64,000 nt of DNA from contig JAJFKW010000001.1 in the NCBI GenBank assembly GCA_021773015.1, positions 3,331,305-3,395,304 on the forward strand, written 5' to 3'. The stretch is from Woeseia sp. (GTDB lineage: Bacteria > Pseudomonadota > Gammaproteobacteria > Steroidobacterales > Woeseiaceae). The notes beneath the pieces were generated by a model, which did no database searches, had not been told where the DNA came from, and worked only from the letters and a program-made list of their open reading frames with translations. The position numbers were made by a program, and so were the translations under genes. This document shows positions 1 through 64,000 of the stretch, in pieces. Every line of letters begins with the position of its first letter. Within the stretch, counting starts at the first letter, position 1.

Positions 1-51
1 CAATGTGGTCGTTTTGTAACTCTGCATTGCGCAACGCTTAGACTATTCCCA

Positions 52-1332
52 TTAGTCGATAATCAAGCCTCGGGAAATCACGTGTCGCAAATCACGCAGA
101 CAGGTCAAATCGATCACTGGGTTGCATGGAAGCACGATGAGATCGGCTCGTTTGCCTACAGCAACCGTGCCTATCTCATCGGCGAGCATGAGGAGTTCGG
201 CACCACCTAAAGTCGCCATTCTAAGGACATCTTCGTTCGGAATTCCGGCATCCGCAATAGCTTCGATTTCATCGTAAATTGCGTTGGCCGGCAAGTCGTC
301 ACCAGCATCAGAATCTGTTCCGATGGCTAGCAAGGCACCGCTGTCAAACAATCTTTTGACTACTTTCCGTCGATTCTTAGCGCCCTGATCACGCAGTCTT
401 GAATTCGCCCAGGCTGCTTCAGCAAGTGACGTCGGAAGATTTTTGTCAAACCATACAAGTGTCGGAACATTCCAAATGTTCGCGTCGACCGTTTGTTCGA
501 TCAGCCAATCAATTTTCTGCCAATCAACATCGCCAGCACCAAACAACGATCGGAAATCAGATGCGTCAAGGTTTTGAGATGCTGGAGTTAGGGAACTGCC
601 GATATACTCGGTCAGATGTTCAATTGATCTGACAGAGGTACTAAGCATGTTTGTTAACCCGACATCGACTGGTGTGTGTCCACCGACTGGAAGCCCTAGC
701 TTTTTCGATTGGGCGACTACACCGAGAAAACCAGGTTCTTTTAGAAACGTATATATTTTGATCCAGTCAAAACCGGCGCGATGAAAATCCAAAATCGCTT
801 TCGCACCGTCATCTACCGTCGTCGGCGTAGCAAATCCCTCCCGCGGCGAACTCCAATTGCCGATGGTTGGAGCCGCGACCTTCAGACATGGGCCCACTTT
901 CGTTCCCGATTCGATTTCGTCGCGCCATTTAAGGAGAAATGCTCGACCATTCATCTCCCTGACGCACGTAATACCAGCGCGCAAGTAATCCTTCAGTGCG
1001 GCCGGCTCGGCGTGCCGCAAGTGTATGTGTGCGTCGACGAGACCAGGCATCAAGACGTGGCCGCCGGCATCTATTAGTTGCGAAGATTCGGGAATTCGAG
1101 TTTTTTGCCGATCGCCCATGGAAGAGATTCGGTCACCCCTGATGAGAATGGTCTGATCCAGAATCAGCCCACGCTCATCCATTGTGATTACGTCGACGCC
1201 AACGATGGCGAGTTCGGTACCGGACGATATTTCAGTCGAATCAATCGTAGAGCAGGAACACAATGCTGTCGCAAAGCAAAAAAGCAACCATTTGAAAGTC
1301 GGCAATACGCCCGCAATTACTGATTTGTCCAT
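52..1332 (-). CDS. Amidohydrolase-family lipoprotein (imidazolonepropionase-like metal-dependent hydrolase)
   Basis: 426 aa. It probably hydrolyses a cyclic amide or dipeptide-type substrate in the periplasm, but the substrate cannot be read from sequence. The N-terminus is hydrophobic and ends in a lipobox-like ALCSC near residue 26, so it is likely a lipoprotein. The metal-dependent amidohydrolase signature is present: HIH in GLVDAHIHLRH, a Lys in DWIKIYTF (often carboxylated in this family), later His in GGHTP and IEHLTE, and Asp in IGTDSDAG. The C-terminal ADLIVL segment is the usual composite beta-sandwich strand. Length is normal for the family. The ATG start is followed directly by the signal. 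It is transcribed leftward, separately from the AraC gene beside it. Confidence 0.85.
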   Translation of the reverse strand: MDKSVIAGVLPTFKWLLFCFATALCSCSTIDSTEISSGTELAIVGVDVITMDERGLILDQTILIRGDRISSMGDRQKTRIPESSQLIDAGGHVLMPGLVDAHIHLRHAEPAALKDYLRAGITCVREMNGRAFLLKWRDEIESGTKVGPCLKVAAPTIGNWSSPREGFATPTTVDDGAKAILDFHRAGFDWIKIYTFLKEPGFLGVVAQSKKLGLPVGGHTPVDVGLTNMLSTSVRSIEHLTEYIGSSLTPASQNLDASDFRSLFGAGDVDWQKIDWLIEQTVDANIWNVPTLVWFDKNLPTSLAEAAWANSRLRDQGAKNRRKVVKRLFDSGALLAIGTDSDAGDDLPANAIYDEIEAIADAGIPNEDVLRMATLGGAELLMLADEIGTVAVGKRADLIVLPCNPVIDLTCLRDLRHVISRGLIID

Positions 1333-1375
1333 GTCCCGAATATGCTTGACCTATGAACTCTAGTCTTGTCGAATC

Positions 1376-2188
1376 TTAACAATATCTTCGATTGTGACCC
1401 GAAATGTCCCTATATTCAGTGGCAGTTAATCCAACAGTTGCGCGGAATGTTCGACTGAAGCTACTTTGGTCCGAAAATCCGACCATCAGAGCTATATTGA
1501 TAAACTCGTGTTCTCCATTCTCGATTAGTTTGCACGCAGCGCCGATCCTTCGTTGTCTAATATACTCTCCGATAGTAAGCCCGAAGCATTGGCGAAATGT
1601 TCGTACCAAATGTCCCGGGTGTACACCAGCCTCCACCGCCAAATTGTCAAGGCGCTGTGTGCTCGCGTAGTTTCTGTACAAGAGTTCGCGTATTCTTAAT
1701 AACCACTGTGGTGCTTTCGGGTGCCGTCGAACTAGGGAGTTACTAAGCACCGAAAAAAATGATAGCAATAATTCGTCAACTACCAGAGAGGACGTTGTGT
1801 GCGCATTGCGAAATTCGAAAAGCAGATTGCGTGCGTCTATTTCGTGGCATCTCGGCGTGACGTAGGCCGGGCGATACAGGTTTGCAAGATCAGACATACC
1901 GCAGAGCCATGACTCGCCAATCTCAATATTCAAGCAACTACCACCATTCGACGTGAACCGATTTGCGTGTTGGTGACCTGGAGGGTGAAAGACAACATCG
2001 TTGTTCTTCACTTGTATTTCCGATCGACCGGAAATCTCCGTGAAAGCGGCCCCGATGTTCAGGCAAAAGTAACTGCGACCGTGTTCATGGGGTGGAATGA
2101 TCGCGTCAGAGCAATAGGTGGTATGGCTTGCCTGAAAATGCTTCCTAGATATTGCTGAATCATACCTGCCATAGTACGTATTATTCAC
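1376..2188 (-). CDS. AraC-family transcriptional regulator
   Basis: 270 aa. The C-terminal ~100 residues hold two helix-turn-helix motifs of the AraC/XylS type (LAVEAGVHPGHLVRTFRQCFG and the IALMVGFSDQSSFSRTF segment, ending in a PTEYR-like TATEYR). The N-terminal ~110 residues look like a small cupin sensor (PPHEHGRSYFCLNI, then FHPPGHQH), the usual ligand-binding half. The start used is a GTG; the Shine-Dalgarno before it is weak, so the start is uncertain. The effector and targets are unknown; nearest genes are a secreted amidohydrolase and a zinc peptidase. Confidence 0.85.
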   Translation of the reverse strand: MNNTYYGRYDSAISRKHFQASHTTYCSDAIIPPHEHGRSYFCLNIGAAFTEISGRSEIQVKNNDVVFHPPGHQHANRFTSNGGSCLNIEIGESWLCGMSDLANLYRPAYVTPRCHEIDARNLLFEFRNAHTTSSLVVDELLLSFFSVLSNSLVRRHPKAPQWLLRIRELLYRNYASTQRLDNLAVEAGVHPGHLVRTFRQCFGLTIGEYIRQRRIGAACKLIENGEHEFINIALMVGFSDQSSFSRTFRATVGLTATEYRDISGHNRRYC

Positions 2189-2236
2189 TTTTCGTTGGCC
2201 GAAACTGTTGTGCGAATAAAAACGCTGTGCGGCGTG

Positions 2237-3088
2237 TCATAAATTGCTGGTGGAAAAAGTATCGCATCGATCAGGGTTTCCGGTGCTAAGCCCGGTTCTG
2301 AACCATCGTTGACGCTGTGCCGACGTGCCGTGTGTAAATGACTCTGGTACGACGGTACCGCGGCTCTGTTTTTGCAACCGGTCATCACCAATTGCGCTAG
2401 CCGCATTCATTGCTTCTTCGACGTCACCTTCTTCAAGAATGCTACGGGCCTTGTCCGCACGATTTGCCCATACGCCTGCTAGGCAGTCGGCTTGCAGTTC
2501 CAGCCGCACAGACAGCCTGTTTCCTTCGGTCTGACTAACGCGTTGTTTTTGCTGATGTACTTTTCCGGAAATGCCGAGCAGGTTCTGCACGTGATGGGCT
2601 ATTTCATGAGCGACAACATACGCCTGTGCGAAATCACCCGGTGCCTGAAATTTCGTGCGCATGTCGTGATAGAAACTTAGGTCGATATACGCTTTTTGGT
2701 CGGCCGGGCAATAAAACGGGCCCATGGCCGCCTGCCCACGACCACATGCGGATTGTGTGCTGCCCGAAAACATTACCAATGTTGGTTCGCGGTATTGTTG
2801 ACCTTGCTCCGAGAAAATTTCGCGCCAAACGTCTTCGGTATCGGCGACAACCACTGCAACCATGTCCGCGAGTGGGTCGTCTTTGAGGTCTCCGGGTTGT
2901 GCCGGTGGTGTGTTTGACACGCTTGACGATTGCATTCCTTCAATTAGAAATGAAGGGTCTACGCCGAAATACATGGCGACCAAGACCAGTACAATGCTGC
3001 CGATCCCGCCGCCCAAAATTCCCTTTCGGCCACCCGAGCGGCGCCGGTCCTCAATGTTCCTGCTTCGTCGTCCGTCGCGCCAACGCAT
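2237..3088 (-). CDS. YpfJ-type neutral zinc metallopeptidase
   Basis: 283 aa, close to the usual length of the YpfJ/KPN_00309 family. The first ~30 residues are very basic (Arg-rich DGRRSRNIEDRR), followed by one membrane segment (about 33-45), so the enzyme is anchored with its catalytic domain in the periplasm. The zinc site HEIAHH lies at about residues 161-166, and the downstream LQADCLAG supplies the expected Glu-Leu-Gln-Ala-Asp region. Two Cys flank the family's conserved CGRGQ...FYCPAD stretch. ATG start with a weak GCGGGT-like ribosome site. Family function is poorly known. Confidence 0.88.
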   Translation of the reverse strand: MRWRDGRRSRNIEDRRRSGGRKGILGGGIGSIVLVLVAMYFGVDPSFLIEGMQSSSVSNTPPAQPGDLKDDPLADMVAVVVADTEDVWREIFSEQGQQYREPTLVMFSGSTQSACGRGQAAMGPFYCPADQKAYIDLSFYHDMRTKFQAPGDFAQAYVVAHEIAHHVQNLLGISGKVHQQKQRVSQTEGNRLSVRLELQADCLAGVWANRADKARSILEEGDVEEAMNAASAIGDDRLQKQSRGTVVPESFTHGTSAQRQRWFRTGLSTGNPDRCDTFSTSNL

Positions 3089-3327
3089 AAAATACCCGCC
3101 ATTTCATCAACTATTGGATCGTCTGTATTGTAGTTTAGGGCGATTTACTCGGCCAATCATTTATCGCAACCTGGCAAAGATTCGGCGGTTCGCCGTGAGA
3201 TTCAACCCGATATTCGAAGCAGAAGGCGTTCGACAAGCGCAGTCAGCACATGCGATAGTCGTAGGCTCTATAGCATTCGCGTAGTTTGACGACGAACAAT
3301 ATCGACATAAAGAGAAATAGAGCAATT

Positions 3328-3780
3328 ATGACCTGGACAATATACTTATCTGGCGAAATTCATTCCGATTGGCGCCAACAAATCATGCATGGCGTGGAAG
3401 TGGCCGGACTGCCCGTTACATTCACGTCGCCAATCACAAATCACGAAGCAAGCGATGCAGCGGGTGACGTGCTTGGTGAAGAAACGAGTAACTTCTGGCG
3501 TGACCACAAATCATCAAAAGTTAACGGTATTCGGACCAAGACGATGCTGGAAGCTTGCGACCTAGCCATCGTTCGTTTTGGTGAGAAGTTCAAACAGTGG
3601 AATGCCGCGTTCGATGCAGGCTATTGTGCGGCCATTGGCAAGCCGTACATCACGTTACACGATGCAAATATTGTTCATCCACTTAAAGAGGTAGACGCTG
3701 CCGCAATGGCGTGGGCGCAAACACCAGAGCAGGTAGTCGAAATACTAAAATACGTTACCGGCGATGCATCTGCCAAGTAA
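3328..3780 (+). CDS. YtoQ family protein
   Basis: 150 aa from the ATG. An upstream in-frame TTG (3286) would add 14 polar residues not expected for the family, so the ATG is preferred. The sequence opens WTIYLSGEIHSDWR and carries GEKFKQWNAAFDAG and KPYITLHD, which are hallmarks of the YtoQ family. These resemble nucleoside 2-deoxyribosyltransferase-like folds, but the biochemical role is not established. It stands alone between the zinc peptidase (divergent) and the prolyl oligopeptidase (convergent). Confidence 0.85.
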   Translation: MTWTIYLSGEIHSDWRQQIMHGVEVAGLPVTFTSPITNHEASDAAGDVLGEETSNFWRDHKSSKVNGIRTKTMLEACDLAIVRFGEKFKQWNAAFDAGYCAAIGKPYITLHDANIVHPLKEVDAAAMAWAQTPEQVVEILKYVTGDASAK

Positions 3781-3805
3781 GGACAATACTGAGAATCAAC
3801 GAACG

Positions 3806-5959
3806 TTACTCGCTGTATCCTTCGGGCAGCTGGAATTGTAAGTTTCGCAATAGAAATGCCCATCGATCCGCATATTCCGCTATGACTTTTTCCGTTGGGA
3901 CGCCCGCACCATGACCAGCGCGCGTTTCGATGCGAATTAACACCGGTGCGTTGCTTCCCTGTGCGGCTTGAATGGCAGCCGCATACTTAAAACTGTGTCC
4001 TGGTACAACGCGATCGTCGGTATCGGCGGTAGTCACGAGTACAGCGGGGTAATTCTCGCCCTGCTTAATATTGTGGTACGGCGAATACGCGTAAAGTGCC
4101 TTGAATTCGTCCGGCTCAGCCGATGAACCGTAGTCGTCAACCCAAAAACGCCCGGCGGTAAATTCTTGAAAACGCAGCATATCCATGACGCCAACAGCCG
4201 GGATAGCAGCCGCAAATAGCTCTGGTCGTTGATTTACAACCGCGCCGACTAATAAGCCACCATTGCTGCCACCGAAGATCGCGAGCTTGCTTTCGTTGGT
4301 GTAGTTGTTCTTAACTAAATACTCACCAGCAGCAATAAAATCGTCAAAAACATTTTGCTTGTTAAGTTTTGTGCCGGCCTTATGCCACTCTTCTCCGTAC
4401 TCACCGCCCCCACGCAAATTGGCAACTGCGTAGATGCCGCCCATCTCCATCCAAGCGAGTCTAGTAGTCGCAAACTTCGGCGTCAGCGAAATGTCAAATC
4501 CGCCGTAGCCGTAGAGTAATGTTGGTCGGTTACCATCGACGACGACATCCTTGCGGTGCGAAATGAACATTGGCACCTTCGTACCATCTTTCGAATGGTA
4601 AAAGACTTGCTTGACCGTATATTCGTCGCTATCAAAATCCATTCTTGCGCGTTTGAATTCGCTTGTGTTGCCACTTACAACATCCAATCGGCTAATGGTC
4701 GGCGGCGTATCGTAGCTTTCATAAGTGAAAAACGTTTCAGGATTATCCGCGGTGCCGTCAAATCCTGTTGCCGTACCGATGCCCGGCAGATCCACAGTAC
4801 CAAGCTGCTCGCCGTCGGTGCCATAAACCTTAACTAGGGACCAGGCATCTTGCATGTATTCGCCAATGATGCGACCACCGATTAGACTGGCCTCCGCAAG
4901 TACATCTTCTGCTTGCCCAATGACTTCGCGTAATGCGCCGTCCTTCGTAACATCGATAGCTACAAGTCGACCGCGAGGTGCGGAGTTGTTTGTTCTGAAA
5001 AATAATTCATTGCCGGTGCTGCCAACCAATGTGTAATCGAAATCGAAGCCGCTTACTAGCATGACGGGTTCGGCGCCTTCGTCATGCAAATCTTGGTACA
5101 CAATTTGGTACCGGCTGTCCGTTCCCTTCCATATAGTGATAACCAGGAATCGACCGTCGTCGGTGACTTGGCCAAAGTAACCCCACTCCGGATTTTCGGG
5201 ATGCGTATAGATAAGCTTGTCGGCGTCTTGCGGCGTTCCAACTACATGAAAATACACCGCTTGATTCTTGTTTAACGATTGAAATTTCTCGTCGTCGTCA
5301 GTCGCTGGGTACCGACTATAGTAAAACCCGGAACCATCTGCAGCCCACGCGAGGAGGGTAAACTTCAACCACTCCAGTTTGTCAGGCAATATTTCGCCCG
5401 TTTTAAGATTCAGAATTCGTGCGGTCCTCCAATCCGACCCACCGTCTTGAACCAGGTAGGCGAAATAATTGCCGGTCGGACTTGGATAATAGGCGGCGAG
5501 CGCTACGGTACCGTCGTCGGACCACGAGTTTGGATCAACCAGCAATTGCGGATCGTCGTCTAACGTATTCTGAACGTAGACTACATCCTGATTTTGCAAC
5601 CCATCGTTGTAGCTGTAGAAGTATCGTCCGCCACGCTTAACCGGAAGTTCGAACCGCTCGTAGTTCCATAATTCAGTCAGTCGTTTTGATATCGGTTCGC
5701 GTTCGTCAATACTGTTTAAGTAGGCAAACGTTACTTCATTCTGGCTGCTCACCCAACGGCTGACGTCGTCGCTTTCTCTCACATCGTCTTCGAGCCAGCG
5801 ATAGGGATCTGCGACGACAGTGCCGTGATAAGTGTCAGTGTGTTCGACCGTAGTCGTATTTGGATACTGAATTTCGATTGCCTCTTGCGTGGAGTCTTTG
5901 TCGCCACAGGCGACGAGTGTCAGAGTGAATAGAGCACTCACAGTTGCTTGCCAATTCAT
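3806..5959 (-). CDS. Prolyl oligopeptidase family serine peptidase (S9A), lipoprotein
   Basis: 717 aa, the usual size of prolyl oligopeptidase. It cleaves short peptides after proline, probably in the periplasm since the N-terminus is a signal ending in a lipobox-like LVAC at about residue 18. The N-terminal part (YPNTTTVEHTDTYHG, DPYRWLED) and central beta-propeller are followed by the alpha/beta-hydrolase domain. The nucleophile is in GGSNGG (Ser near 563), Asp is in TADTDDRVVP (near 646) and His in RAGHGAG (near 682). A GAAGGAAT ribosome site sits just before the ATG. Its 3' end faces the YtoQ gene. Confidence 0.93.
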   Translation of the reverse strand: MNWQATVSALFTLTLVACGDKDSTQEAIEIQYPNTTTVEHTDTYHGTVVADPYRWLEDDVRESDDVSRWVSSQNEVTFAYLNSIDEREPISKRLTELWNYERFELPVKRGGRYFYSYNDGLQNQDVVYVQNTLDDDPQLLVDPNSWSDDGTVALAAYYPSPTGNYFAYLVQDGGSDWRTARILNLKTGEILPDKLEWLKFTLLAWAADGSGFYYSRYPATDDDEKFQSLNKNQAVYFHVVGTPQDADKLIYTHPENPEWGYFGQVTDDGRFLVITIWKGTDSRYQIVYQDLHDEGAEPVMLVSGFDFDYTLVGSTGNELFFRTNNSAPRGRLVAIDVTKDGALREVIGQAEDVLAEASLIGGRIIGEYMQDAWSLVKVYGTDGEQLGTVDLPGIGTATGFDGTADNPETFFTYESYDTPPTISRLDVVSGNTSEFKRARMDFDSDEYTVKQVFYHSKDGTKVPMFISHRKDVVVDGNRPTLLYGYGGFDISLTPKFATTRLAWMEMGGIYAVANLRGGGEYGEEWHKAGTKLNKQNVFDDFIAAGEYLVKNNYTNESKLAIFGGSNGGLLVGAVVNQRPELFAAAIPAVGVMDMLRFQEFTAGRFWVDDYGSSAEPDEFKALYAYSPYHNIKQGENYPAVLVTTADTDDRVVPGHSFKYAAAIQAAQGSNAPVLIRIETRAGHGAGVPTEKVIAEYADRWAFLLRNLQFQLPEGYSE

Positions 5960-6146
5960 GACGATTCCTTCGCGCCGAACGATTCCGATGGAGCCGTATT
6001 GTTGGCAAACGAACGTCGCAGGTCAATGGCTATGCCCAGGCAATTGATGATATGGCGACAAAACTTGCTATCGGGGCCCGTCACGGATACACGGGCTGCG
6101 GAAGTGTTAGAATTGCTGCGAGAGAGCGCCAATTTAAGGAATCAAT

Positions 6147-6485
6147 ATGAGCGTCGGTAGTTCGCAGTCCGTAATCCTAAGTAACACAGAGAGCATTCCA
6201 GGAAGACAAATTGTCGAATTTTATGGTGTTGTTACCGGCAATACGGTTCGCGCGAAACACGTTGGCCGGGACATCATGGCGGGCCTCAAGAACATCGTGG
6301 GCGGTGAATTGAAGGGCTATACCGAGCTATTGCAGGATTCTCGCAAGGAAGCGACCGATCGTATGATTGAGCAGGCACATTCCATGGGTGCGAATGCGGT
6401 TGTAAACGTCCGATTTGCGACAAGCTCGATATCACAAGGGGCAGCAGAACTTTTTGCCTATGGCACCGCAGTACGCATTGCCTAG
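6147..6485 (+). CDS. YbjQ family (UPF0145) protein
   Basis: 112 aa. It matches the small YbjQ/UPF0145 family: STESIPG-like NTESIPGRQIVEFYG, the conserved KNIVGGELKGYTELL core and a C-terminal MGANAVVNVRFATSSI. These proteins form pentameric rings; their cellular role is uncertain. AAGGAAT precedes the ATG. It is the first of three rightward genes with a paralogue and an M48 peptidase. Confidence 0.88.
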   Translation: MSVGSSQSVILSNTESIPGRQIVEFYGVVTGNTVRAKHVGRDIMAGLKNIVGGELKGYTELLQDSRKEATDRMIEQAHSMGANAVVNVRFATSSISQGAAELFAYGTAVRIA

Positions 6486-6503
6486 CGCGCAGCGACGATT
6501 TCG

Positions 6504-6968
6504 ATGATTGAAATACTTCTAAACTTCGGACTACCGATTCTCATAATGCTCATCGCGTTTTTCGTGGGCAGTCGAATTGAAAAGCGGCACTTCGAGGACA
6601 TCCAAAATAGGGAAGAAGCGCTGCACGGATTTCCTGCCGTATCATTCGAAAAGTTACCGGCGGATTGGAAGGTGGGTTCTGTCGACTTGGTGAGCGGTAG
6701 CGTCGTCATTTCGCTTGACTATTTTAAGAGAATTATTGCCGGTCTTCGCGGTCTCATTGGCGGCCGTATCAAGACGTATGAGCCGCTACTGGAAAGAGCC
6801 CGCAGAGAGGCATTACTACGCATGACCGAAAGTGCGAAGTCCCAAGGGTTTGACGCAGTTGTCAACGTTCGCCTTGAAACATCGCGGCTTGCCAATTCTG
6901 CTCGTAATGGCAAAGGTACGGCAGGAATTGAAATATTGGCATTCGGAACTGCTTTAAGCTTAAGTTGA
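6504..6968 (+). CDS. Membrane-anchored YbjQ-family paralogue
   Basis: 154 aa. An N-terminal membrane helix (about 4-22, LNFGLPILIMLIAFFVG) is followed by a short charged linker and a YbjQ domain (FKRIIAGLRGLIGGRIKTYEPLLERAR, then GFDAVVNVRLETS). The domain is about 40% like the preceding gene by eye, suggesting an old duplication that gained a membrane anchor. It lies 18 bases after its paralogue and 19 before the M48 peptidase gene, so the three are probably cotranscribed. Confidence 0.82.
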   Translation: MIEILLNFGLPILIMLIAFFVGSRIEKRHFEDIQNREEALHGFPAVSFEKLPADWKVGSVDLVSGSVVISLDYFKRIIAGLRGLIGGRIKTYEPLLERARREALLRMTESAKSQGFDAVVNVRLETSRLANSARNGKGTAGIEILAFGTALSLS

Positions 6969-6987
6969 ATTCTCAAGCGTATTACCG

Positions 6988-7827
6988 ATGAAATTCATAC
7001 CGCGCAAACCCCGCGAAGGTATAAATGTCAGTGATGTCCATCCACTCGCGGAGGCAGGCGCGCTGGTAGCTGGGCTTTCTATCATATTCACGGTCGTTGC
7101 GGTGGCACTTTTCTATGCCGTGGAACTTGCACTCCTATCCATATCTGTTGAGACGGAGGTGCAATTGTTCGAAAATTGGGCACCTGATGATTTGCTTTCC
7201 GTCAGCGCTGACGACGAGCGAAAAACACAGGCGCAGGAAATTCTCCGACGGTTAGTGGCGCATTGGGGAGATGCGCCATATCAGTTTAGATTAGAAATTG
7301 TCGAATCAGACGTACCCAATGCAATGGCATATCCGGGGGGACTGATTGTTGTAACAACCGAGCTGCTCGATGGTGTGGCGTCCGAAAACGAGCTGGCGTT
7401 TGTGTTGGGACACGAGTTGGGCCATTTCCGAAACCGAGATCACTTACGGATGTTGGGGCGTGTTGCGGTCATTGGTTTGGTATTTGTCGCGGCGACCGGC
7501 ACTGATGGCGGCGCAGCACTGGGTGTGAGAATTGCGGACATCGCCCAACGCAGTTTCAGTCGCGGGCAGGAATCAGCGGCAGACGAATTCGGCTTACAGG
7601 TTGTCAATGCAGAATACGGGCATGTTGATCATTCGTGGAATTTCTTCGATCGACTGAACGATGGCGACTTACGCTCATCCAAATTTATTGCCTACTTGTC
7701 GACGCATCCTTCTGCGGCGGATCGATCCGATCGACTGAAGGTACTTGCTCATGATCAGGGTTGGCCGTTGTCGGGACCTACGATTCAGCTCAACTGGATA
7801 AATATTTCCTCTCCAGCGGATCCGTAA
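6988..7827 (+). CDS. M48 family zinc metallopeptidase
   Basis: 279 aa. One N-terminal membrane segment (about 27-52) anchors the protein. The catalytic HELGH is at about residue 142, and the third ligand Glu is in ESAADEFG (about 198). YPGGLIVVTTELLDG upstream is typical of Ste24/BepA/LoiP-like M48 peptidases. The C-terminal segment STHPSAADRSDRL is also a family signature. It is probably an envelope quality-control protease; pairing with membrane YbjQ proteins hints at joint action, which is inference only. Confidence 0.9.
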   Translation: MKFIPRKPREGINVSDVHPLAEAGALVAGLSIIFTVVAVALFYAVELALLSISVETEVQLFENWAPDDLLSVSADDERKTQAQEILRRLVAHWGDAPYQFRLEIVESDVPNAMAYPGGLIVVTTELLDGVASENELAFVLGHELGHFRNRDHLRMLGRVAVIGLVFVAATGTDGGAALGVRIADIAQRSFSRGQESAADEFGLQVVNAEYGHVDHSWNFFDRLNDGDLRSSKFIAYLSTHPSAADRSDRLKVLAHDQGWPLSGPTIQLNWINISSPADP

Positions 7828-7865
7828 ATCAGCAATGGCACGCACGGCCGAGCAACGCACGGGCG

Positions 7866-8465
7866 TTAGAGTAAAGCGGCCCGCAGAAATGCCACGAGTT
7901 CCTGTCGTGCGCGCTCCTGATTACTCCAAAGATGATATTCCTTAGACGGCGTGGCGGTGGTCAGCAGCCGAATGCTCTGTGCCTCCGCTAGAAGTCGTAT
8001 CTGATCTATAGTTACCTCGTAGTAGGCATCCGCCGCAGAAGCAACCGGTTTTAGATATACCGCTTTGCTGGCGCCGATCGCGTTTGGCGTCCAACCGGAT
8101 AGCTGCAGATTTAGCGGCTCGCCATCGGCAAAAACGGTGACCGTGTCGAACCCGCCGCGTTGGTTTGTCGAATCAGGGTCTTGCACTGTACTCCACACGC
8201 CAACCCACAGAAAATACCGGAACTGCCCGCTCCGATTGACCTCAATTGGTCCGAGCTGCACGTAGTCGCGAGCGTAAGCGGCGTACGCTGAATTGTCCCG
8301 GTATAAAAGTATGGGAGTGATATTGCTGGTGACGGTGTTGCCGGTTCGCGGATCTAGGTAAATGCTAGTTAACTTCGATGTCGACGCGCAGGCGGTAATA
8401 GTGACGACGAGGACTGTCGCTAGCGCCGGCAGCCCGACTCGCTTATGAGCGTTTAGAAATCGCAT
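7866..8465 (-). CDS. Uncharacterised lipoprotein at the end of the multiheme cytochrome operon
   Basis: 199 aa from the ATG; a longer frame overlapping the upstream gene is not preferred because the signal peptide starts here. The signal ends in the lipobox ITAC (about residue 24). The body is beta-rich with no motif I recognise; it contains no CXXCH. Its start lies only 4 bases after the stop of the outer-membrane barrel gene, with no clear Shine-Dalgarno, so translation is likely coupled. Position suggests it is an accessory, perhaps an assembly lipoprotein, of the outer-membrane end of the cytochrome system. Confidence 0.7.
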   Translation of the reverse strand: MRFLNAHKRVGLPALATVLVVTITACASTSKLTSIYLDPRTGNTVTSNITPILLYRDNSAYAAYARDYVQLGPIEVNRSGQFRYFLWVGVWSTVQDPDSTNQRGGFDTVTVFADGEPLNLQLSGWTPNAIGASKAVYLKPVASAADAYYEVTIDQIRLLAEAQSIRLLTTATPSKEYHLWSNQERARQELVAFLRAALL

Positions 8466-8469
8466 GCTA

Positions 8470-10917
8470 CTAAAAGAAAACCTGATATCCGAGATTAACG
8501 AAATAAGATTCTCGATCAAGATTGACCACCTCCGTCTCTCTCTGAACGAATTGTTTGCCTGCCTCTAACTCGACACGAAATCGCTGGCTGCGTCGATACT
8601 GTAGGCGAATACCTGGCGTATAAATCCACTCGTAGTCCGTGTCGCCTATTCGCTCACGTCTATCGATGCGCAGCCGCGGATTCAGGCGCCATGTTCGGTT
8701 GAACGGGTAGCGGCTGTCGAGTGTCACGGACGATACTGTCGAGGTCTCTGTGGCAGACTGCCGAAAGCCAATTATGCTGACATCTCCTTCACGCAACAGA
8801 CTGCTGGCGACTATGTTGGCGGCAATGTAACGAATACGAGATCCCAGTGTCGCGAGCACACCGCCAGACGCTGGAGTAGCGTCGATTGAAGTTTGATTCG
8901 CGTCAGCGCTGATTTGGATTCTAGGCGACAGTGTGTAGGAGATACCAAGTGTGTAACTGGTGGATAGCGGGCTGCGATCCAGTCCAAGTTGTCGAATCTC
9001 GTCCATACTAAAAATTTGCGACAATTCAGCAAAGTCGAATACCGGTTGACCAATGATCGCATTGCCCGCAGTAAGAAATGGGCTGCGTCGCTTGTCGAAC
9101 GAACCATTGATGTTCAGTCTGGAACTGATCCGCCAGCTTGCTTGCAAGAAAGCGCTGCTAAGCTCGCTATATAATGTGTCGTAGTCGATGAGGCCCCAGA
9201 AGCTTCGATCGGCGCTGAAGTAACGAAATTCACCGCCGATCGCTTGTCGGTCTGTAAGACCGTCGATGTCTTGTTGTACAAAGAACACGCCCAGCTCTAG
9301 CTCATCCCATAACGGGCCATAGTCCATACTGATGCCGTAGAACGTTCTTTCTGAATCGATGCCATCGCTGCTTGTATAGGCCGGCTTTCCCACCACCGCG
9401 CTTAGCAAAGTGCGCTCATTCCATTGATAGCCGAGATTGAGGCCGTCAAATCGTCCAAGGATACCGCCGGAATTTCTGGATTGTCGGCCTATGCGCCCAC
9501 GAAGTCCGGATGCGGCGTGCGACAGGTCGGCATACGCGTAGGATACTCGAGTGTCGTTTCCTGATGCGGATTCCTCACTAAGAAAGTCACTTCGATAACC
9601 GGCTGTGAGGCGACTACTGAAATCAAACCGCTCGCCACGACGTCGTGCATCAAAATTGACATCCGAATAGAGCGCAGACTGGCTTACAATTTCGTCGTCA
9701 TCGTTTTGCTGGTTAACATCACGCCGGTAATACTGCGAGAAAAAAGTTTGTACACGCCAGTCACCGTCTTGGCGAGGCTGGCGCCGTGTAACCGCGGTTT
9801 GAGTTGCGTTGTCGACTAGTTGATTTCCGGCAAGCAGGGCGGCCAATCGCTGACTCACTCGGCCAGCACCGGCGCTTTCAGGGTATAGCGACAAATAGCG
9901 TCGGTATTCCGCCTTTGCGTGAGCTATCTGACCGTTTTTCTCCCGTGCGAGTGCCAAGAACTCTTGCGCTTCCATTTGACGCGGTTGCTCGGGAAACTGT
10001 AGAACTTTGGTGTAGATCTGAATCGCTCGTGCTCGATCACCTGATACCATCGTGGCGCGAGCTTCGTCCATCAACCGGTCAATTTTCGATAATGCTGTTG
10101 TTGCTGCGTCCGTTGTCGGGCGGACAGTAGCGATGTCTGCGGCACTTTTCGCCGCGATCGTGAGGTCAACCGAAGACTCCGTATCCTCAAGCTGGTCGAT
10201 CCAGGCTTCGTCAAAAATATCGGCGACAGAGTGCAGGGCGCTGCGTGCGTCGTCGGCGGAATTGAAGTCGCCTAACCTCAAGCGGTACCAAGTAGCATCT
10301 TCCACGTTGAGCTCGGAATAAAAAACCCGCTGCTGCGGCGCAAGCGTCAATCCTTTGAGGTCAGCTGCCGTAGGGATACGGCGATACGATGCTAAGTTGA
10401 TGACAAAAAGCGGGCGATTCGACTCTGGCTGCGGCACTTGCCGGTGTTGAATCGCCAGTGCATCGTCGTCGGATTCCACAGCGGTAATGGAGTCCCGCTG
10501 TACGTCGAGCTGTAATATAAATGTCAGCCCTTGCGACGCAATCACAAAAGAAACCGGTTCGCTAAACTGCAGCGTTAGTTCTGGGCCGCCGGCACCACCA
10601 CCTTCATACTCAATATCGATTAATGCCGCGAGATCAGCGTTTGTTGGCCTGTATCGACCGCGCGATTGGGCCGAGGTGGGCGATACGCCATTGCAAATTG
10701 TTGTCGGATCGACCTGGATGCGAATACTATCTCCGCGAGTTGACGGTTGGTGTTGCAAGTACGTTACTTGGCAATTGAAGCGAATTTCAATCGTCGCATT
10801 TTCGGCATCGCCAGCGACACGTGTTCCGGCGATAAAACTGGGTGCAGCAATTGCCGCTTGATTCGTTAAGGCAAGAAGCGCGCTGGCGAGCCAAGAAAAT
10901 CGCCGCGTTGCTACCAT
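8470..10917 (-). CDS. Outer-membrane beta-barrel protein with AMIN-like, SPOR-like and TPR segments
   Basis: 815 aa. A signal peptide ends near AAIAA (about 25). Residues ~30-150 are beta-rich and AMIN-like (ELTLQFSEPVSFVIASQGL). Residues ~165-250 resemble a SPOR-type domain (FVINLASYRRIP, then YRLRLGDFNSADDARSAL). Residues ~285-370 are TPR-like (ARAIQIYTKVLQFPEQ). From ~390 to the terminal Phe the protein shows amphipathic strands ending ...LGYQVFF, as for an outer-membrane barrel of many strands. It starts 7 bases inside the 32-heme cytochrome gene and so is coupled to it. A barrel next to very large cytochromes suggests an outer-membrane port or anchor for electron transfer; it is not recognisably MtrB. 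Confidence 0.75.
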   Translation of the reverse strand: MVATRRFSWLASALLALTNQAAIAAPSFIAGTRVAGDAENATIEIRFNCQVTYLQHQPSTRGDSIRIQVDPTTICNGVSPTSAQSRGRYRPTNADLAALIDIEYEGGGAGGPELTLQFSEPVSFVIASQGLTFILQLDVQRDSITAVESDDDALAIQHRQVPQPESNRPLFVINLASYRRIPTAADLKGLTLAPQQRVFYSELNVEDATWYRLRLGDFNSADDARSALHSVADIFDEAWIDQLEDTESSVDLTIAAKSAADIATVRPTTDAATTALSKIDRLMDEARATMVSGDRARAIQIYTKVLQFPEQPRQMEAQEFLALAREKNGQIAHAKAEYRRYLSLYPESAGAGRVSQRLAALLAGNQLVDNATQTAVTRRQPRQDGDWRVQTFFSQYYRRDVNQQNDDDEIVSQSALYSDVNFDARRRGERFDFSSRLTAGYRSDFLSEESASGNDTRVSYAYADLSHAASGLRGRIGRQSRNSGGILGRFDGLNLGYQWNERTLLSAVVGKPAYTSSDGIDSERTFYGISMDYGPLWDELELGVFFVQQDIDGLTDRQAIGGEFRYFSADRSFWGLIDYDTLYSELSSAFLQASWRISSRLNINGSFDKRRSPFLTAGNAIIGQPVFDFAELSQIFSMDEIRQLGLDRSPLSTSYTLGISYTLSPRIQISADANQTSIDATPASGGVLATLGSRIRYIAANIVASSLLREGDVSIIGFRQSATETSTVSSVTLDSRYPFNRTWRLNPRLRIDRRERIGDTDYEWIYTPGIRLQYRRSQRFRVELEAGKQFVQRETEVVNLDRESYFVNLGYQVFF

Positions 10918-13313
10918 TCTCTGTCACTGATGCGGTGGCAACCACTATTGGCACAGTTTTGATCTCGACTTATGCCGTTATGTCTGTCAACGCCTGCTTT
11001 GTAGTCTCTCGCATGACAACCGGCACAGGTCGGTTGATAGCCAGGTGACGACCAGTTCACCACTTCTGTGTTGGAACGGTGGCAATCCGTACACTGAAAA
11101 TTACCACGGTGATCAAGTGGCTCGTACGTCAGGCCGGTGTGGTTGTAATCCGTTGGCGACCACGCATTCGGTGTATGACAGCCGCCGCAGTCCTGAACCG
11201 TATTGAAGTGATTTGGGTTCTGCCCCGTAGCCTGTATGCCGTTGTGGCATGACGCGCATGAGCCGAGTACTTGAGTGTGGTCAACATTCAATACAGGCGT
11301 AAACGCGTTCGGGTTATGGCAGTCCTCACATACGTTTGTTGTCTGAACGTGCGTCGGTCCTTTTCCGGTGGCGTCGGTGCCATTGTGGCAGGCGAAGCAA
11401 TTGCCCGTGATGTTGGCGTGGTCGAAATTTGCAGGCAACCAGGCGACTGTCGTATGGCAGTCATCGCAGTTACTGCCGCTCGCAATGTGCGTCGGGTGTT
11501 TGCCAGTCGCAATAACGCCGTCGTGACAGGTGCTGCAGCTTCCCAGTACTTGCGTATGGTCGACAGTGAATGTCGGCAACCACGTTGTCGGATTGTGGCA
11601 ATCTTCACAGATATTGGTTGTTAGAACGTGAGTCGGGTTCTTGCCGCCGGCAATCGTACCGTTGTGACAATCCGAGCAATTGCCAGTGATATTGACGTGA
11701 TCGAAATTCGCCGGCGACCACGCGGATGAAGTGTGGCAGTCCTCACAATTGTTGCTACTTGCGATATGAGCCGGGTGTTTCCCAGTTGCTGTTACGCCAT
11801 TGTGGCAACTGTTGCAGGTCCCTATCACCTGAGTGTGGTCTACAGTGTACGTGGGTATCCAAGTTGTCGGGTTGTGACAGTCTTCGCAAATATTCGCAGT
11901 CAGTATGTGGGCTGGGTGCTTGCCGGCCGCGTCCACGCCGTTATGGCAGCTGGCGCAATTGCCTGTGATGTTGACGTGATCGAAATTCGCGGGCAGCCAA
12001 GCAACTGACGTATGGCAGTCGTCGCAGTTGTTGCCGCTGGTGATATGTGTTGGCTGCTTTCCTGTTGCTAACACGCCATTGTGGCAACTGCCACAGGTCC
12101 CAAGAACCTGCGTGTGGTCAACGGTGAAAGCTGGGGCAAATACGTTAGTTGTGTGACAGTCTTCGCACACATTGGTCGTCTGGACGTGGGTAGCATGCTT
12201 GCCGGTTGCGTCCATACCATTGTGGCAGTTTGAGCAGTTGCCGGTGATGCTGGCATGATCGAAATTAGCCGGCACCCAAGCAATGGTGGTGTGGCAGTCT
12301 TCACAATTATTGCCGCTGGCAATATGCGTGGGGATTTTACCGGTCGCTGTCATTCCATCATGGCAGCTACCGCACGTTCCAAGGACCTGCGTATGGTCGA
12401 TGGCAAATGTTGGTGAAAATACGTTGGTCGTGTGACAGTCTTCGCACACATTGGTGGTTAGAACGTGTGCTGTATTTTTCCCGATTGCTTCTGTGCCATT
12501 ATGACAATTAGAACAATTGCCCGTGATGTTAACGTGATCGAAATTCGCAGGCGTCCAGGCAATCGTGGTATGGCAGTCCTCGCAATTGTTGCCACTCGTA
12601 ATGTGGGTCGGGTTTTTGCCGGTCGCCGTTGCTCCATTATGGCAGCTGCCGCATGTACCGATGACCTGAGTGTGATCAACCGACAATACCGGCTCGAACA
12701 TTGTCGTACTGTGGCAGTCTTCGCAGACATTGGACGTTTGTACGTGCATCGGACTCTTGCCGGTCGCTATAGATCCGTTGTGGCAACCGATGCAATTGCC
12801 GACGACACCCGCGTGGTCGAATACGGCCGGAAGCCAGCCCGTCGTACTGTGACAATCATCGCATTGATCACTTGATGAAATGTGCGTCGGCGTTTTACCG
12901 ACGGTCTGCACGCCATTGTGGCAGCTGGCGCAGCTGCCCGTCAGCGACGTGTGATCGACGAATGTAACGATATTCCAATCTGCAGTGATGTGACAGTCGG
13001 AGCAATCGCCAATGGTCGCAACGTGATTGGCTGATTTCGATGAGGCTCGAACCAAGCTGCTTTGCGAATGGCAATTGGAACAATTGGATGCCGTCGGGCC
13101 AAATGTGCCACTGACGTGACAACCTTCGCACGTAACGTTGGAGTGTGCGCCATCAAGTTGAAAGCCGGTGCTAAAGTGATCGAACGTCTGCTGAGATTGG
13201 CCTCTTTGTGCTGCAAACATAAGTGCTGCGATCAAAGTTAGCGTAAGCAACCATCGCAACCCCACGGTGCGATTATCCTGTAAATCAATGCGGCTCAATC
13301 GGGTGCTATTCAT
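10911..13313 (-). CDS. 32-heme c-type cytochrome built from tandem tetraheme repeats
   Basis: 800 aa. A signal-like hydrophobic stretch (about 21-40) leads into a protein with 31 CXXCH motifs and one terminal CX4CH (CANSGCH), so up to 32 covalent hemes. Residues 143-700 are six consecutive 93-residue units, each with four CXXCH. Each unit also has four further conserved His (TH, FDH, TH/AH, DHTQV), enough for bis-His ligation of every heme. It should be exported by Sec and matured by the Ccm system. The gene overlaps its neighbours by ATGA upstream and 7 bases downstream. Role: long-range electron carrier, periplasmic or surface; partner inference comes from the operon. It resembles cytochrome c3/class III multiheme proteins in its motif spacing only. 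Confidence 0.9.
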   Translation of the reverse strand: MNSTRLSRIDLQDNRTVGLRWLLTLTLIAALMFAAQRGQSQQTFDHFSTGFQLDGAHSNVTCEGCHVSGTFGPTASNCSNCHSQSSLVRASSKSANHVATIGDCSDCHITADWNIVTFVDHTSLTGSCASCHNGVQTVGKTPTHISSSDQCDDCHSTTGWLPAVFDHAGVVGNCIGCHNGSIATGKSPMHVQTSNVCEDCHSTTMFEPVLSVDHTQVIGTCGSCHNGATATGKNPTHITSGNNCEDCHTTIAWTPANFDHVNITGNCSNCHNGTEAIGKNTAHVLTTNVCEDCHTTNVFSPTFAIDHTQVLGTCGSCHDGMTATGKIPTHIASGNNCEDCHTTIAWVPANFDHASITGNCSNCHNGMDATGKHATHVQTTNVCEDCHTTNVFAPAFTVDHTQVLGTCGSCHNGVLATGKQPTHITSGNNCDDCHTSVAWLPANFDHVNITGNCASCHNGVDAAGKHPAHILTANICEDCHNPTTWIPTYTVDHTQVIGTCNSCHNGVTATGKHPAHIASSNNCEDCHTSSAWSPANFDHVNITGNCSDCHNGTIAGGKNPTHVLTTNICEDCHNPTTWLPTFTVDHTQVLGSCSTCHDGVIATGKHPTHIASGSNCDDCHTTVAWLPANFDHANITGNCFACHNGTDATGKGPTHVQTTNVCEDCHNPNAFTPVLNVDHTQVLGSCASCHNGIQATGQNPNHFNTVQDCGGCHTPNAWSPTDYNHTGLTYEPLDHRGNFQCTDCHRSNTEVVNWSSPGYQPTCAGCHARDYKAGVDRHNGISRDQNCANSGCHRISDREW
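11214..12887 (-). repeat. Six tandem 279-bp (93-codon) repeats encoding tetraheme units
   Basis: Within the 32-heme gene the unit from THISSSDQC to the next TH is exactly 93 codons, and the same spacing holds six times without gaps (residues 143-700). Units are similar but not identical at DNA level, so this is protein-coding amplification rather than a recent DNA repeat. Expansion or contraction by one unit would change the heme count by four while keeping the frame. Confidence 0.88.
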
Positions 13314-14896
13314 TGCAATGACCTCACCTGTCTAAATGAATCGGCCGAATGGCAGCGACCGCAGTCGAAACCAAATTCGCCGTCGTGCACGTCGTCCGTA
13401 CGATGACAGCTACGGCAAGTAGCACCCGCCGACAGCATTTTGTTGAGAGGGCTCCGATGGCAGTCGGCGCAGGCGACGACCGCATGGGCGCCGGTTAATG
13501 GGAATTCCGTCTGTTGATCGTGATCGAACGTCCAGATGTCCCATGCAACTGGGTTATGACAATCCTCACAGCTTTCGGAAAAATTGCCCTTGTGCGGATC
13601 ATCTTCAATATGACAAGCGCTACAGGTCGTCTCGACATCCGTGAACGCTTTCGTCTCGTGACAGTCTTCGCATTCGTTGTCGTCGTGTTTCCCTAACAAC
13701 GGGAATGCGGCTAGATCATGATCGAAGAACACCGGATCCTGCCAGTTGACTTCGCTGTGACAGGATTCGCATTGTGTTCCGAGCGTGCCGCGATGTGGTT
13801 GATCATCTAAATGGCACGTGTCACACGTTGTTAACAATGCGACTTCAAAAATTGGTTCAATGTGACAATCGTTGCACACGACCTCACGGTGGCTGCCGCG
13901 AAGTTGGTATTCTGTATCTCGGTCGTGGTCGAAGCGCGTCTGACCCCAGTCGTCGTTGCTGTGACAGTCGGTGCACTCTACTCCGTTGTGACCATCGTGT
14001 TCATCGTCATCCAAGTGGCACGCAATGCAGGTGGTTTTCATTTCATCCTGGAACGGATCATCGGAATGGCAGTTGTTACATGCCAACTGCGCGTGCTTTC
14101 CTTCGAGAAGAAATTCGGTATCACGTTCATGGCTGAAACTCGAGTCGTTCCAATCGCTCGGATTGTGGCAGGATTCACATTCGTTGCCGCTGCGCCCATC
14201 GTGTGCATCGTCTTCTGAGTGACACCCAAAACACGTAGCGGGTGCGTTCTGATAGGTTTCGTCCTCGTGGCAATCGAGGCAGGCAGCATCTAAATGCTTG
14301 CCAAGCAGCGCATATCCAGTGGTATCGTGATCAAAAGTTGCGTCTACCCACTCCGTGGATTCATGACAGCTGCCGCACTCTTCACCTAGTGTTGTCTTGT
14401 GCACATCGTCGTCCCGGTGGCAGTCGATACACAGGCCCGACGTTCCGCGACGCTTTTCATCGGTAGCATGGCAGTCACCGCACTCTGCTTCACGATGCGC
14501 TCCAAGCAGTTCGAAGTTGGTAAAATCGTGATTGAACGTCGTCTCATCCAATGTCACGATGTCCGCATCTCGGCCCTTATGATCTGTGTGGCATGAAGCA
14601 CAGGTCACGTCGCCGACATCTACGGACAGGCCGTGGAAGCCGCGTTGGCTTTGCAAATCACTTGCAATATCCTCGTGACAGTCCTTGCACAGCGCATCCT
14701 GGCCTTTCTTGTTGAAGCGCTTATGGCAAGAGGAGCACTCTGTTTCCAGTTCTTGGTGCCCAGAGATGACCTGACCAGGCATGACTAGCGACTCTAGATC
14801 TTGAGCGTTTGCGTTTCCAAAAAATGTCAGAGCCGCTATCATAATAATTACGCTTCCAATTCGCTGCCAATAAGCCATTCGTCCAGATCTGCGCAT
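13310..14896 (-). CDS. 21-heme c-type cytochrome with triheme repeats
   Basis: 528 aa. The signal peptide ends near ANA-QD (about 31). I count 21 CXXCH motifs arranged as seven groups of three. Six groups (residues ~121-516) begin with F-x-H and repeat every 66-69 residues. The first (54-103) is divergent. Conserved spare His (FDH, GKH/GAH, DDxH) give one per heme, consistent with bis-His ligation. The protein is acidic. It starts directly after the TGA of the membrane b-type cytochrome gene (TGAATG) and overlaps the 32-heme gene by ATGA. Likely a periplasmic electron carrier between the b-type cytochrome and the 32-heme protein. Confidence 0.9.
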   Translation of the reverse strand: MRRSGRMAYWQRIGSVIIMIAALTFFGNANAQDLESLVMPGQVISGHQELETECSSCHKRFNKKGQDALCKDCHEDIASDLQSQRGFHGLSVDVGDVTCASCHTDHKGRDADIVTLDETTFNHDFTNFELLGAHREAECGDCHATDEKRRGTSGLCIDCHRDDDVHKTTLGEECGSCHESTEWVDATFDHDTTGYALLGKHLDAACLDCHEDETYQNAPATCFGCHSEDDAHDGRSGNECESCHNPSDWNDSSFSHERDTEFLLEGKHAQLACNNCHSDDPFQDEMKTTCIACHLDDDEHDGHNGVECTDCHSNDDWGQTRFDHDRDTEYQLRGSHREVVCNDCHIEPIFEVALLTTCDTCHLDDQPHRGTLGTQCESCHSEVNWQDPVFFDHDLAAFPLLGKHDDNECEDCHETKAFTDVETTCSACHIEDDPHKGNFSESCEDCHNPVAWDIWTFDHDQQTEFPLTGAHAVVACADCHRSPLNKMLSAGATCRSCHRTDDVHDGEFGFDCGRCHSADSFRQVRSLQ

Positions 14897-15802
14897 TCAG
14901 TACATGTGAACGGCGAGGACGTGGGCTAGTGCTGAAATTACCAACACAATAAATAACGGCATATGAAATACATGCCATAAAGAGAACAGGCGTTCGTAAA
15001 ACGTTAGTTGTGCCACCTGCCTCATCAAATTAACTTGCGTTTTCGCGTACTGATTCGCCGCACGGCGAAGCTCATCCGTGTTATTACGAATTGTGGCCGA
15101 GGCGGTCGCGAGCGCGCGCAGTTCTTGCTTTATCTTGAGCGATAACTTTGCCCGTACATACAGGTGCTTCACTGTCCATGCGAGGCTGCTACGAATGCCA
15201 ATTCGATTGGTATACTGATCACCGAGTAGCTCGGCGGAGATTGTGTGCAGCTCTGAAATAAATTTTGGAAGAATTACGGCGATACCACTTCTATTTTCGA
15301 CGGCCGTCGAAATTTCGCTCCGAAGCTCCTCAATGGTCGTGCGCTTACCATAGAGACCACGATGGATTCTGGCATAAAAGTATCGACCAACAATGCCGCT
15401 CCCGGCGACCGCCAACATACTGTACAAGGCGATCTTGCTGTTAAACGCGTCCACACTGAAGTTACAGTGATACAACACAAGTAACGGCCCAACGAGGCCT
15501 AAAATCATGTGAATCCGAAACCAGTGCGGTACTAGCCCAAGTCGTCGCATTATTTGTGACTTTTTGCTCGCGGGATAGAAAAGTAGCAACAACATAAACG
15601 AGCCACCCACGATGCCAAGCCAATACCCAAGGCCCTCGCTTGGATTGACCAACTCAGTGCTGCGCAGATACCATCCCACGCCAAGTGCAATGAGCAGAAA
15701 ACTGTACCCAGTAAGTGGCCAATTGATGGACTGCGGGAACGACGCCGGCGCCGCACTCTGTCGATCCATCGCGTCCATTCTATTCGCTGCCATTTCGTTC
15801 AT
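14897..15802 (-). CDS. Multi-span membrane protein, probable b-type cytochrome
   Basis: 301 aa. Hydrophobic segments lie at about 29-45, 58-78, 97-113, 124-142 and 275-299. Between the fourth and fifth is a loop of about 130 residues rich in charged helix. His pairs suited to heme b lie in PHWFRIHMILG...LYH and in LWHVFHMP...LAHVLAVH. The family is not one I can name with confidence; it recalls cytochrome b561/ferric-reductase-like membrane proteins. Lying between a CcmI-like factor and the 21-heme cytochrome, it is the likely quinol- or flavoprotein-linked entry point at the inner membrane. The start could also be an internal ATG a few codons later. Confidence 0.65.
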   Translation of the reverse strand: MNEMAANRMDAMDRQSAAPASFPQSINWPLTGYSFLLIALGVGWYLRSTELVNPSEGLGYWLGIVGGSFMLLLLFYPASKKSQIMRRLGLVPHWFRIHMILGLVGPLLVLYHCNFSVDAFNSKIALYSMLAVAGSGIVGRYFYARIHRGLYGKRTTIEELRSEISTAVENRSGIAVILPKFISELHTISAELLGDQYTNRIGIRSSLAWTVKHLYVRAKLSLKIKQELRALATASATIRNNTDELRRAANQYAKTQVNLMRQVAQLTFYERLFSLWHVFHMPLFIVLVISALAHVLAVHMY

Positions 15803-15828
15803 TTCTGCTTAAGACTCTCTGTTTATCG

Positions 15829-16629
15829 TTATTCTATTGTTAGACGTATCTGTGCGTTGTCTGCGACAGTTACTGGTTCGCTTTTTACCTGAAGATTTTG
15901 CAGCGCTTCAGCTGCGTTTCCGCTTCGCGATATCCTCGCCGTAATTACGACTTCCTCAAAATCGGAAAGCTTGACGCCCTCAACCATCGAAAGTGCGTCA
16001 TCTAGCTTGAAATGGATAGGGAATGTCGCCGCCGGTCGGCGCAGTACCGCAGCCGGGATGCCAGAGGCGCCACTAGCGCGTGCAAAAATGAAAACTGTAT
16101 CCGTCGACTGTACGATGCCTGCAACTCGATCGGACAGCAGCAGTGTTCCGGATATCGTTGCCGACCTAGGCGCTGTCGCGTGCTGAAGCGGTTTGTTGTC
16201 GGCTAGTGCTGCTAGGTTGGGATCATATTCGCCCAAATCGGCCGCTTTTTCGTAGGCGCTGATCGATTGGTCGATTCGACCTAGATGTTCGTAGGATCGT
16301 GCAAGCAGCAACCATCCTTTGCCATCGTTCGGGTTTTTCTGTAGTCGAGATTCGAGGCCAATCAACATGTTGGCTACAGAGCCAACTTTTTGCTGCGTCG
16401 ATGCGGTCATGGTATTGCTGGTTAACGCGGATGTCGGGGGAAGAGCAGCATGTGCTTTGTCGTGCGCCGGTGAGCCGAGAAAAAAATAGACGCTCAAAGA
16501 GAAGATTGGCAAACTGATTGCCACAGCGGTAACCGTGCCGCGATTACTCGTGCCAACCAGCGGGCGGGCGACAATCGCCACCGCAGCGCCGCAAAGTAAC
16601 AAAATTGCAATTAAGAAATACCAATTCAT
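15829..16629 (-). CDS. CcmI/CycH-like cytochrome c biogenesis protein (TPR)
   Basis: 266 aa. Two N-terminal membrane segments (about 3-21 and 35-51) are followed by a TPR region (LESRLQKNPNDGKGWLLLARSYEHLG, DQSISAYEKAADLG) and a C-terminal beta domain (ISGTLLLSDRVAG...VFIFARA...PAAVLRRP) typical of CcmI/NrfG-type proteins. In system I, CcmI hands apocytochrome c to the heme ligation machinery. Here it is the first gene of the multiheme operon, away from any ccmA-H cluster in the window, so it is probably a dedicated factor for these heme-dense substrates. A GAGGT ribosome site precedes the ATG. Confidence 0.8.
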   Translation of the reverse strand: MNWYFLIAILLLCGAAVAIVARPLVGTSNRGTVTAVAISLPIFSLSVYFFLGSPAHDKAHAALPPTSALTSNTMTASTQQKVGSVANMLIGLESRLQKNPNDGKGWLLLARSYEHLGRIDQSISAYEKAADLGEYDPNLAALADNKPLQHATAPRSATISGTLLLSDRVAGIVQSTDTVFIFARASGASGIPAAVLRRPAATFPIHFKLDDALSMVEGVKLSDFEEVVITARISRSGNAAEALQNLQVKSEPVTVADNAQIRLTIE

Positions 16630-17140
16630 TTCGTGTTAAACCTCGTTGGTCGCTACTCTTTTTATTACACGTCGCTAGAGTGCATTTGGTTCCACATTTA
16701 GTGAGAAAATATGAAAGTTCTTTGCTGGCTACGTTATCGCGGTGCAACAACAGAGAACTTGTTACTATCGCGCTCCAATAGAGTTATAAAATGTCGCATA
16801 GTAGAGACACTTAGTGACACAGCTCAATCGCAAGATGTGGTTTGTTAAGCTACTCGAATTGCCGTAAAAAAGTAGTTGGAGATTACCTGCAGTTTTGCGT
16901 TGCGGAAATGCGGATCGTGTTGACGATGGGATGCTTGAACTCGACTGCGGAGTGAGTAACGGGCGGGTCTATGACGTCAACGACCCTAAACTTCCAACTC
17001 AGCTATGTTTGGCGTTTGAGCGGCGCTGGCAATATGAGTCTAAGACGCAGCTTCGTTTCTGAGACTTAGGTCACGTTATGCTGTCCATCTGCAGTTAGTC
17101 TTTGCGGTGAATCGCGCCTAAGAAACTGGAGGAACGCACT
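16630..17140. other. Divergent intergenic region of the cytochrome locus, about 510 bp
   Basis: No convincing ORF, RNA gene or strong hairpin seen. It must hold the promoters of the leftward CcmI-cytochrome operon and the rightward flavoprotein gene. I could not pick a convincing -35/-10 or sigma-54 site by eye. The long spacing for two promoters leaves room for regulator sites or a small RNA. Confidence 0.5.
17128..17132 (+). promoter_or_regulatory. Shine-Dalgarno GGAGG that points to an ATT start codon
   Basis: GGAGG at 17128-17132 lies 8 bases before an in-frame ATT at 17141. No ATG or GTG lies between the upstream stop (17108) and the first hydrophobic codons; the next usable codon, TTG at 17165, is 32 bases past the site and would cut the membrane helix. 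Confidence 0.6.
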
Positions 17141-18451
17141 ATTTCTTTCAACATAATTGTCTATTTGGTCCCGGTTGCCATCATTGTCATTTGGTACTGG
17201 CGTCGTCATACGGTGGCGGAGCGCGCCGGCCTTACAACACTAATTGAGTCGACTGAAGAGGGATTGATCGAGCCGCCAACATTGCACCCTGAGATTGACC
17301 ATAATCTTTGCATAGGTTGCACGAATTGCGTCGCTGCGTGTCCAGAACAGGGCTCGCATTCGGTGCTCGGTATGATCAAAAAAAAAGCGCATCTCATAGG
17401 GCCGACCAATTGCATTGGACACGGTGCGTGCAAGGCGGTGTGTCCGGTTGATGCGATTACGCTGGTGTTCGGAACGGCGCGGCGTGGTATTGACATCCCG
17501 CTAGTAAATCCGGATTTTGAGACTAACGTACCGGGCATATTCATTGCCGGTGAACTTGGCGGTATGGGTCTGATTCGAAACGCTGTCGAACAAGGTAAGC
17601 AGGCAATACAATCAATCAAGAAGCTTGTTTCGAAATCGCATTCAAATAGTCTGGATGTCGTGATCATTGGCGCAGGGCCTGCGGGGTTTGCGGCTTCGTT
17701 GGCCGCTACAGATTCGGGCATTCGCTACTCAACGGTGGAGCAGGAAGAACTGGGTGGTACTGTCGCACATTTTCCGCGTCGTAAAATGGTCATGACGCAG
17801 CCAGCCGAGTTGCCGATTGTCGGCAAAATGCGCTTCAAGGAAGTTCAGAAAGAAGCGCTGATCGATTTCTGGCGGAATGTCGAAGCGAAGACAGGTATCG
17901 AGATTAATTATGGGGAGTCGGTGCAGACGATCGATGCTAGTCCCAATGGAGGCTACCGCGTAAAGACGAACAAGCAGACCTACGATACCCGATCCGTGCT
18001 ACTCGCGATCGGACGGCGCGGCACGCCACGAAAATTGGAAGTGCCGGGCGAAGAGCTTGATAAAGTCGTCTATCGCGTCATCGACGCAACGCAGTACGCC
18101 AATCAGCACGTACTCGTCGTTGGCGGCGGTGATAGTGCTTTGGAAGCAGCGACAACGATTGCTGCCGAATCCGGCACAACGGTGACTCTATCGTATCGCT
18201 CAGGTTCATTCTCACGTGCCAAACCCAAAAATCGGGATTTGGTTCAGCAGATGTCAGAAGATGGTTTGTTACGTGTGATATTTGGCTCTAACGTTAAGTC
18301 GATCAGCGACTCACACGTCGAAGTCGATATCGAAGGTGTGACGGAATCTATCTTAAACGATGCGGTGGTTGTTTCAGCGGGTGGAATATTGCCGAGTGGT
18401 TTTCTGCGCGCAATAGGAATCAATGTCGAAACGAAATGGGGGACGCAATAG
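17141..18451 (+). CDS. Membrane-anchored ferredoxin-flavoprotein oxidoreductase (NAD(P)-linked)
   Basis: 436 aa if the ATT start is right (428 from the TTG at 17165). Order: an N-terminal membrane helix (SFNIIVYLVPVAIIVIWYW); a two-cluster ferredoxin domain with CIGCTNCVAACP (Cys near 57) and CIGHGACKAVCP (near 91), where His replaces the second Cys of the second motif. Then comes a thioredoxin-reductase-like FAD/NAD(P) domain with IIGAGPAGFAAS and VVGGGDSALEAA. The redox CXXC of true thioredoxin reductase is absent, so it should pass electrons between NAD(P)H, FAD and Fe-S clusters, facing the cytoplasm. Divergent from the cytochrome operon, it is the likely electron donor to the b-type cytochrome. 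Direction is inference. Confidence 0.8.
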   Translation: MSFNIIVYLVPVAIIVIWYWRRHTVAERAGLTTLIESTEEGLIEPPTLHPEIDHNLCIGCTNCVAACPEQGSHSVLGMIKKKAHLIGPTNCIGHGACKAVCPVDAITLVFGTARRGIDIPLVNPDFETNVPGIFIAGELGGMGLIRNAVEQGKQAIQSIKKLVSKSHSNSLDVVIIGAGPAGFAASLAATDSGIRYSTVEQEELGGTVAHFPRRKMVMTQPAELPIVGKMRFKEVQKEALIDFWRNVEAKTGIEINYGESVQTIDASPNGGYRVKTNKQTYDTRSVLLAIGRRGTPRKLEVPGEELDKVVYRVIDATQYANQHVLVVGGGDSALEAATTIAAESGTTVTLSYRSGSFSRAKPKNRDLVQQMSEDGLLRVIFGSNVKSISDSHVEVDIEGVTESILNDAVVVSAGGILPSGFLRAIGINVETKWGTQ

Positions 18452-18474
18452 ATATGAAAGGTCGTTGCGAATTT

Positions 18475-18900
18475 CTAGTTAGCGCGTCGCCGAAGCCAAT
18501 TGTCAAACGAATATCGGTCGCTGCCGGCCGGTGCGAGCAGCAATAGGAATATCAAAGCCAGTCTCGTAAACGTGTGCCCGTCAATATTGAATAGCGGTTC
18601 CTGTAGCGCGTGTCCGTAGGTCGTAACGATTAATAGGAGGCCAACTGCGATCAGCGCTTCTCTGCTGCGCAGCCCTAAACAGATCAACGCCCCTGCGGTT
18701 AGCTCAAGTACCGGGATGCTGTAGCCGAGCAGGTTGAGCAGCCACACCGGAATCCAGGTATCTGCAAATCCTGCAACAAAAAATTGTTGTGCGTGAACCG
18801 CTGGCGTCAATACAAAAACTTTCCAGTAACCGGCCATCAGGAATAGCAAACCAAGAATCCAGCGTGCAACGAAATTTACAATTGGCCAATTGTCGTGCAT
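18475..18900 (-). CDS. DoxX family membrane protein
   Basis: 141 aa with four hydrophobic segments. The start RWILGLLFLMAGYWKVF and GYSIPVLELTAGALICLGL are typical of the DoxX family of small four-helix membrane proteins, several of which are linked to quinone or thiosulfate oxidation or redox stress. No catalytic residues can be assigned. It faces the flavoprotein gene with only about 23 bases between the ends and lies just downstream of the outer-membrane barrel gene on the same strand. Confidence 0.82.
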   Translation of the reverse strand: MHDNWPIVNFVARWILGLLFLMAGYWKVFVLTPAVHAQQFFVAGFADTWIPVWLLNLLGYSIPVLELTAGALICLGLRSREALIAVGLLLIVTTYGHALQEPLFNIDGHTFTRLALIFLLLLAPAGSDRYSFDNWLRRRAN

Positions 18901-18930
18901 GTCGCTGCCTGCAATATAGGTTATCGAGGC

Positions 18931-20127
18931 CTAATAATACCAGCTCAGTCTCAGTTGTATGTAATCGTCATTCGCGAATGCAGTAAGGTCCCCAGAAATA
19001 TCGCTATTGCTTATCGCGCGTAACCGTAACTCAGCGCTTAGATTGTCGCCAAATCGTCGCTCCGCTTCTACACTGAGAAAGACCTCTTGGGAATCAACGT
19101 CCATAATGACGCCCGCAAGCAGGCTAGTATCGTTCGCATCATTGAGTGCGAGCCGTGCGCCAACAAAAACGTCATCATCGGATGAAGTTGGCGCAGAAAA
19201 CGTGTTTCGGCCGTCGTATAGATACTCGACAATGATGCCGATATCCGCAGCACTCTCGCGCACGCCATAGAAAGTGTATTCGACGCCGCCGACGGTGGCG
19301 ACGAAGGAATCAGTGCGGGTGTCTCTGCTAATTGCTTCGAGCTTCCAGAGCCAGGCATCACGAGTATATTGAACGTCGATGCCAAATTGCGTCATTTGAT
19401 CGTATATCGGTCGGAGTTCTGTACCGTCAGAGTTCACCGCAAATCTTGGCTCGCGAGACGTACCATCGAAATAGTGCGCGCCAACATCGACATCGCCAAT
19501 GTAGTGGCTATAGCGCAATGCGTAGTCAAGGTGACTGTCTTCGTCCGAAGATTCATAAATCGGGTTATCCATATCTACCGTTAACCCCGGACGGAATCGA
19601 CCCTCTTCGCCGCCAAAGGTGCGCTCGCGAAACCAGGGCATTATGTAGACGCCAAACTGCCCAAAGTCCCGTTGGAGATTCACGTTGAGCATTGGCTGCC
19701 CCAATTTGTCTTCTTGGTCGACATCCTCAACCTGATCGGTTTGGTTTATAACGTCAACGAGATGGCGAGACTCCGCCACACCCCAAAACACCTTGTTCAG
19801 ACCTATGTTCAAATCCCATTCATCGCCCTCAATCCCCCAGTAAAACTCCCGTAGATCCGCGTGGCTGCGTTCGCTATCTTCCGCGTCTCCGCGAGCAAAC
19901 CCCACAGCACTGAATCTTTGTCGCCCACTGTCGCTACGCCAGTAAAGTTCGGGCTGTAGAAGCAATGAACCATTCATGCCGCCTTGCTGAGCGGGAAATT
20001 GAGACCCTTGCCAAAACACCTGCGCTTCAACGCCAACGAAACCTGTAAAGTCCCATTCGCCGGCGCTGCTTGTTGATAGCCACAGTGTTGAAATCAATAT
20101 GGTTACTAATTTGAATAAGTTCTTCAT
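18931..20127 (-). CDS. Outer-membrane beta-barrel protein of the RND-LolA module
   Basis: 398 aa from the ATG before MKNLFKLV; a longer frame adds ~50 residues without a signal character and is rejected. The signal ends near SSAG (about 23). The rest is alternating polar/hydrophobic strands (WDFTGFVGVEAQVFWQG, REFYWGIEGDEWDLNIGLNKVFWG) with a terminal aromatic pair (LRLSWYY), as in outer-membrane barrels. It resembles DUF1302-like proteins often found beside MMPL/RND transporters with a LolA-like partner. It is the third gene after the TetR regulator and probably the outer-membrane member of that export system. Confidence 0.75.
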   Translation of the reverse strand: MKNLFKLVTILISTLWLSTSSAGEWDFTGFVGVEAQVFWQGSQFPAQQGGMNGSLLLQPELYWRSDSGRQRFSAVGFARGDAEDSERSHADLREFYWGIEGDEWDLNIGLNKVFWGVAESRHLVDVINQTDQVEDVDQEDKLGQPMLNVNLQRDFGQFGVYIMPWFRERTFGGEEGRFRPGLTVDMDNPIYESSDEDSHLDYALRYSHYIGDVDVGAHYFDGTSREPRFAVNSDGTELRPIYDQMTQFGIDVQYTRDAWLWKLEAISRDTRTDSFVATVGGVEYTFYGVRESAADIGIIVEYLYDGRNTFSAPTSSDDDVFVGARLALNDANDTSLLAGVIMDVDSQEVFLSVEAERRFGDNLSAELRLRAISNSDISGDLTAFANDDYIQLRLSWYY

Positions 20128-20206
20128 GAAATTCTCGGTAAATTTGGTCGCCTGCCCACACTGGGGAGAAGGGGAGATAGCAGGCAGACGACCCACGAAG
20201 TTCGCA

Positions 20207-21064
20207 CTAGCGAAGTCGTGATAACCGTCCTTTGACAAAGTCAGCGTCTGACAAACCAACGCCAAAATCATAGTCACGGTAGATCAAGTCGGTGCTTTTT
20301 CCAGTTCTGTGGTTGACCATCTCGAATCGATGGCTTCTCCAGAAGCCGTCATATTCGCGGTAGTCTTTCAATTCAAGCGTCTTCAACAAGTCACCGCGGC
20401 GGTTGTAGAATTCCACTCTCCGCACTTGGTAGATGTCACGATCAACCCAACTCACTTGACGGGAGTAGCCAGAATTTTCGTATCTTGGTGTGCGTTCAAT
20501 GACATCCGCAGCGATACCGTCGATAGTCTCCTCACGTAACCAATTGTAGTCGTATTTGTTTAGCTCGAGCGCGGTGAAGTCCTCAAACGCGAATTCGGAT
20601 CCAACGAATGGTCCAGACTTGTTGGAGGATGAAATTCGCTTGACGCGTTTCAGTGCTGGTAGAAAAAGCCATTGGTTGTCCGGATCGAGAATGTTGGCAT
20701 GTGACAATAGCGCAGTGCCTTTTATGTCGTTCGGATTGTCGAAGAAAACAAGGGACTTGTCACCGACGCTTTCGTCGGCGACCTCAAGTGTTGTTATCTT
20801 AAGTGACCGATGGGATTCCTTGCCGGCAGCATTTCGTAACACCATTTCGAGTTCAACAGCGCTGTCACCAAAGCCACGATCCGATCTATCAGCTCTTGCT
20901 GCAACCTCGAAGCCTAGTCGCTCGGTTTGTGTCGCGCCACGTACGGGTGTCAACTCGGTAGCCGCTAATGTTTCAGATGCCATTAACGCCAGCGATAATG
21001 AAGCAAGCAGCATCATTCCGACGTAATTACCAGCAGGCCGTGGCAATGTGAGTTTGTTAATCAT
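20207..21064 (-). CDS. Possible separate LolA-like product from an internal start
   Basis: 285 aa. An ATG at 21064 with AAGGAGG (21072-21078) 7 bases before it lies in the same frame as the transporter and begins directly before a signal peptide (YVGMMLLASLSLALMASETLA). A free, secreted LolA-like protein could therefore be made in addition to, or instead of, the fusion. Which forms exist cannot be told from sequence. Confidence 0.6.
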   Translation of the reverse strand: MINKLTLPRPAGNYVGMMLLASLSLALMASETLAATELTPVRGATQTERLGFEVAARADRSDRGFGDSAVELEMVLRNAAGKESHRSLKITTLEVADESVGDKSLVFFDNPNDIKGTALLSHANILDPDNQWLFLPALKRVKRISSSNKSGPFVGSEFAFEDFTALELNKYDYNWLREETIDGIAADVIERTPRYENSGYSRQVSWVDRDIYQVRRVEFYNRRGDLLKTLELKDYREYDGFWRSHRFEMVNHRTGKSTDLIYRDYDFGVGLSDADFVKGRLSRLR

Positions 21065-23407
21065 TTTCTTTCCTCCTTCGGAAACTCTTTGATCTTTCTT
21101 TCGGTCTAGCATGAGTAATAGCGCAGGCAAGAACAGGAAGTCGAGAACCAGTGCAAATACAATGGCTAGCGCTGTGAGCAGGCCCATGTCAACGTTAACT
21201 TTGAAGCTCGAATAGAGAAGTACGAAAAAACCTGCAGCGAGAATTGCTGTATTGACCATAATTGCCACGCCAACATTTTTAAACGCATAGCGGATAGCGT
21301 CTGCAGCACTGAGATCTCGGTCGCTTCGCGCACGAACGTACTTGGATAACAGGTGAACCGTATCATCGACGATTATTCCGAGTGAAATTGACGCGACCGT
21401 CGCGACTGAAAACCCGACCTCGCCGACAATGAGTGCCCAGGCACCAAATGTTGCAAGTATTGGCAACCCGTTTGGTATCAAACTCAATAACCCTAGGCGC
21501 ACACTTCGGAGCGCTAACATCAGTATAAGCGCAATAGCCAAAATCGCGATGATTGTGCCCGCAATCATGTTCTGAACATTTCGCTCCGAAATATACGTGA
21601 ACATCACCGAGGCGCTGGTTGGATCTGCTTGCATCCAAGATGGCAGATTCGTGGCCATCCAATTCTCGGTTCTATTCAAGAAGTCCTTGGTTTCAATTGA
21701 TCCAATGTCGTTGAGTGTGACAGTGACGCGTGTTGCGGATTTGTCGATGTTGATTCGATCATTTAGATCTAGACCGAGTGGAAGCGACAATTCGTACAGC
21801 AATAGATACTGCGCCGCTTCGTCACGATTGCCTGGTGAACGATAATAGCTATCGTCGTCACCATGCAGATTCATATTCAGCCGCTTCATAATGTCCGTAA
21901 AAGCATAGACGTGAGCAACTTGTTTCTGGTCGCGTAGAAATTCTGCAAACTTTTCCAAGTTCGACAGATATTCTGGTTCGCTGACGCCTCCGCTTGATTG
22001 TGCGGGAACAGAGTATTCGACGGGATACATTCCGAAGTGCTGCATAGCCTGGTCAGAATCACGCCGAAACTCAACGCGTTCGTCGAAGTATTGAATCCAT
22101 TGATCGTTGAATTCTATTTTCGGGATGAAAAGAATGAGCAGAAACGTGGCGCCACCTACTGTAATCAGCAAACGACGTGGGTAGGTCACGACGAAGTCGG
22201 CCAGCTTCTCCATCAGCAGTTCGCTGCGGGAAAGCTGCTTTTTGACGCGTGGCGCATACGGCAGCAGGCTAATTAGCGCGGGTAGCAGGGTAATGGAGAA
22301 CGCCCATGCTGCGACGATTCCAACAGCGGTGATATTTCCCAGGTGCCAAAACGGTGGAGAATCAGAGAAGTTCAGTGCTAGAAAACCGATGATGGTCGTA
22401 ATCGAAGTAATTGACACAGGTAGGAAGTTAAGTCGCAGTGCTTCAATGATTGCGGCATCCTTTTGCATGCCATCGCGCATCGCATTGCGTAGTGAAATCA
22501 ATATATGTATCGAGTCGGCAATTGCCAACGTCAAAATGATAATTGGGGCTGACGCGGAAATTGGCGTTAGCTTAATGCCGACGAATCCTGCCCAGCCCAT
22601 ACCGACCATCGTTGATAGCGCAATGACCATTAGCGTCCCGAACGTTGCGGTCGGTGAACGAAGTATCAGTAACGTGAGCAACAGAATAACGCCAAACATC
22701 ATCGGGACTAGCGTTCCTAAGTCTGCAGTGCCAACCTCCGCGAAAGCGTTGTTCAGCATGGAAACTCCGCTGAGATAGATTTCGATGTCTGGATATTGGG
22801 CTTCGATTTGATCGCGAAGGTCACGCGCGAATGCCACAGCCTCGGGCACCTCTGTCAGACTTTGTTCCGGGTACTGCAGCACAATATTGACTGCCGTCGC
22901 GAGTCCATCGGGCGTAATGAGTTGACTCCGGAGCAACGGTTCTGCCAGCGTGATGTCAGCGCGTCGTTCTCGTTCCGCTGCGTCCATTTGCGCAGAGTCT
23001 TTGAACAAATCCTCTACTATCAAGTCATCTTCGATTCCATAGCTGTGCTGAAAGTTGCTTATCGAATCGACCCGAATCGCGTACGGCGTTTTCCACGCTT
23101 CCTCGGTTAGCGTCTCGACAGCGGCGAGCGTGCTGCTCGAAAAGGCATCGCCACTGGCCGGACGTAATACGAATATGAAATTGTCGTTCTTGGTATACGT
23201 TGCCTGCAAATTTTCGAAGGCAACCAACTCCGGGTTTTCGTCCGAAAAGAACACACGATAGTTACTGGCAAACTCAAGAAAGCGCCCGCCCGATCCAATG
23301 GCGACAGCACTAACCAATGCCGCCGCTATAACGAACCAACGCCAGCGGATGACAAACCTACCGAGTTGTTCCGCAATGTGGTCAATTGTTTGATATGAAT
23401 TACCCAT
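20207..23407 (-). CDS. MMPL/RND-family transporter fused in frame to a LolA-like outer-membrane lipoprotein-sorting protein
   Basis: 1066 aa. Residues 1-781 form a complete MMPL/RND exporter: an early membrane helix, a large periplasmic loop, a multi-helix sterol-sensing-like block (PTATFGTLMVIALSTMVGMGW, ADSIHILIS), a second periplasmic loop, and a second block with GIIVDDTVHLLSK. Residue 782 on is a second protein: a signal-like hydrophobic stretch ending TLAATE, then a ~250-residue beta-rich LolA-like domain (DIKGTALLSHA, WLFLPALKRVKRISSS). These are usually two genes. The transporter probably exports lipid or hydrophobic molecules, with the LolA-like part carrying them to the outer membrane. 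The downstream barrel and upstream TetR complete the unit. Confidence 0.82.
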   Translation of the reverse strand: MGNSYQTIDHIAEQLGRFVIRWRWFVIAAALVSAVAIGSGGRFLEFASNYRVFFSDENPELVAFENLQATYTKNDNFIFVLRPASGDAFSSSTLAAVETLTEEAWKTPYAIRVDSISNFQHSYGIEDDLIVEDLFKDSAQMDAAERERRADITLAEPLLRSQLITPDGLATAVNIVLQYPEQSLTEVPEAVAFARDLRDQIEAQYPDIEIYLSGVSMLNNAFAEVGTADLGTLVPMMFGVILLLTLLILRSPTATFGTLMVIALSTMVGMGWAGFVGIKLTPISASAPIIILTLAIADSIHILISLRNAMRDGMQKDAAIIEALRLNFLPVSITSITTIIGFLALNFSDSPPFWHLGNITAVGIVAAWAFSITLLPALISLLPYAPRVKKQLSRSELLMEKLADFVVTYPRRLLITVGGATFLLILFIPKIEFNDQWIQYFDERVEFRRDSDQAMQHFGMYPVEYSVPAQSSGGVSEPEYLSNLEKFAEFLRDQKQVAHVYAFTDIMKRLNMNLHGDDDSYYRSPGNRDEAAQYLLLYELSLPLGLDLNDRINIDKSATRVTVTLNDIGSIETKDFLNRTENWMATNLPSWMQADPTSASVMFTYISERNVQNMIAGTIIAILAIALILMLALRSVRLGLLSLIPNGLPILATFGAWALIVGEVGFSVATVASISLGIIVDDTVHLLSKYVRARSDRDLSAADAIRYAFKNVGVAIMVNTAILAAGFFVLLYSSFKVNVDMGLLTALAIVFALVLDFLFLPALLLMLDRKKDQRVSEGGKKMINKLTLPRPAGNYVGMMLLASLSLALMASETLAATELTPVRGATQTERLGFEVAARADRSDRGFGDSAVELEMVLRNAAGKESHRSLKITTLEVADESVGDKSLVFFDNPNDIKGTALLSHANILDPDNQWLFLPALKRVKRISSSNKSGPFVGSEFAFEDFTALELNKYDYNWLREETIDGIAADVIERTPRYENSGYSRQVSWVDRDIYQVRRVEFYNRRGDLLKTLELKDYREYDGFWRSHRFEMVNHRTGKSTDLIYRDYDFGVGLSDADFVKGRLSRLR
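21072..21078 (-). promoter_or_regulatory. Internal Shine-Dalgarno AAGGAGG inside the RND-LolA frame
   Basis: A consensus ribosome site in the coding strand, 7 bases before an in-frame ATG and exactly at the domain boundary. It looks like the preserved start of a once separate gene. Confidence 0.7.
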
Positions 23408-23423
23408 GTTAAAACCTTTAATT

Positions 23424-23434
23424 ACCGTTTGGTC
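23424..23434. promoter_or_regulatory. Candidate TetR operator, promoter-proximal copy
   Basis: ACCGTTTGGTC (ACC...GGT inverted ends), 17 bases upstream of the RND-LolA start. It shares the GACCG/GGTC half-site with two other sites, one before the transporter gene and one before the tetR gene. Confidence 0.4.
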
Positions 23435-23454
23435 AAGAATAATGTATAAAAAAA

Positions 23455-23466
23455 GACTGTTCGGTC
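23455..23466. promoter_or_regulatory. Candidate TetR operator, distal copy
   Basis: GACTGTTCGGTC, an imperfect inverted repeat about 31 bases (three helical turns) from the promoter-proximal copy, between tetR and the transporter gene. Confidence 0.4.
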
Positions 23467-23507
23467 AATAATAGATGTAAAAAAAAAGCTCGCCATCGCC
23501 CTGGTAA

Positions 23508-24095
23508 TTACAGCAAAGCCTCGAACTGTGCGTCCAACAATTGGTGTGCTTGGTCTTTTGTCACCGAGCTTTTCAAGCTGGCGGCCAAGCCTGCCAAAAA
23601 TGTCATCATCAGCGACGTCGTCACCTCAGGCGAACGCGATTTACTTAGTTGTCCCATTTCTTGTGCCGCCGAAATTGCTTGTTCCATCGACGCGCGCATT
23701 CGATTGATGTGATCTTCCATGATCCGCTCAACCTCTTCGTCATGCGGCGCCAACTCGACCAACGCATTGACTGCCATGCACCCTTTCGGGCAGTTACTGT
23801 CGCCGTCGGCCATCTCAACCATGGCGTGTCCAACTGCGTGTATGCCTTCAAGTGGTGTAGCCGCATTCTTCAAAATGCCGTTCTTTTGCCGACGCATATC
23901 ATCGAGATAACGCTTTAAGGCTTGGACAAACAATTCGTGTTTGTCGCCGAACGCCTGGTACAAGCTGCCCTTATGCAAACCAGTCGCCGACATTAAGTCT
24001 GTCAGTGAAGTCGCCTCATAGCCCTTGGTCCAGAACGCATGCATAGCCGCGTCCAGTACTTTCTCGGGATCAAATTCTCGGGGTCTTCCTACCAT
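23508..24095 (-). CDS. TetR/AcrR-family transcriptional regulator
   Basis: 195 aa from the ATG; an upstream TTG would add six residues and is not needed. The N-terminal DNA-binding domain is clear (GRPREFDPEKVLDAAMHAFW, then YEATSLTDLMSATGLHKGSLYQAFGDKHELF). The C-terminal helices form the ligand domain, with CPKGCMAVNALVE as in TetR_C-type regulators. It is transcribed leftward ahead of the RND-LolA gene and likely represses that unit and itself, given matching palindromes at both upstream regions. Ligand unknown, probably a hydrophobic compound handled by the exporter. Confidence 0.92.
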   Translation of the reverse strand: MVGRPREFDPEKVLDAAMHAFWTKGYEATSLTDLMSATGLHKGSLYQAFGDKHELFVQALKRYLDDMRRQKNGILKNAATPLEGIHAVGHAMVEMADGDSNCPKGCMAVNALVELAPHDEEVERIMEDHINRMRASMEQAISAAQEMGQLSKSRSPEVTTSLMMTFLAGLAASLKSSVTKDQAHQLLDAQFEALL

Positions 24096-24116
24096 GGGCG
24101 GCAATTTACCCAATTA

Positions 24117-24130
24117 TGACCGATCAGTCA
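24117..24130. promoter_or_regulatory. Candidate TetR autoregulatory operator
   Basis: TGACCGATCAGTCA, an almost perfect palindrome (one mismatched pair) about 22 bases before the tetR start. The shape matches operators of TetR/AcrR-family repressors. Confidence 0.5.
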
Positions 24131-24155
24131 AGAACAAAATTTACCGACCCTATAT

Positions 24156-24186
24156 TTAAGTGTTGACTTAATTAAGTGATTGCTTA
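24156..24186. promoter_or_regulatory. Tandem palindromic operator before the ArsR-family gene
   Basis: TTAAGTGTTGACTTAA (24156-24171, perfect 6-bp arms) is followed with no gap by TTAAGTGATTGCTTA (24172-24186, shorter arms). Two adjoining copies just before the ATG are well placed for autorepression by the ArsR-type protein. Confidence 0.5.
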
Positions 24187-24196
24187 TCATGTGCCA

Positions 24197-24517
24197 ATGG
24201 ATGGATTCATTGCACTCGCCGATCCCACGCGTCGCCAGATTGTAGAATCGTTGTTGCACGGTGAACTGTCATTTGGCGACATCGCCGATCGATTTGAAAT
24301 AAGCCGGCCGGGCGTGTCGCAACACTTGAAAGTGCTCAAGGAAGCTGGCCTGGTTATCGTGCGTAAGGACGCGCAGCGAAGAATTTACAGGTTGCAGCTA
24401 GAGGGCATGGACGAGATGAATGCTTGGATTGCCAAAGTGCGGTCCTTTTGGCCGCCGCAACTTGACAGGTTGGAACATGAGTTACGAGGTAAATCGTCGA
24501 TCTCGGGAATGAAATGA
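24197..24517 (+). CDS. ArsR-family winged-helix regulator
   Basis: 106 aa from the ATG; an in-frame GTG at 24176 lies within the operator and is not preferred. The sequence opens MDGFIALADPTRRQIVESLL and contains the winged helix (FGDIADRFEISRPGVSQHLKVLKEAGLV). The metal-binding Cys of ArsR/SmtB are absent. This subtype is commonly paired with an AHSA1/SRPBCC protein, as here, 22 bases downstream. It is divergent from tetR. Confidence 0.9.
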   Translation: MDGFIALADPTRRQIVESLLHGELSFGDIADRFEISRPGVSQHLKVLKEAGLVIVRKDAQRRIYRLQLEGMDEMNAWIAKVRSFWPPQLDRLEHELRGKSSISGMK

Positions 24518-24539
24518 CAACCATGACAGAGGACAATAG

Positions 24540-25082
24540 ATGAGTAACTTTGGAGAACAAATCGCGCCAAACGCCATTCGCTTCACTCGAACGTTGCCGG
24601 GCCCAATAGATCGCGTTTGGGCTTATTTAATCGATGCCGATAAACGCGCAACTTGGTTGGCGGGTGGCGCAACCGAGCTGCACGTTGGTGGCCACACCGA
24701 AATGCATTTTCACAATGCGAGCCTATCGTCGCTACCAGACGATCCACCGCCGAAAAAGTATGCAGATTTTCCAACGAAAATTTCCTTCAGCGGTAAGGTG
24801 ACGAAATGTAACCCTCCAAAACTTCTTTGTTATACGTGGATTGACGGCGATGATTTTTCAGAAGTATGTTACGAGCTCGAGCCTAACGGTGACGAAGTAA
24901 ATCTGACGCTAACCCATACACGACTGACAACACGTGATATGCGCTTAAGCGTAGCTGGCGGCTGGCACACTCACTTAGACATTCTTGAAGATGTGCTCGC
25001 CGGCCGGGAACCAAAACCCTTCTGGCGGAGCCATAGCAAAATCGACCCGGTGTACGAAAGTCGGTTACCAAAGGCGGACTGA
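24540..25082 (+). CDS. SRPBCC/AHSA1-type START-fold protein
   Basis: 180 aa. It opens IRFTRTLPGPIDRVWAYLIDADKRATWL, the N-terminal signature of AHSA1-like SRPBCC proteins, and ends with VAGGWHTHLDILEDVLAG, which is common in ArsR-linked members. The fold makes a deep hydrophobic pocket; the ligand is unknown. GAGGA precedes the ATG. It probably shares an operon with the ArsR gene. Confidence 0.88.
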   Translation: MSNFGEQIAPNAIRFTRTLPGPIDRVWAYLIDADKRATWLAGGATELHVGGHTEMHFHNASLSSLPDDPPPKKYADFPTKISFSGKVTKCNPPKLLCYTWIDGDDFSEVCYELEPNGDEVNLTLTHTRLTTRDMRLSVAGGWHTHLDILEDVLAGREPKPFWRSHSKIDPVYESRLPKAD

Positions 25083-25163
25083 TCAGGATCGGGAATGAAT
25101 TCGCGGCGTCAATCTAGAACTTCCTCATTTGCCTCGCTCCCGGCCGACATTCCGCTTAACTAA

Positions 25164-25742
25164 CTATGCCGTTATTCGGGTAATCGTAATCTCAGCGCCA
25201 CCACGCAGAGATTGGACGACAATGCAGCTGGTTTCTGCGGCCTTCAACAACTTATCAAGAAGCTTGCCGGGCACTAAGCCACTGGCCTTCATGAGGACTT
25301 CTACCTCAAACTTTTGAAAACCGACGGGTACCTTTCTGTCGACCCTTAACGTGCCCCTAACATCAACCGTACCGCGCACAGCGACTTCAAGCCGCTTCAA
25401 TCGCACACCAACTCGATTGCTGACGATTCGCAAAGTGCTGTCTAGGCATGATGCAATCGCACCGCAAAGGATATCACCGGGCGTCGGAAAATCGCCATCT
25501 CCGCCGACAGACTTATGCACGCCGATCGGCAAAGCGGTCGGATCCCGATCACAGAACGCAACTTGGGTGTTTAATGGCAACGTCGCACCGATTTCGGATG
25601 ATGACGTTTTGGCAAAATCAACGATTCGCGCAGCGTCGGCATTCTCTACGTAAGTGGCGCACAGCGGTAGTTGTCGGTCTTTCATCTTGATCGGCGGCTT
25701 GCTTTGAATAGATTCCAGTTCTTTCGCATATCGATCTAACAT
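25164..25742 (-). CDS. OsmC family protein
   Basis: 192 aa. OsmC-like proteins are thiol peroxidases or related redox proteins. The central GDILCGAIASCLDSTLRI holds the first Cys region, and AAETSCIVVQSL the second, matching the two-Cys arrangement of the family. Residues 1-60 are longer than in short OsmC proteins. It is convergent with the SRPBCC gene and divergent from the HxlR-type regulator. Confidence 0.82.
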   Translation of the reverse strand: MLDRYAKELESIQSKPPIKMKDRQLPLCATYVENADAARIVDFAKTSSSEIGATLPLNTQVAFCDRDPTALPIGVHKSVGGDGDFPTPGDILCGAIASCLDSTLRIVSNRVGVRLKRLEVAVRGTVDVRGTLRVDRKVPVGFQKFEVEVLMKASGLVPGKLLDKLLKAAETSCIVVQSLRGGAEITITRITA

Positions 25743-25879
25743 GTCTTACTCCCAAAAATTAAGTGCTAGAGACATGCTACTGATGACTGTATTGTCGAAA
25801 TAGTGCGCCGGCCGTAGCAGACAGCGCGCCAAATCGATAGTATTTAGCTACCGATTGAGTAGTGATCTGAGATCAGGCA

Positions 25880-26578
25880 ATGACGTTGAATACACCAGGC
25901 AGCCTATGCCCCGCGATCAAAGCGGCCGATATCATCGGCGACAAGTGGGTGCTGCTCATTCTTCGAGAATTACACATGGGTGTATGCCGATACAATGATT
26001 TCCAGCGGGCGCTACCGCGTATTTCACCGACGATCTTAAGTAAGCGACTTAAACACTTGGAGCTGCATGGGCTGGTTGTCAGAAAGTCTGCGACAGGTAG
26101 GAAGGCCAAGGAGTATAAGCTGACAGCGTGCGGCAGAGAAATTGCACCAATTCTCCATCACATGTCGAGGTGGGGACTGAAATGGGCCCGCCGACAACTA
26201 GAGGATGAGGACCTCGATGTCAGCACATTCATGTGGGATTTTCATCGGACGCTGAACACAAAAGAATTACCGGACGGCGAAACCGTCTTTCAAGTGACAT
26301 TCAGTGATTTGGCGTCACATCAGGACTGGTGGTTGATTGCAACTCAAGACAAGGTCGATATCTGTACAGACGATCCAGGCAAAGAGGTCGATATTTACAT
26401 CACATGCAAGCTCCCCGCTCTTGTATCGGTATGGATGGGCGATGCCACTCCAAAGGCGGCAACTCAAACCTCGGACTTAGCGGTCACTGGACTCGCTCAT
26501 CTAGTTAGAACGGCAGATCGATGGTTTCCGCGTTCTATGTATGCGGATATTCGACCGGCAGGAAAACAGATCTCTTGA
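25880..26578 (+). CDS. HxlR-family regulator with C-terminal SCP2-like domain
   Basis: 232 aa. The first ~100 residues are a HxlR winged helix (LCPAIKAADIIGDKWVLLIL, YNDFQRALPRISPTILSKRL). The C-terminal ~110 residues (VFQVTFSDLASHQDWWLI...ITCKLPALVSVWMGD) look like a sterol-carrier-type pocket, a known combination in larger HxlR proteins, and probably bind the effector. It is divergent from the osmC-like gene, a natural candidate target. Confidence 0.85.
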   Translation: MTLNTPGSLCPAIKAADIIGDKWVLLILRELHMGVCRYNDFQRALPRISPTILSKRLKHLELHGLVVRKSATGRKAKEYKLTACGREIAPILHHMSRWGLKWARRQLEDEDLDVSTFMWDFHRTLNTKELPDGETVFQVTFSDLASHQDWWLIATQDKVDICTDDPGKEVDIYITCKLPALVSVWMGDATPKAATQTSDLAVTGLAHLVRTADRWFPRSMYADIRPAGKQIS

Positions 26579-26653
26579 ACAGTGAGGCGTCGTATTGTTA
26601 CCCCAATTTCCGACTCGCTATTCAAATCACTCAGCAATAGTGGTTAGTAAAAA

Positions 26654-27109
26654 ATGCTCAACAAAGTAGTATCAGGAATGACGTTAGTCGCTACTCTGGC
26701 GCTCAGCGCAAATGCGGCGCGGGCAGGCTTGGTCGAAGACTACTGCAGCAAGGTATCGTCATCAAAACTAGAAAAGTCAGAGTGTATGCGCGAGAGCGCA
26801 ACGGCAGCTATTCTAGATACTGATCCTGCTGTTCGATGGGCTTTATTCGAGTCGATTAATGCCGAACACAACAATGCCGGAAAGTCGCGCAAAAAGAAGA
26901 AATCCGGCGTGCCTAAATGTGACGAAGTGGCGGACGTCGGATTTATCGGGCGGACATCAAGCATGTGGATTGTTCGTTGCAAAAACGAAGTGATGTACGT
27001 GATTCAGTTTTTTGGCGACAAGTTTACGAAACCCATGACTTGCGAATCGATGGCAACTTTTATTGGCGCCTGTAGCAATGCCAATTGGGTGAATAAAGCA
27101 GATGACTAG
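26654..27109 (+). CDS. Uncharacterised exported protein
   Basis: 151 aa. Signal peptide ends near ARA-GL (about 24). The mature part has six Cys, a Lys-rich RKKKKSG stretch in the middle and FFGDKFTKPMTCESM near the end. I do not recognise a family. Its start follows the HxlR gene by about 75 bases on the same strand. Confidence 0.6.
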   Translation: MLNKVVSGMTLVATLALSANAARAGLVEDYCSKVSSSKLEKSECMRESATAAILDTDPAVRWALFESINAEHNNAGKSRKKKKSGVPKCDEVADVGFIGRTSSMWIVRCKNEVMYVIQFFGDKFTKPMTCESMATFIGACSNANWVNKADD

Positions 27110-27155
27110 GCGCGACTCGTCCGTCGACGCTGTCATTAGCGGCATCGCCCGGACG

Positions 27156-28382
27156 CTACGCGTCGACTAAATTCGTCCGAACTTTGACTTCACCGTGCAG
27201 TGTTCTATGGACCGGACACATATCCGCAATTTCCAACAACCTCTGTCGCTGCTCGTCTGTGAGTTCGCCTTCCAAAGTGAGCTCGCGCTGAAACTCGTCA
27301 ATACGGCCACTGCTGCTTTCGCAATCGCCACAGTCCGTCGCATGAATTTTGGCATGCGTCACACTGACTGAAACGGACTTCAAATCCAACTTCTTGCGAT
27401 CCGCATACATTCGCAACGTCATAGTTGTACAACTGGCCAGCGCCGATGCAAGCAAGCCATACGGCGTTGGGCCAAGATTGCTGCCACCTACACTGGCTGG
27501 CTCGTCTGCCAGCATACGGTGCCCCGCTGAAATTACCTCCGTGCGGTAGCCAATTGCGCCTGTTTTAGCGACGGTCTCGATGCCATCGCTAAGGATGACC
27601 TCTGTCGCCGGAATCGGTATCTGCACATACTGCGATGCCCATTCAGCGATTACCCTGCCGGCGTACAAAGAGTCCTCTCTGCGGGATAGCAGATGATCGG
27701 CTTTGTCTAGGCTCACGAAACTTTTCGGGTGCTTTGCATGGGCAAACAATTCACCGGCATTCTCAATTTCCACGATGTTGTCGAGCGGGGCGTGCATTAT
27801 CAATAATGCTTTTCTTAATGTCGCAATACTCTCCGGCAAATTTTGTTGCTCAATATCGTCGAGAAACTGTTGCTTAACGGTAAACGGCCGACCACCAAGT
27901 TCCACCGTGGCTTCCCCGATACGCTCGATTTCGGCTCGACTTGATGCCAACATTGCGGAAACGTGAGAGGCTCGAGCTGGCGAGCCGATTGTAACCACAG
28001 CTTTTGCATCTTTAATGTCCGCTGCGGCGCGCAAAATCGCGGTACCGCCTAGCGAGTGCCCGATTAGTAAAACGGGGGCACTGTAATTTGTTGCGAGATA
28101 CTCCGAGGCGGCAAGCAGGTCATTGACGTTGCTCGAAAAATTCGTATCGGCAAAGTCACCTTCGCTTTCGCCGAGACCAGCGAAGTCAAACCGAAGCACT
28201 GCAATACCAACTTGGGTCAACGCCCGGGCAATATGCTCTGCTGCACGAATATTCTTTGAACAGGTAAAACAGTGGGCGAATAGGGCAAAGGGTGTAAACG
28301 AGTTGGCGCTATCCGGAATATCGAGTAGGCCTTTAAGCTGATGGCCATCCGAATTCCTAAAGGTGACGTTCAATCGTGCCAT
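27156..28382 (-). CDS. Bifunctional alpha/beta-hydrolase and OsmC protein
   Basis: 408 aa. Residues 1-250 form a serine hydrolase: LLIGHSLGGTAI nucleophile elbow, APLDNIVEI and a His in DKADHLLSR. Residues ~265-408 are an OsmC domain with LASCTTMTLRMYADRK and DMCPVHRTL providing the two Cys. This fused arrangement is a known family; substrates are uncertain, perhaps (lipid) peroxide esters. GAGGAAATCAGC precedes the ATG. Another OsmC protein lies 1.4 kb away. Confidence 0.9.
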   Translation of the reverse strand: MARLNVTFRNSDGHQLKGLLDIPDSANSFTPFALFAHCFTCSKNIRAAEHIARALTQVGIAVLRFDFAGLGESEGDFADTNFSSNVNDLLAASEYLATNYSAPVLLIGHSLGGTAILRAAADIKDAKAVVTIGSPARASHVSAMLASSRAEIERIGEATVELGGRPFTVKQQFLDDIEQQNLPESIATLRKALLIMHAPLDNIVEIENAGELFAHAKHPKSFVSLDKADHLLSRREDSLYAGRVIAEWASQYVQIPIPATEVILSDGIETVAKTGAIGYRTEVISAGHRMLADEPASVGGSNLGPTPYGLLASALASCTTMTLRMYADRKKLDLKSVSVSVTHAKIHATDCGDCESSSGRIDEFQRELTLEGELTDEQRQRLLEIADMCPVHRTLHGEVKVRTNLVDA

Positions 28383-28470
28383 GCTGATTTCCTCGTTGCT
28401 GCCGTACGTTTGTGACAGTGGTTTCGTTTGCTCAATTCGTCCGACAGGGACTGCTCAAAATTCGCTAGCC

Positions 28471-29019
28471 CTAATTAGCATTGAAACCGTCGAATCGGTA
28501 AGAAAAGTTAATGCCAAGCATATCCAAACCTGGATTTACGTCATCTAAGCCGCCGTTTGACGTATGTTGCCAGCGCGCTGCGAGACTCATTTGTTCTGAT
28601 CTTCCGAACGTCAAGCCTATCGTAGCGGATGATGTAAAGTGAAATTTTCCACCGAGCTCGCGCCCGTTGAACGTTGAGCCGCTTAGCAGGGTTGGGCTGA
28701 AACCATACTCACCAAAAAATCGGCCATCACCCAACTGAAAACGCCAAACGGGTCCGAACGATGCAAATGCTTCAGTCTCATCCGACGTAGTTAGGGTGCC
28801 TACTGCAAACTCCATACGATCTGCACGCAGCCACGCCGGAGCGGAACTACGGTAGCCAAACGCGTATTGGGCGGTATCTTCGAATTTGCCGTATCCAGCA
28901 AGCGCACGATAGTCAGAAGGAATCAAACCATCTGCTTGCGCTGTGCCAACGCCCAGCATAAGTAGCAGGATGGCAAATTTTAGTGTGATTGGCGTTCGGG
29001 TGTTTATTCGTCTTCTCAT
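28471..29019 (-). CDS. PagL-like lipid A 3-O-deacylase (acyloxyacyl hydrolase)
   Basis: 182 aa from ATG 29019, which has GAGGAT 8 bases before it; a TTG eight codons upstream is not needed. Signal peptide ends near AQA-DG. The barrel-like body has the PagL catalytic HTSN near the C-terminus (RWQHTSNGGLDDVNPGLD, His and Ser plus a downstream acidic residue). The last residue of the fold is an aromatic-ended strand (INFSYRF). PagL removes the 3-O acyl chain of lipid A in the outer membrane. It stands alone. Confidence 0.8.
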   Translation of the reverse strand: MRRRINTRTPITLKFAILLLMLGVGTAQADGLIPSDYRALAGYGKFEDTAQYAFGYRSSAPAWLRADRMEFAVGTLTTSDETEAFASFGPVWRFQLGDGRFFGEYGFSPTLLSGSTFNGRELGGKFHFTSSATIGLTFGRSEQMSLAARWQHTSNGGLDDVNPGLDMLGINFSYRFDGFNAN

Positions 29020-29490
29020 TGTCTTATCCTCATGGCCCTGCAATCAAGATTGCGTTTGCGCGCCACTTTCAAGTCGTTATTCTGCAGGCCGTGCTTTCAT
29101 TGCAAAGATGCTCGGTAGGCAGATTTCTCCGCTCATCCCGCGATCCGAAAATTCCGTTGCAGGTCGTTTATGTCTTCAAGCTGTCAGGTGTTGCCATCGC
29201 CGATATTCGCCGCCAGCGCTGCGACATCAACTTGGCCTCAATTTCGATATGCCTAGATTAAGACCGGAGAATTCGCTTTTCTATGACAAAGACTCTTGAA
29301 AATGTTATCGATCGTCCATGTTGATGGACGTATGAGCATGCCAGCCTGAGTATTATTGGGTCATGGGGGCAATGGGCAAGGACCTCAAGCGTATCTATTT
29401 CGTGCCACCGAGGTGCATTTGGGTTTAAGTGCAATTTGTCGGGTGGTGTTGGAAAATGAGCGCGGGATTTAGATAAAAGTACCGGAGGAA
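29020..29490. other. Non-coding gap of about 470 bp
   Basis: No supported gene. Short frames here mostly run antisense to the pagL-like gene and have no family features. It should hold the divergent promoters of the pagL-like and 5'-nucleotidase genes. Confidence 0.5.
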
Positions 29491-31068
29491 ATGGTGAATA
29501 TAGGTCGTTTTACGCTTTACATCGTGGCGCTGATTGTCGTTTGCACGCCACCCGAAATTGCGGCGTCTGAGAGGGATGACGACGCCATGACCGTTACGTT
29601 GCTGTTCACGAATGACATCGAAAGTGCCTACGATCCCGTGCCCGCATTTTGGATCGGCGATCTAGATCATATCGGTGGTATTGCCCAGATGGCGACACTG
29701 ATCGAGCAAATACGCTCGCGCGAGCCCAATGTGTTCTTGTTCGATTCTGGTGACATTTTCACTGGGGCGTTGTCGCGGCAAACCGAAGGCGCGCTCATGT
29801 TCGAATTCATGATCACGATGGGTTACGACGCCATGGCAATTGGCAACCATGAATTCGACTACGGACACGAAGTCCTGACCTGGCAGAAGAACCGAGCGCC
29901 GTTTCCCGTGCTCGGTGCCAATCTGTTCTACAAAAATACCGATCATCCGTACTCGCAAGCACATACGATTATAGAACGCGACGGTGTCCGAATTGGGGTA
30001 ATCGGAATACTGGGACAGGATGCGGCGAGCTCGGCAATCGCGCCTGCGCATATAGCGGCGCTCGATGTCTTAGATCCCGCGGAATCTGTACGGCAGTCGA
30101 TTAGAGCGCTTGATGGTGCTGTCGATCTGATCGTTTTGCTCACGCACCAAGGGCACACAGCACCGATGCAAACCGACGCAGAAATCGATCCACGTTTGCA
30201 ACGTGACATAGATAAAGATATCGCGCTCGCGGGCGCGGTAGATGGCATCGACGTACTGTTCGGTGGTCATGCCGATGCCGGCACACCGGAGCCAGTGGTC
30301 AATCCAGACAGCGGAACGTTGATTATGCAAACCTACGGTCAAGCAACGTATCTTGGATACTTACAGCTCACATTGAACCGTAAAACCAAGGTCATTGAAT
30401 CGTACACTGGAAAATTGATTCCAGTAGACTCGGATGCGCTGACGCCGCATCCGATAATTGAAGAGAAATTCAATCACTATCGCGCTCAGTATCCAGAACT
30501 CACCGAAATTGTTGGCTCTACGGACGCGCGACTAAACCGAAAGTACTTTGACGAATCGGATCTGGGGAACCTAATAGCAGATGTGCTCGCGGAACAAACA
30601 GGAAGTGATATCGGCATGATGCATCCTGGTGGAATTCGTAAAGACTTTCCAAAAGGAGACATTACAATCGCTGACATTCTCGATACCAATCCATTTGTCG
30701 ACCTTTCGCAGGTGGTCGAAGTGAACGGTGCTGTATTGAGAAAAATTCTTGAACAGTCTCTGACGTTGGATCGTGGGCTTATGCAGATTTCGGGAATTGA
30801 GATTACATTCGATTTATCTAAGCCAGAGCGCGACCGTCTGGTATCGTTAAATCGCAATGGAAAATCGATCAAGGATGGCGAAAAATTTACAGTAGCTGCA
30901 GCGGGAATAATTGCTAGGGGTGGCGATCACTACGACGAATTCCTAGAGGGTAGGATATTACGTGACGCTCAGCCCGTGTCGGACTTGCTAATCGCCTACT
31001 TCAAAAAACATGGCAGAGTTCCACTGCCGCAGGCCGGGCGTCAGGTGGAAATTTCGAATGCCGACTAA
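29491..31068 (+). CDS. Bifunctional metallophosphatase/5'-nucleotidase, secreted
   Basis: 525 aa. A signal peptide covers about 1-25. The metallophosphatase half has TNDIES, DSGDIFTG, IGNHEFDYG, LLTHQGH and FGGHADAG, the five metal-binding blocks. The C-terminal 5'-nucleotidase domain has DLGNLIADVL and MMHPGGIRKDFPKGDIT, with PFVDLSQVVEVNG. It should dephosphorylate extracellular nucleotides in the periplasm for scavenging. The perfect GGAGGAA before the ATG predicts good translation. Confidence 0.93.
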   Translation: MVNIGRFTLYIVALIVVCTPPEIAASERDDDAMTVTLLFTNDIESAYDPVPAFWIGDLDHIGGIAQMATLIEQIRSREPNVFLFDSGDIFTGALSRQTEGALMFEFMITMGYDAMAIGNHEFDYGHEVLTWQKNRAPFPVLGANLFYKNTDHPYSQAHTIIERDGVRIGVIGILGQDAASSAIAPAHIAALDVLDPAESVRQSIRALDGAVDLIVLLTHQGHTAPMQTDAEIDPRLQRDIDKDIALAGAVDGIDVLFGGHADAGTPEPVVNPDSGTLIMQTYGQATYLGYLQLTLNRKTKVIESYTGKLIPVDSDALTPHPIIEEKFNHYRAQYPELTEIVGSTDARLNRKYFDESDLGNLIADVLAEQTGSDIGMMHPGGIRKDFPKGDITIADILDTNPFVDLSQVVEVNGAVLRKILEQSLTLDRGLMQISGIEITFDLSKPERDRLVSLNRNGKSIKDGEKFTVAAAGIIARGGDHYDEFLEGRILRDAQPVSDLLIAYFKKHGRVPLPQAGRQVEISNAD

Positions 31069-31126
31069 CGTAGGCGAATGCTCTTTGGCTGCTTAATGTT
31101 TTCGGATTGAATCGCTACTACGGTGA

Positions 31127-31834
31127 CTATTCGTTCGACCGACTGTCAAGGCGATAGCCGACTTTTCGAACGGTGATAATTATTGACGGGTTGGCAGAAT
31201 CGTCCTCTAGCTTGCGCCGAAGTTCCCCGATATGTGTGTCGACCGTTCGACTTACGACCGTAGACGAATGCCCCCAAACGGACTTCATCAAATCAATTCT
31301 AGAAACTACAGCCCCCTGGCGATTGACCAGTTCAACGAGTAACTCGAATTCTTTAGGCGCAAGATCGACGGAATTGCCCGACTTAAATACGGTACGGGTT
31401 TTTTGGCAGATTTTGATGTCACGAAACTGGATTGGCGCATGGTCCGTCAAATGATCATATGAACGCCCACGCCGATTTCGGCGAATTATTGCTTCAACGC
31501 GAGCCAACAGCTCCATTAAACCGAACGGCTTGGTAACGTAGTCGTCAGCACCCATGCGCAATCCGCGCACTTTGTCGACTTCTTCGCCGCGGGCAGTAAG
31601 AAAAAGCACCGGCATATCTGCATCAAAACTACGCAAATTCTTCAGGACGGCAAAGCCGTCCATTTGCGGCAACATCAAGTCAAGAATCAACAAGTCTGGC
31701 CGCCAGGATCTTGCCAGTTTCAGGCCTTCCGGTCCATTTGTGGCGCACCGCACGCCGTAGCCTTCGATTTCCAGGTTGCTTTGCAACCCGAATGCCAGGT
31801 CCTTATTGTCTTCCACAATCAATATACGCTTCAT
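31127..31834 (-). CDS. OmpR/PhoB-type response regulator
   Basis: 235 aa. The receiver domain has DD-type EDN (8-10), phospho-acceptor Asp52 in LILDLMLPQMDG, Thr in LTARG and Lys in YVTKPF. The C-terminal winged helix has DLAPKEFELLVELV and SRTVDTHIGELRRKLEDD. Its ATG overlaps the kinase stop by ATGA, so the two proteins are coupled. Targets unknown. Confidence 0.95.
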   Translation of the reverse strand: MKRILIVEDNKDLAFGLQSNLEIEGYGVRCATNGPEGLKLARSWRPDLLILDLMLPQMDGFAVLKNLRSFDADMPVLFLTARGEEVDKVRGLRMGADDYVTKPFGLMELLARVEAIIRRNRRGRSYDHLTDHAPIQFRDIKICQKTRTVFKSGNSVDLAPKEFELLVELVNRQGAVVSRIDLMKSVWGHSSTVVSRTVDTHIGELRRKLEDDSANPSIIITVRKVGYRLDSRSNE

Positions 31835-33516
31835 ACAGATTCAGCTTTTGTGTCAGTTTGCTCAGGTTGCACAACTTCACCGGCGCCACGTGCAACCGAA
31901 CTAGCGTCAGGCAGTTCGATACCGAACGTCGCACCGCCGGCTACCGCATCTTCAACCCAAGTGCTTCCACCGTGTGCGCTGACGAGCTGACGAACAACCG
32001 CCAAACCGATTCCGGTGCCAGCAATCGCGGATTCGCGTTCTCTTTCCAATCGATAGTAGTCTCCCCAAATTCGTTCTCGGTCGCGACCAGGAACACCTAG
32101 CCCTTGGTCGGATACGGTAATGAGGGCTCGGCTTCCATCATTTATCAGGGTTACGCTGATTGTCTGTGGTTCTGGACCGTATTTCACGGCATTGTCTAAC
32201 AAATTGAGAATGATCTGGCTAATTGCATCCTTATCGATGTTCGCCGAAATGCTTCTGTCGAGATCAGTTTGAATGACGGTGCCGGACGACTCCGCGAGTA
32301 CCCGAAATTCATCGCAAACGCTTTCGACGATCGGTGCAAGCTTCATTAGCTGTAGCTGAATTTTTCTTTGTCGTTCTCCGCCATTGGCGAAGCGCAAGAT
32401 ATTTTCGACCAAGTGAATTAGGCGCTGCGACTCTCGATTGATAATCTCCAATGCCCGGACGCGATCGGACTGTTCGCGGAATCTCTCAAACAATAGCGTT
32501 TCGGTAAACATTTTGATCTGAGTGAGCGGAGTACGCAATTCATGTGAAACTTCAGCAACAAAATCTGCTCTCGTTTTCATCAGGGCGTGTTCGCGTCGAA
32601 GTTGGCGAATTGCGGCAAGCAGCAAGGCAACGGTCAGCAACAATACGACGATCAGAACGGGTAGACGAGACTCCGGTAGTCCGCCTATGACCAGTGATCC
32701 TGCAATCATTGGGTCAATGGCTACGGCAACTTCGTGGTTTTCGAAGATACCGTTGTAGTCGTCGCCAATTTTAGTGACCACCAGTAGGGCTTCTTCGAAT
32801 GCGTCTTTTGATTTGAATAGGACGTGTCCGTCGTTGTCAGAAAATTTCAGATAGACATGCGGATTGGTGACAACGCCTTTCGCAAGCGTTTTTGGTAACA
32901 GCTCCTTTTTCTCGAACACATCTACTAACCAAGAAGAAAGTTTCTGCTGATTAACTTTGAAGCCGAAAATATCACTACTTTCTCTTAGGGCTGCTACGAC
33001 AAACGTTTGAGTGTCACCATTCTGGGTAACATGCTCGATAGCGAATCCCGTCTGCGGTATTTCGGAATTAGAAATTTCACGTAATAGTGCTTTTACTTTT
33101 TCTGGGTCTGACGGGGTGTAATTTCGGTCACCGTAAATAGAGAGCAAACCGCTGTCACTCTTGACAAGAAATGCGAATTCAGCCAGCGATCCGCCGGGAC
33201 CGAAGTGCCCGTCGTCGTAACTTATCGACGGGGGAAGAACGTCGGAATCCGACATTGCGGAGCGCAACTCCCCCAAGTGAGTGTAGTAACCGTTATAGCC
33301 GATACTTGACATAGCGCGGCGGGAAAACTCGCCTGCGACGAGTTGGCCATAGTCTCGAAGTACCTGCGTAGCAGTTTCGTTATTGGTTCGTACCGATCGC
33401 TCTGCATGCCAGGCAAGCACCAGCACCAGAAGTAGAATCAACAGCAACAAGCCGATAATCCAGCCAGTACGCGAAGCGCCTGAATACGAGTAGGTTGAGC
33501 GCGTCAAATTCGACAT
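31831..33516 (-). CDS. Sensor histidine kinase with large periplasmic domain
   Basis: 561 aa from the ATG before MSNLTRS; 34 extra upstream codons have no support. TM1 is at about 17-37, TM2 at about 288-308, enclosing a periplasmic sensor of about 250 residues with no motif I recognise. Then come HisKA (VAEVSHELRTPLTQIKMF), N box (NLLDNAVKYG), G1 (DQGLGVP) and G2 (GTGIGLAVVRQLV). It phosphorylates the response regulator in the same operon. Divergent from the diheme cytochrome gene, which may be a target. Confidence 0.93.
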   Translation of the reverse strand: MSNLTRSTYSYSGASRTGWIIGLLLLILLLVLVLAWHAERSVRTNNETATQVLRDYGQLVAGEFSRRAMSSIGYNGYYTHLGELRSAMSDSDVLPPSISYDDGHFGPGGSLAEFAFLVKSDSGLLSIYGDRNYTPSDPEKVKALLREISNSEIPQTGFAIEHVTQNGDTQTFVVAALRESSDIFGFKVNQQKLSSWLVDVFEKKELLPKTLAKGVVTNPHVYLKFSDNDGHVLFKSKDAFEEALLVVTKIGDDYNGIFENHEVAVAIDPMIAGSLVIGGLPESRLPVLIVVLLLTVALLLAAIRQLRREHALMKTRADFVAEVSHELRTPLTQIKMFTETLLFERFREQSDRVRALEIINRESQRLIHLVENILRFANGGERQRKIQLQLMKLAPIVESVCDEFRVLAESSGTVIQTDLDRSISANIDKDAISQIILNLLDNAVKYGPEPQTISVTLINDGSRALITVSDQGLGVPGRDRERIWGDYYRLERERESAIAGTGIGLAVVRQLVSAHGGSTWVEDAVAGGATFGIELPDASSVARGAGEVVQPEQTDTKAESV

Positions 33517-33672
33517 CTTTACAGAATAGCTCGATTTTCGGTTGAATGGTCTGAGTTGGTGGGTGTTGTCGGTTTTTCTGACAATTTCCTGACAGTTTGC
33601 TTTCGATATGCAGATCACTCTTGATTTGGCCTCGCGTAGGATCCAGAGATCCCCACATATTGAGGTGTCGAA

Positions 33673-34428
33673 ATGCTTCTTAAGCGCATACTGGTATTCG
33701 TATTCTTGCTAACAAGTTCGCTATTTGCGCTGGCACAGGACCAAAGGCGCGATATCTTTGCAAACCCAGAGAACTTGCAGGTTTTGCCAGAGGACATCAG
33801 TTCAGACGAGCTCAAGGCGACAATGCGCGGTTTTGCGCTTGGGCTAGGAGCGCGATGCGAAAACTGTCACGTGGGTGAAGCGGGGGCGCCACTAGATACT
33901 TTCGATTTTGCTTCTGACGAAAAGGCGATGAAGAAAAAAGCTCGCCAGATGTTAACAATGGTGGGCGACATCAACGATACATACGTGCCGAAGCTAAGCG
34001 AGATTGAGAAATCGGATCATGTAGCGGTTCGCTGTGTAACATGTCACCGGGGTCGGCCGCAGCCGAAGTTGATTCAAGATGTACTGGATGAGGAATTGGC
34101 GGAAAATGGTCTGGATGCCACTGTTGCGAAGTACGCCGAATTGCGAGATGGTTTTTTTGGTAGTCATAGCTACGACTTTAGCGAGAATGTGCTGCCAATG
34201 TATGCGCAGGAACTCGCAAAGCGTGATCAAGCGGGCGACGCCCTCGCGCTGATCAATATCAACGCAGTCAATTACCCGGAATCATATTTCACCTTCTTCG
34301 TTAAAGGAGAATTGCATAACTCATTGGGTGAATCAGACGGTGCACTACAAGCCTACAAACGGGCGTTGGAACTGAATCCGCGGGCACAACGTTTTTTGGA
34401 AGCAAAAATTACTGAGCTGGAAAAATAG
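33673..34428 (+). CDS. Diheme c-type cytochrome (reaction-centre cytochrome-like) with TPR tail
   Basis: 251 aa. Signal peptide ends near ALA-QD (about 22). Heme motifs CENCH (about 62) and CVTCH (about 121) with an alternating helix (MRGFALGLGARCENCHVG, then Met-rich MKKKARQMLTMV) match the CytoC_RC family seen as tetraheme reaction-centre subunits; here only two hemes remain. The C-terminal ~70 residues form a TPR (FVKGELHNSLGESDGALQAYKRALELNP). Likely a periplasmic electron carrier. It is divergent from the two-component system. Confidence 0.85.
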   Translation: MLLKRILVFVFLLTSSLFALAQDQRRDIFANPENLQVLPEDISSDELKATMRGFALGLGARCENCHVGEAGAPLDTFDFASDEKAMKKKARQMLTMVGDINDTYVPKLSEIEKSDHVAVRCVTCHRGRPQPKLIQDVLDEELAENGLDATVAKYAELRDGFFGSHSYDFSENVLPMYAQELAKRDQAGDALALININAVNYPESYFTFFVKGELHNSLGESDGALQAYKRALELNPRAQRFLEAKITELEK

Positions 34429-34449
34429 AGCAACGATGTAGCAGTACAA

Positions 34450-34821
34450 TCAGGCAAATCGATCGAAGGCAACGCTGCCCCATACGAGCAGAAGCAGTGT
34501 GAGGCCGACGAAAACAGCGGCGGATCCGAGATCTTTTGCGCGTCCCGAGAGTTCGTGATGTTCACTTCCGTGTCGATCAATGGCCGCCTCGATAGCGGAG
34601 TTTAGTAACTCAACAAGTAGTACCAGTAGACAGCACGCGATCAACAAAGCGCGTTCAATCGGGCCGCGACCCAACCAGAGAGCGACCGGTAGGAGCAACA
34701 CGGTTAAAACCAATTCCTGTCGGAATGCAGCTTCGTGTCGCCAGGCATGCTGGAATCCTTGTGCTGAGAACTTTACTGCCCGAACAATTCGCATTAATCC
34801 AGTGTTGTCAGGCTTGCCCAC
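34450..34821 (-). CDS. dgkA: Diacylglycerol kinase
   Basis: 123 aa from a GTG start, matching the ~122 aa of E. coli DgkA. It phosphorylates diacylglycerol to phosphatidate at the inner membrane. Three helices follow an amphipathic N-terminus. The catalytic and signature region is ELLNSAIEAAIDRHGSEHHELSGRAKDLGSAAV. A longer frame (to 34959) would add 46 unrelated residues; AGGAG (34828-34832) 6 bases before the GTG supports the shorter form. Confidence 0.93.
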   Translation of the reverse strand: MGKPDNTGLMRIVRAVKFSAQGFQHAWRHEAAFRQELVLTVLLLPVALWLGRGPIERALLIACCLLVLLVELLNSAIEAAIDRHGSEHHELSGRAKDLGSAAVFVGLTLLLLVWGSVAFDRFA

Positions 34822-34827
34822 ATCCGT

Positions 34828-34832
34828 CTCCT
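34828..34832 (-). promoter_or_regulatory. Ribosome site fixing a GTG start for dgkA
   Basis: AGGAG on the coding strand, 6 bases before GTG 34821. It decides against the longer ATG-initiated frame. Confidence 0.7.
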
Positions 34833-34932
34833 GATTTTGCGATAGTAATGCCAATTCTAATGCAAATTGCTGCGATCTTGCTGATGTCGGTGCCCAGGAA
34901 CCAATATTCTTCGCGGCTGTCATACCGCTACG

Positions 34933-35883
34933 ATGCGAAGCGATACAAAATTGATCCATATTCTGAGGATTACACTATTAGTTTGTAGCGTTAGTGTGCT
35001 ACTGGATGTGCGTGCTGAATCCAAGAACGGATTCATTTTGGATGGCGCGTTGGTACCGCCGCGTGACATCCATTCTGGCGGTCCGCCAAGGGATGGCATT
35101 CCGTCATTAGATAATCCGAAGTTCGTTAGCAGCGATCGAGCGACTTTCTTAAAGAACAAAGATCGCGTCCTCGGAGTCACTCACAATAGGGTATCGCGCG
35201 CGTACCCCATTCGCATTTTGAATTATCACGAGATTGTCAACGATCAGCTCGGCGGGCAGGCTATTGTTGTGAGCTATTGCCCGCTGTGTGGAAGCGGAAT
35301 GGCGTTTATCGCAGAGGTGGGTGGCCTACCAACTCCGTTCGGCGTATCTGGGCTTTTGTACAACAGCGATGTGTTGATGTATGACCGACGCACAAATTCA
35401 CTTTGGTCGCAGCTCATGAGTCAGGCAATTTCGGGAGAGAGAAAAGGCGACAAGCTCGAATCACTTTCGATATCACATACATCGTGGATAGACTGGCGAG
35501 CGCGCCATCCGTCGACAGAAGTGCTGACAACCGAGACCGGCTATCGTCGAAATTATCGAGTGAATCCCTATCCAAATTACAGCGCAAATGGCCACCTGTT
35601 GTTTCCAGTCTCACAAACGAGCTCACTCTATCGGCGCAAGGAAGTTGTCATGGGCATTGAGGTCGACGGAAAATTCAAGGCTTATCCTTTCAAGGAACTC
35701 AAACGCGCCCCGGCGCAATTTGAGGATGAGTATGAAGGCTTGAAGTATACGGTCTTATTCGATCGGAAAAACAAAACTGCAAGAATCGACGATGCGGTCG
35801 GCAAGGAGTTACCAACAGTTATGGCGTTCTGGTTCGCATGGTATGCGTTTCACCCTGATACAGCGGTATACGTAGCGAATTAG
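34933..35883 (+). CDS. DUF3179 domain-containing exported protein
   Basis: 316 aa. A signal peptide covers about 9-28. DUF3179 hallmarks are present: VLGVTHNRVSRAYPIRILNYHEIVND, VVSYCPLCGSGMAF with its CxxC, GVSGLLYNSDVLMYDRRTNSLW. The Cys pair and His suggest metal or cofactor binding, but the biochemical role is unknown. Divergent from dgkA. Confidence 0.9.
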   Translation: MRSDTKLIHILRITLLVCSVSVLLDVRAESKNGFILDGALVPPRDIHSGGPPRDGIPSLDNPKFVSSDRATFLKNKDRVLGVTHNRVSRAYPIRILNYHEIVNDQLGGQAIVVSYCPLCGSGMAFIAEVGGLPTPFGVSGLLYNSDVLMYDRRTNSLWSQLMSQAISGERKGDKLESLSISHTSWIDWRARHPSTEVLTTETGYRRNYRVNPYPNYSANGHLLFPVSQTSSLYRRKEVVMGIEVDGKFKAYPFKELKRAPAQFEDEYEGLKYTVLFDRKNKTARIDDAVGKELPTVMAFWFAWYAFHPDTAVYVAN

Positions 35884-36123
35884 TGAGTTGCTCCTGAAAA
35901 AGCCTGTCCGCAGGCGTAGTTGCGCTGCGACTTCCGATACTCAAATACTCGACTGCAAACCCCGCTTTGCACGCGCCCGCGCCTGCAACCAAGAATGCTG
36001 TTTTTCAGAAAAATCTGAGGAAAAGTGTCACGAACAATTGCCAGTTCGTCCCGCCATTTGGTCTTCAATTCGGGCTAGTAACTATGCTTCTCAATTCCTC
36101 AAACGCTGATCTGGACCTATGAG

Positions 36124-36447
36124 TCAGGCGTATTCCTCGATCAACAATGCCGGATCGCGCCGCGATACTGCGACTCTGAACCAGATAAACGGCAACAGTG
36201 GATTTGGCAACCAATACATCCATGCGATATTTCGGGCAACGCAATCCTCATCAAGCTGAAGGTCCATCCAGACATAGAGGAATTTGTAAATACAAAGACC
36301 GGGCAAAAAATTAACGCGGAACCGGTCGGTCTTCAAATATTTTCGGGATATATAGAAGTTTCCCTCGAATGGTGTAATGCCCCAACCGAGCGGTCCATCG
36401 GCCAACACCTGACCGCTATCTGCGTGAGTAATGCGAACCTTAGTCAT
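36124..36447 (-). CDS. Small uncharacterised protein, weakly DUF427-like
   Basis: 107 aa. The order of features recalls DUF427 proteins: an early beta part (EGNFYISRKYL), a CIYK motif where DUF427 has CPYKG, and a C-terminal ARNIAWMYWLPNPLLPFIWFRVAVS. The match is partial, so this is tentative. Two short aromatic-rich stretches are not long enough to be firm membrane helices. It follows the thioredoxin-like gene on the same strand after 34 bases and may be in one operon with it. Confidence 0.6.
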   Translation of the reverse strand: MTKVRITHADSGQVLADGPLGWGITPFEGNFYISRKYLKTDRFRVNFLPGLCIYKFLYVWMDLQLDEDCVARNIAWMYWLPNPLLPFIWFRVAVSRRDPALLIEEYA

Positions 36448-36481
36448 AGTCGGCTCGTTGGCAATGCTATTAGAAAACCAG

Positions 36482-37042
36482 CTAATTTAGGCTGTCGAGC
36501 GCTTTTCGCAATTCTGCCGCCCAATACGGCGCTAGCCGACGGGCGGCCTGACTGTGCGAGAGCTTCTTTCCGTCTGCGCTAAGCGCCAGATCGGCAAGAT
36601 CGCGTCGGTCAAAACGAATCTGGCCTGTCGTGTCAATCAGTATGAGTCCCGGCGTCCCTTCTATACCATACAGTTCCGCGACGCTATCGCCTGCCAATAT
36701 TAGGGTGAAATCGAAGCTGGCAGATTCCACATACTTGACCGGGTCGCCATCTTCTCGATAACTCAGAGCGAGCACGTCAAATTCGCCGGCGTGTTCCAAA
36801 AGAATGCTTTGAAGATGTGGCATCAATGCCTTGCAGTACGGGCACCAGGTCGCCCAAAACAGCAATATTTGCGGCCTTTCTTTCGCGATCTCATATAATT
36901 GAATGTCATTACCGGCAAGCGTTTTCGCGGTCCAATCGGGAGACTGTGGATAGATATCGGTCGTTGACGGAGCTCTATCGCAGCTTGAAATGACGAGGAA
37001 CAACAAAACAATTACGCCGGCGCGGCTAAATATCGATGTCAT
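36482..37042 (-). CDS. TlpA-like thioredoxin-fold lipoprotein
   Basis: 186 aa. Signal ends with lipobox ISSC (about 21). The thioredoxin fold has active-site WCPYC in LLFWATWCPYCKALMP and the cis-Pro loop EGTPGLILID. It should be a periplasmic thiol-disulfide reductase, perhaps serving apocytochromes or other Cys proteins. Length is typical for TlpA/ResA-type proteins. Confidence 0.9.
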   Translation of the reverse strand: MTSIFSRAGVIVLLFLVISSCDRAPSTTDIYPQSPDWTAKTLAGNDIQLYEIAKERPQILLFWATWCPYCKALMPHLQSILLEHAGEFDVLALSYREDGDPVKYVESASFDFTLILAGDSVAELYGIEGTPGLILIDTTGQIRFDRRDLADLALSADGKKLSHSQAARRLAPYWAAELRKALDSLN

Positions 37043-37237
37043 ACAAATTTGGCCTTTGCTGTTGATGGGAATGACTGACCACTATATAGACCGAATTCCA
37101 ACATAGAATGTTTCATTGAATCGATGCGATCCGGCGTAGATTTCTTCACCTGATCGTACCGCTCGCAAGATGCTGAGAATTTGCCGATAATACTGGCTTA
37201 TCCCGCGTGCACCGACTAATCCCGAGAAGAGGAATCA

Positions 37238-38458
37238 ATGGCTGATACCAGCATCTTAAAGAAACTATTTGGCGGCAATCTGATTTTGAGGATCGGCATT
37301 GGCATCGCCGCGGGCGTGATGCTGAACTGGATTTCCCCGCGTGCAGCTGGATCGGTGATGCTGTTCGGGGAGCTATTCAAAGCGGCGCTAATGGCAGTTG
37401 CGCCAATACTTGTCCTCGTCCTAGTCGCATCGGCGCTGGCGAAGCAACGCAGTCGCAGTCAGGCGAGGCTTCGACCAATTGTGTTGCTGTACTTCGTGGG
37501 CACGCTTAGCGCAGCTTTCGTGGCGGTTCTGCTCAGCAATGTTTTCCCAACGACGTTACTACTGAATGTCACAGACATTAGCCTAGTGCCGCCACAAGGG
37601 ATTACCGAGGTGCTGCGAAACCTGTTGGATAAACTGGTCGACAATCCAATTAATGCCTTACTTACCGGAAACTTCATCGGGATTCTGGTTTGGGGTATAG
37701 CGCTGGGTCTCGGATTGCGGCACGCATCAGAAACGTCTAAGACGATGCTAAATGATTTTGCACAGGTGATTACCAGCATAGTGAAAGTTGTCATTCGCCT
37801 TGCCCCAATCGGCATATTCGGGTTGGTGGCTGGTAGCCTTGCGGAATTTGGTACCGATGTGCTGGTAACGTACGTCGGCGTACTGCAGGTGCTAATCGGC
37901 GCGATGTTGATTATGGCGTTGTTAGTAAATCCGCTGATTGTCTGGCTGATGACGCGTGTTAATCCCTATCCGTTAGTATTCACGGCCCTTAGAGAAAGCG
38001 GAATAACGGCGTTTTTCACCCGCAGTTCGGCCGCAAATATACCCGTCAATATGGCACTGTGCGAAAAGCTTGATTTGGACGAGAATACGTATTCAGTTTC
38101 AATTCCACTCGGTGCAACCATCAATATGGGTGGTGCTGCGATAACGATTACAATACTGACTTTGGCGGCCGCACATACACTGGATATTTCCGTTGATTTC
38201 GCAACAGCTTTGTTGCTGTCCATTGTTGCAGCGCTGTCGGCGGCCGGCGCTTCCGGGGTCGCCGGCGGTTCGCTGCTGTTAATTCCGTTGGCCTGTGGGT
38301 TATTCGGCATACCATTTGACGTTGCGATGCAAGTTGTTGGCGTTGGATTCGTCATCAGTGTTTTGCAAGATTCTGCGGAGACCGCACTAAATAGCTCTAC
38401 GGACGTCGTTTTTACGGCGGCAGTTTGTCAATTGCACGATTCGAAGGGCGAGATGTAG
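37238..38458 (+). CDS. sstT: Serine/threonine:sodium symporter
   Basis: 406 aa, near the 414 of E. coli SstT. It imports serine and threonine with Na+. Features of the dicarboxylate/amino acid:cation symporter fold are visible: [16 protein letters not shown] (HP1 serine-rich tip), [16 protein letters not shown] (TM7 motif) and [23 protein letters not shown] (HP2). AGAGGAATCA precedes the ATG. The next gene begins 5 bases after its stop. Confidence 0.93.
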
Positions 38459-38462
38459 CCCC

Positions 38463-39236
38463 GTGTTCGACTGGTTGCGAAGAATATTGGGTGTGCGTTC
38501 GACAACGGAAGTACATCGCGAGAATCCGCTGCTGCGCAAAGCCGTCAAAAAATCAGCGATATTTCTCCGGGACAGTCCGCTACGCTCTTTGATTGGTGAC
38601 GCTGATTGCGAATCGCTTGCACGGGACTATTACCTGGAGCTAAATCGCGTTTGCAACGCGCGGGACCCGAAGGAGACTTGCCGAGAGAAATTTGCGACCA
38701 CCATGTTGCGGTTCGCGTTATACCAAGTGCTGATCCTGGAGCCACCGCCTAGCGAGGATAAAAGTGGCATGCTCGGCCTTCCGGGGATTACCGGAGAGCT
38801 AGCGGAATACGCGCGTTCACTTTCGCTCAAAAGCATAGCGCTACGATCTGATTTATACGATGTCGCCGGCTATGACGGGAAACAAGATTTGGCAAGCGTC
38901 ATACGAGTTGAGTATTGGAAATGCTATTGGCTATTGGAATCGCTGAACGAAATCCGCAAACAGCTCTCTGACACCACGTCGCCTGACGATTGGTTTGTGC
39001 CGTTTATGCATGCAGTTTGTGCGAGCCAAGAGAATTTATATCGCATCGATCTTGAGCTGCCATCTGCATTTTCCGAGATCCATGCAAATACTGCGCCGAT
39101 TGCGTACTCTATATTTACCGACATCGTGATTTCAGGTGCAGCAGATCCGCTTGGCGAGTGGCTCGATTACCACGCCGGTACGTCGCTGTCGCCGCCTGGG
39201 ACTAAAGCTCAATTACAATCTATGACGGCTGCGTAA
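38463..39236 (+). CDS. Uncharacterised cytoplasmic protein downstream of sstT
   Basis: 257 aa from a GTG. No signal or membrane helix. The body is helix-rich with YYLELNRVCNARDPKETCREKF and RVEYWKCYWLLESLNEIRK; I do not recognise a family. It begins 5 bases after sstT and is probably cotranslated. Its last 17 bases overlap the 3' end of the convergent Rieske oxygenase gene. Confidence 0.7.
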   Translation: MFDWLRRILGVRSTTEVHRENPLLRKAVKKSAIFLRDSPLRSLIGDADCESLARDYYLELNRVCNARDPKETCREKFATTMLRFALYQVLILEPPPSEDKSGMLGLPGITGELAEYARSLSLKSIALRSDLYDVAGYDGKQDLASVIRVEYWKCYWLLESLNEIRKQLSDTTSPDDWFVPFMHAVCASQENLYRIDLELPSAFSEIHANTAPIAYSIFTDIVISGAADPLGEWLDYHAGTSLSPPGTKAQLQSMTAA

Positions 39237-40395
39237 GCCGGTTATTCTCACTGGCGACAGAGCCGAGCGTGGGTGCGCTGGCAAGACCCGCAACTGGTAG
39301 ACGATTGCGTACGATTTCATGGAAGCTGCCAATAAAGGTTTCCTGGTTAGACAACGGACCCGGTTGATACGCGTAGGTTTTCAACCCCTGTTGCACGCGT
39401 GCGCATAGCAACTCATCTTCGGCGTTTACTGAGTCATTGATTGCCAAATTCAGGCGGCGGAGTTCCAGTTCCTCAGGACTCGCGTCACGGTGGCCCAAAA
39501 AAGTCGTTCTTAGTAACGTCTTCTCTTGCGCTAGCGGCACCAATTGAAAAACGTCCATCATTTCGGGGTACAGGTCAATTCCATGTCCTGGACCGAAGCT
39601 AAACTGCACCCATTTGCCTCTCAGATTCTCGGGGACACGGTGATTCGAATGGTGCGCGCATTCCTGATATTGACGTTCCACTTCGTTATTCGACGGTTTC
39701 TCCCGCAACTCGAATGTGCCGTAGGTTGTGCCGCTCGGCAACTCTTCCCATTCATCATTCTCACGCAGCAGCCGATGCAGGCCGGGGTGACCAATCGGTA
39801 TGTGGTAATTCTCTAGATAGTTGTCCCAGGCTACCTTCCAATTGACGTCCCAAACTTGCTCGCTTTGCTCCATGATTTGCACATAGTCGTGAATGCCGTA
39901 GGCCTCAAAGAAACTCCCCGTGTGAGCAAAGTCTTCGGCGACAGAGGGTCCGTCGCCTTTTACTCTGACAAAGAGCAAGCCGTGAAAATTCTCGAGAGTA
40001 ATTTCGAAAAGACCAAATTCGTCGCGATCCAAATTGGGAAAATTCTCATCCTGCGGGACGGCCATCAGTGTGCCGTCCAAGCGGTATGTCCACCCATGAT
40101 AGGGGCAACGGACAACGCCGCGGCACTCGCCACTGCCCTGCAAGATGCGCGACGCTCGATGTCGGCAAACATTCAGGAAGGCGCGTAGTTTCTTGTCTTT
40201 GCCACGCAATACGAACACGCCGGTACGACCAACATTTGCGGTAATAAAACTGCCTTCGTCTGCAAGCTCATTGATGTGGCCGACGAATTGCCAACGGCTA
40301 AGGAAAAAGGATTCGTATTCGAGCTCGAACAGTTCGGCGTTCAAATAGGTCCAAGGCGCCAACGGTATGCCGACTTCATGTTTCTGGGGTTGCAA
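39220..40395 (-). CDS. Rieske-type aromatic ring-hydroxylating oxygenase, alpha subunit
   Basis: 391 aa from a TTG start; no ATG lies upstream in frame. The Rieske [2Fe-2S] motif is CRHRASRILQGSGECRG...CPYHGW (about 78-101). The mononuclear iron site is DNYLENYHIPIGHPGLH, with a later Asp expected. It should oxidise an organic substrate using electrons from a separate reductase, which is not present nearby. Substrate unknown; members of this branch act on quaternary amines such as carnitine or on aromatics. Confidence 0.88.
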   Translation of the reverse strand: MQPQKHEVGIPLAPWTYLNAELFELEYESFFLSRWQFVGHINELADEGSFITANVGRTGVFVLRGKDKKLRAFLNVCRHRASRILQGSGECRGVVRCPYHGWTYRLDGTLMAVPQDENFPNLDRDEFGLFEITLENFHGLLFVRVKGDGPSVAEDFAHTGSFFEAYGIHDYVQIMEQSEQVWDVNWKVAWDNYLENYHIPIGHPGLHRLLRENDEWEELPSGTTYGTFELREKPSNNEVERQYQECAHHSNHRVPENLRGKWVQFSFGPGHGIDLYPEMMDVFQLVPLAQEKTLLRTTFLGHRDASPEELELRRLNLAINDSVNAEDELLCARVQQGLKTYAYQPGPLSNQETFIGSFHEIVRNRLPVAGLASAPTLGSVASENNRLTQPS

Positions 40396-40509
40396 GGCTG
40401 TCTCACAGGGTTATTGCGACTACCAGAATAATGTCTCGACCCATCGATAGACAAGGCCTGGCTGCGGCAGCAACTATCGTATGGCGGACGCGTTAGTACT
40501 AGGGGCTAT

Positions 40510-41055
40510 CTAATTGTCTATATTCGCGGCGCATCTTCGCAGACCCTGTGCCAAATGCTTTTCGACAGTGCTCTCGGCGATTCCAAGTCGCGTCGCTATC
40601 GCCCTTTGACCTAGGCCTTCCTCGATTCTTAGCTCGATAACTTGCCGGCATCGCGGTGGCAGCGAGGCCAAGACACGCCTCAATCTAGCCAGCTTCTCCT
40701 GGGTGCTAACTTCCTGTTCGGTATCGGCAATCGCGCAGCGTAGCTCTTCGGCGACCGAAATGAAGCACTCTTTTTGTTTGACTACCTGTAGGTGCCTGGA
40801 TCGGCTAATTGCAATGTTGCGACTGGTTGTATAGAGCAGCGCCTTTGGCTGATGATCGTTTTTCTGGGAGTTCTGCACAACGCAAAACACGCGCAGATAG
40901 GCCTCCTGCATAATTTCCTGTACGTCGTCCGGGCAAGGAGCAAACCTGCGGGTGTGGCGAGCCAAAGGTGCTTGTGTTTCCTCGAAGAGCTTGTCAAACC
41001 AGTCCGCAGGCAGCGGTTTCGACCGGCATTGCGCTTCTGTTCTGGCTGCCAGCAT
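40510..41055 (-). CDS. FecI-like ECF sigma factor
   Basis: 181 aa. Region 2 (CPDDVQEIMQEAYLRVF, then ALLYTTSRNIAISRSR) and region 4 (LPPRCRQVIELRIEEGLGQRAIATRLGIAESTVEKHL) are clear. The VEKHLAQGLRRC ending is typical of FecI/iron-starvation ECF sigma factors, usually followed by a FecR anti-sigma and TonB receptor. Neither lies next to it here; the nearest TonB receptor is 6 kb away. It is divergent from the LysR gene. Confidence 0.9.
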   Translation of the reverse strand: MLAARTEAQCRSKPLPADWFDKLFEETQAPLARHTRRFAPCPDDVQEIMQEAYLRVFCVVQNSQKNDHQPKALLYTTSRNIAISRSRHLQVVKQKECFISVAEELRCAIADTEQEVSTQEKLARLRRVLASLPPRCRQVIELRIEEGLGQRAIATRLGIAESTVEKHLAQGLRRCAANIDN

Positions 41056-41144
41056 TACATTCCCCCGAGTGCATGTGTGTCGTTATTGTTGGTCTAACGC
41101 TAACAAGCGCGAATTCCATTCGCCAATAGCAAGAGTTGGCTAAT

Positions 41145-41163
41145 ACATAACCTAAAGTTATGT
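41145..41163. promoter_or_regulatory. Candidate LysR-type operator
   Basis: ACATAAC-ctaaa-GTTATGT, a perfect 7-bp inverted repeat that contains T-N11-A (TAACCTAAAGTTA). It lies about 82 bases before the lysR start and about 90 before the sigma factor start, between the two divergent genes. Confidence 0.5.
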
Positions 41164-41245
41164 GTTTTTCCGATTTTTCTCATAAATTCGGGGCATAATT
41201 CGTTGTAGTATAACTATAAGCTATGTACCTGTGTTGGAGTGCGGC

Positions 41246-42136
41246 ATGAGGCTTCGTCAAATTGAGGTTTTTCACGCGATATACAGCAGCGGTTCGATGA
41301 CCAATGCGGCGCGGCTTTTGAATGTCTCCCAGCCGTCGGTGAGCAAGGTATTGGCACATGCCGAACAACAGCTCGGCTACTCTTTATTCGATCGCGTGAA
41401 AGGTAAGTTGATCGCAACGCCCGAAGCCCATCGGTTATTTGGCCTTGTTTCCAACGTATTTGAGCACGTTGATCGGCTACGGCACGTCGCAGAAAATCTT
41501 CGTGCATCAGATATCGGCAAGGTCCGGATTGCTGCGACTCCGGCGTTCGGCGTAGACGTGCTGCCAACCGCAATTGCTTCTTACTTGGAGCATCACGACG
41601 AAACACGGTTCGAAATCGAAACGTTACATCATGATGAGATCGCAGGGGCGCTGCTCGAGTCAAGAGTCGACATTGGTCTGCTGTTTGACCCGGTGGCGAC
41701 GCCCGGGTTGTCGGAGGAAGTCCTCGCGACCGGAGAATTCGTCGTTATCGCTGCGCCTGAAACGGAATTTGCTGGAAAACACAGAATTGGTATTGCGGAT
41801 CTCGAGCATTTGCCGTTTGTACGACTCAGTAGTCGCGGGCCGCTGGGGCGTCTTTTATCGAGCAGGCTGGAGAGCAGTTCAACTACGTTAAAAAATATCG
41901 TATTTACGGAGACTTATCACGTCGCAAAGGCGTTGGTTGCTAAAGGGGCTGGCGTAACTATCGTAGATCAGATTACGGCACGTTCTTCAGGACACGATGA
42001 AGTACGGGTTTGGCCTTTAGATCCGGCGTTGTCGTTTTCAGTATCTGCAATTCACTTCGACAAAGTTCCTCTTTCAATCCTTTCGAGGCGATTCTTAGAA
42101 CACTTGAAAATCACCATCGTTGATTTCCTGGCCTAA
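41246..42136 (+). CDS. LysR-family transcriptional regulator
   Basis: 296 aa from the ATG; five upstream codons from a TTG are not needed. The N-terminal HTH is MRLRQIEVFHAIYSSGSMTNAARLLNVSQPSVSKVLAHAEQQLG. The rest is a two-lobe substrate-binding domain. It resembles regulators of amino-acid or opine use. The next gene on the same strand is a D-amino-acid dehydrogenase-like oxidoreductase, a natural target. Confidence 0.92.
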   Translation: MRLRQIEVFHAIYSSGSMTNAARLLNVSQPSVSKVLAHAEQQLGYSLFDRVKGKLIATPEAHRLFGLVSNVFEHVDRLRHVAENLRASDIGKVRIAATPAFGVDVLPTAIASYLEHHDETRFEIETLHHDEIAGALLESRVDIGLLFDPVATPGLSEEVLATGEFVVIAAPETEFAGKHRIGIADLEHLPFVRLSSRGPLGRLLSSRLESSSTTLKNIVFTETYHVAKALVAKGAGVTIVDQITARSSGHDEVRVWPLDPALSFSVSAIHFDKVPLSILSRRFLEHLKITIVDFLA

Positions 42137-42243
42137 CGGAATGCGCACTTGGACCCAACCACTGTGAATTCTATCCCTTTTCGGTCTTGCTGTTTGCCGG
42201 GAACTGTCGCCTTGCGTAAACCCTTGGCCGGCGGGACTACACC

Positions 42244-43446
42244 GTGAAAATTGCGGTATTAGGAGCAGGCGTTGTCGGCGTCACAACTGCTTATTATTTG
42301 ACCGAATTGGGCCATCGCGTTGTTTTGGTAGATCGCGCGACAGAAGTTGCGAGCGGCACGAGCTATGCGAATGGTGCGCAGCTTTGTTATAGCTTCGTCG
42401 ATGCGATGGCAAGCCCAGCATTTGCGACCAAGTTGCCTTCGATTGTTGCTGGTTCGGATAAGGCAATTCGAGTGCGACCACCGATTGATTCCAATTTGAT
42501 CCGCTGGGGCATGTCGTTCCTTACACAATGCACGGCGAAAAAGGCACGCGGGAACACCGTCGCTTTGATCAATTTGGCGAATCGGTCTGCAAGGCTGCTG
42601 CAGAATTTGGTAGCGAAAACGCAGGTCGATTTTTCCTTTCGGCGAGCAGGCAAGCTGGTTCTCCTAACGACCAAAGCGGAATTGGATTCGGCACGCAAAA
42701 GTGTGGCATTGAAAACGGCGCATGGTAGTACGCTGTCCATTGTCGATATGGATGCTGCGATGGAGATAGAGCCGGCCATTGAGAGAATGAAGGGGGCATA
42801 TATCGGCGCCATCTACTCGCCAAACGATGAAGTGGGTGATGCGCGCGCATTTAGCGCCGGTCTGACACGACATATGGTTGCAAACGGAAGCTGCGAGCTG
42901 ATGCTGAATACCCAAGTCAGGCGATTGGCGGCAAAAGCCAACCATGTCTACGGAGTGTTGTCGAATCACGGGTTGCTTGAGGCTGATGCGGCGGTTGTAT
43001 GCATGGGTGCGGCTAGCCATGAAGTCTTAACCCCGCTCGGAGTCGACCCGGGAATTTATCCAGTACGGGGTTATAGTTTTACGTTCGCGAAAGGCCCTGC
43101 AACGCCAGCGGTGAGTGTTACGGACCTGAACAAGCGATTCGTCATCAGCACATTGGATCGAGCAACACGCCTGGCTGGTTTTGCGGATTTTGTTGGTTTT
43201 AATGCAAAGTCCGATGGGTACAGGCAAACCGAGTTGCTACAAGTTGTCAAAGAATGCGCGCCCGAAGTCGCTGACTATTCGGCAGAGAATAATGCCTGGG
43301 CCGGATTGCGGCCGGTAACGGCCAGTGGCCGACCGTTAGTCGGCCCCACGTCGATTCGCAACCTCTATCTAAATATTGGGCATGGCAGCCTGGGCTGGAC
43401 GTTGGCTTGTGCAACCGGACATGACCTGGGGAAATCGATACTTTAG
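42244..43446 (+). CDS. DadA-like D-amino-acid dehydrogenase (FAD)
   Basis: 400 aa from GTG. The N-terminal Rossmann motif is VLGAGVVGVTTAYYLTELGHRVVLVDR. The rest follows DadA: ASGTSYANGAQLCYSFVDAMASP and the C-terminal WAGLRPVTASGRPLVGPT...LNIGHGSLGWTLACATGHDL. DadA-type enzymes oxidise D-amino acids to keto acids and pass electrons to the respiratory chain. It lies between the LysR gene and a second FAD enzyme on the same strand, and so may belong to a small catabolic unit. Confidence 0.88.
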   Translation: MKIAVLGAGVVGVTTAYYLTELGHRVVLVDRATEVASGTSYANGAQLCYSFVDAMASPAFATKLPSIVAGSDKAIRVRPPIDSNLIRWGMSFLTQCTAKKARGNTVALINLANRSARLLQNLVAKTQVDFSFRRAGKLVLLTTKAELDSARKSVALKTAHGSTLSIVDMDAAMEIEPAIERMKGAYIGAIYSPNDEVGDARAFSAGLTRHMVANGSCELMLNTQVRRLAAKANHVYGVLSNHGLLEADAAVVCMGAASHEVLTPLGVDPGIYPVRGYSFTFAKGPATPAVSVTDLNKRFVISTLDRATRLAGFADFVGFNAKSDGYRQTELLQVVKECAPEVADYSAENNAWAGLRPVTASGRPLVGPTSIRNLYLNIGHGSLGWTLACATGHDLGKSIL

Positions 43447-43563
43447 TTCCTGTAAGTAACACTTTTTCCTGCCTAAGAGCCGACTACGGTAGAATCGAAG
43501 TAGGGCATGGGCGATACCATTCAATCGCGGTAGTTAGTCACAACAAAAAAAGAGGCGCTAACG

Positions 43564-45063
43564 ATGGATCGAAGAAAATTTCTGGCCAGTTCAGGCGCAG
43601 CATTAACGTCAGCAGTTTGTTCCACGCACGTGAGCGCGGCATCGTTGCAGGGTCTTCTGCAAGTTTCATCAGATGTTTTGGGTCGTACAGGTGATGGTCG
43701 TGAGGTTGCGCTCACGGCGGGCGCCATTAAAGAACTAAGTGAAGTATTGCGCGGTCCATTGCTGCTTTCCGGAAGCGAGGCGTATGAAAGTGCGAGGCAC
43801 GTTCTCAATGCATCTATAGACAAACACCCGGCGTTAATTGTGCAACCGACAGGCGTCGCCGATATTGGAACGGCGATACAATTTGCTAAAGACTATGACT
43901 TATTGGTTGCTGTCAAATGTGGCGGACATAGTTTTTCGGGGAAGTCGACCTGCGATAAAGGGATGCTCATCGATCTGTCGTTACATCGAGATGTCCGAGT
44001 GGACCCGAAGAATCGAATTGCGCATGTAACAGGCGGAAGTCACTTGGGCCCGATTGATCACGAGTGTGCGGCGCACGGACTGGTTACTACTGCGGGAACG
44101 GTGTCGCATACCGGAGTCGGCGGCTTGACCACAGGCGGCGGATATGGCCGCGTCGCGCGGCGTTACGGCCTGGCCCTGGATAATGTGCTTGCGGTCGATG
44201 TTGTTTCCGCAGATGGCAAACTTCGTCATGCCGATAATAATGAAAACGCCGATCTATATTGGGGTGTACGTGGTGCCGGTGGAAATTTCGGCATCGTTAC
44301 GTCTTTTCAGTTTCAGCTTCATGAGATGAATCGTCAGGTTTATGGCGGAGATATCGTTTTTCCTTTCAAGCATGCGAGAGATGTATTAAATCTCTATGCA
44401 GAGATGGCGGAAACAGTGTCTGATGAAATGTATATTGATATCGTCATAAGAAAAGCAGCAGAAGGCAAGCCCGGATTCGCGTTTATGCACGCTTGTTACT
44501 CTGGAGATCCCAAAAAGGCAGAGGACCTTGTAAAACCAATTCGCGGTATAGGGAGACCTTTGGTGGACCAGATCAAATGGAGGGACTACGTGGAAATCCA
44601 ACGAAGTTGGGACGATACAGACCCAAGAGCAAAAGCGACGTATTTGAAGGCGGGACTTATTCCGCAATTGAGTGGCGAATTGATAAACGCGATACTAGAT
44701 GGGCTCGAAGAGGACGTGCGGCGAGATACATCCGTTTACTTTCAGCATGCCGGCGGTGCCATTGCGGAAATTGCGGAGGATGCGACGGCGCTTTCGAATA
44801 GATCACCGATAGCCAACATGCTCGCAACGACTAGTTGGAAAGCCGGCGGCGATATGGCACCGCATCGAGCTTATATCAAAGAGTACTGGGCGAAGCTTGA
44901 GCCATTCACGGAGGGCTTTTACATCAACGAAGTCGATGATCAGTCTTCGCGAACAGTGAGCCAAAATTTCGGCGCAAATTACCAGCGTCTTGTAAAAATT
45001 AAGAATCGCTACGACCCGACAAATCTATTTCGACTAAACGCGAACGTTGTCCCGACCGCATAA
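43564..45063 (+). CDS. Exported FAD-binding oxidoreductase (PCMH/BBE type)
   Basis: 499 aa. The N-terminus is a Tat-type signal (MDRRKFLASSGAALTSAV, cleaved near VSA). The FAD-binding PCMH domain has VKCGGHSFSGKS, with His in the position that often carries covalent FAD, and VGGLTTGGGYGRVARRYGLALDNV. The C-terminal NLFRLNANV is the berberine-bridge (BBE) segment. Such enzymes oxidise alcohols, sugars or alkaloid-like compounds, and Tat export fits a cofactor-loaded periplasmic enzyme. AGAGG precedes the ATG. Confidence 0.9.
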   Translation: MDRRKFLASSGAALTSAVCSTHVSAASLQGLLQVSSDVLGRTGDGREVALTAGAIKELSEVLRGPLLLSGSEAYESARHVLNASIDKHPALIVQPTGVADIGTAIQFAKDYDLLVAVKCGGHSFSGKSTCDKGMLIDLSLHRDVRVDPKNRIAHVTGGSHLGPIDHECAAHGLVTTAGTVSHTGVGGLTTGGGYGRVARRYGLALDNVLAVDVVSADGKLRHADNNENADLYWGVRGAGGNFGIVTSFQFQLHEMNRQVYGGDIVFPFKHARDVLNLYAEMAETVSDEMYIDIVIRKAAEGKPGFAFMHACYSGDPKKAEDLVKPIRGIGRPLVDQIKWRDYVEIQRSWDDTDPRAKATYLKAGLIPQLSGELINAILDGLEEDVRRDTSVYFQHAGGAIAEIAEDATALSNRSPIANMLATTSWKAGGDMAPHRAYIKEYWAKLEPFTEGFYINEVDDQSSRTVSQNFGANYQRLVKIKNRYDPTNLFRLNANVVPTA

Positions 45064-45076
45064 GCTCGTAGGGTAT

Positions 45077-46384
45077 TTAGCCGAATAGACGCTGAATTCG
45101 GTCCATAGCGCGACTTATCGGTACCGCGATGCTGACGCCGAGATGACGGAACGCGTAGCTGGGCATTCGGCGAAAATTCCGCATCGGAACGGGCGGAGGT
45201 TCGACACTGGCATCAACCAGCAATTTTGCCAGCAGTTGCCCCATGCTTGTCGAGAGCGCAACGCCGCGACCATTGCAACCTATAACAGAGTACACGTCCG
45301 GTCCGTGCCTATAGATAACAGGTAGGTGGTCAGGCGTGAGTGCGAGATGACCGCTCCAGCCAAATTGCCAGTCGATGGAACCTAGAGGTGGAAATCGAAG
45401 GGAAGCGGCGCGGTGTAAGTGATGGAATAGACCAATTCTTTCATCGCCCGCCGTTGCGCTAGCTCCGCCCATGATCAAACGATTGTCCGCTGTAATACGA
45501 AATGAAGTCAGGAGACGTTGAGTGTCCGACGCTGATTCCTTCCCAGGAAGAATACGCTCGCGTTGTCGGGTGTTTAGTGGCTCCGAAGCAACTTGTGCGG
45601 TTCGAAGCGGAATGACGCCGCCGACATTGTTGGACAGCGTGCTATAAGCGTTAGTACAGAGTAATACCTTGTCGCAATAAATATTGCCGCGGGCTGTATG
45701 CAACGAATTGTGGGTTCCATCGAAATGCAGACCCGCAACAGGCGTACCACAGAAGATTCGCGCGCCCGACGAGCTTGCTGCATGCGCCAGTCCGCGGGTC
45801 AACGCCAGCGGGTTTAGCGAGCCGCCGCGCTTATCGACCCAGGCGCCACGATAAAACTCGGACCCCAGGCGTTCGACTAGCTCGTTGGTCTGGATCTGTG
45901 CAACCTCCGCACCGCGATCCTCCCATTGCGACAACCTTTCGAGTGCCACGCGCAATGCGTGTGAAGAGTGCGCAGCTTGAATCCAGCCATTATTGACTGC
46001 ATCGCACGAAATACGATGTTTCGCGATGAGCGAGAACAAACTGGCCGGTGCGTTGCCGGAAAATGAGTTAAGGCGCTCGCCCAAATCGCTGCCAAGCAAT
46101 TTCACTACCTCGGCAGGGTCACGCTTCAATCCCGGGGCGATAAGTCCGTTGTTTCGGCCGGATGCGCCCCAGCCAATATCCGCGGCCTCTAAAACAATGA
46201 CGTCTTCGCCGGCTTCGGCGAGCGCCAATGCTGCCGACAGGCCCAGCAATCCACCGCCGACGATGCCAATGCTACAGCGCTGATCCTGATCGAGCGGCGC
46301 ATGCTGTGGGCCAGCTGGTGTGATCGCCTGCCACAATGACTTAGGCGGATTGCTGGGCCGGCCGTTTACGGATGGAGATTCCAT
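45077..46384 (-). CDS. FAD-dependent amine/D-amino-acid oxidoreductase (DAO family)
   Basis: 435 aa. Rossmann motif CSIGIVGGGLLGLSAALALAEAGEDVIVLEA follows a ~35-residue extension. SGRNNGLIAPG and a C-terminal GCNGRGVALSTSMGQLLAKLL are typical of the PuuB/ordL-like branch of glycine/D-amino acid oxidases. Substrate is probably a primary or secondary amine. It is convergent with the BBE oxidoreductase (14 bases between ends) and follows the VOC protein gene by about 20 bases in one operon. Confidence 0.88.
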   Translation of the reverse strand: MESPSVNGRPSNPPKSLWQAITPAGPQHAPLDQDQRCSIGIVGGGLLGLSAALALAEAGEDVIVLEAADIGWGASGRNNGLIAPGLKRDPAEVVKLLGSDLGERLNSFSGNAPASLFSLIAKHRISCDAVNNGWIQAAHSSHALRVALERLSQWEDRGAEVAQIQTNELVERLGSEFYRGAWVDKRGGSLNPLALTRGLAHAASSSGARIFCGTPVAGLHFDGTHNSLHTARGNIYCDKVLLCTNAYSTLSNNVGGVIPLRTAQVASEPLNTRQRERILPGKESASDTQRLLTSFRITADNRLIMGGASATAGDERIGLFHHLHRAASLRFPPLGSIDWQFGWSGHLALTPDHLPVIYRHGPDVYSVIGCNGRGVALSTSMGQLLAKLLVDASVEPPPVPMRNFRRMPSYAFRHLGVSIAVPISRAMDRIQRLFG

Positions 46385-46405
46385 AGGTTCTGTCGACGAA
46401 GTTGG

Positions 46406-47266
46406 TTATTCAACAAAATCCAGAATGACGCCACACGTTTGGCCGCTATCAACACGAATTACGTTTGCCGCTTTGTCGTTGTAGATAACGTCGTTGCGCG
46501 TTAACAAGTCTCTGGCCCTGTCGAGGTCAGCAACGCATATTTCCATCGCTCCGAGTTGTGCTCGACCATCGAAAGATGGGTTGTCACCGAAGTGTTCTGC
46601 ATATTTCTCGGGTATTAGTAGCGATATCGTTTGCTGTTGGGAAATACTCAGAACAACGCCTCGCTCCGAGACGGCAACGTTGTCAGCTCCAACCAGACGC
46701 GACATCTTCGCTGCAGTAGTGTCGATATCGTGAATGATGCCTGTCACGCTGGTAACAGCTTTGGCTGTGTTGGCGTGCTGTAAAAACTGCGGAGTGCGGA
46801 TGAGTTCCGGCGTAAGGTGTTGCAGTACAACGACGTGCATAAGACCGTCGATCGCATCAGGCGTCGGCACGCACAATTCAAATGAAGGTTGCGTCCATCC
46901 TTCCGGGTGTTCGAAATTCCGCGTGAGTTTTCGTGGCTCGCTTGTTTCCACGCCGCTGGCCAATAACTGTCGATAGCTGTCAGCTACGTCATCAGTTCGG
47001 AATGCAACACCCATGAGGCCCTCACCCCATTCCTGCAAGTGCTGATCCAAATTCATCGTAAAGCGCGCCGGGTCGATAATTCCGCGCATTTCCAAATAAT
47101 CGCTTGGAAACATAATGCATAGATTGCCGGTACCCCATTCAACGTGACTACCCCGTGGCGGAACGGTAAAGCCGAGCCGCTCGTAGACAACTCTTGCGGC
47201 ATCCAGGCTGTTTACGGCTATGACCGGGTGGTCGATAGACATTATTCCGTTTGCATTGATCAGCAT
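46406..47266 (-). CDS. VOC-family (glyoxalase-like) protein
   Basis: 286 aa. Two VOC half-domains: SIDHPVIAVNSLDAARVVYERLGFTVPPRGSH opens the first, and VTGIIHDIDTTAAKMSRLVG the second. The first half contains FELCVPTPDAIDG with metal-site-like residues. It resembles the Glyoxalase_3-type proteins, whose roles are mostly unknown. GGAACG lies before the ATG; an internal ATG eight codons later is also possible. It begins the operon with the FAD oxidoreductase. Confidence 0.83.
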   Translation of the reverse strand: MLINANGIMSIDHPVIAVNSLDAARVVYERLGFTVPPRGSHVEWGTGNLCIMFPSDYLEMRGIIDPARFTMNLDQHLQEWGEGLMGVAFRTDDVADSYRQLLASGVETSEPRKLTRNFEHPEGWTQPSFELCVPTPDAIDGLMHVVVLQHLTPELIRTPQFLQHANTAKAVTSVTGIIHDIDTTAAKMSRLVGADNVAVSERGVVLSISQQQTISLLIPEKYAEHFGDNPSFDGRAQLGAMEICVADLDRARDLLTRNDVIYNDKAANVIRVDSGQTCGVILDFVE

Positions 47267-47315
47267 CTGTCGTTCCGCAAATTATCCAATGCGCATAGTG
47301 CGCGGTGTTGGCGGC

Positions 47316-47352
47316 AAAAAAAAGCCCCTGTAACGGTGGTTACAGGGGCTTT
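47316..47352 (-). terminator. Strong Rho-independent terminator of the TonB-receptor gene
   Basis: Perfect 14-bp stem AAAGCCCCTGTAAC / GTTACAGGGGCTTT with a 4-base loop (47321-47352). On the leftward strand it is followed by a run of eight T (47316-47323). It lies just after the receptor stop and shields the VOC operon. Confidence 0.93.
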
Positions 47353-47372
47353 AGCTTAGTCTTATGAATCGT

Positions 47373-49862
47373 CTACCAGTTATAAACGCCTTTCAAGTAC
47401 CAAGAACCGCCTTCATAGTTCGCGGCGCTGCGGCGCGGATACTGCAACCCGACGCTGACGCGGTTCGCCGATTGATCCGTAGAAGTGCCTGGGCTGACTG
47501 GAATCTCTTCAATGAAGTCATCGAAGATATTCACAGCACCGAGTGCGAGCCGCAAATTGTCGTTAACTTGGTAGCCCAATTCAACGTCAAAATAGATCGT
47601 CGAGCCGATTTCCTCGGAGATATCGACAGTCCGGCCGGTAAGCACGTCCATATCATCAACTTCCAATACGCCGCCAATCCTGCCGCGTTCGTCCCAATGC
47701 TCGCCGTAGAAATTTGCACGCGCCAACAAGTTGAACTTGTCGCCGAAGAACGTATTGGTGGTGAGGACGAAGCGATGTTCGGGATAATTATTCTCGATAT
47801 CCTCGACTAATCCGGCACTCACTGGATTAACACCGTTGATTTGCTGCTGATCGGTAACTTCAACCTTGTTGTAGCCATAGGCAAAGGTAATATCAGTATT
47901 AGAACTGCTTCCCCAGTCTATGCCAGAAGTAAGGACGAGATCGACGCCGGAGTGCTCGACATCCAATGCATTGGTGTAAAACGAAATCGTCGCACCTGGA
48001 TTGATCGGGTCGGCGATATCGCCGGTACGATAAATACGATCGTCAACTTCGATCTGATAGGCATCGATCGTCAACGTGGTCGCGTCACCGAGGTCCGTCG
48101 TAAAGCCCAGGCTGATATTCACCGAAGTTTCGTCGGTTAGTGTCGTGCCACCTGCCGCTACTACGCGAGGATCGGTTGTCGGTATTAGGCCTTCTTCGAT
48201 CTGCAGACCGGTCATGCCGTCAAACGTAGTAATCGTTGTACGAACATTCGATTGACCCGGCGTCGGAGCATGGAAGCCGGTTGAAACGGCACCACGAAAC
48301 GCTAGACGGTCATTGACGCGATAACGCGCGGCGAGTTTGCCGTTGGTGGTACTACCGAAATCGGAAAAATCTTCAAAACGGACCGCGTACTGGACCAGCA
48401 ACGAATCGGTGACGTCATGCTCGAGATCGACATATACCGCAAAGTTATCCCGTGAAAATTTACCTGAATCTTCTTCTGTAATTCCCTTGAAACCACTTGA
48501 GCCGCCACCGACAGAAGCGTTGGGCTCACCGGCGACGACGGTGTACTCTTCGTCGCGCCATTCTCCGCCAAAGCCAACATTTAGGGAGTCACTTAGTGGC
48601 ATAGAAAAATCGGCGTTAAGATTGAGCTCTTCCTGCTCATAACCACCAACATCAAAGTCCATTTGTGGGATCTGCAAATTGGCGTCTAACCCAAGGTCTG
48701 AGTTAACAGTGTTGTTCAGGAAGTAGTCCAGCTCGTTCTTGCCTAGACCTACGCTAAAGTCGTAGAGGATCTCATTCGAGAATTCACCTTTGATGCCGGC
48801 AACAATTGACGTGTCGGTCTGATCGCCGTCGAGGAATGGCGTAAATCCGCCTGGTAGGCCGGTAAACCCAAGTGCCTGCAATGCGGCAATTGATGAGTGA
48901 GTATCACCGCCGCCTGGTGTATTGGTTTCATTGTTGCCGCGATAGAAGAAGCGATAACGTCCTTCAGTGTCGGCAAATCCTACGCGGCCATACAAACTCG
49001 CTGTGTCGCTAACGTCAAAGCCTGAATTGAGGAATAACCGCAATCCCTCTGTTTCGGGTCGGCCCCAGGTTTGTGCAAAAGGCGCGTCACCAAATACCGC
49101 ATCTTGCCCAACTGCTGTAACGCCATTGGCAATCAGTGCGGCTGCGTCGGGTCGTTGAATTCCACGTGAAAGCGCGTCGTTATCGGTGTACTCAAAACTG
49201 ACATTAACGAAGCCGTTACTGCCGTCACCGAATCCGGCGTTGCCAGATACTTTCAGGCTGTCTTCGCCTTCGTAGAACTGCCCAAACTGTGCCTGAACTT
49301 CGCCGCCAGAACCTGCGTCTTTCGTGACAAAGTTGATGACACCCGCGATGGCATCCGAGCCGTACTGCGCAGCTGCACCGTCTCTCAATACTTCAACTCT
49401 CTTGAGTGCGATACCGGGAATCATGCCGACGTCGACACCATGTGCGCCATTACCCGCCGCGGGTGCGAAAAACTGTACAAGGGCAGAGCGATGACGACGC
49501 TTGCCATCGACTAAAACCAGCGTCTGATCTGGCGCGGTGCCACGAAGCGATGTTGGTCGTACGAATGCGCTGCCGTCACCGGTCGCTGGTGTTGCTGTGT
49601 ACGACGGAACGAGCGCTCGAATATTGTCGGTCAGGTCCGCTGAGTTTCCGAAAGCAGTAAATTCTTCACCACCGATGACATCAATCGGCACGGTGGAGTC
49701 AGATGCGGTGCGCGGCTTTGCGCTGCGCGAACCGAGCGTTATGACCTCTTCGATGACTTCATCAGAGCCCTCGTTTGATTGTGCAAACGCACTTTGAAAA
49801 GACAATCCTGTAGAAACAGCTACCGTAACTGCCACTCCAATATGTCGCCATGTAAGTTTCAT
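47373..49862 (-). CDS. TonB-dependent outer-membrane receptor
   Basis: 829 aa from the ATG after GGGGAAGCC; 31 extra upstream codons are not supported. Signal peptide ends near AFA-QS. A TonB-box-like VIEEVITLGSR leads into the plug domain (STVPIDVIGGEEF, LRGTAPDQTLVLVDGKRRH, VEVLRDGAAAQYGSDAIAGVINFVTK). A 22-strand barrel follows, ending YLKGVYNW with the terminal aromatic. Substrate not readable. The gene is monocistronic with its own terminator. Confidence 0.94.
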   Translation of the reverse strand: MKLTWRHIGVAVTVAVSTGLSFQSAFAQSNEGSDEVIEEVITLGSRSAKPRTASDSTVPIDVIGGEEFTAFGNSADLTDNIRALVPSYTATPATGDGSAFVRPTSLRGTAPDQTLVLVDGKRRHRSALVQFFAPAAGNGAHGVDVGMIPGIALKRVEVLRDGAAAQYGSDAIAGVINFVTKDAGSGGEVQAQFGQFYEGEDSLKVSGNAGFGDGSNGFVNVSFEYTDNDALSRGIQRPDAAALIANGVTAVGQDAVFGDAPFAQTWGRPETEGLRLFLNSGFDVSDTASLYGRVGFADTEGRYRFFYRGNNETNTPGGGDTHSSIAALQALGFTGLPGGFTPFLDGDQTDTSIVAGIKGEFSNEILYDFSVGLGKNELDYFLNNTVNSDLGLDANLQIPQMDFDVGGYEQEELNLNADFSMPLSDSLNVGFGGEWRDEEYTVVAGEPNASVGGGSSGFKGITEEDSGKFSRDNFAVYVDLEHDVTDSLLVQYAVRFEDFSDFGSTTNGKLAARYRVNDRLAFRGAVSTGFHAPTPGQSNVRTTITTFDGMTGLQIEEGLIPTTDPRVVAAGGTTLTDETSVNISLGFTTDLGDATTLTIDAYQIEVDDRIYRTGDIADPINPGATISFYTNALDVEHSGVDLVLTSGIDWGSSSNTDITFAYGYNKVEVTDQQQINGVNPVSAGLVEDIENNYPEHRFVLTTNTFFGDKFNLLARANFYGEHWDERGRIGGVLEVDDMDVLTGRTVDISEEIGSTIYFDVELGYQVNDNLRLALGAVNIFDDFIEEIPVSPGTSTDQSANRVSVGLQYPRRSAANYEGGSWYLKGVYNW

Positions 49863-50414
49863 TTGGCTTCCCCTGTTCTCTAAATTAATCAATTTAATGC
49901 AACATAAGCTCTGGTCGTTGCTGGCTAATCCACGATGCATGACGATTTCAAACACTTGCCCAAGTGCATCGTATGTTGCGATTCTGCGACTATAAACCCC
50001 ATGCCCCGGATTGGCCAGTCTATCGGCGACGACCGTTTAGTACACCTGCTATCGCACGGCAAACGCGGCAAAATAGATAACAAAAACAGTATTTTATGAC
50101 TCCGCATTCACTTCTATTAATTGCGCACGATGTGACGTCGTTTATCATCGTTTGGAATAAGCGCGCAGTTATCTGTGGTAAAATACCAACAACTTGCTTT
50201 TGCCAATTACTGCGCAACACCTGTTGTGTTGGACCATCCACCGGTCGCCGCCTGGCCAACTCAGTCGTGATTCATGCGTCAACAATTTTGCTTGCCGCGT
50301 CGCCCAATTAGGTTTAGAAACACAGTCGTTGCTTTCTTTGATCGATAATGCGGGCGCGGAGGAGCGTCCGCCACAATTAATAGATGACGCGAACTGTACA
50401 AGGGAGGGCAGATA
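49863..50414. other. Non-coding gap of about 550 bp
   Basis: No supported gene. Short frames on both strands lack ribosome sites and family features. It carries the divergent promoters of the TonB receptor and phytanoyl-CoA dioxygenase family genes. Confidence 0.5.
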
Positions 50415-51224
50415 ATGATTGATTGTGTAACGGCTTCGGATATCGACGACTACAACAACGACGGTGCGGTAGCGTTACGCGGGATAGTGAATGCCGGTGA
50501 TCTCCAACGTCTCGCCGCTGCAATAGAAGATGACATCAAAAACCCGGGCCCGTTCTATCATGGTTACGAATCAGACGATAGTCGTTTCCATGGCAACCTA
50601 CGGCTGTGGGAAACGCACGATACGTTTCGCGACATTTGCGTAAATTCAGAGTTTCCAAGAATTGCACGAACTTTTTTCGATTCGCAAAAGGTCAATTTAT
50701 TGTATGACCAATTATTTGTGAAGGAAGCCGCAATGGGGCAGCGCACGCGATGGCACAATGACCAGCCCTATTGGCCCATACGCGGTTGGCAGGTGCTTTC
50801 AATTTGGATCGCATTGGACCACACAACAACTGAAAACGGCCGTGTGGAATTCGTGCGCGGGTCGCACAAATGGGGCCGTTGGTTTCAACCAGAGGTGTTC
50901 GGCAAAACGGCAGATATAGCAGACTACGAACGCAATCCCGAGTTTGAAGATATTCCGGATATTGAGGCCGATCGCGATAAGTACGACGTTATTTCGTGGG
51001 ACCTGGAGCCGGGCGACGTATATGTTTTTCACGCTATGACCGTGCACGGCGCAGGTGGCAACAATAGCGGCAGCCGGCGTCGTAGAGGTTACACAGTTCG
51101 TTATACGGGTGACGATGTCGTATACGATTTAAGAAAAGGCCTGAGCAAGCCGCTGATTTGCGATGATCTTGAGCCGGGAATGCCGCTCGACTCGGAGCGC
51201 TATCCGGTCGTGGAGAGAGCTTAA
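50415..51224 (+). CDS. Phytanoyl-CoA dioxygenase family Fe(II)/2-oxoglutarate oxygenase
   Basis: 269 aa. The iron triad is visible: RWHNDQPYW gives H-x-D and VFHAMTVHGAGGNNS gives the distal His, followed by Arg in RRRGYTVRYTG for 2-oxoglutarate. The ENGRVEFVRGSHKWG stretch is typical of the family. It should hydroxylate a small substrate in the cytoplasm. GGGAGGGC precedes the ATG. A thioesterase gene follows after about 90 bases on the same strand. Confidence 0.92.
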   Translation: MIDCVTASDIDDYNNDGAVALRGIVNAGDLQRLAAAIEDDIKNPGPFYHGYESDDSRFHGNLRLWETHDTFRDICVNSEFPRIARTFFDSQKVNLLYDQLFVKEAAMGQRTRWHNDQPYWPIRGWQVLSIWIALDHTTTENGRVEFVRGSHKWGRWFQPEVFGKTADIADYERNPEFEDIPDIEADRDKYDVISWDLEPGDVYVFHAMTVHGAGGNNSGSRRRRGYTVRYTGDDVVYDLRKGLSKPLICDDLEPGMPLDSERYPVVERA

Positions 51225-51316
51225 TTCGTGTGTGCCAATTTGCTGGACCGACGATCGACTTGATCACGAATTTTTCGCGAAAAATGGCTACAGAATTACT
51301 TTAGAGAGGTCAACGA

Positions 51317-51736
51317 ATGATAGTGGTGCAAAAGAGCGTCGCACACCCGTGGATGTGCGACGTATTGGGTCACATGACCACTCGGTTTTATCTGAATATG
51401 TTTGATGATGCTTCTTATCATCTGCTCTACGAAGTTTTCGGTTGGAGCGGTGCGAGCGACGATGCAATGGAACGGGGCTGGGCCGACGTCAAGCATGTTA
51501 TTGAATATGTAGCCGAAGTGAAGGCGGGCGACGTGCTGGAGACCTGTGCAGGCATCAAAAACATCGGCAGCAAATCAATCACCATTCGCTACGAGATGCA
51601 AAATCTCCACGAAAATGAACTGGCCGCGACACTTGAATGTACTTGCGTCCTATTTGATTTGACCGAACGTAAAGCGATGGTAATAACGGATGACTTGCGA
51701 GCCTCAGCGCAAAAACATCTAATCACCCCGAAATGA
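51317..51736 (+). CDS. Hot-dog fold acyl-CoA thioesterase
   Basis: 139 aa. HPWMCDVLGHMTTRFYLNMFDDASYHLLY is the 4HBT thioesterase signature with Asp in the catalytic place, followed by VEYVAEVKAGDVLET and the strand EMQNLHENELAATLECTCVLFD. It releases CoA from an acyl-CoA; the acyl group is unknown. AGAGGT lies before the ATG. Cotranscription with the dioxygenase is likely. Confidence 0.88.
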   Translation: MIVVQKSVAHPWMCDVLGHMTTRFYLNMFDDASYHLLYEVFGWSGASDDAMERGWADVKHVIEYVAEVKAGDVLETCAGIKNIGSKSITIRYEMQNLHENELAATLECTCVLFDLTERKAMVITDDLRASAQKHLITPK

Positions 51737-51876
51737 AACGGTCCTGATAGCGTTCGGGCAGTAGAGACGTCCGCGCCGTCGTTCGCCAGCAATAAACAAG
51801 CGCATTTACGTCGATGGCAGGCTTTGCTTCACAGTCGGTCCCACCCTAGTGGAACATTTGTACGGAGACACCTCAA

Positions 51877-53175
51877 TTATTCCTGCGCTAACAAATCAGA
51901 CGGTAGAATCGGATTCGACAACATGTATTCAAACCGTTGCCAACGTTCGCTGTCGTTAGCAGTATCTCTTTCAATATATTCACGAACCATATCCATACCA
52001 AAATTATAATTAATAATATAGCTACGGTAAGTATCGAAAAAAGCGACCCGCTGTGTGGATCGTTCTTCGGAAGATAGCGTGTAAGCAATCAGCCATTCGA
52101 TAGTCTGCTTGCGACTCTTTGTTCCATTCAGGTAATCTCGCGCTGCTTCGTTTTCCGCATACTTCAGCTGCTGTAGCAATGACTGCAACTTGTAGTAGGT
52201 TTCGACGTTGTTGGCTTCGAGTCCCGCGAGTGGAAATAGCACATCTCGTTCGAATTCGAGGCGTTCACGGCCTGGAAACGCGAGTTCGATTCCATGATTG
52301 CCGCTTCCCTCTGCAATTAGCGATGCTGGGCTGAACAGTGGGTAGATCGTAAATTCACTCCAACCAGCTTTCTGTACTAGATTTTTTTCCAGCAGAACGT
52401 TGAAAGTGTGGTGCCCGGGATAACCCTCATGGCAGCCGAGGTCGACAGCGCGATGAATAAAAATTGGTAGATCTGTATTTACCTGAATCAAGCTGTTGGC
52501 ATCGCCCTGATACCAATTGTATCCGGACCAAGGCTTGTCATTGACGTATTCAATACTGAATGACTCATGGTCGGGAAGTGCAACTCGTCCTAAAGTGCGA
52601 GCGCGACATTCCGCAATCGCAGCTTCGAAAACCACAGGTAGTCGGTCAACGGATACTACGAAATCATTTTGAAACTGCACAACGCGGTCCGCAAGAGCGG
52701 CGTCGCTTGGCGGCAATAGCGCACCAATTTCATGCAGAATTTCGTCGAAATGCTGGTCATCGAAATCTGGCGCTGTAACACCGAATAGCAATTGAGATTC
52801 TTCGTCAAACGGCAGCGCTTCCGACGAATTTATGGAAACGCGCGCAAGTAACGCGGTCAGACGGGCAATTAGGCCGTCAATGCGTGTAGAGGACTCCGTC
52901 TGAGCCCGCCTTGCTTGTAATTGCCCGCGCAGGGATGTCGCTTTGGAACGAATTTCTTCGAGCGATAAGCCTGCTTGTGTCGCTCGATCGCGTATCGATT
53001 GCGGGCCGAAATAGGCGTCTACATGGGCGCTGTCATGTACGCCCATGCTGAGCTCGATAAACAAATACTCCTCGACAAGGTCGTCCAAGGGTTCGTCGTT
53101 AGGAAGTGTCGAATGCTTGCCATCACAGGATATGCACATTACGGCCACAACCAGGCCAACAATTGGGTGTTTCAT
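51877..53175 (-). CDS. DUF885-family lipoprotein, probable zinc peptidase
   Basis: 432 aa. Signal with lipobox CISC (about 17). The zinc motif HEGYPGHH sits at about residue 246, with a later Glu in LIAEGSGNHG, as in DUF885 proteins, which are related to M-clan peptidases. Length is shorter than the ~600 aa of many DUF885 members, so it may be a compact branch. It is divergent from the DUF3014 gene. Confidence 0.85.
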   Translation of the reverse strand: MKHPIVGLVVAVMCISCDGKHSTLPNDEPLDDLVEEYLFIELSMGVHDSAHVDAYFGPQSIRDRATQAGLSLEEIRSKATSLRGQLQARRAQTESSTRIDGLIARLTALLARVSINSSEALPFDEESQLLFGVTAPDFDDQHFDEILHEIGALLPPSDAALADRVVQFQNDFVVSVDRLPVVFEAAIAECRARTLGRVALPDHESFSIEYVNDKPWSGYNWYQGDANSLIQVNTDLPIFIHRAVDLGCHEGYPGHHTFNVLLEKNLVQKAGWSEFTIYPLFSPASLIAEGSGNHGIELAFPGRERLEFERDVLFPLAGLEANNVETYYKLQSLLQQLKYAENEAARDYLNGTKSRKQTIEWLIAYTLSSEERSTQRVAFFDTYRSYIINYNFGMDMVREYIERDTANDSERWQRFEYMLSNPILPSDLLAQE

Positions 53176-53270
53176 TTATTTTTTCCGGAGCTACACTGAG
53201 CTCAAGGATAACAGCAAGCTCGTCGTGCCTCACATAGGTGGCGGCTTTGTCGAGCGGGATCCGAAACGAT

Positions 53271-54089
53271 ATGAATGATAGAAATTCAAGTGGTTGGGTA
53301 ATTCCTTTGGTACTCGCGGGCTTGGTCTGTGCCGGGCTTTGGTACTACTGGTCAACGATTCAGGCGCCGCAAACTGCAGCGCCGGTGTCTGTCGAAAGTC
53401 CCGAGGCTATCGTTGGTGAGCAACCGAGCAGCCCCAAATTCCCGCTGGCGCCGCTGACCGATGTCGGTGAAGTGCCAAAGTTGCGTCCATTGCCGCCGCT
53501 TGATCAGAGCGATGAATATTTACTGCTGGAACTATCAGATCTATTCGGCGATCCACTTACGAATATCATTAGTAATGCGAGAATCATCGAGAAACTGGTC
53601 GCGACCGTTGACAACTTGCCGCGATTACATTTGGCCGAACAAATTCGCCCGGTAGGCAGACTCAGCGGTGTTTTCGCGGCCGATACGGCTGGCGATGATC
53701 GCTACGCCATGACTAGCGAGAGCTTTCGCCGCTTCGAGCCGTTGGTGGCCATCCTTAGCAATGCGGACACGGACGACCTCACGGATTTGTATCGACGGTA
53801 CTATCCGCTGTTGCAAACCGCTTATGTCGAACTGGGCTACCCAAATGGCTATTTCAATGATCGGATGATCGAGACCATCGACGATTTGTTGTCTGCGCCA
53901 GTCATTCAATCCGAGTTGGAACTCATTCGTCCCCACGTCCTTTACGAATTTGTAGACCCAGATCTAGAGTCTCGTTCGAGCGGTCAGAAGATGATGTTAA
54001 GAATGGGCCCAGATAATGCTGCAAGAGTTAAGGTAAAACTCCGTGCGATCCGCCGCATAATCGCAGTGGCCGAGTCGGTTAGCGACTGA
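53271..54089 (+). CDS. DUF3014 domain-containing protein
   Basis: 272 aa from the ATG; an upstream GTG adds 11 residues without support. One N-terminal membrane helix (about 8-25), a Pro-rich linker, then the DUF3014 domain (YLLLELSDLFGD, FVATVDNLPR-like KLVATVDNLPRLHLAEQIRPVGR, YRRYYPLLQTAYVELGYPNGYFNDRMI). The function of the family is unknown. It ends 17 bases from the end of the convergent transporter gene. Confidence 0.88.
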   Translation: MNDRNSSGWVIPLVLAGLVCAGLWYYWSTIQAPQTAAPVSVESPEAIVGEQPSSPKFPLAPLTDVGEVPKLRPLPPLDQSDEYLLLELSDLFGDPLTNIISNARIIEKLVATVDNLPRLHLAEQIRPVGRLSGVFAADTAGDDRYAMTSESFRRFEPLVAILSNADTDDLTDLYRRYYPLLQTAYVELGYPNGYFNDRMIETIDDLLSAPVIQSELELIRPHVLYEFVDPDLESRSSGQKMMLRMGPDNAARVKVKLRAIRRIIAVAESVSD

Positions 54090-54105
54090 GGTCAATCCAT
54101 TAGCG

Positions 54106-55065
54106 CTATAATTTCGAGTTTTGGCGCCGCCTAAATCTGCGAGCGATTGATGCAGCTCCGCCGGCTGTAAACGCTCTGATGTAGCGACCTGAAAGTACGC
54201 TACCCACCTCGCGGTGAACGATGAACAGTCCGCTGGCAATAATGATAGTCCCACCCAGGATGACCCAGCGATCCGGCACTTCGCCCCATATCCAAAAGTC
54301 GGCAGCAGCGGCACCGATCAACGCTGTGTACTCAAAGGGTGCGAGGATTGACGGCGACGCTCTTCGGTAACCGCCGATGATACCGATCCACGCGCAGGCT
54401 GAGGCAAACCCTGCGAGAGCGAACAGTGCCCAGCCAGAGCTTGTCGGCGGTTCGAAGTTGCCTGGCAACATGAAACCGGAAATGAGTAGTGGGCCAGCCA
54501 TTACATAAACGGCCAGCGATAAAGTGCTCTCGGTGTCGGATAATTTGCGGGCGGAAACGGCAAGCCCAGCATAGCAAGCGGCCGCAACAAGCACCGCAAG
54601 CGACGCGGCGCTCAATACGCCTGCACCAGGCCGCAAAACCACCAGGACACCAATAAATCCTGCGACAACAGCAAGCCAACGCCGCCAGCCGACACGCTCG
54701 CCCAGGAGCGGAACCGACAATGCTGTCACGATTAAAGGGGCCGTAAACGCCAAAGTAAGCGCGCTAACGAGCGGCATAGACTTCAGGCCATAGAAGAAAC
54801 CAAACATAGCCCCGCTAGCCAGGATCGTTCTCAGAAAGTGGGCGAGCCAACGACTGGTTCGCAGGTTGCCGAGTCCACCGTACCAGCGAGAAATCGACAG
54901 AAATATGAGCAGTCCAAAAATGCTGCGCAGAAATACGAATTGCTGCAACGAGTAGTCCGCAAGCAGCCACTTTGCACAAATGTCTAGGCCCAAGCCCCCA
55001 GTTACGCCAAATAACAAAAAGGCGATTGCGGTGCCCATGGATTCTTGATTGCTGGGTGTAGTCAT
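54106..55065 (-). CDS. DMT-superfamily (EamA) transporter
   Basis: 319 aa with about ten membrane segments in two EamA repeats; the first covers about 10-145 (GGLGLDICAKWLLADYSLQQFVFLRSI...RVGWRRWLAVVAGFIGVLVVLRPG) and the second about 158-295 (APFEYTALIGAAAADFWIWGEVPD). It likely exports a small metabolite across the inner membrane. Stands alone. Confidence 0.9.
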   Translation of the reverse strand: MTTPSNQESMGTAIAFLLFGVTGGLGLDICAKWLLADYSLQQFVFLRSIFGLLIFLSISRWYGGLGNLRTSRWLAHFLRTILASGAMFGFFYGLKSMPLVSALTLAFTAPLIVTALSVPLLGERVGWRRWLAVVAGFIGVLVVLRPGAGVLSAASLAVLVAAACYAGLAVSARKLSDTESTLSLAVYVMAGPLLISGFMLPGNFEPPTSSGWALFALAGFASACAWIGIIGGYRRASPSILAPFEYTALIGAAAADFWIWGEVPDRWVILGGTIIIASGLFIVHREVGSVLSGRYIRAFTAGGAASIARRFRRRQNSKL

Positions 55066-55197
55066 GCGGATTGCAGCCCTGGCCGCCGAGGCCGTTCAGC
55101 CAAGGTTCATATTTTCAAGGAATAGTTCAGCTTCGATTCATCCGTGGTGCGCTTTAATCACCACAAGTTTGATCATTGTGCGTTAGAGGTTTATGAG

Positions 55198-56031
55198 ATG
55201 TCTACAACTAAGGAATTGACCAATTCTTCACCCGCCAAGCGCTTCACCGTACTGCTTGTTTCGGCGCTGCTGGGTATGTCTGGTATCACGCTTGCTGATT
55301 CGTCAGATTCCGCAGCACAGGCTGATGGCAGAGTATCGAAAACGCTACGCTACGCTACGGGTGGACGCGATAACAATCGGGATCCGTCGAAAGGAAGCGA
55401 GTCCCTGGATGCCTATGCTGCGCTCGATGGTAACGGAGCAAAGGTTCGATCGAGCGAGAAATCGCTAATCGGCGATACGCAAGGAGCAACTAGCCGTTCC
55501 TTAGGCGTAGATTTCTGGATTTTCGATGCAGACGTCGTATTGTTTAATGACGATGACGCAGACGGCTTTTTTCATGGGATTGATTTGCTATTCGATGCCG
55601 ACACCGTATTTGATGCTGTTGACGTGTATGCGGCAGTGTTTCTGAGCCTGAATGGTGGCTCGTGGAACGAATATGCTGTCACCGAAGATTTCACAATATT
55701 TGGCGCATCGTCGGACGACGAATTTGTATTAGTAACTGAGCTGTTGTCTGGATATCCGACGGGTGAATACGATCTTCTAATAGAACTTTATGATGCGGTA
55801 GACGGATCGTTTCTCGCGGAATTTGGGCCTGCGGACACGTCGGCACTGTCATTACTTCCGCTTGAAGACTTTGATCGCGATGCACCGTTCGTCGACGACG
55901 TGGTCGTCATAGTAGATGGCGGCGGCGGCGCGACAGGTTTGGTTGTACTGCTATTGTTGATGCTGGCAATCGCCGCGATCCGCGTTCGAGAGCAATCACG
56001 CGCCAGTCAGAAAAAGACGCTGACACAGTGA
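55198..56031 (+). CDS. Choice-of-anchor H family protein with GlyGly-CTERM-like sorting tail
   Basis: 277 aa from ATG 55198 with AGAGG before it. Signal peptide ends near LA-DS. The middle domain (VDFWIFDADVVLFNDDDADGFFHGIDLLFDADT...VYAAVFLSLNGGSW...LVTELLSGYPTGEYDLLIELYDA) matches the acidic choice-of-anchor H type. The tail DGGGGATGLVVLLLLMLAIAAIRVREQSR is a Gly-rich motif, a membrane helix and Arg cluster, as in rhombosortase/GlyGly-CTERM substrates. It is likely surface-sorted through the type II system after cleavage by a rhombosortase encoded elsewhere. Confidence 0.8.
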   Translation: MSTTKELTNSSPAKRFTVLLVSALLGMSGITLADSSDSAAQADGRVSKTLRYATGGRDNNRDPSKGSESLDAYAALDGNGAKVRSSEKSLIGDTQGATSRSLGVDFWIFDADVVLFNDDDADGFFHGIDLLFDADTVFDAVDVYAAVFLSLNGGSWNEYAVTEDFTIFGASSDDEFVLVTELLSGYPTGEYDLLIELYDAVDGSFLAEFGPADTSALSLLPLEDFDRDAPFVDDVVVIVDGGGGATGLVVLLLLMLAIAAIRVREQSRASQKKTLTQ

Positions 56032-56104
56032 GCTGATGCGCGAATTTCCGTAGCGGTAGTAGCGGGCTCTTTCAATAGCCGTCATTGCTTGATAGCGTCA
56101 ATGG

Positions 56105-56677
56105 GTGAAAAAACACCTCAGCAAGAACGATTCTACTGACGCCGATCTCGTAGAAATATGCAATATTGGCGATGCGAGATCGGCCGCTGAGTCATTTGAG
56201 ATCTTATATCGCAGGCACCGCGAATTTGTATTACGCACGGCGCAGCATATTACCAATGACGCAGATATCGCGAATGATGTTCTGCAAGAAACATTTATTT
56301 ATTTGTTGCGGAAATTCCCACCTGCCGGTGCTGGCCTAACGTTAACGGCCAAGCTATCAACATTACTTTATCCGGCGGCCAAAAACATTGCCATCAGCAC
56401 GCTACGCAAAGCGCAGAAATTTCCGCAATCGACGCAGACCCCAGATGAATTGCCTGCGCGGGGCCGGCCGCGTGACAATTCGGTTGTCGCTGCACTGCTC
56501 AGCGAGTTACCGCCGAAACATCAAGAGGTATTGCGTCTGCGTTTCGTCGAAGATATGTCATTGCAAGAGATCGCTGTTTCGTTAGCCCTGCCGATTGGTA
56601 CCGTCAAATCTCGACTGCATTTAGCCATCAAACAGCTAAAAAATAGCGAAGCTGCAAAAAATATTCGCGATTTGTGA
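56105..56677 (+). CDS. ECF-type RNA polymerase sigma factor
   Basis: 190 aa from GTG; a nearby ATG at 56101 is out of frame and soon stops. Region 2 is FEILYRRHREFVLRTAQHITNDADIANDVLQETFIYLL; region 4 is LPPKHQEVLRLRFVEDMSLQEIAVSLALPIGTVKSRLHLAIKQL. The next gene (51 bases on) has the membrane layout of an anti-sigma partner. It probably drives the envelope genes that follow. Confidence 0.92.
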   Translation: MKKHLSKNDSTDADLVEICNIGDARSAAESFEILYRRHREFVLRTAQHITNDADIANDVLQETFIYLLRKFPPAGAGLTLTAKLSTLLYPAAKNIAISTLRKAQKFPQSTQTPDELPARGRPRDNSVVAALLSELPPKHQEVLRLRFVEDMSLQEIAVSLALPIGTVKSRLHLAIKQLKNSEAAKNIRDL

Positions 56678-56727
56678 ACCTTTTGCCCTGTTCGTGCGCT
56701 TAACCCTCACGAACGAGGGAATTTTTG

Positions 56728-57156
56728 ATGACTGCTACACCGCCGGACGTTAACGACGACAGCCAAGACGAGTTGCCCAGCAATATATTGCGGGCATTGC
56801 GCGAGTCGGAGCGTGGCATCACTACGATAACGCCACAGGTGGACCGAGCGATACTTGACCTTGCCGGTGAACATTTCAAAGGCCGTGAGGCCGGCCTGCG
56901 CAAAATAGCGAATTCACCATGGTGGTTGGCCGCTGCCGCGAGTGTTGTCGTTGCGCTCGTATTGTTTACCGCGCAAAAGCCGGAGCCGGTCCGTGCCGAA
57001 AGCGTTTACGCCGATGCTGACGGGTCTGGGAAAATAGATATCGCGGACGTGCTTTATCTCGCAAGAAAAAATGACAATCGGCGGCCGAGCCAGGCGCAAT
57101 TGGACGCATTTGCATTTCGTTTGGTTGCGCTAAGCCAGCGAGTTGATGCGTCATGA
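56728..57156 (+). CDS. Single-pass membrane protein with dockerin-like EF-hand, possible anti-sigma
   Basis: 142 aa from ATG (GAGGGA before it). A ~65-residue cytoplasmic part, a membrane helix (WWLAAAASVVVALVLFTA, about 71-88) and a periplasmic tail with YADADGSGKIDIADVLYLAR. That segment matches half of a type-I dockerin repeat: a Ca-binding loop D-x-D-x-S-x-x-x-D then ADVLYL. Only one of the usual two repeats is present. Position after an ECF sigma gene and topology suggest an anti-sigma factor whose outer tail senses a partner. It overlaps the next gene by ATGA. Confidence 0.75.
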   Translation: MTATPPDVNDDSQDELPSNILRALRESERGITTITPQVDRAILDLAGEHFKGREAGLRKIANSPWWLAAAASVVVALVLFTAQKPEPVRAESVYADADGSGKIDIADVLYLARKNDNRRPSQAQLDAFAFRLVALSQRVDAS

Positions 57157-57605
57157 CTAGGCTAGTGTCCCCACTCGTGATTTTGTTGTGCATCAGTACG
57201 AGCGTGCTCGCGACGGACGATCGTACGGTCGAGTTTCGAACCATTGAAATATACCTGCACAGTCAAGATCCCGTCGCCGCGTGGCAGTTTGAATTGGTGG
57301 ACCTAAGTCAAACGATGACGATTGTCGGCGTAGAAAACGGTGATGCATCCGCATTTTCAGACGCGCCATACTTTGATCGCAATGCAATTCAGGCGGGTGA
57401 TGCAGAACGAATAGTCGTCGCTGATTACAGCATTCAACCAAGCTCTGAGCTGCCGATTGGGCAAACTCGAATTACGACGATTCACGTCCAGTTGAGCGGC
57501 ATCAGGCCGCCCGATATCAAGGCAAATCTCATAACCGCAGTAACCAATGATGGTGCAAACGCGAATGCGACATTGACCATCGGTTTTGGCGAAGGGAGCA
57601 GGTAA
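57153..57605 (+). CDS. Secreted cohesin-like beta-sandwich protein
   Basis: 150 aa. Signal peptide ends near VLA-TD (about 21). The mature part follows the strand order of cohesin-type domains: VAAWQFELVDLSQTMTIVGVENGD, then ERIVVADYS, ELPIGQTRITTIHVQLSG. The likeness is by eye and not certain. It lies between a dockerin-like protein and a VIT-VWA protein, coupled to both (ATGA overlap before, 2 bases after), which favours a binding partner for the dockerin-like tail. Confidence 0.65.
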   Translation: MTRLVSPLVILLCISTSVLATDDRTVEFRTIEIYLHSQDPVAAWQFELVDLSQTMTIVGVENGDASAFSDAPYFDRNAIQAGDAERIVVADYSIQPSSELPIGQTRITTIHVQLSGIRPPDIKANLITAVTNDGANANATLTIGFGEGSR

Positions 57606-57607
57606 CA

Positions 57608-59836
57608 GTGGCAGTCCGAAATATTCATAAACTAGCGATTATAGGCGTTTGTTTGGGGGCAACGGTCAGTCTACTGACGTCTTGCGCGGACCTTGCGTCA
57701 CTAGAGCAGACCAGCGAGCCAGCAAAAACGCAAACCAGTCAACAGTGGCCAGCATCCGCTACGCCACAAGCACCTGTCACGGAAGACAGCCAGATCGAAG
57801 AAATTATTGTTAGTTCACGCCAAGCCAAACACCGTAATAGATCCCTTGACCGAAACGATCGACATAAGAAGCGGCGCGCTGAGTCGAGTTCTACGACCCA
57901 GGCATTAGCGTCCATTCAACCAGACGAAGAGGTCTGGATAATTTCGAAATCAGCAGCGACCGCGGAGTCTGATTCTGCAAGCCCTGGAACGGGCTCATTG
58001 ATGGCGAACGTCGGCGAGGCTGGCAGTGTGCGTCAAATTTCACTTCCACTAAAACATACATCCGTTAATGCACTTGTTAATGGTTATATCGGTACGGTTG
58101 ATGTAGTCCAGCAATTTGAAAATCCTTACAGCGAGAAGATAGAAGCGATTTATGTCTTTCCGTTGCCTGAAAAAGCTGCGGTCAGCGAATTCGTAATGAC
58201 GATCGGTGAGCGAAGAATTCGCGGTATATTGCGCGAAAAAACCGAGGCCGAAGAGATCTATCGGCACGCGCGCGACCAAGGCTACCGTGCGAGTCTGCTT
58301 ACGCAACACCGACCGAATATTTTTAGACAAAAAGTGGCAAACATTGAATCCGGCGCATCCATAGATATTGAAATCAAATATTTTCATACGCTGCGCTATG
58401 ACGACGGGTGGTATACATTTGTGTTTCCAACTGTTGTCGGGCCACGTTATAACCCGCCCGGCGCGGCCGATGGGATTGCCGCTAAGCAAAGCGGAAGCCG
58501 TCCATCAGGTAAGCAACCAGTAACAGTGAGTTACCTGCGGCCGAATGAGCGCTCGGCGCATGACATTGACATCGATGTAACGGTAAACGCGGGGATTGCC
58601 ATTGAGGAATTGCAGGCGTCGCATCCCATTACCGCGACGCAATCTTCGCCGGACGTTGCCAGGGTTGAGTTAAGCGCGCAGGGAATGATACCGAACAAGG
58701 ACTTCGTGCTTCGGTTTCGTGTTGCCGGTGACACGCTAAAGTCGGGTCTGCTTAGCTGGGTAGATCCGCAGACGCAGCAAGGCTATTTCACAATGATGCT
58801 GTATCCGCCAAATCGGCTTGAGGTGATGCAACGCAGCCCGATGGAGCTTGTGTTCGTGCTGGATTGTTCCGGATCGATGGATGGTGTGCCACTAGCGCAA
58901 GCGAAACAGGCCGTACTTGCAGCGCTGGACGACCTGCGGCCGGAAGACACGTTTCAAATTATTCGCTTCTCCGATGTAGCAAGTCAGTTCGGCAATCGCC
59001 CGATTCCTGCGACCCACAGAAACATAGCCGAAGCGCGAAAACATATTTCCAGACTTCGGGGAACGGGTGGTACGCGAATGATTGAGGGCATCAAAGCTGC
59101 GCTCGATTTTCCGCAAGATGCAGAACGGCTCCGTTTCGTATCATTCATGACTGACGGATTCATCGGTAACGAAGCGGACATTCTTCGCGCGGTCAATGAA
59201 AGAATCGGGGCCGCAAGAGTATTCAGTTTTGGGGTTGGTTCAAGCGTCAATCGATATCTACTTGAGAGAATGGCCCAAGCAGGAAGGGGAGCTGTTGCTT
59301 ATCTGGGTCCGAACGATTCGGGTGCCAACGTTATGCATCGGTTCTTTGAGAGAATCACTAGACCGGTCCTTACGGATATTGAGTTTGATTGGGGCGGGAT
59401 GTTGGTATCGGATGTTTATCCTTCGACGACGCCGGATTTGTTCGTCGGCCGGCCCGTCTTTCTGACGGGAAAATTTCTTGGCGCAGCAGGTGATGTGTTC
59501 GTTAGCGGTCGCACAGCAGGCAAGACGCATACGCTAAGTGTGTCTGGCGACGATGACGACCAGTCGAATGAGTCGCTAGCCAAGACTTGGGCGCGGCGAA
59601 AAATCGCCGAATTAGTCAATCGTCAATCTTGGGAAGGCGATCCGCATGCGGGTCTGCAAGGAGAAATTCTGGTAACGGCGCTGGAATACGGTTTGATGTC
59701 AGCGTACACCGCTTTTGTCGCTGTTGACGCGTCGCAAGTCACTGAGGGCGAATACGGGGTGACGGTGCAGCAGGCGGTGCCTGTTCCCGAGGGTGTCCGA
59801 TACGAAACGACAGTTAACGACCACGGAACGAGGTAA
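57608..59836 (+). CDS. VIT and VWA domain lipoprotein
   Basis: 742 aa from GTG. Signal with lipobox LTSC (about 26). A low-complexity region (~30-130) precedes a VIT domain (about 140-290: NGYIGTVDVVQQFENPYSEKIEAIYVFPLP, REKTEAEEIYRHARDQGY). Next is a VWA domain with a full MIDAS DCSGSMDG (about 419) and later Thr/Asp positions (GTGGTRMIEG, MTDGFIGNE). This resembles the marine proteobacterial sortase-target VIT-VWA proteins but lacks their LPXTG tail. Likely an envelope adhesion or assembly protein. Confidence 0.88.
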   Translation: MAVRNIHKLAIIGVCLGATVSLLTSCADLASLEQTSEPAKTQTSQQWPASATPQAPVTEDSQIEEIIVSSRQAKHRNRSLDRNDRHKKRRAESSSTTQALASIQPDEEVWIISKSAATAESDSASPGTGSLMANVGEAGSVRQISLPLKHTSVNALVNGYIGTVDVVQQFENPYSEKIEAIYVFPLPEKAAVSEFVMTIGERRIRGILREKTEAEEIYRHARDQGYRASLLTQHRPNIFRQKVANIESGASIDIEIKYFHTLRYDDGWYTFVFPTVVGPRYNPPGAADGIAAKQSGSRPSGKQPVTVSYLRPNERSAHDIDIDVTVNAGIAIEELQASHPITATQSSPDVARVELSAQGMIPNKDFVLRFRVAGDTLKSGLLSWVDPQTQQGYFTMMLYPPNRLEVMQRSPMELVFVLDCSGSMDGVPLAQAKQAVLAALDDLRPEDTFQIIRFSDVASQFGNRPIPATHRNIAEARKHISRLRGTGGTRMIEGIKAALDFPQDAERLRFVSFMTDGFIGNEADILRAVNERIGAARVFSFGVGSSVNRYLLERMAQAGRGAVAYLGPNDSGANVMHRFFERITRPVLTDIEFDWGGMLVSDVYPSTTPDLFVGRPVFLTGKFLGAAGDVFVSGRTAGKTHTLSVSGDDDDQSNESLAKTWARRKIAELVNRQSWEGDPHAGLQGEILVTALEYGLMSAYTAFVAVDASQVTEGEYGVTVQQAVPVPEGVRYETTVNDHGTR

Positions 59837-59840
59837 TTCA

Positions 59841-60647
59841 ATGCAAAGGAAGATATTGCTGATCGCGCTAATTTTCGTTTTACCAGGCTGCGCGGCACGC
59901 TATGTAACTCCTGGCGGCGGTGTGTCGCTCGCCAGAATCGATGACACGCAAATTCGCGAGTACTACGAACGAATGCCGGCAAGTCCACTGCCGGCAAATT
60001 TGGCGATTGTCCGTGTACAAGGGTCGGGTTACGTGTCACTAACAAACCGTGGATACGGTACTGGCCGATATAGCGTGATCACGACGCGTGATATTGAGAC
60101 CGAAGCGTATATCGATACTATTCGCAAACAACCGCTTATCGCAGGTGTGACGCCGCTAGGTCGAATGCTTTTGCCATCGAAGTTGGATTCAATTAAGGAT
60201 TTGCGTCTGCCGGCTGCGCAGCTGAAGGCGGATATGCTGCTTATTTATAGTGTGGATACGCAATTTTCCGTCGAAGGAAAATCTTTCGGTCCGTTGTCCG
60301 TCATTTCCTTGGGTCTACTTCGCAATAAAAAGGCGAATGTGACCGCAACTGTAGCCGCCATTCTCGTTGACGTACGCAGTGGATTTGTCTATGGCGCCTT
60401 TGAGGCCAGTGCAACAGAGGCACAACGTGCAAGCATTTGGTCCACGAGAGACGCAATCGACAATTCGCGCATCCATGCGGAGAAATTGGCTTTTGACGAT
60501 TTCGTGAACGAATTTCCTGCCTTTTGGAAGGGCGTCGCCGATGCTCGGGTGGTAGCTATCAATACGATCCCCAGCGATGTCGAGGCTATACGACCTGAAC
60601 AAAATACTGCTGCACCAGGTGAGAGATACTACTCCGTAAAATTCTAG
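59841..60647 (+). CDS. Uncharacterised lipoprotein
   Basis: 268 aa from ATG 59841 (GAGGT before it); a frame starting inside the VIT-VWA gene is longer but lacks the signal. Lipobox LPGC at about 15. The body has QLKADMLLIYSVDTQFSVEGK and VTATVAAILVDVRSGFVYGAFEA, recalling the DUF-type periplasmic lipoproteins that make a beta-sheet of a curli CsgG-like kind, but I cannot name it. It begins 4 bases after the VIT-VWA stop and is the last gene of the unit. Confidence 0.75.
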   Translation: MQRKILLIALIFVLPGCAARYVTPGGGVSLARIDDTQIREYYERMPASPLPANLAIVRVQGSGYVSLTNRGYGTGRYSVITTRDIETEAYIDTIRKQPLIAGVTPLGRMLLPSKLDSIKDLRLPAAQLKADMLLIYSVDTQFSVEGKSFGPLSVISLGLLRNKKANVTATVAAILVDVRSGFVYGAFEASATEAQRASIWSTRDAIDNSRIHAEKLAFDDFVNEFPAFWKGVADARVVAINTIPSDVEAIRPEQNTAAPGERYYSVKF

Positions 60648-60728
60648 CTGGTCGGCGCCACCATTCTAGTTTGGCCAGACAACGCTGGCCGATGTAACCT
60701 ATGAAGAGATGTTGAGCTAGGTGGTGGA

Positions 60729-61991
60729 ATGGGCATGCGAATCAACAAGCGGGACTTTATTAAGCTTTCCGGTGCCGGAATGGGCACAGTAATGATAGGT
60801 GGGTGCGAATCAGCCGAGTCAAGCCTCAAGTCGATGCTGGGCGATGTCGTGCCTATTTCTGTCAACGAGCGTCTACTCCGTATAGAAAAGGCGCAACGCC
60901 TAATGGCGGAGAACAACATCGATGCGATCTTGCTTGAGCCAGGCTCCGCTATGTTGTACTTCGCCGGAATTAGCTGGTGGAGAAGCGAGCGGCTGACTGC
61001 CGTTTTGATTCCGCGAGATGGCGACATCGGTATTGTCACACCATTTTTCGAGGAGCCCAGTGTGCGGGAATCGATGACATTCGGTGATGATGTCCGCGCA
61101 TGGCATGAGCACGATAGCCCATATCAGAAACTTGCCGGTTTGCTTGCCGATCGAAGTTTGCGCAGCGGCAGGATCGGTCTTGAAGGCACCGTCAGGCACT
61201 TCGTCGCAGAAGGTATTTTGAGCGCCATTCCAAATTTCAAAGTTGTCAGTGCGGAGCCAATTACGCGGGGCTGCCGCATGTTCAAGTCCGCCAACGAAAT
61301 TAACCTGATGAGAAAGGCAAATGCGATTACGCTTGCAGCTTACGAGCATACGTATTCGAAGTTGCAGGTTGGCATGCAGCCTTCTGATGTGAACGAATTA
61401 ATGCAAAAAGCGCAGACTTCCCTGGGCGGCAGCGATGTATGGAGTATGGCATTGTTTGGTGTGGCGAGCGCCTATCCTCACGGTACTCAGCAGCCTCAGA
61501 AAATTAGCGATGGACAGATCGTACTGATGGATTGCGGCTGTGCCGTTGAAGGCTACCAATCGGATATCTCACGAACATTTGTTTTCGGCGATGCAAGCGT
61601 GCGCCAACGGGAGGTTTGGGAAACCGTGCGGCTAGGCCAGGATATTGCCTTTGGTGCAGCGCAAGTTGGAGCGACTGCCGGTTCAGTTGATGACAAAGTT
61701 CGCGAATACTACGAATCTCTTGGTTGGGGTCCAGGGTATGCGTTGCCCGGATTGAGTCATCGCACAGGCCACGGAATCGGCATGGACGGACACGAAAGTA
61801 TTAATTTCGTCCACGGGGAGCAAACGAAACTTGCGCCGGGAATGTGTTTTTCAAACGAACCCGGACTCTACGATTTCGCCAGTTTCGGGGTACGCCTGGA
61901 AGACTGCCTTTATATAACCGAAGACGGACCTGAGTGGTTCACTGTGCCGCCGGACAATATCGACGAGCCAATCAGCGGGCGCCTTGGTTGA
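60729..61991 (+). CDS. M24-family Xaa-Pro peptidase with Tat-type lipoprotein signal
   Basis: 420 aa. The N-terminus NKRDFIKLSGAGMGTVMIGGC combines a (K)RDF Tat-like motif with a lipobox-like GGC, unusual for this family. A creatinase-like N-domain follows, then the pita-bread fold with metal ligands Asp-Asp (DCGCAVEGYQSDISRTF), His (HGIGMDGHES), Glu (SNEPGLYD) and Glu (VRLEDCLYIT). It should cleave the N-terminal residue from X-Pro peptides at the periplasmic face. Its last 20 bases overlap the RND gene on the other strand. Confidence 0.9.
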   Translation: MGMRINKRDFIKLSGAGMGTVMIGGCESAESSLKSMLGDVVPISVNERLLRIEKAQRLMAENNIDAILLEPGSAMLYFAGISWWRSERLTAVLIPRDGDIGIVTPFFEEPSVRESMTFGDDVRAWHEHDSPYQKLAGLLADRSLRSGRIGLEGTVRHFVAEGILSAIPNFKVVSAEPITRGCRMFKSANEINLMRKANAITLAAYEHTYSKLQVGMQPSDVNELMQKAQTSLGGSDVWSMALFGVASAYPHGTQQPQKISDGQIVLMDCGCAVEGYQSDISRTFVFGDASVRQREVWETVRLGQDIAFGAAQVGATAGSVDDKVREYYESLGWGPGYALPGLSHRTGHGIGMDGHESINFVHGEQTKLAPGMCFSNEPGLYDFASFGVRLEDCLYITEDGPEWFTVPPDNIDEPISGRLG

Positions 61992-64000
61992 GCGTTGGAA
62001 CTCGGTCATTTGCGTTCGAAGAATTCCAATTGGCGCGTGAAATTCTCATAACCTTCTTGCCCCAGGCAGCCATCGAGTCGAATGCAGCATATAACGCGGG
62101 TACAAGCAGCAATGAAACAATGGTTGAAAACGCGAGCCCGCCGATTATGGCTCTTGCCATAGGGAAATAGGGTGGGCCGTCGCCGCCCACTTGGGTGGTG
62201 CTCACGGCGAGAGGCGCCAACCCTACAATTGTTGTTGCAACAGTCATCAAAATCGGTCGAAGCCTGTCTCTCCCACCTTCAACGATCGCCTGATTGCGCG
62301 CCATTCCTGCCTGCCGCAAGTGGTTGATTCTGTCGACCAACACAATTCCATTGTTAACGACCACCCCGATCAAGATCATGATGCCGATCATCGCCATAAA
62401 CGAAAACGTAGTTCCCGTGGCTGCAAAGAAAAGAAATACGCCGAGGATCGAAAATGCGATCGAACCGAGAATAATTGAAAATGGCAATATCATGGACTCA
62501 AAAAGCGCCGCCATCACCAGAAATATACATGCGATGCCAAGCATAATGTTGGTAAGCATCATCTGCTGTGTTTCGTCTTGTCGCTCGAAGCCGCGTCCAA
62601 ACTTCCATGCGTAGCCGGGCGGCAGGTCATATTGGTCCATCAAGGCCTCAGCTTTTGGTTTGACACCATTCAGGGCGAAATCGTCATCGAGGTTTGCCGA
62701 GATAATAACCGCGGTTTGGCGATCTGTTCGGCGAATAGTGTCAGGCGCATAAGTCGTCTCAAAATTCGCGACATTGCCCAGCGTAATGCGTGTGCCGTCG
62801 CTAGTGTACAAAGGCAGATTAGCCAGCTGGTCCAGCGACTGCTTGTCCGACGGCCGAAATGCCAGGCGCACGTCCACTTCACCTGTGCTCGTGCGAAATT
62901 CTCTCAAGTTCTGTCCGCGCAATGCGACGGCGATTGCCTGAGCGACCTGATCACTCGTAAGACCTGCCGCTGCTGATCGAACGCGATCAACAGAGACACG
63001 CACTTCGCGATCGCCAAGTTCCGCGTCGCTGCGCACGTCCTCAAGTCCTTCGAGGCTGCTCAACGCTCGCGCAACGTCCGTACCTATATCATTTAAGCGC
63101 GAAGTTGAGTCGCCGGATATCTGAATGCTAAACGACTCACCTCCACCACCTTGTTGTTCGCGCTCGAAACTAGGCTTCGCAACAGCCAGTACGGGCATAT
63201 TTTCGGTAATGCGATCAATAATGTCTGTAGTGGAAAGCGTCGCATCCGCTTCATCGGTCAATAGTAGGGTGGACTGTGCTTCTTCCTGAGTGTAGTAGCT
63301 GTAGACCGAGTCAATGTTGAACTCTTCCCGATTATCGAACAGATATTTTTCTATCGTATTGACCGTTGCTTCCATCCTTTCGAGAGAGTGTTGCCCTTCG
63401 ACGTGATAGGGCATGTGGAGTCGCCGACCACTATCCTGAGGAAACATGTCAACTTTGACCAGCTTGAAAATCATCAATGGCGCAACGCAAATCGCGGTCG
63501 TTAGTATAACGATTATCGATGTACTAAACGGGTGACCCAACATCCAGCCAAGACTTCGAGCATAACGACTGGTCAAACGTGACATTAGAGCGGTTGCTTT
63601 GGGTTCGGGCGGCGGTTTTATTCTTGCAGCCAACATTGGCACGAGAGTTTGCGCAATAATCAGCGAGGCCAGTAACGCGACGATAATCGTGATCGCTACA
63701 TGTGTCATAAACACGCTGATATCGGTTTTGGTGCCAAACATGATCGGGACAAACACAATAATTGTCGTGAAGGTGCCTGCGATTACCGCAAGCCCCACTT
63801 CTTTGACGCCGGCTAGCGTGGCTTTGTAGGGTTCATCTGGATTCTCATGTCGATGCCTAAAAACACTCTCAGTCACTACTACAGCATTATCAACGAGCAT
63901 ACCGACCGCGAGCATTAGGCCCATCATTGTTAACATGTTGAGACTTAGGCCCGCGAAGTAAAGTGCGCCGAGTGTGATCGTCAACGAAAACGGCACAGTC
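61972..64000 (-). CDS. RND efflux pump permease subunit (partial, N-terminal part outside window)
   Basis: About 676 residues of a ~1,000+ aa RND pump; the frame is open at the window edge, and the first Met/Val in this stretch is not the start. LAVGMLVDNAVVVTESVFRHR (TM4) and GIMILIGVVVNNGIVLVDRINHLRQAG (TM11) are the HAE/AcrB-type blocks; IVPVMFGTKTDISVF marks the periplasmic crossing. The proton-relay pair normally DD in AcrB reads D-N here. It probably exports toxic hydrophobic compounds with adaptor and outer-membrane partners beyond the window. Confidence 0.9.
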   Translation of the reverse strand, partial: TVPFSLTITLGALYFAGLSLNMLTMMGLMLAVGMLVDNAVVVTESVFRHRHENPDEPYKATLAGVKEVGLAVIAGTFTTIIVFVPIMFGTKTDISVFMTHVAITIIVALLASLIIAQTLVPMLAARIKPPPEPKATALMSRLTSRYARSLGWMLGHPFSTSIIVILTTAICVAPLMIFKLVKVDMFPQDSGRRLHMPYHVEGQHSLERMEATVNTIEKYLFDNREEFNIDSVYSYYTQEEAQSTLLLTDEADATLSTTDIIDRITENMPVLAVAKPSFEREQQGGGGESFSIQISGDSTSRLNDIGTDVARALSSLEGLEDVRSDAELGDREVRVSVDRVRSAAAGLTSDQVAQAIAVALRGQNLREFRTSTGEVDVRLAFRPSDKQSLDQLANLPLYTSDGTRITLGNVANFETTYAPDTIRRTDRQTAVIISANLDDDFALNGVKPKAEALMDQYDLPPGYAWKFGRGFERQDETQQMMLTNIMLGIACIFLVMAALFESMILPFSIILGSIAFSILGVFLFFAATGTTFSFMAMIGIMILIGVVVNNGIVLVDRINHLRQAGMARNQAIVEGGRDRLRPILMTVATTIVGLAPLAVSTTQVGGDGPPYFPMARAIIGGLAFSTIVSLLLVPALYAAFDSMAAWGKKVMRISRANWNSSNANDRVPTLNQGAR

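Follow-up and report, generated by a model that had tools for sequence, protein, structure and literature searches.

The window, i.e., the whole stretch of 64,000 nucleotides that was analyzed, comes from a marine gammaproteobacterium of the family Woeseiaceae. Its minus strand carries at positions 7866-16629 an operon encoding, in the order of increasing coordinates, a lipoprotein, an outer-membrane barrel protein, a 32-heme cytochrome c (MHCe), a 21-heme cytochrome c (MHCp), an inner-membrane protein (IMP) and a CcmI-like protein; a flavo-Fe-S protein (FdFlavo) is encoded divergently. All seven genes (7/7) claimed in the sequence-only reading of this DNA were found at the locus, and the junctions agree with the near-gapless leftward operon described there: the IMP and 21-heme genes meet in TGAATG, the MHCp and MHCe genes overlap in ATGA, the MHCe and barrel genes share 7 bases, the barrel gene is followed by that of the lipoprotein after 4 bases, and 26 bases separate the CcmI and IMP genes. 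The outer neighbors of the cluster (DoxX, DUF1302-like, MMPL, prolyl oligopeptidase, YbjQ-like and M48 proteins) had no counterparts in the 20 other loci compared, except for one M48 match in locus L046. Promoter-like sites numbered 8 (10.2 in shuffled sequences) and terminator-like sites 13 (12.0 in shuffled sequences), and an Rfam search of positions 5000-24000 gave no match.

The two cytochromes account for the 53 heme sites counted earlier, with 31 CXXCH and one CX4CH motif in MHCe (10911..13313, minus strand) and 21 CXXCH motifs in MHCp (13310..14896, minus strand); 200 shuffles of each protein gave on average 0.45 and 0.31 CXXCH, respectively, and 3 at most. MHCe, the proposed extracellular component, has a signal peptide without a lipobox and consists of four-heme repeats of 93 residues; MHCp, the proposed periplasmic wire, also has a signal peptide and is for the most part a series of three-heme repeats, each about 67 residues long. 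The number of residues per heme is 25.0 in MHCe and 25.1 in MHCp. The Pfam family Cytochrome_C7 scored 161.1 bits on MHCe and 99.7 bits on MHCp, and TIGR04257 (nanowire_3heme) scored 68.4 bits on MHCe at a cut-off of 40. Among the complete homologues of MHCp, 71 of 75 contain 21 hemes, as counted in stop-to-stop frames.

The barrel protein (8470..10917, minus strand) comprises a signal helix, two beta domains, the second of which is SPOR-like, TPR helices at residues 271-364 and 22 strands at residues 387-814. The AlphaFold2 model displays a 22-strand outer-membrane fold (mean pLDDT 86.5), and its matches in the PDB are porins and TonB-dependent receptors. Of the AMIN/SPOR/TPR/barrel architecture suggested previously, the barrel and the SPOR domain (Pfam, 21.9 bits, cut-off 21) are supported and TPR is weak, whereas AMIN had no Pfam match. 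The last gene of the operon (7866..8465, minus strand) encodes a small lipoprotein with the lipobox ITAC-A, more likely starting from ATG at 8465 than from TTG at 8519, for which no Pfam family was matched. At the opposite end, the CcmI/CycH-like protein (15829..16629, minus strand), a putative heme-lyase recruitment factor, was recognized by Ig_CycH (PF23892, 88.6 bits, cut-off 27) and, just under the cut-off of 42, by TPR_CcmH_CycH (38 bits). The system indeed brings its own CcmI, as this is the second copy in the genome, the other one being located at C1:139310.

The IMP (14897..15802, minus strand; 301 residues), a putative diheme b protein, contains two WX3HX13H motifs (W94/H98/H112 and W276/H280/H294) and an SGXXG motif (S135-G139), identical in 83/83 aligned sequences. 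Its designation as a His-rich membrane cytochrome holds for the His-rich membrane protein, not for a c-type cytochrome: it possesses no CXXCH, and hence could only be a cytochrome of the b-type. A hydropathy scan detected three membrane segments; the structural model shows five long helices positioned as would be expected, though with a pLDDT of 73. The fold search with this model retrieved helical bundles, e.g., chemoreceptor sensor domains (best Z 11.3), and the absence of NOX, NarI or b561 folds among the listed matches excludes nothing. Pfam gave no match up to E 0.1, the FRD family included, a profile search against PDB sequences yielded nothing credible (best E 0.12), and no occurrence of IMP in viral contigs was confirmed.

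FdFlavo (17141..18451, plus strand) consists of an N-terminal membrane helix, a two-cluster ferredoxin domain and a FAD/NAD(P)H domain. The rare start codon ATT at 17141 is more likely than TTG at 17165, since GGAGGA precedes it by seven bases and several relatives have Met at this position. In the ferredoxin domain, an invariant His replaces a Cys of the second motif in 70/70 sequences. The FAD domain is nearest to YpdA/TrxR/FNR enzymes (7a7b, 6.9e-38; 3f8p, 1.5e-25; 3ab1, 2.1e-21), being similar to those of YpdA/Bdr, thioredoxin reductase and the TrxR-type ferredoxin-NADP reductase, and the YpdA model scored 158.6 bits, i.e., below its cut-off of 339.9. The active-site cysteines of YpdA and thioredoxin reductase form a CxxC motif or lie in a GGGPC loop. 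CxxC was found in 0/70 FAD parts, the commonest loop being GAGPAGF (41/70), which argues that FdFlavo is not a thioredoxin-type disulfide reductase; in contrast to the above enzymes, it lacks CxxC and has an additional membrane helix and ferredoxin domain.

The gene set was initially taken for an unknown system, and this view is not supported: in gene content, heme numbers and IMP motifs, the locus fits PCC3, a putative porin-cytochrome complex that received its name from He et al. in 2017 (PMC5566968); their proposal included an IMP linked to quinones. According to the text of the PCC3 papers (PMC5566968; PMC10734462), the extracellular-type cytochromes have a median of 34 hemes (32 here), the periplasmic-type ones a median of 21 (21 here), with 22-39 residues per heme (25 here), and the cluster contains a porin, to which the predicted 22-strand barrel would correspond. 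The IMP is described there as being about 300 residues long and having an SGXXG and two WX3HX13H motifs, like the present one, as well as five transmembrane helices (He et al. 2017, PMC5566968). PCC4, as described in the same text, differs in that its three multiheme cytochromes, with 4, 5 and 10 hemes, are all periplasmic and an extracellular one is absent; PCC4 and porin-less MHC-IMP clusters share the IMP motif pattern, and some of them have an Fe-S or other redox gene alongside (PMC5566968). NOX and ferric reductases, with which He et al. (PMC5566968) drew a comparison, likewise possess two HX13H pairs, with two transmembrane b hemes fed from cytoplasmic NAD(P)H and flavin; unlike in these proteins, no Pfam match was obtained for the IMP, which does not speak against a similar mode of action, and the flavoprotein at our locus is a separate gene product of another fold.

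The Mtr/Mto/Pio conduits follow the same plan of a barrel with periplasmic and outer multiheme cytochromes; the locus differs from them by the lack of an MtrB/PioB family match, far more hemes and 22 strands in the barrel model. The statement that relatives of MtrA, MtrB and MtrC are missing stands for MtrB, as a search of the complete Woeseiaceae genome with PF11854 (MtrB/PioB) at E 0.001 found nothing, in contrast to the mtrA, mtrB and mtrC genes reported in the text of a Woeseiaceae survey (PMC12175321). For MtrA/DmsE, the TIGR03508 score was below the cut-off (126 bits on P0003, cut-off 192.2; none above it in the genome), with the reservation that both cytochromes passed PF22113, the model of MtrC/MtrF domains II/IV (45.3 and 32.4 bits, cut-off 30), albeit with scores well short of those obtained with Cytochrome_C7. 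The text passages of the PCC3 papers (PMC5566968; PMC10734462) considered here mention neither FdFlavo, the CcmI copy and the lipoprotein nor the SPOR and TPR portions of the barrel protein; the word 'flavoprotein' does not occur in the PCC3 papers searched by term, and no description of the IMP-FdFlavo pair under other wording occurred among the literature matches listed. FdFlavo as a partner of PCC3 thus appears to be a new element.

The gene set recurs in relatives, and the flavo-Fe-S protein proved to be genuinely tied to the system, as FdFlavo tracks IMP across three genome samples. Among 369 genomes of the class, 42 had a strong IMP match, 43 a strong FdFlavo match, 41 both and 325 neither; among 398 genomes of the phylum, the same 6 had IMP and FdFlavo (unlinked in 2), and among 60 genomes of relatives, the same 16 did at strong thresholds. 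These thresholds, set after the lists were seen, were 1e-40 (class), 1e-50 (relatives) and 1e-70 (phylum) for IMP and 1e-60 or 1e-100 for FdFlavo. They removed IMP matches in G009, G461, G490, G540, G601 and G617 together with four partial second matches (class), in G408 (phylum) and in G009, G018, G035, G039 and G044 (relatives), and FdFlavo matches in G066 and G740. Of these, G018 and G035 are of the porin-less type, and G039 proved on closer look to be a true PCC3 genome, the 17th among the relatives, with a full cluster and IMP cut at a contig end; no FdFlavo was found in it at E 1e-60. Of the 47 strong IMP copies, 35 have FdFlavo at a distance of up to 1.5 kb and 41 at up to 12 kb. In loci L116 and L127, the 9.6-9.8 kb upstream of IMP do not contain FdFlavo, and in genomes with the small-MHCe copies L028 and L043 it is encoded elsewhere; these cases and G039 count against the reading preferred below. 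In a porin-less parallel (L044-L047, L142), which counts in its favor, a FAD/4Fe-4S protein likewise adjoins a relative of the IMP and a decaheme cytochrome.

For the remaining components, we considered 80 named loci, the best 80 of 315 confirmed ones, which lean to close relatives and leave out the founding clusters Slit_0867-0870, Slit_1446-1449 and that of Leptothrix. Of these best 80, 41 extend 8.5 kb or more beyond IMP on the downstream side; a barrel homologue was present in 40 of the 41 and a lipoprotein homologue beside the PCC3 barrel in 31. CcmI was rejected as an essential part, since it occurs near IMP in only 49/80 of these loci; it lies upstream of IMP in 36 of the 69 with room.

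We consider it probable that the locus encodes a PCC3 conduit with FdFlavo as the cytoplasmic partner, which delivers NAD(P)H electrons outward. FdFlavo, tethered to the inner membrane, would pass a hydride from NAD(P)H to FAD and then single electrons via the Fe-S clusters to the IMP, where they would cross the membrane on two b hemes, probably ligated by His98/His280 on the cytoplasmic side and by His112/His294 on the periplasmic side. MHCp with its 21 hemes would span the periplasm and hand the electrons to the 32-heme MHCe located in or on the 22-strand barrel, the final acceptor presumably being outside the cell, e.g., a metal oxide or a humic substance. Through its SPOR-like domain, the barrel protein would be anchored at the cell wall, while heme attachment would be the task of the CcmI copy. 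In a more tentative and general form, to which we give somewhat less than even credence, PCC3 itself would be a trans-envelope NAD(P)H oxidase bypassing the quinone pool, with FdFlavo as the missing cytoplasmic subunit and a NOX-like diheme b IMP; the periplasm would be spanned by a ruler of seven units and 21 hemes whose length hardly varies, and the barrel would lead to an outer cytochrome that can be exchanged and has from 5 up to at least 57 hemes.

The reverse direction, in which PCC3 would draw electrons from a donor outside the cell, e.g., Fe(II), and the IMP with FdFlavo would pass them on to NAD(P)+ or a different acceptor in the cytoplasm to support carbon fixation, seems unlikely. 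PCC3 occurs in iron oxidizers, as stated in the text of two papers (PMC5566968; PMC10734462), and has been an iron oxidase candidate since 2017, its function being without verification according to the text of a study (PMC12442390) in which iron-oxidizing cells of Sideroxydans CL21 showed significant upregulation of the IMP gene belonging to PCC3 copy 2. RuBisCO was present in 29/42 PCC3 genomes and 57/118 PCC3-free ones (Fisher p 0.03, kinship ignored), which fits lithoautotrophic uptake and speaks mildly against the outward direction; on the other hand, at E 1e-30 it was found neither in the Woeseiaceae genome nor in a further 12 of the PCC3 genomes from the class sample. Moreover, electron transfer from Fe(II) to NAD(P)+ is energetically uphill and proceeds against the membrane potential. 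The published excerpts on Sideroxydans ES-1 report both PCC3 clusters as downregulated on Fe(II) (PMC8788666), and the extracellular subunit Slit_1448 has zero values in every proteome column shown (PMC12016527); together with the lack of RuBisCO in the Woeseiaceae genome, we count this in favor of outward NAD(P)H oxidation.

Even less probable, in our opinion, is the quinone link of He et al., according to which the quinone pool would be the partner for electron exchange with the IMP, as it is for a cytochrome b subunit, leaving FdFlavo a side task, e.g., in regulation or maintenance. The two HX13H motifs resemble those described for cytochrome b proteins, the IMP relative of L046 weakly matches Ni_hydr_CYTB (20 bits, cut-off 30.1), and FdFlavo does not adjoin the clusters L028, L043, L116 and L127; however, its near-constant presence in PCC3 genomes and near-absence elsewhere is hard to explain by a side task. 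That the cytochromes are soluble in the periplasm and belong to a known pathway of nitrogen or sulfur metabolism, or store electrons, with no outer-membrane conduit, we regard as very improbable. The 32-heme protein does lack a lipobox, and its outside location is a proposal, but a barrel homologue is nearly always present in the loci with room, the barrel gene overlaps that of the 32-heme protein, and no nitrogen- or sulfur-pathway family scored above cut-off in the family-profile searches of the locus proteins.

The cytoplasmic end of PCC3 has so far been only a guess, and the nearly constant flavo-Fe-S partner offers a concrete enzyme for it, so that purified proteins can be used to test which way the electrons flow. 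The combination of IMP and FdFlavo provides annotators with a marker pair, and the Woeseiaceae of marine sediments are marked as PCC3 carriers. Should PCC3 prove to be an NAD(P)H oxidase spanning the envelope, extracellular electron transfer would have a branch distinct from the quinol-fed Mtr-type systems.

The cluster lies on the minus strand as an operon for a CcmI protein (15829..16629), a histidine-rich inner-membrane protein (IMP, P0005; 14897..15802), two multiheme cytochromes (periplasmic-type MHCp, 13310..14896; extracellular-type MHCe, 10911..13313), a barrel protein (8470..10917) and a lipoprotein (7866..8465), with a divergent plus-strand gene for a membrane-anchored ferredoxin-flavoprotein (FdFlavo; 17141..18451), which is the layout given by the sequence-only reading. 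Two starts depart from the mechanical ORF calls: position 8465 is likelier for the lipoprotein, and for FdFlavo the rare ATT codon at 17141-17143, seven bases 3' of GGAGGA. The heme richness noted earlier was also borne out, as MHCe (800 residues) contains 31 CXXCH motifs and one CX4CH, and MHCp (528 residues) 21 CXXCH, compared with mean values of 0.45 and 0.31 CXXCH in the respective shuffled proteins. MHCe consists mainly of 93-residue repeats with four hemes each and MHCp largely of repeats of about 67 residues with three hemes each, at about 25 residues per heme in both; since free histidines (36 in MHCe, 22 in MHCp) outnumber the hemes, bis-His ligation is possible in both proteins. Elsewhere in the window (20207-23407), an MMPL/RND-like transporter is fused to a LolA-like domain in a single ORF.

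PCC3, a putative porin-cytochrome complex, was named by He et al. (2017; PMC5566968) as comprising a porin, extracellular and periplasmic cytochromes (medians of 34 and 21 heme sites, respectively) and an IMP, roughly 300 residues long, that bears SGXXG and two WX3HX13H motifs. P0005 carries W94, H98 and H112, S135, G136 and G139, and W276, H280 and H294, all of them invariant across the 83 aligned sequences; further conserved histidines in this alignment are H277 (83), H147 (81) and H299 (79). As the IMP residues, heme numbers and gene content of the published description are present, the window operon is, by these features, a PCC3 cluster. The earlier statement that MtrA/B/C relatives are absent was correct in part: unlike in Mtr systems, the MtrB family had no match anywhere in the window genome and MtrA/DmsE scores stayed under the cut-off, but in Pfam both cytochromes score over the threshold of MtrC/MtrF domains II/IV, though much lower than for Cytochrome_C7. 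A family survey lists mtrA, mtrB and mtrC for sediment Woeseiaceae (PMC12175321).

In the best 80 of 315 loci, a count of 21 hemes is seen in 71 of the 75 complete MHCp copies (18, 18, 22 and 24 in the remainder), while the 40 complete MHCe values range from 9 to 52. Four phylum-sample loci have a 24-heme MHCp; MHCe has 5 hemes in L028 and L043 and at least 57 in L122, where the frame runs past the locus end. The near-constant MHCp and the variable MHCe would fit a periplasm-spanning ruler with an adjustable outer piece, and possible spanning of the periplasm by MHCp was already stated in PMC10734462. The window genome also contains a 791-residue frame with eight CXXCH (locus L186 on contig C4, at 7989-10361 of the locus).

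The AlphaFold2 model of the barrel protein (43 sequences, mean pLDDT 86.5) comprises an N-terminal signal helix, beta domains (residues 29-141 and 171-251), TPR-like helices (271-364) and 22 strands (387-814), and the structures that it matches in the PDB are porins and TonB-dependent receptors. Of the proposed AMIN/SPOR/TPR/barrel architecture, SPOR scored over the Pfam cut-off and TPR-like helices and barrel appear in the model, but no family matched for AMIN. Both the TPR and the barrel parts hold invariant residues in the 43-row alignment.

FdFlavo begins with a single hydrophobic helix followed by basic residues, so that by the positive-inside rule the remainder would be cytoplasmic. Its ferredoxin domain bears the motifs C-x2-C-x2-C-x3-CP, with Ser for the second Cys in 3 of 70 sequences, and C-x2-H-x2-C-x3-CP, with His at that place in 70 of 70 (residue 104 of the stop-to-stop frame 17111-18451); the second cluster is probably a His-ligated [4Fe-4S] or a [3Fe-4S]. 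The sequences closest to the FAD/NAD(P)H domain are YpdA, TrxR and TrxR-type FNR. Arg363 and Arg369, found in 69 of 70 sequences (one gap), correspond in position to the NADPH-phosphate site of TrxR, and this match suggests NADPH as the nucleotide.

Profiles of IMP and FdFlavo were searched in identical genome samples. Both occurred in the same 6 of 398 phylum-sample genomes, on separate contigs in two; in the class sample, 42 genomes had IMP, 43 FdFlavo, 41 both and 325 of 369 neither. The class exceptions are G634, where a FdFlavo fragment adjoins IMP, G621, where PCC3 barrel and MHCe run off the contig, and G547, where a 3.5 kb contig has heme ORFs next to FdFlavo. At strong thresholds both were found in the same 16 of 60 relatives. 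G039, with a weak IMP match, has the C-terminal end of IMP at a contig end, then a 21-heme MHCp, a 9-heme MHCe, barrel and lipoprotein, and no FdFlavo at E 1e-60; FdFlavo could be encoded on sequence missing beyond that contig end, or the small-MHCe type may not need it. With G039 included, cluster genes and FdFlavo recur together in 16 of 17 PCC3-bearing relatives, in agreement with the gene-set co-occurrence that the sequence-only reading put up for testing. The class sample contains 47 strong IMP copies; FdFlavo lies no more than 1.5 kb away from 35 of them and no more than 12 kb away from 41. Because some pairs are genomically unlinked, the counts, which ignore kinship, argue for a functional IMP-FdFlavo tie.

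In 16 PCC3-type loci from relatives and a second copy in the window genome (L028-L043, several stopping at contig edges), FdFlavo adjoins the cluster in 14 and CcmI in 13; the two clusters with five-heme MHCe, L028 and L043, have neither beside them, and L042 lacks CcmI. L028 is that second copy (C1:1467500-1487400), with IMP, 21-heme MHCp, MHCe, barrel and lipoprotein at 9666-15876 of the locus, and L043, from a relative, resembles it. The outer neighbours of the window cluster showed no conservation in the compared loci. FdFlavo is present in 74 of the best 80 of 315 loci; among the 69 of these with at least 2.5 kb available upstream of IMP it was found in 67, in 65 within 4.5 kb upstream of IMP (57 divergent, 8 in the same direction). 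The six loci without it are L104, L105, L114 and L118, with less than 1.5 kb upstream, and L116 and L127. The latter two belong, with L084, L109, L137 and L192, to short-MHCe clusters (9-11 hemes, with completeness checked in part of the set and the L116 MHCe cut at the locus end), in which FdFlavo either sits downstream or at another place, or was not found. In L036 (the place of L074), an additional shortened IMP copy, missing most of the helix 4-5 loop, lies between CcmI and FdFlavo (10809-11612 of the locus). The PCC3 contigs L048 and L095, filed as Acidobacteriota and Candidatus Planktophila, are probably mis-binned proteobacterial contigs.

Five loci (L044-L047, L142) have a longer flavoprotein next to a decaheme cytochrome and a relative of IMP, and no barrel homologue was seen within them. 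Pfam detected FAD, cNMP-binding and 4Fe-4S domains in all three of the five flavoproteins run (L044, L046, L142) and, of two decaheme proteins run, FHA over the cut-off in L046 and a sub-threshold FHA-like match in L142. This module is similar to the MHC-IMP clusters lacking a porin that He et al. described (PMC5566968), and its decaheme proteins to the 10-heme forkhead-associated protein of PMC10734462. It supports the view that IMPs of this kind work with flavo-Fe-S partners. Within the texts of the papers on PCC3 and electron transfer searched by term, 'flavoprotein' occurs 0 times and 'ferredoxin' only in PMC10734462 (15 times, the passages shown being on Rnf and other ferredoxins); the FdFlavo partner of PCC3 is not described in these texts.

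Electron exchange between IMP and quinone is a supposition of He et al. (PMC5566968). A NOX-like path, in which FdFlavo as an NAD(P)H-type flavo-Fe-S partner would feed IMP, would be simpler than this quinone link, because such a partner is almost always present. Outward flow is downhill and aided by the membrane potential, and inward flow to NAD(P)+ is neither. The latter direction would agree with the significant rise of the IMP gene of PCC3 copy 2 in iron-oxidising cells of Sideroxydans CL21, in which both copies show above-mean expression (PMC12442390), and with the commoner RuBisCO in PCC3 genomes (29/42 versus 57/118 among PCC3-free class genomes, 118 of 327 tested; p 0.03, kinship ignored). 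However, it is energetically uphill, both PCC3 clusters of Sideroxydans ES-1 are lowered on Fe(II) (PMC8788666), and the window genome has no RuBisCO match at E 1e-30; in an ES-1 proteome table the Slit_1448 row is 0 in all columns shown (PMC12016527). Taken together, inward flow is less likely, and outward electron flow through PCC3 is the likelier direction.
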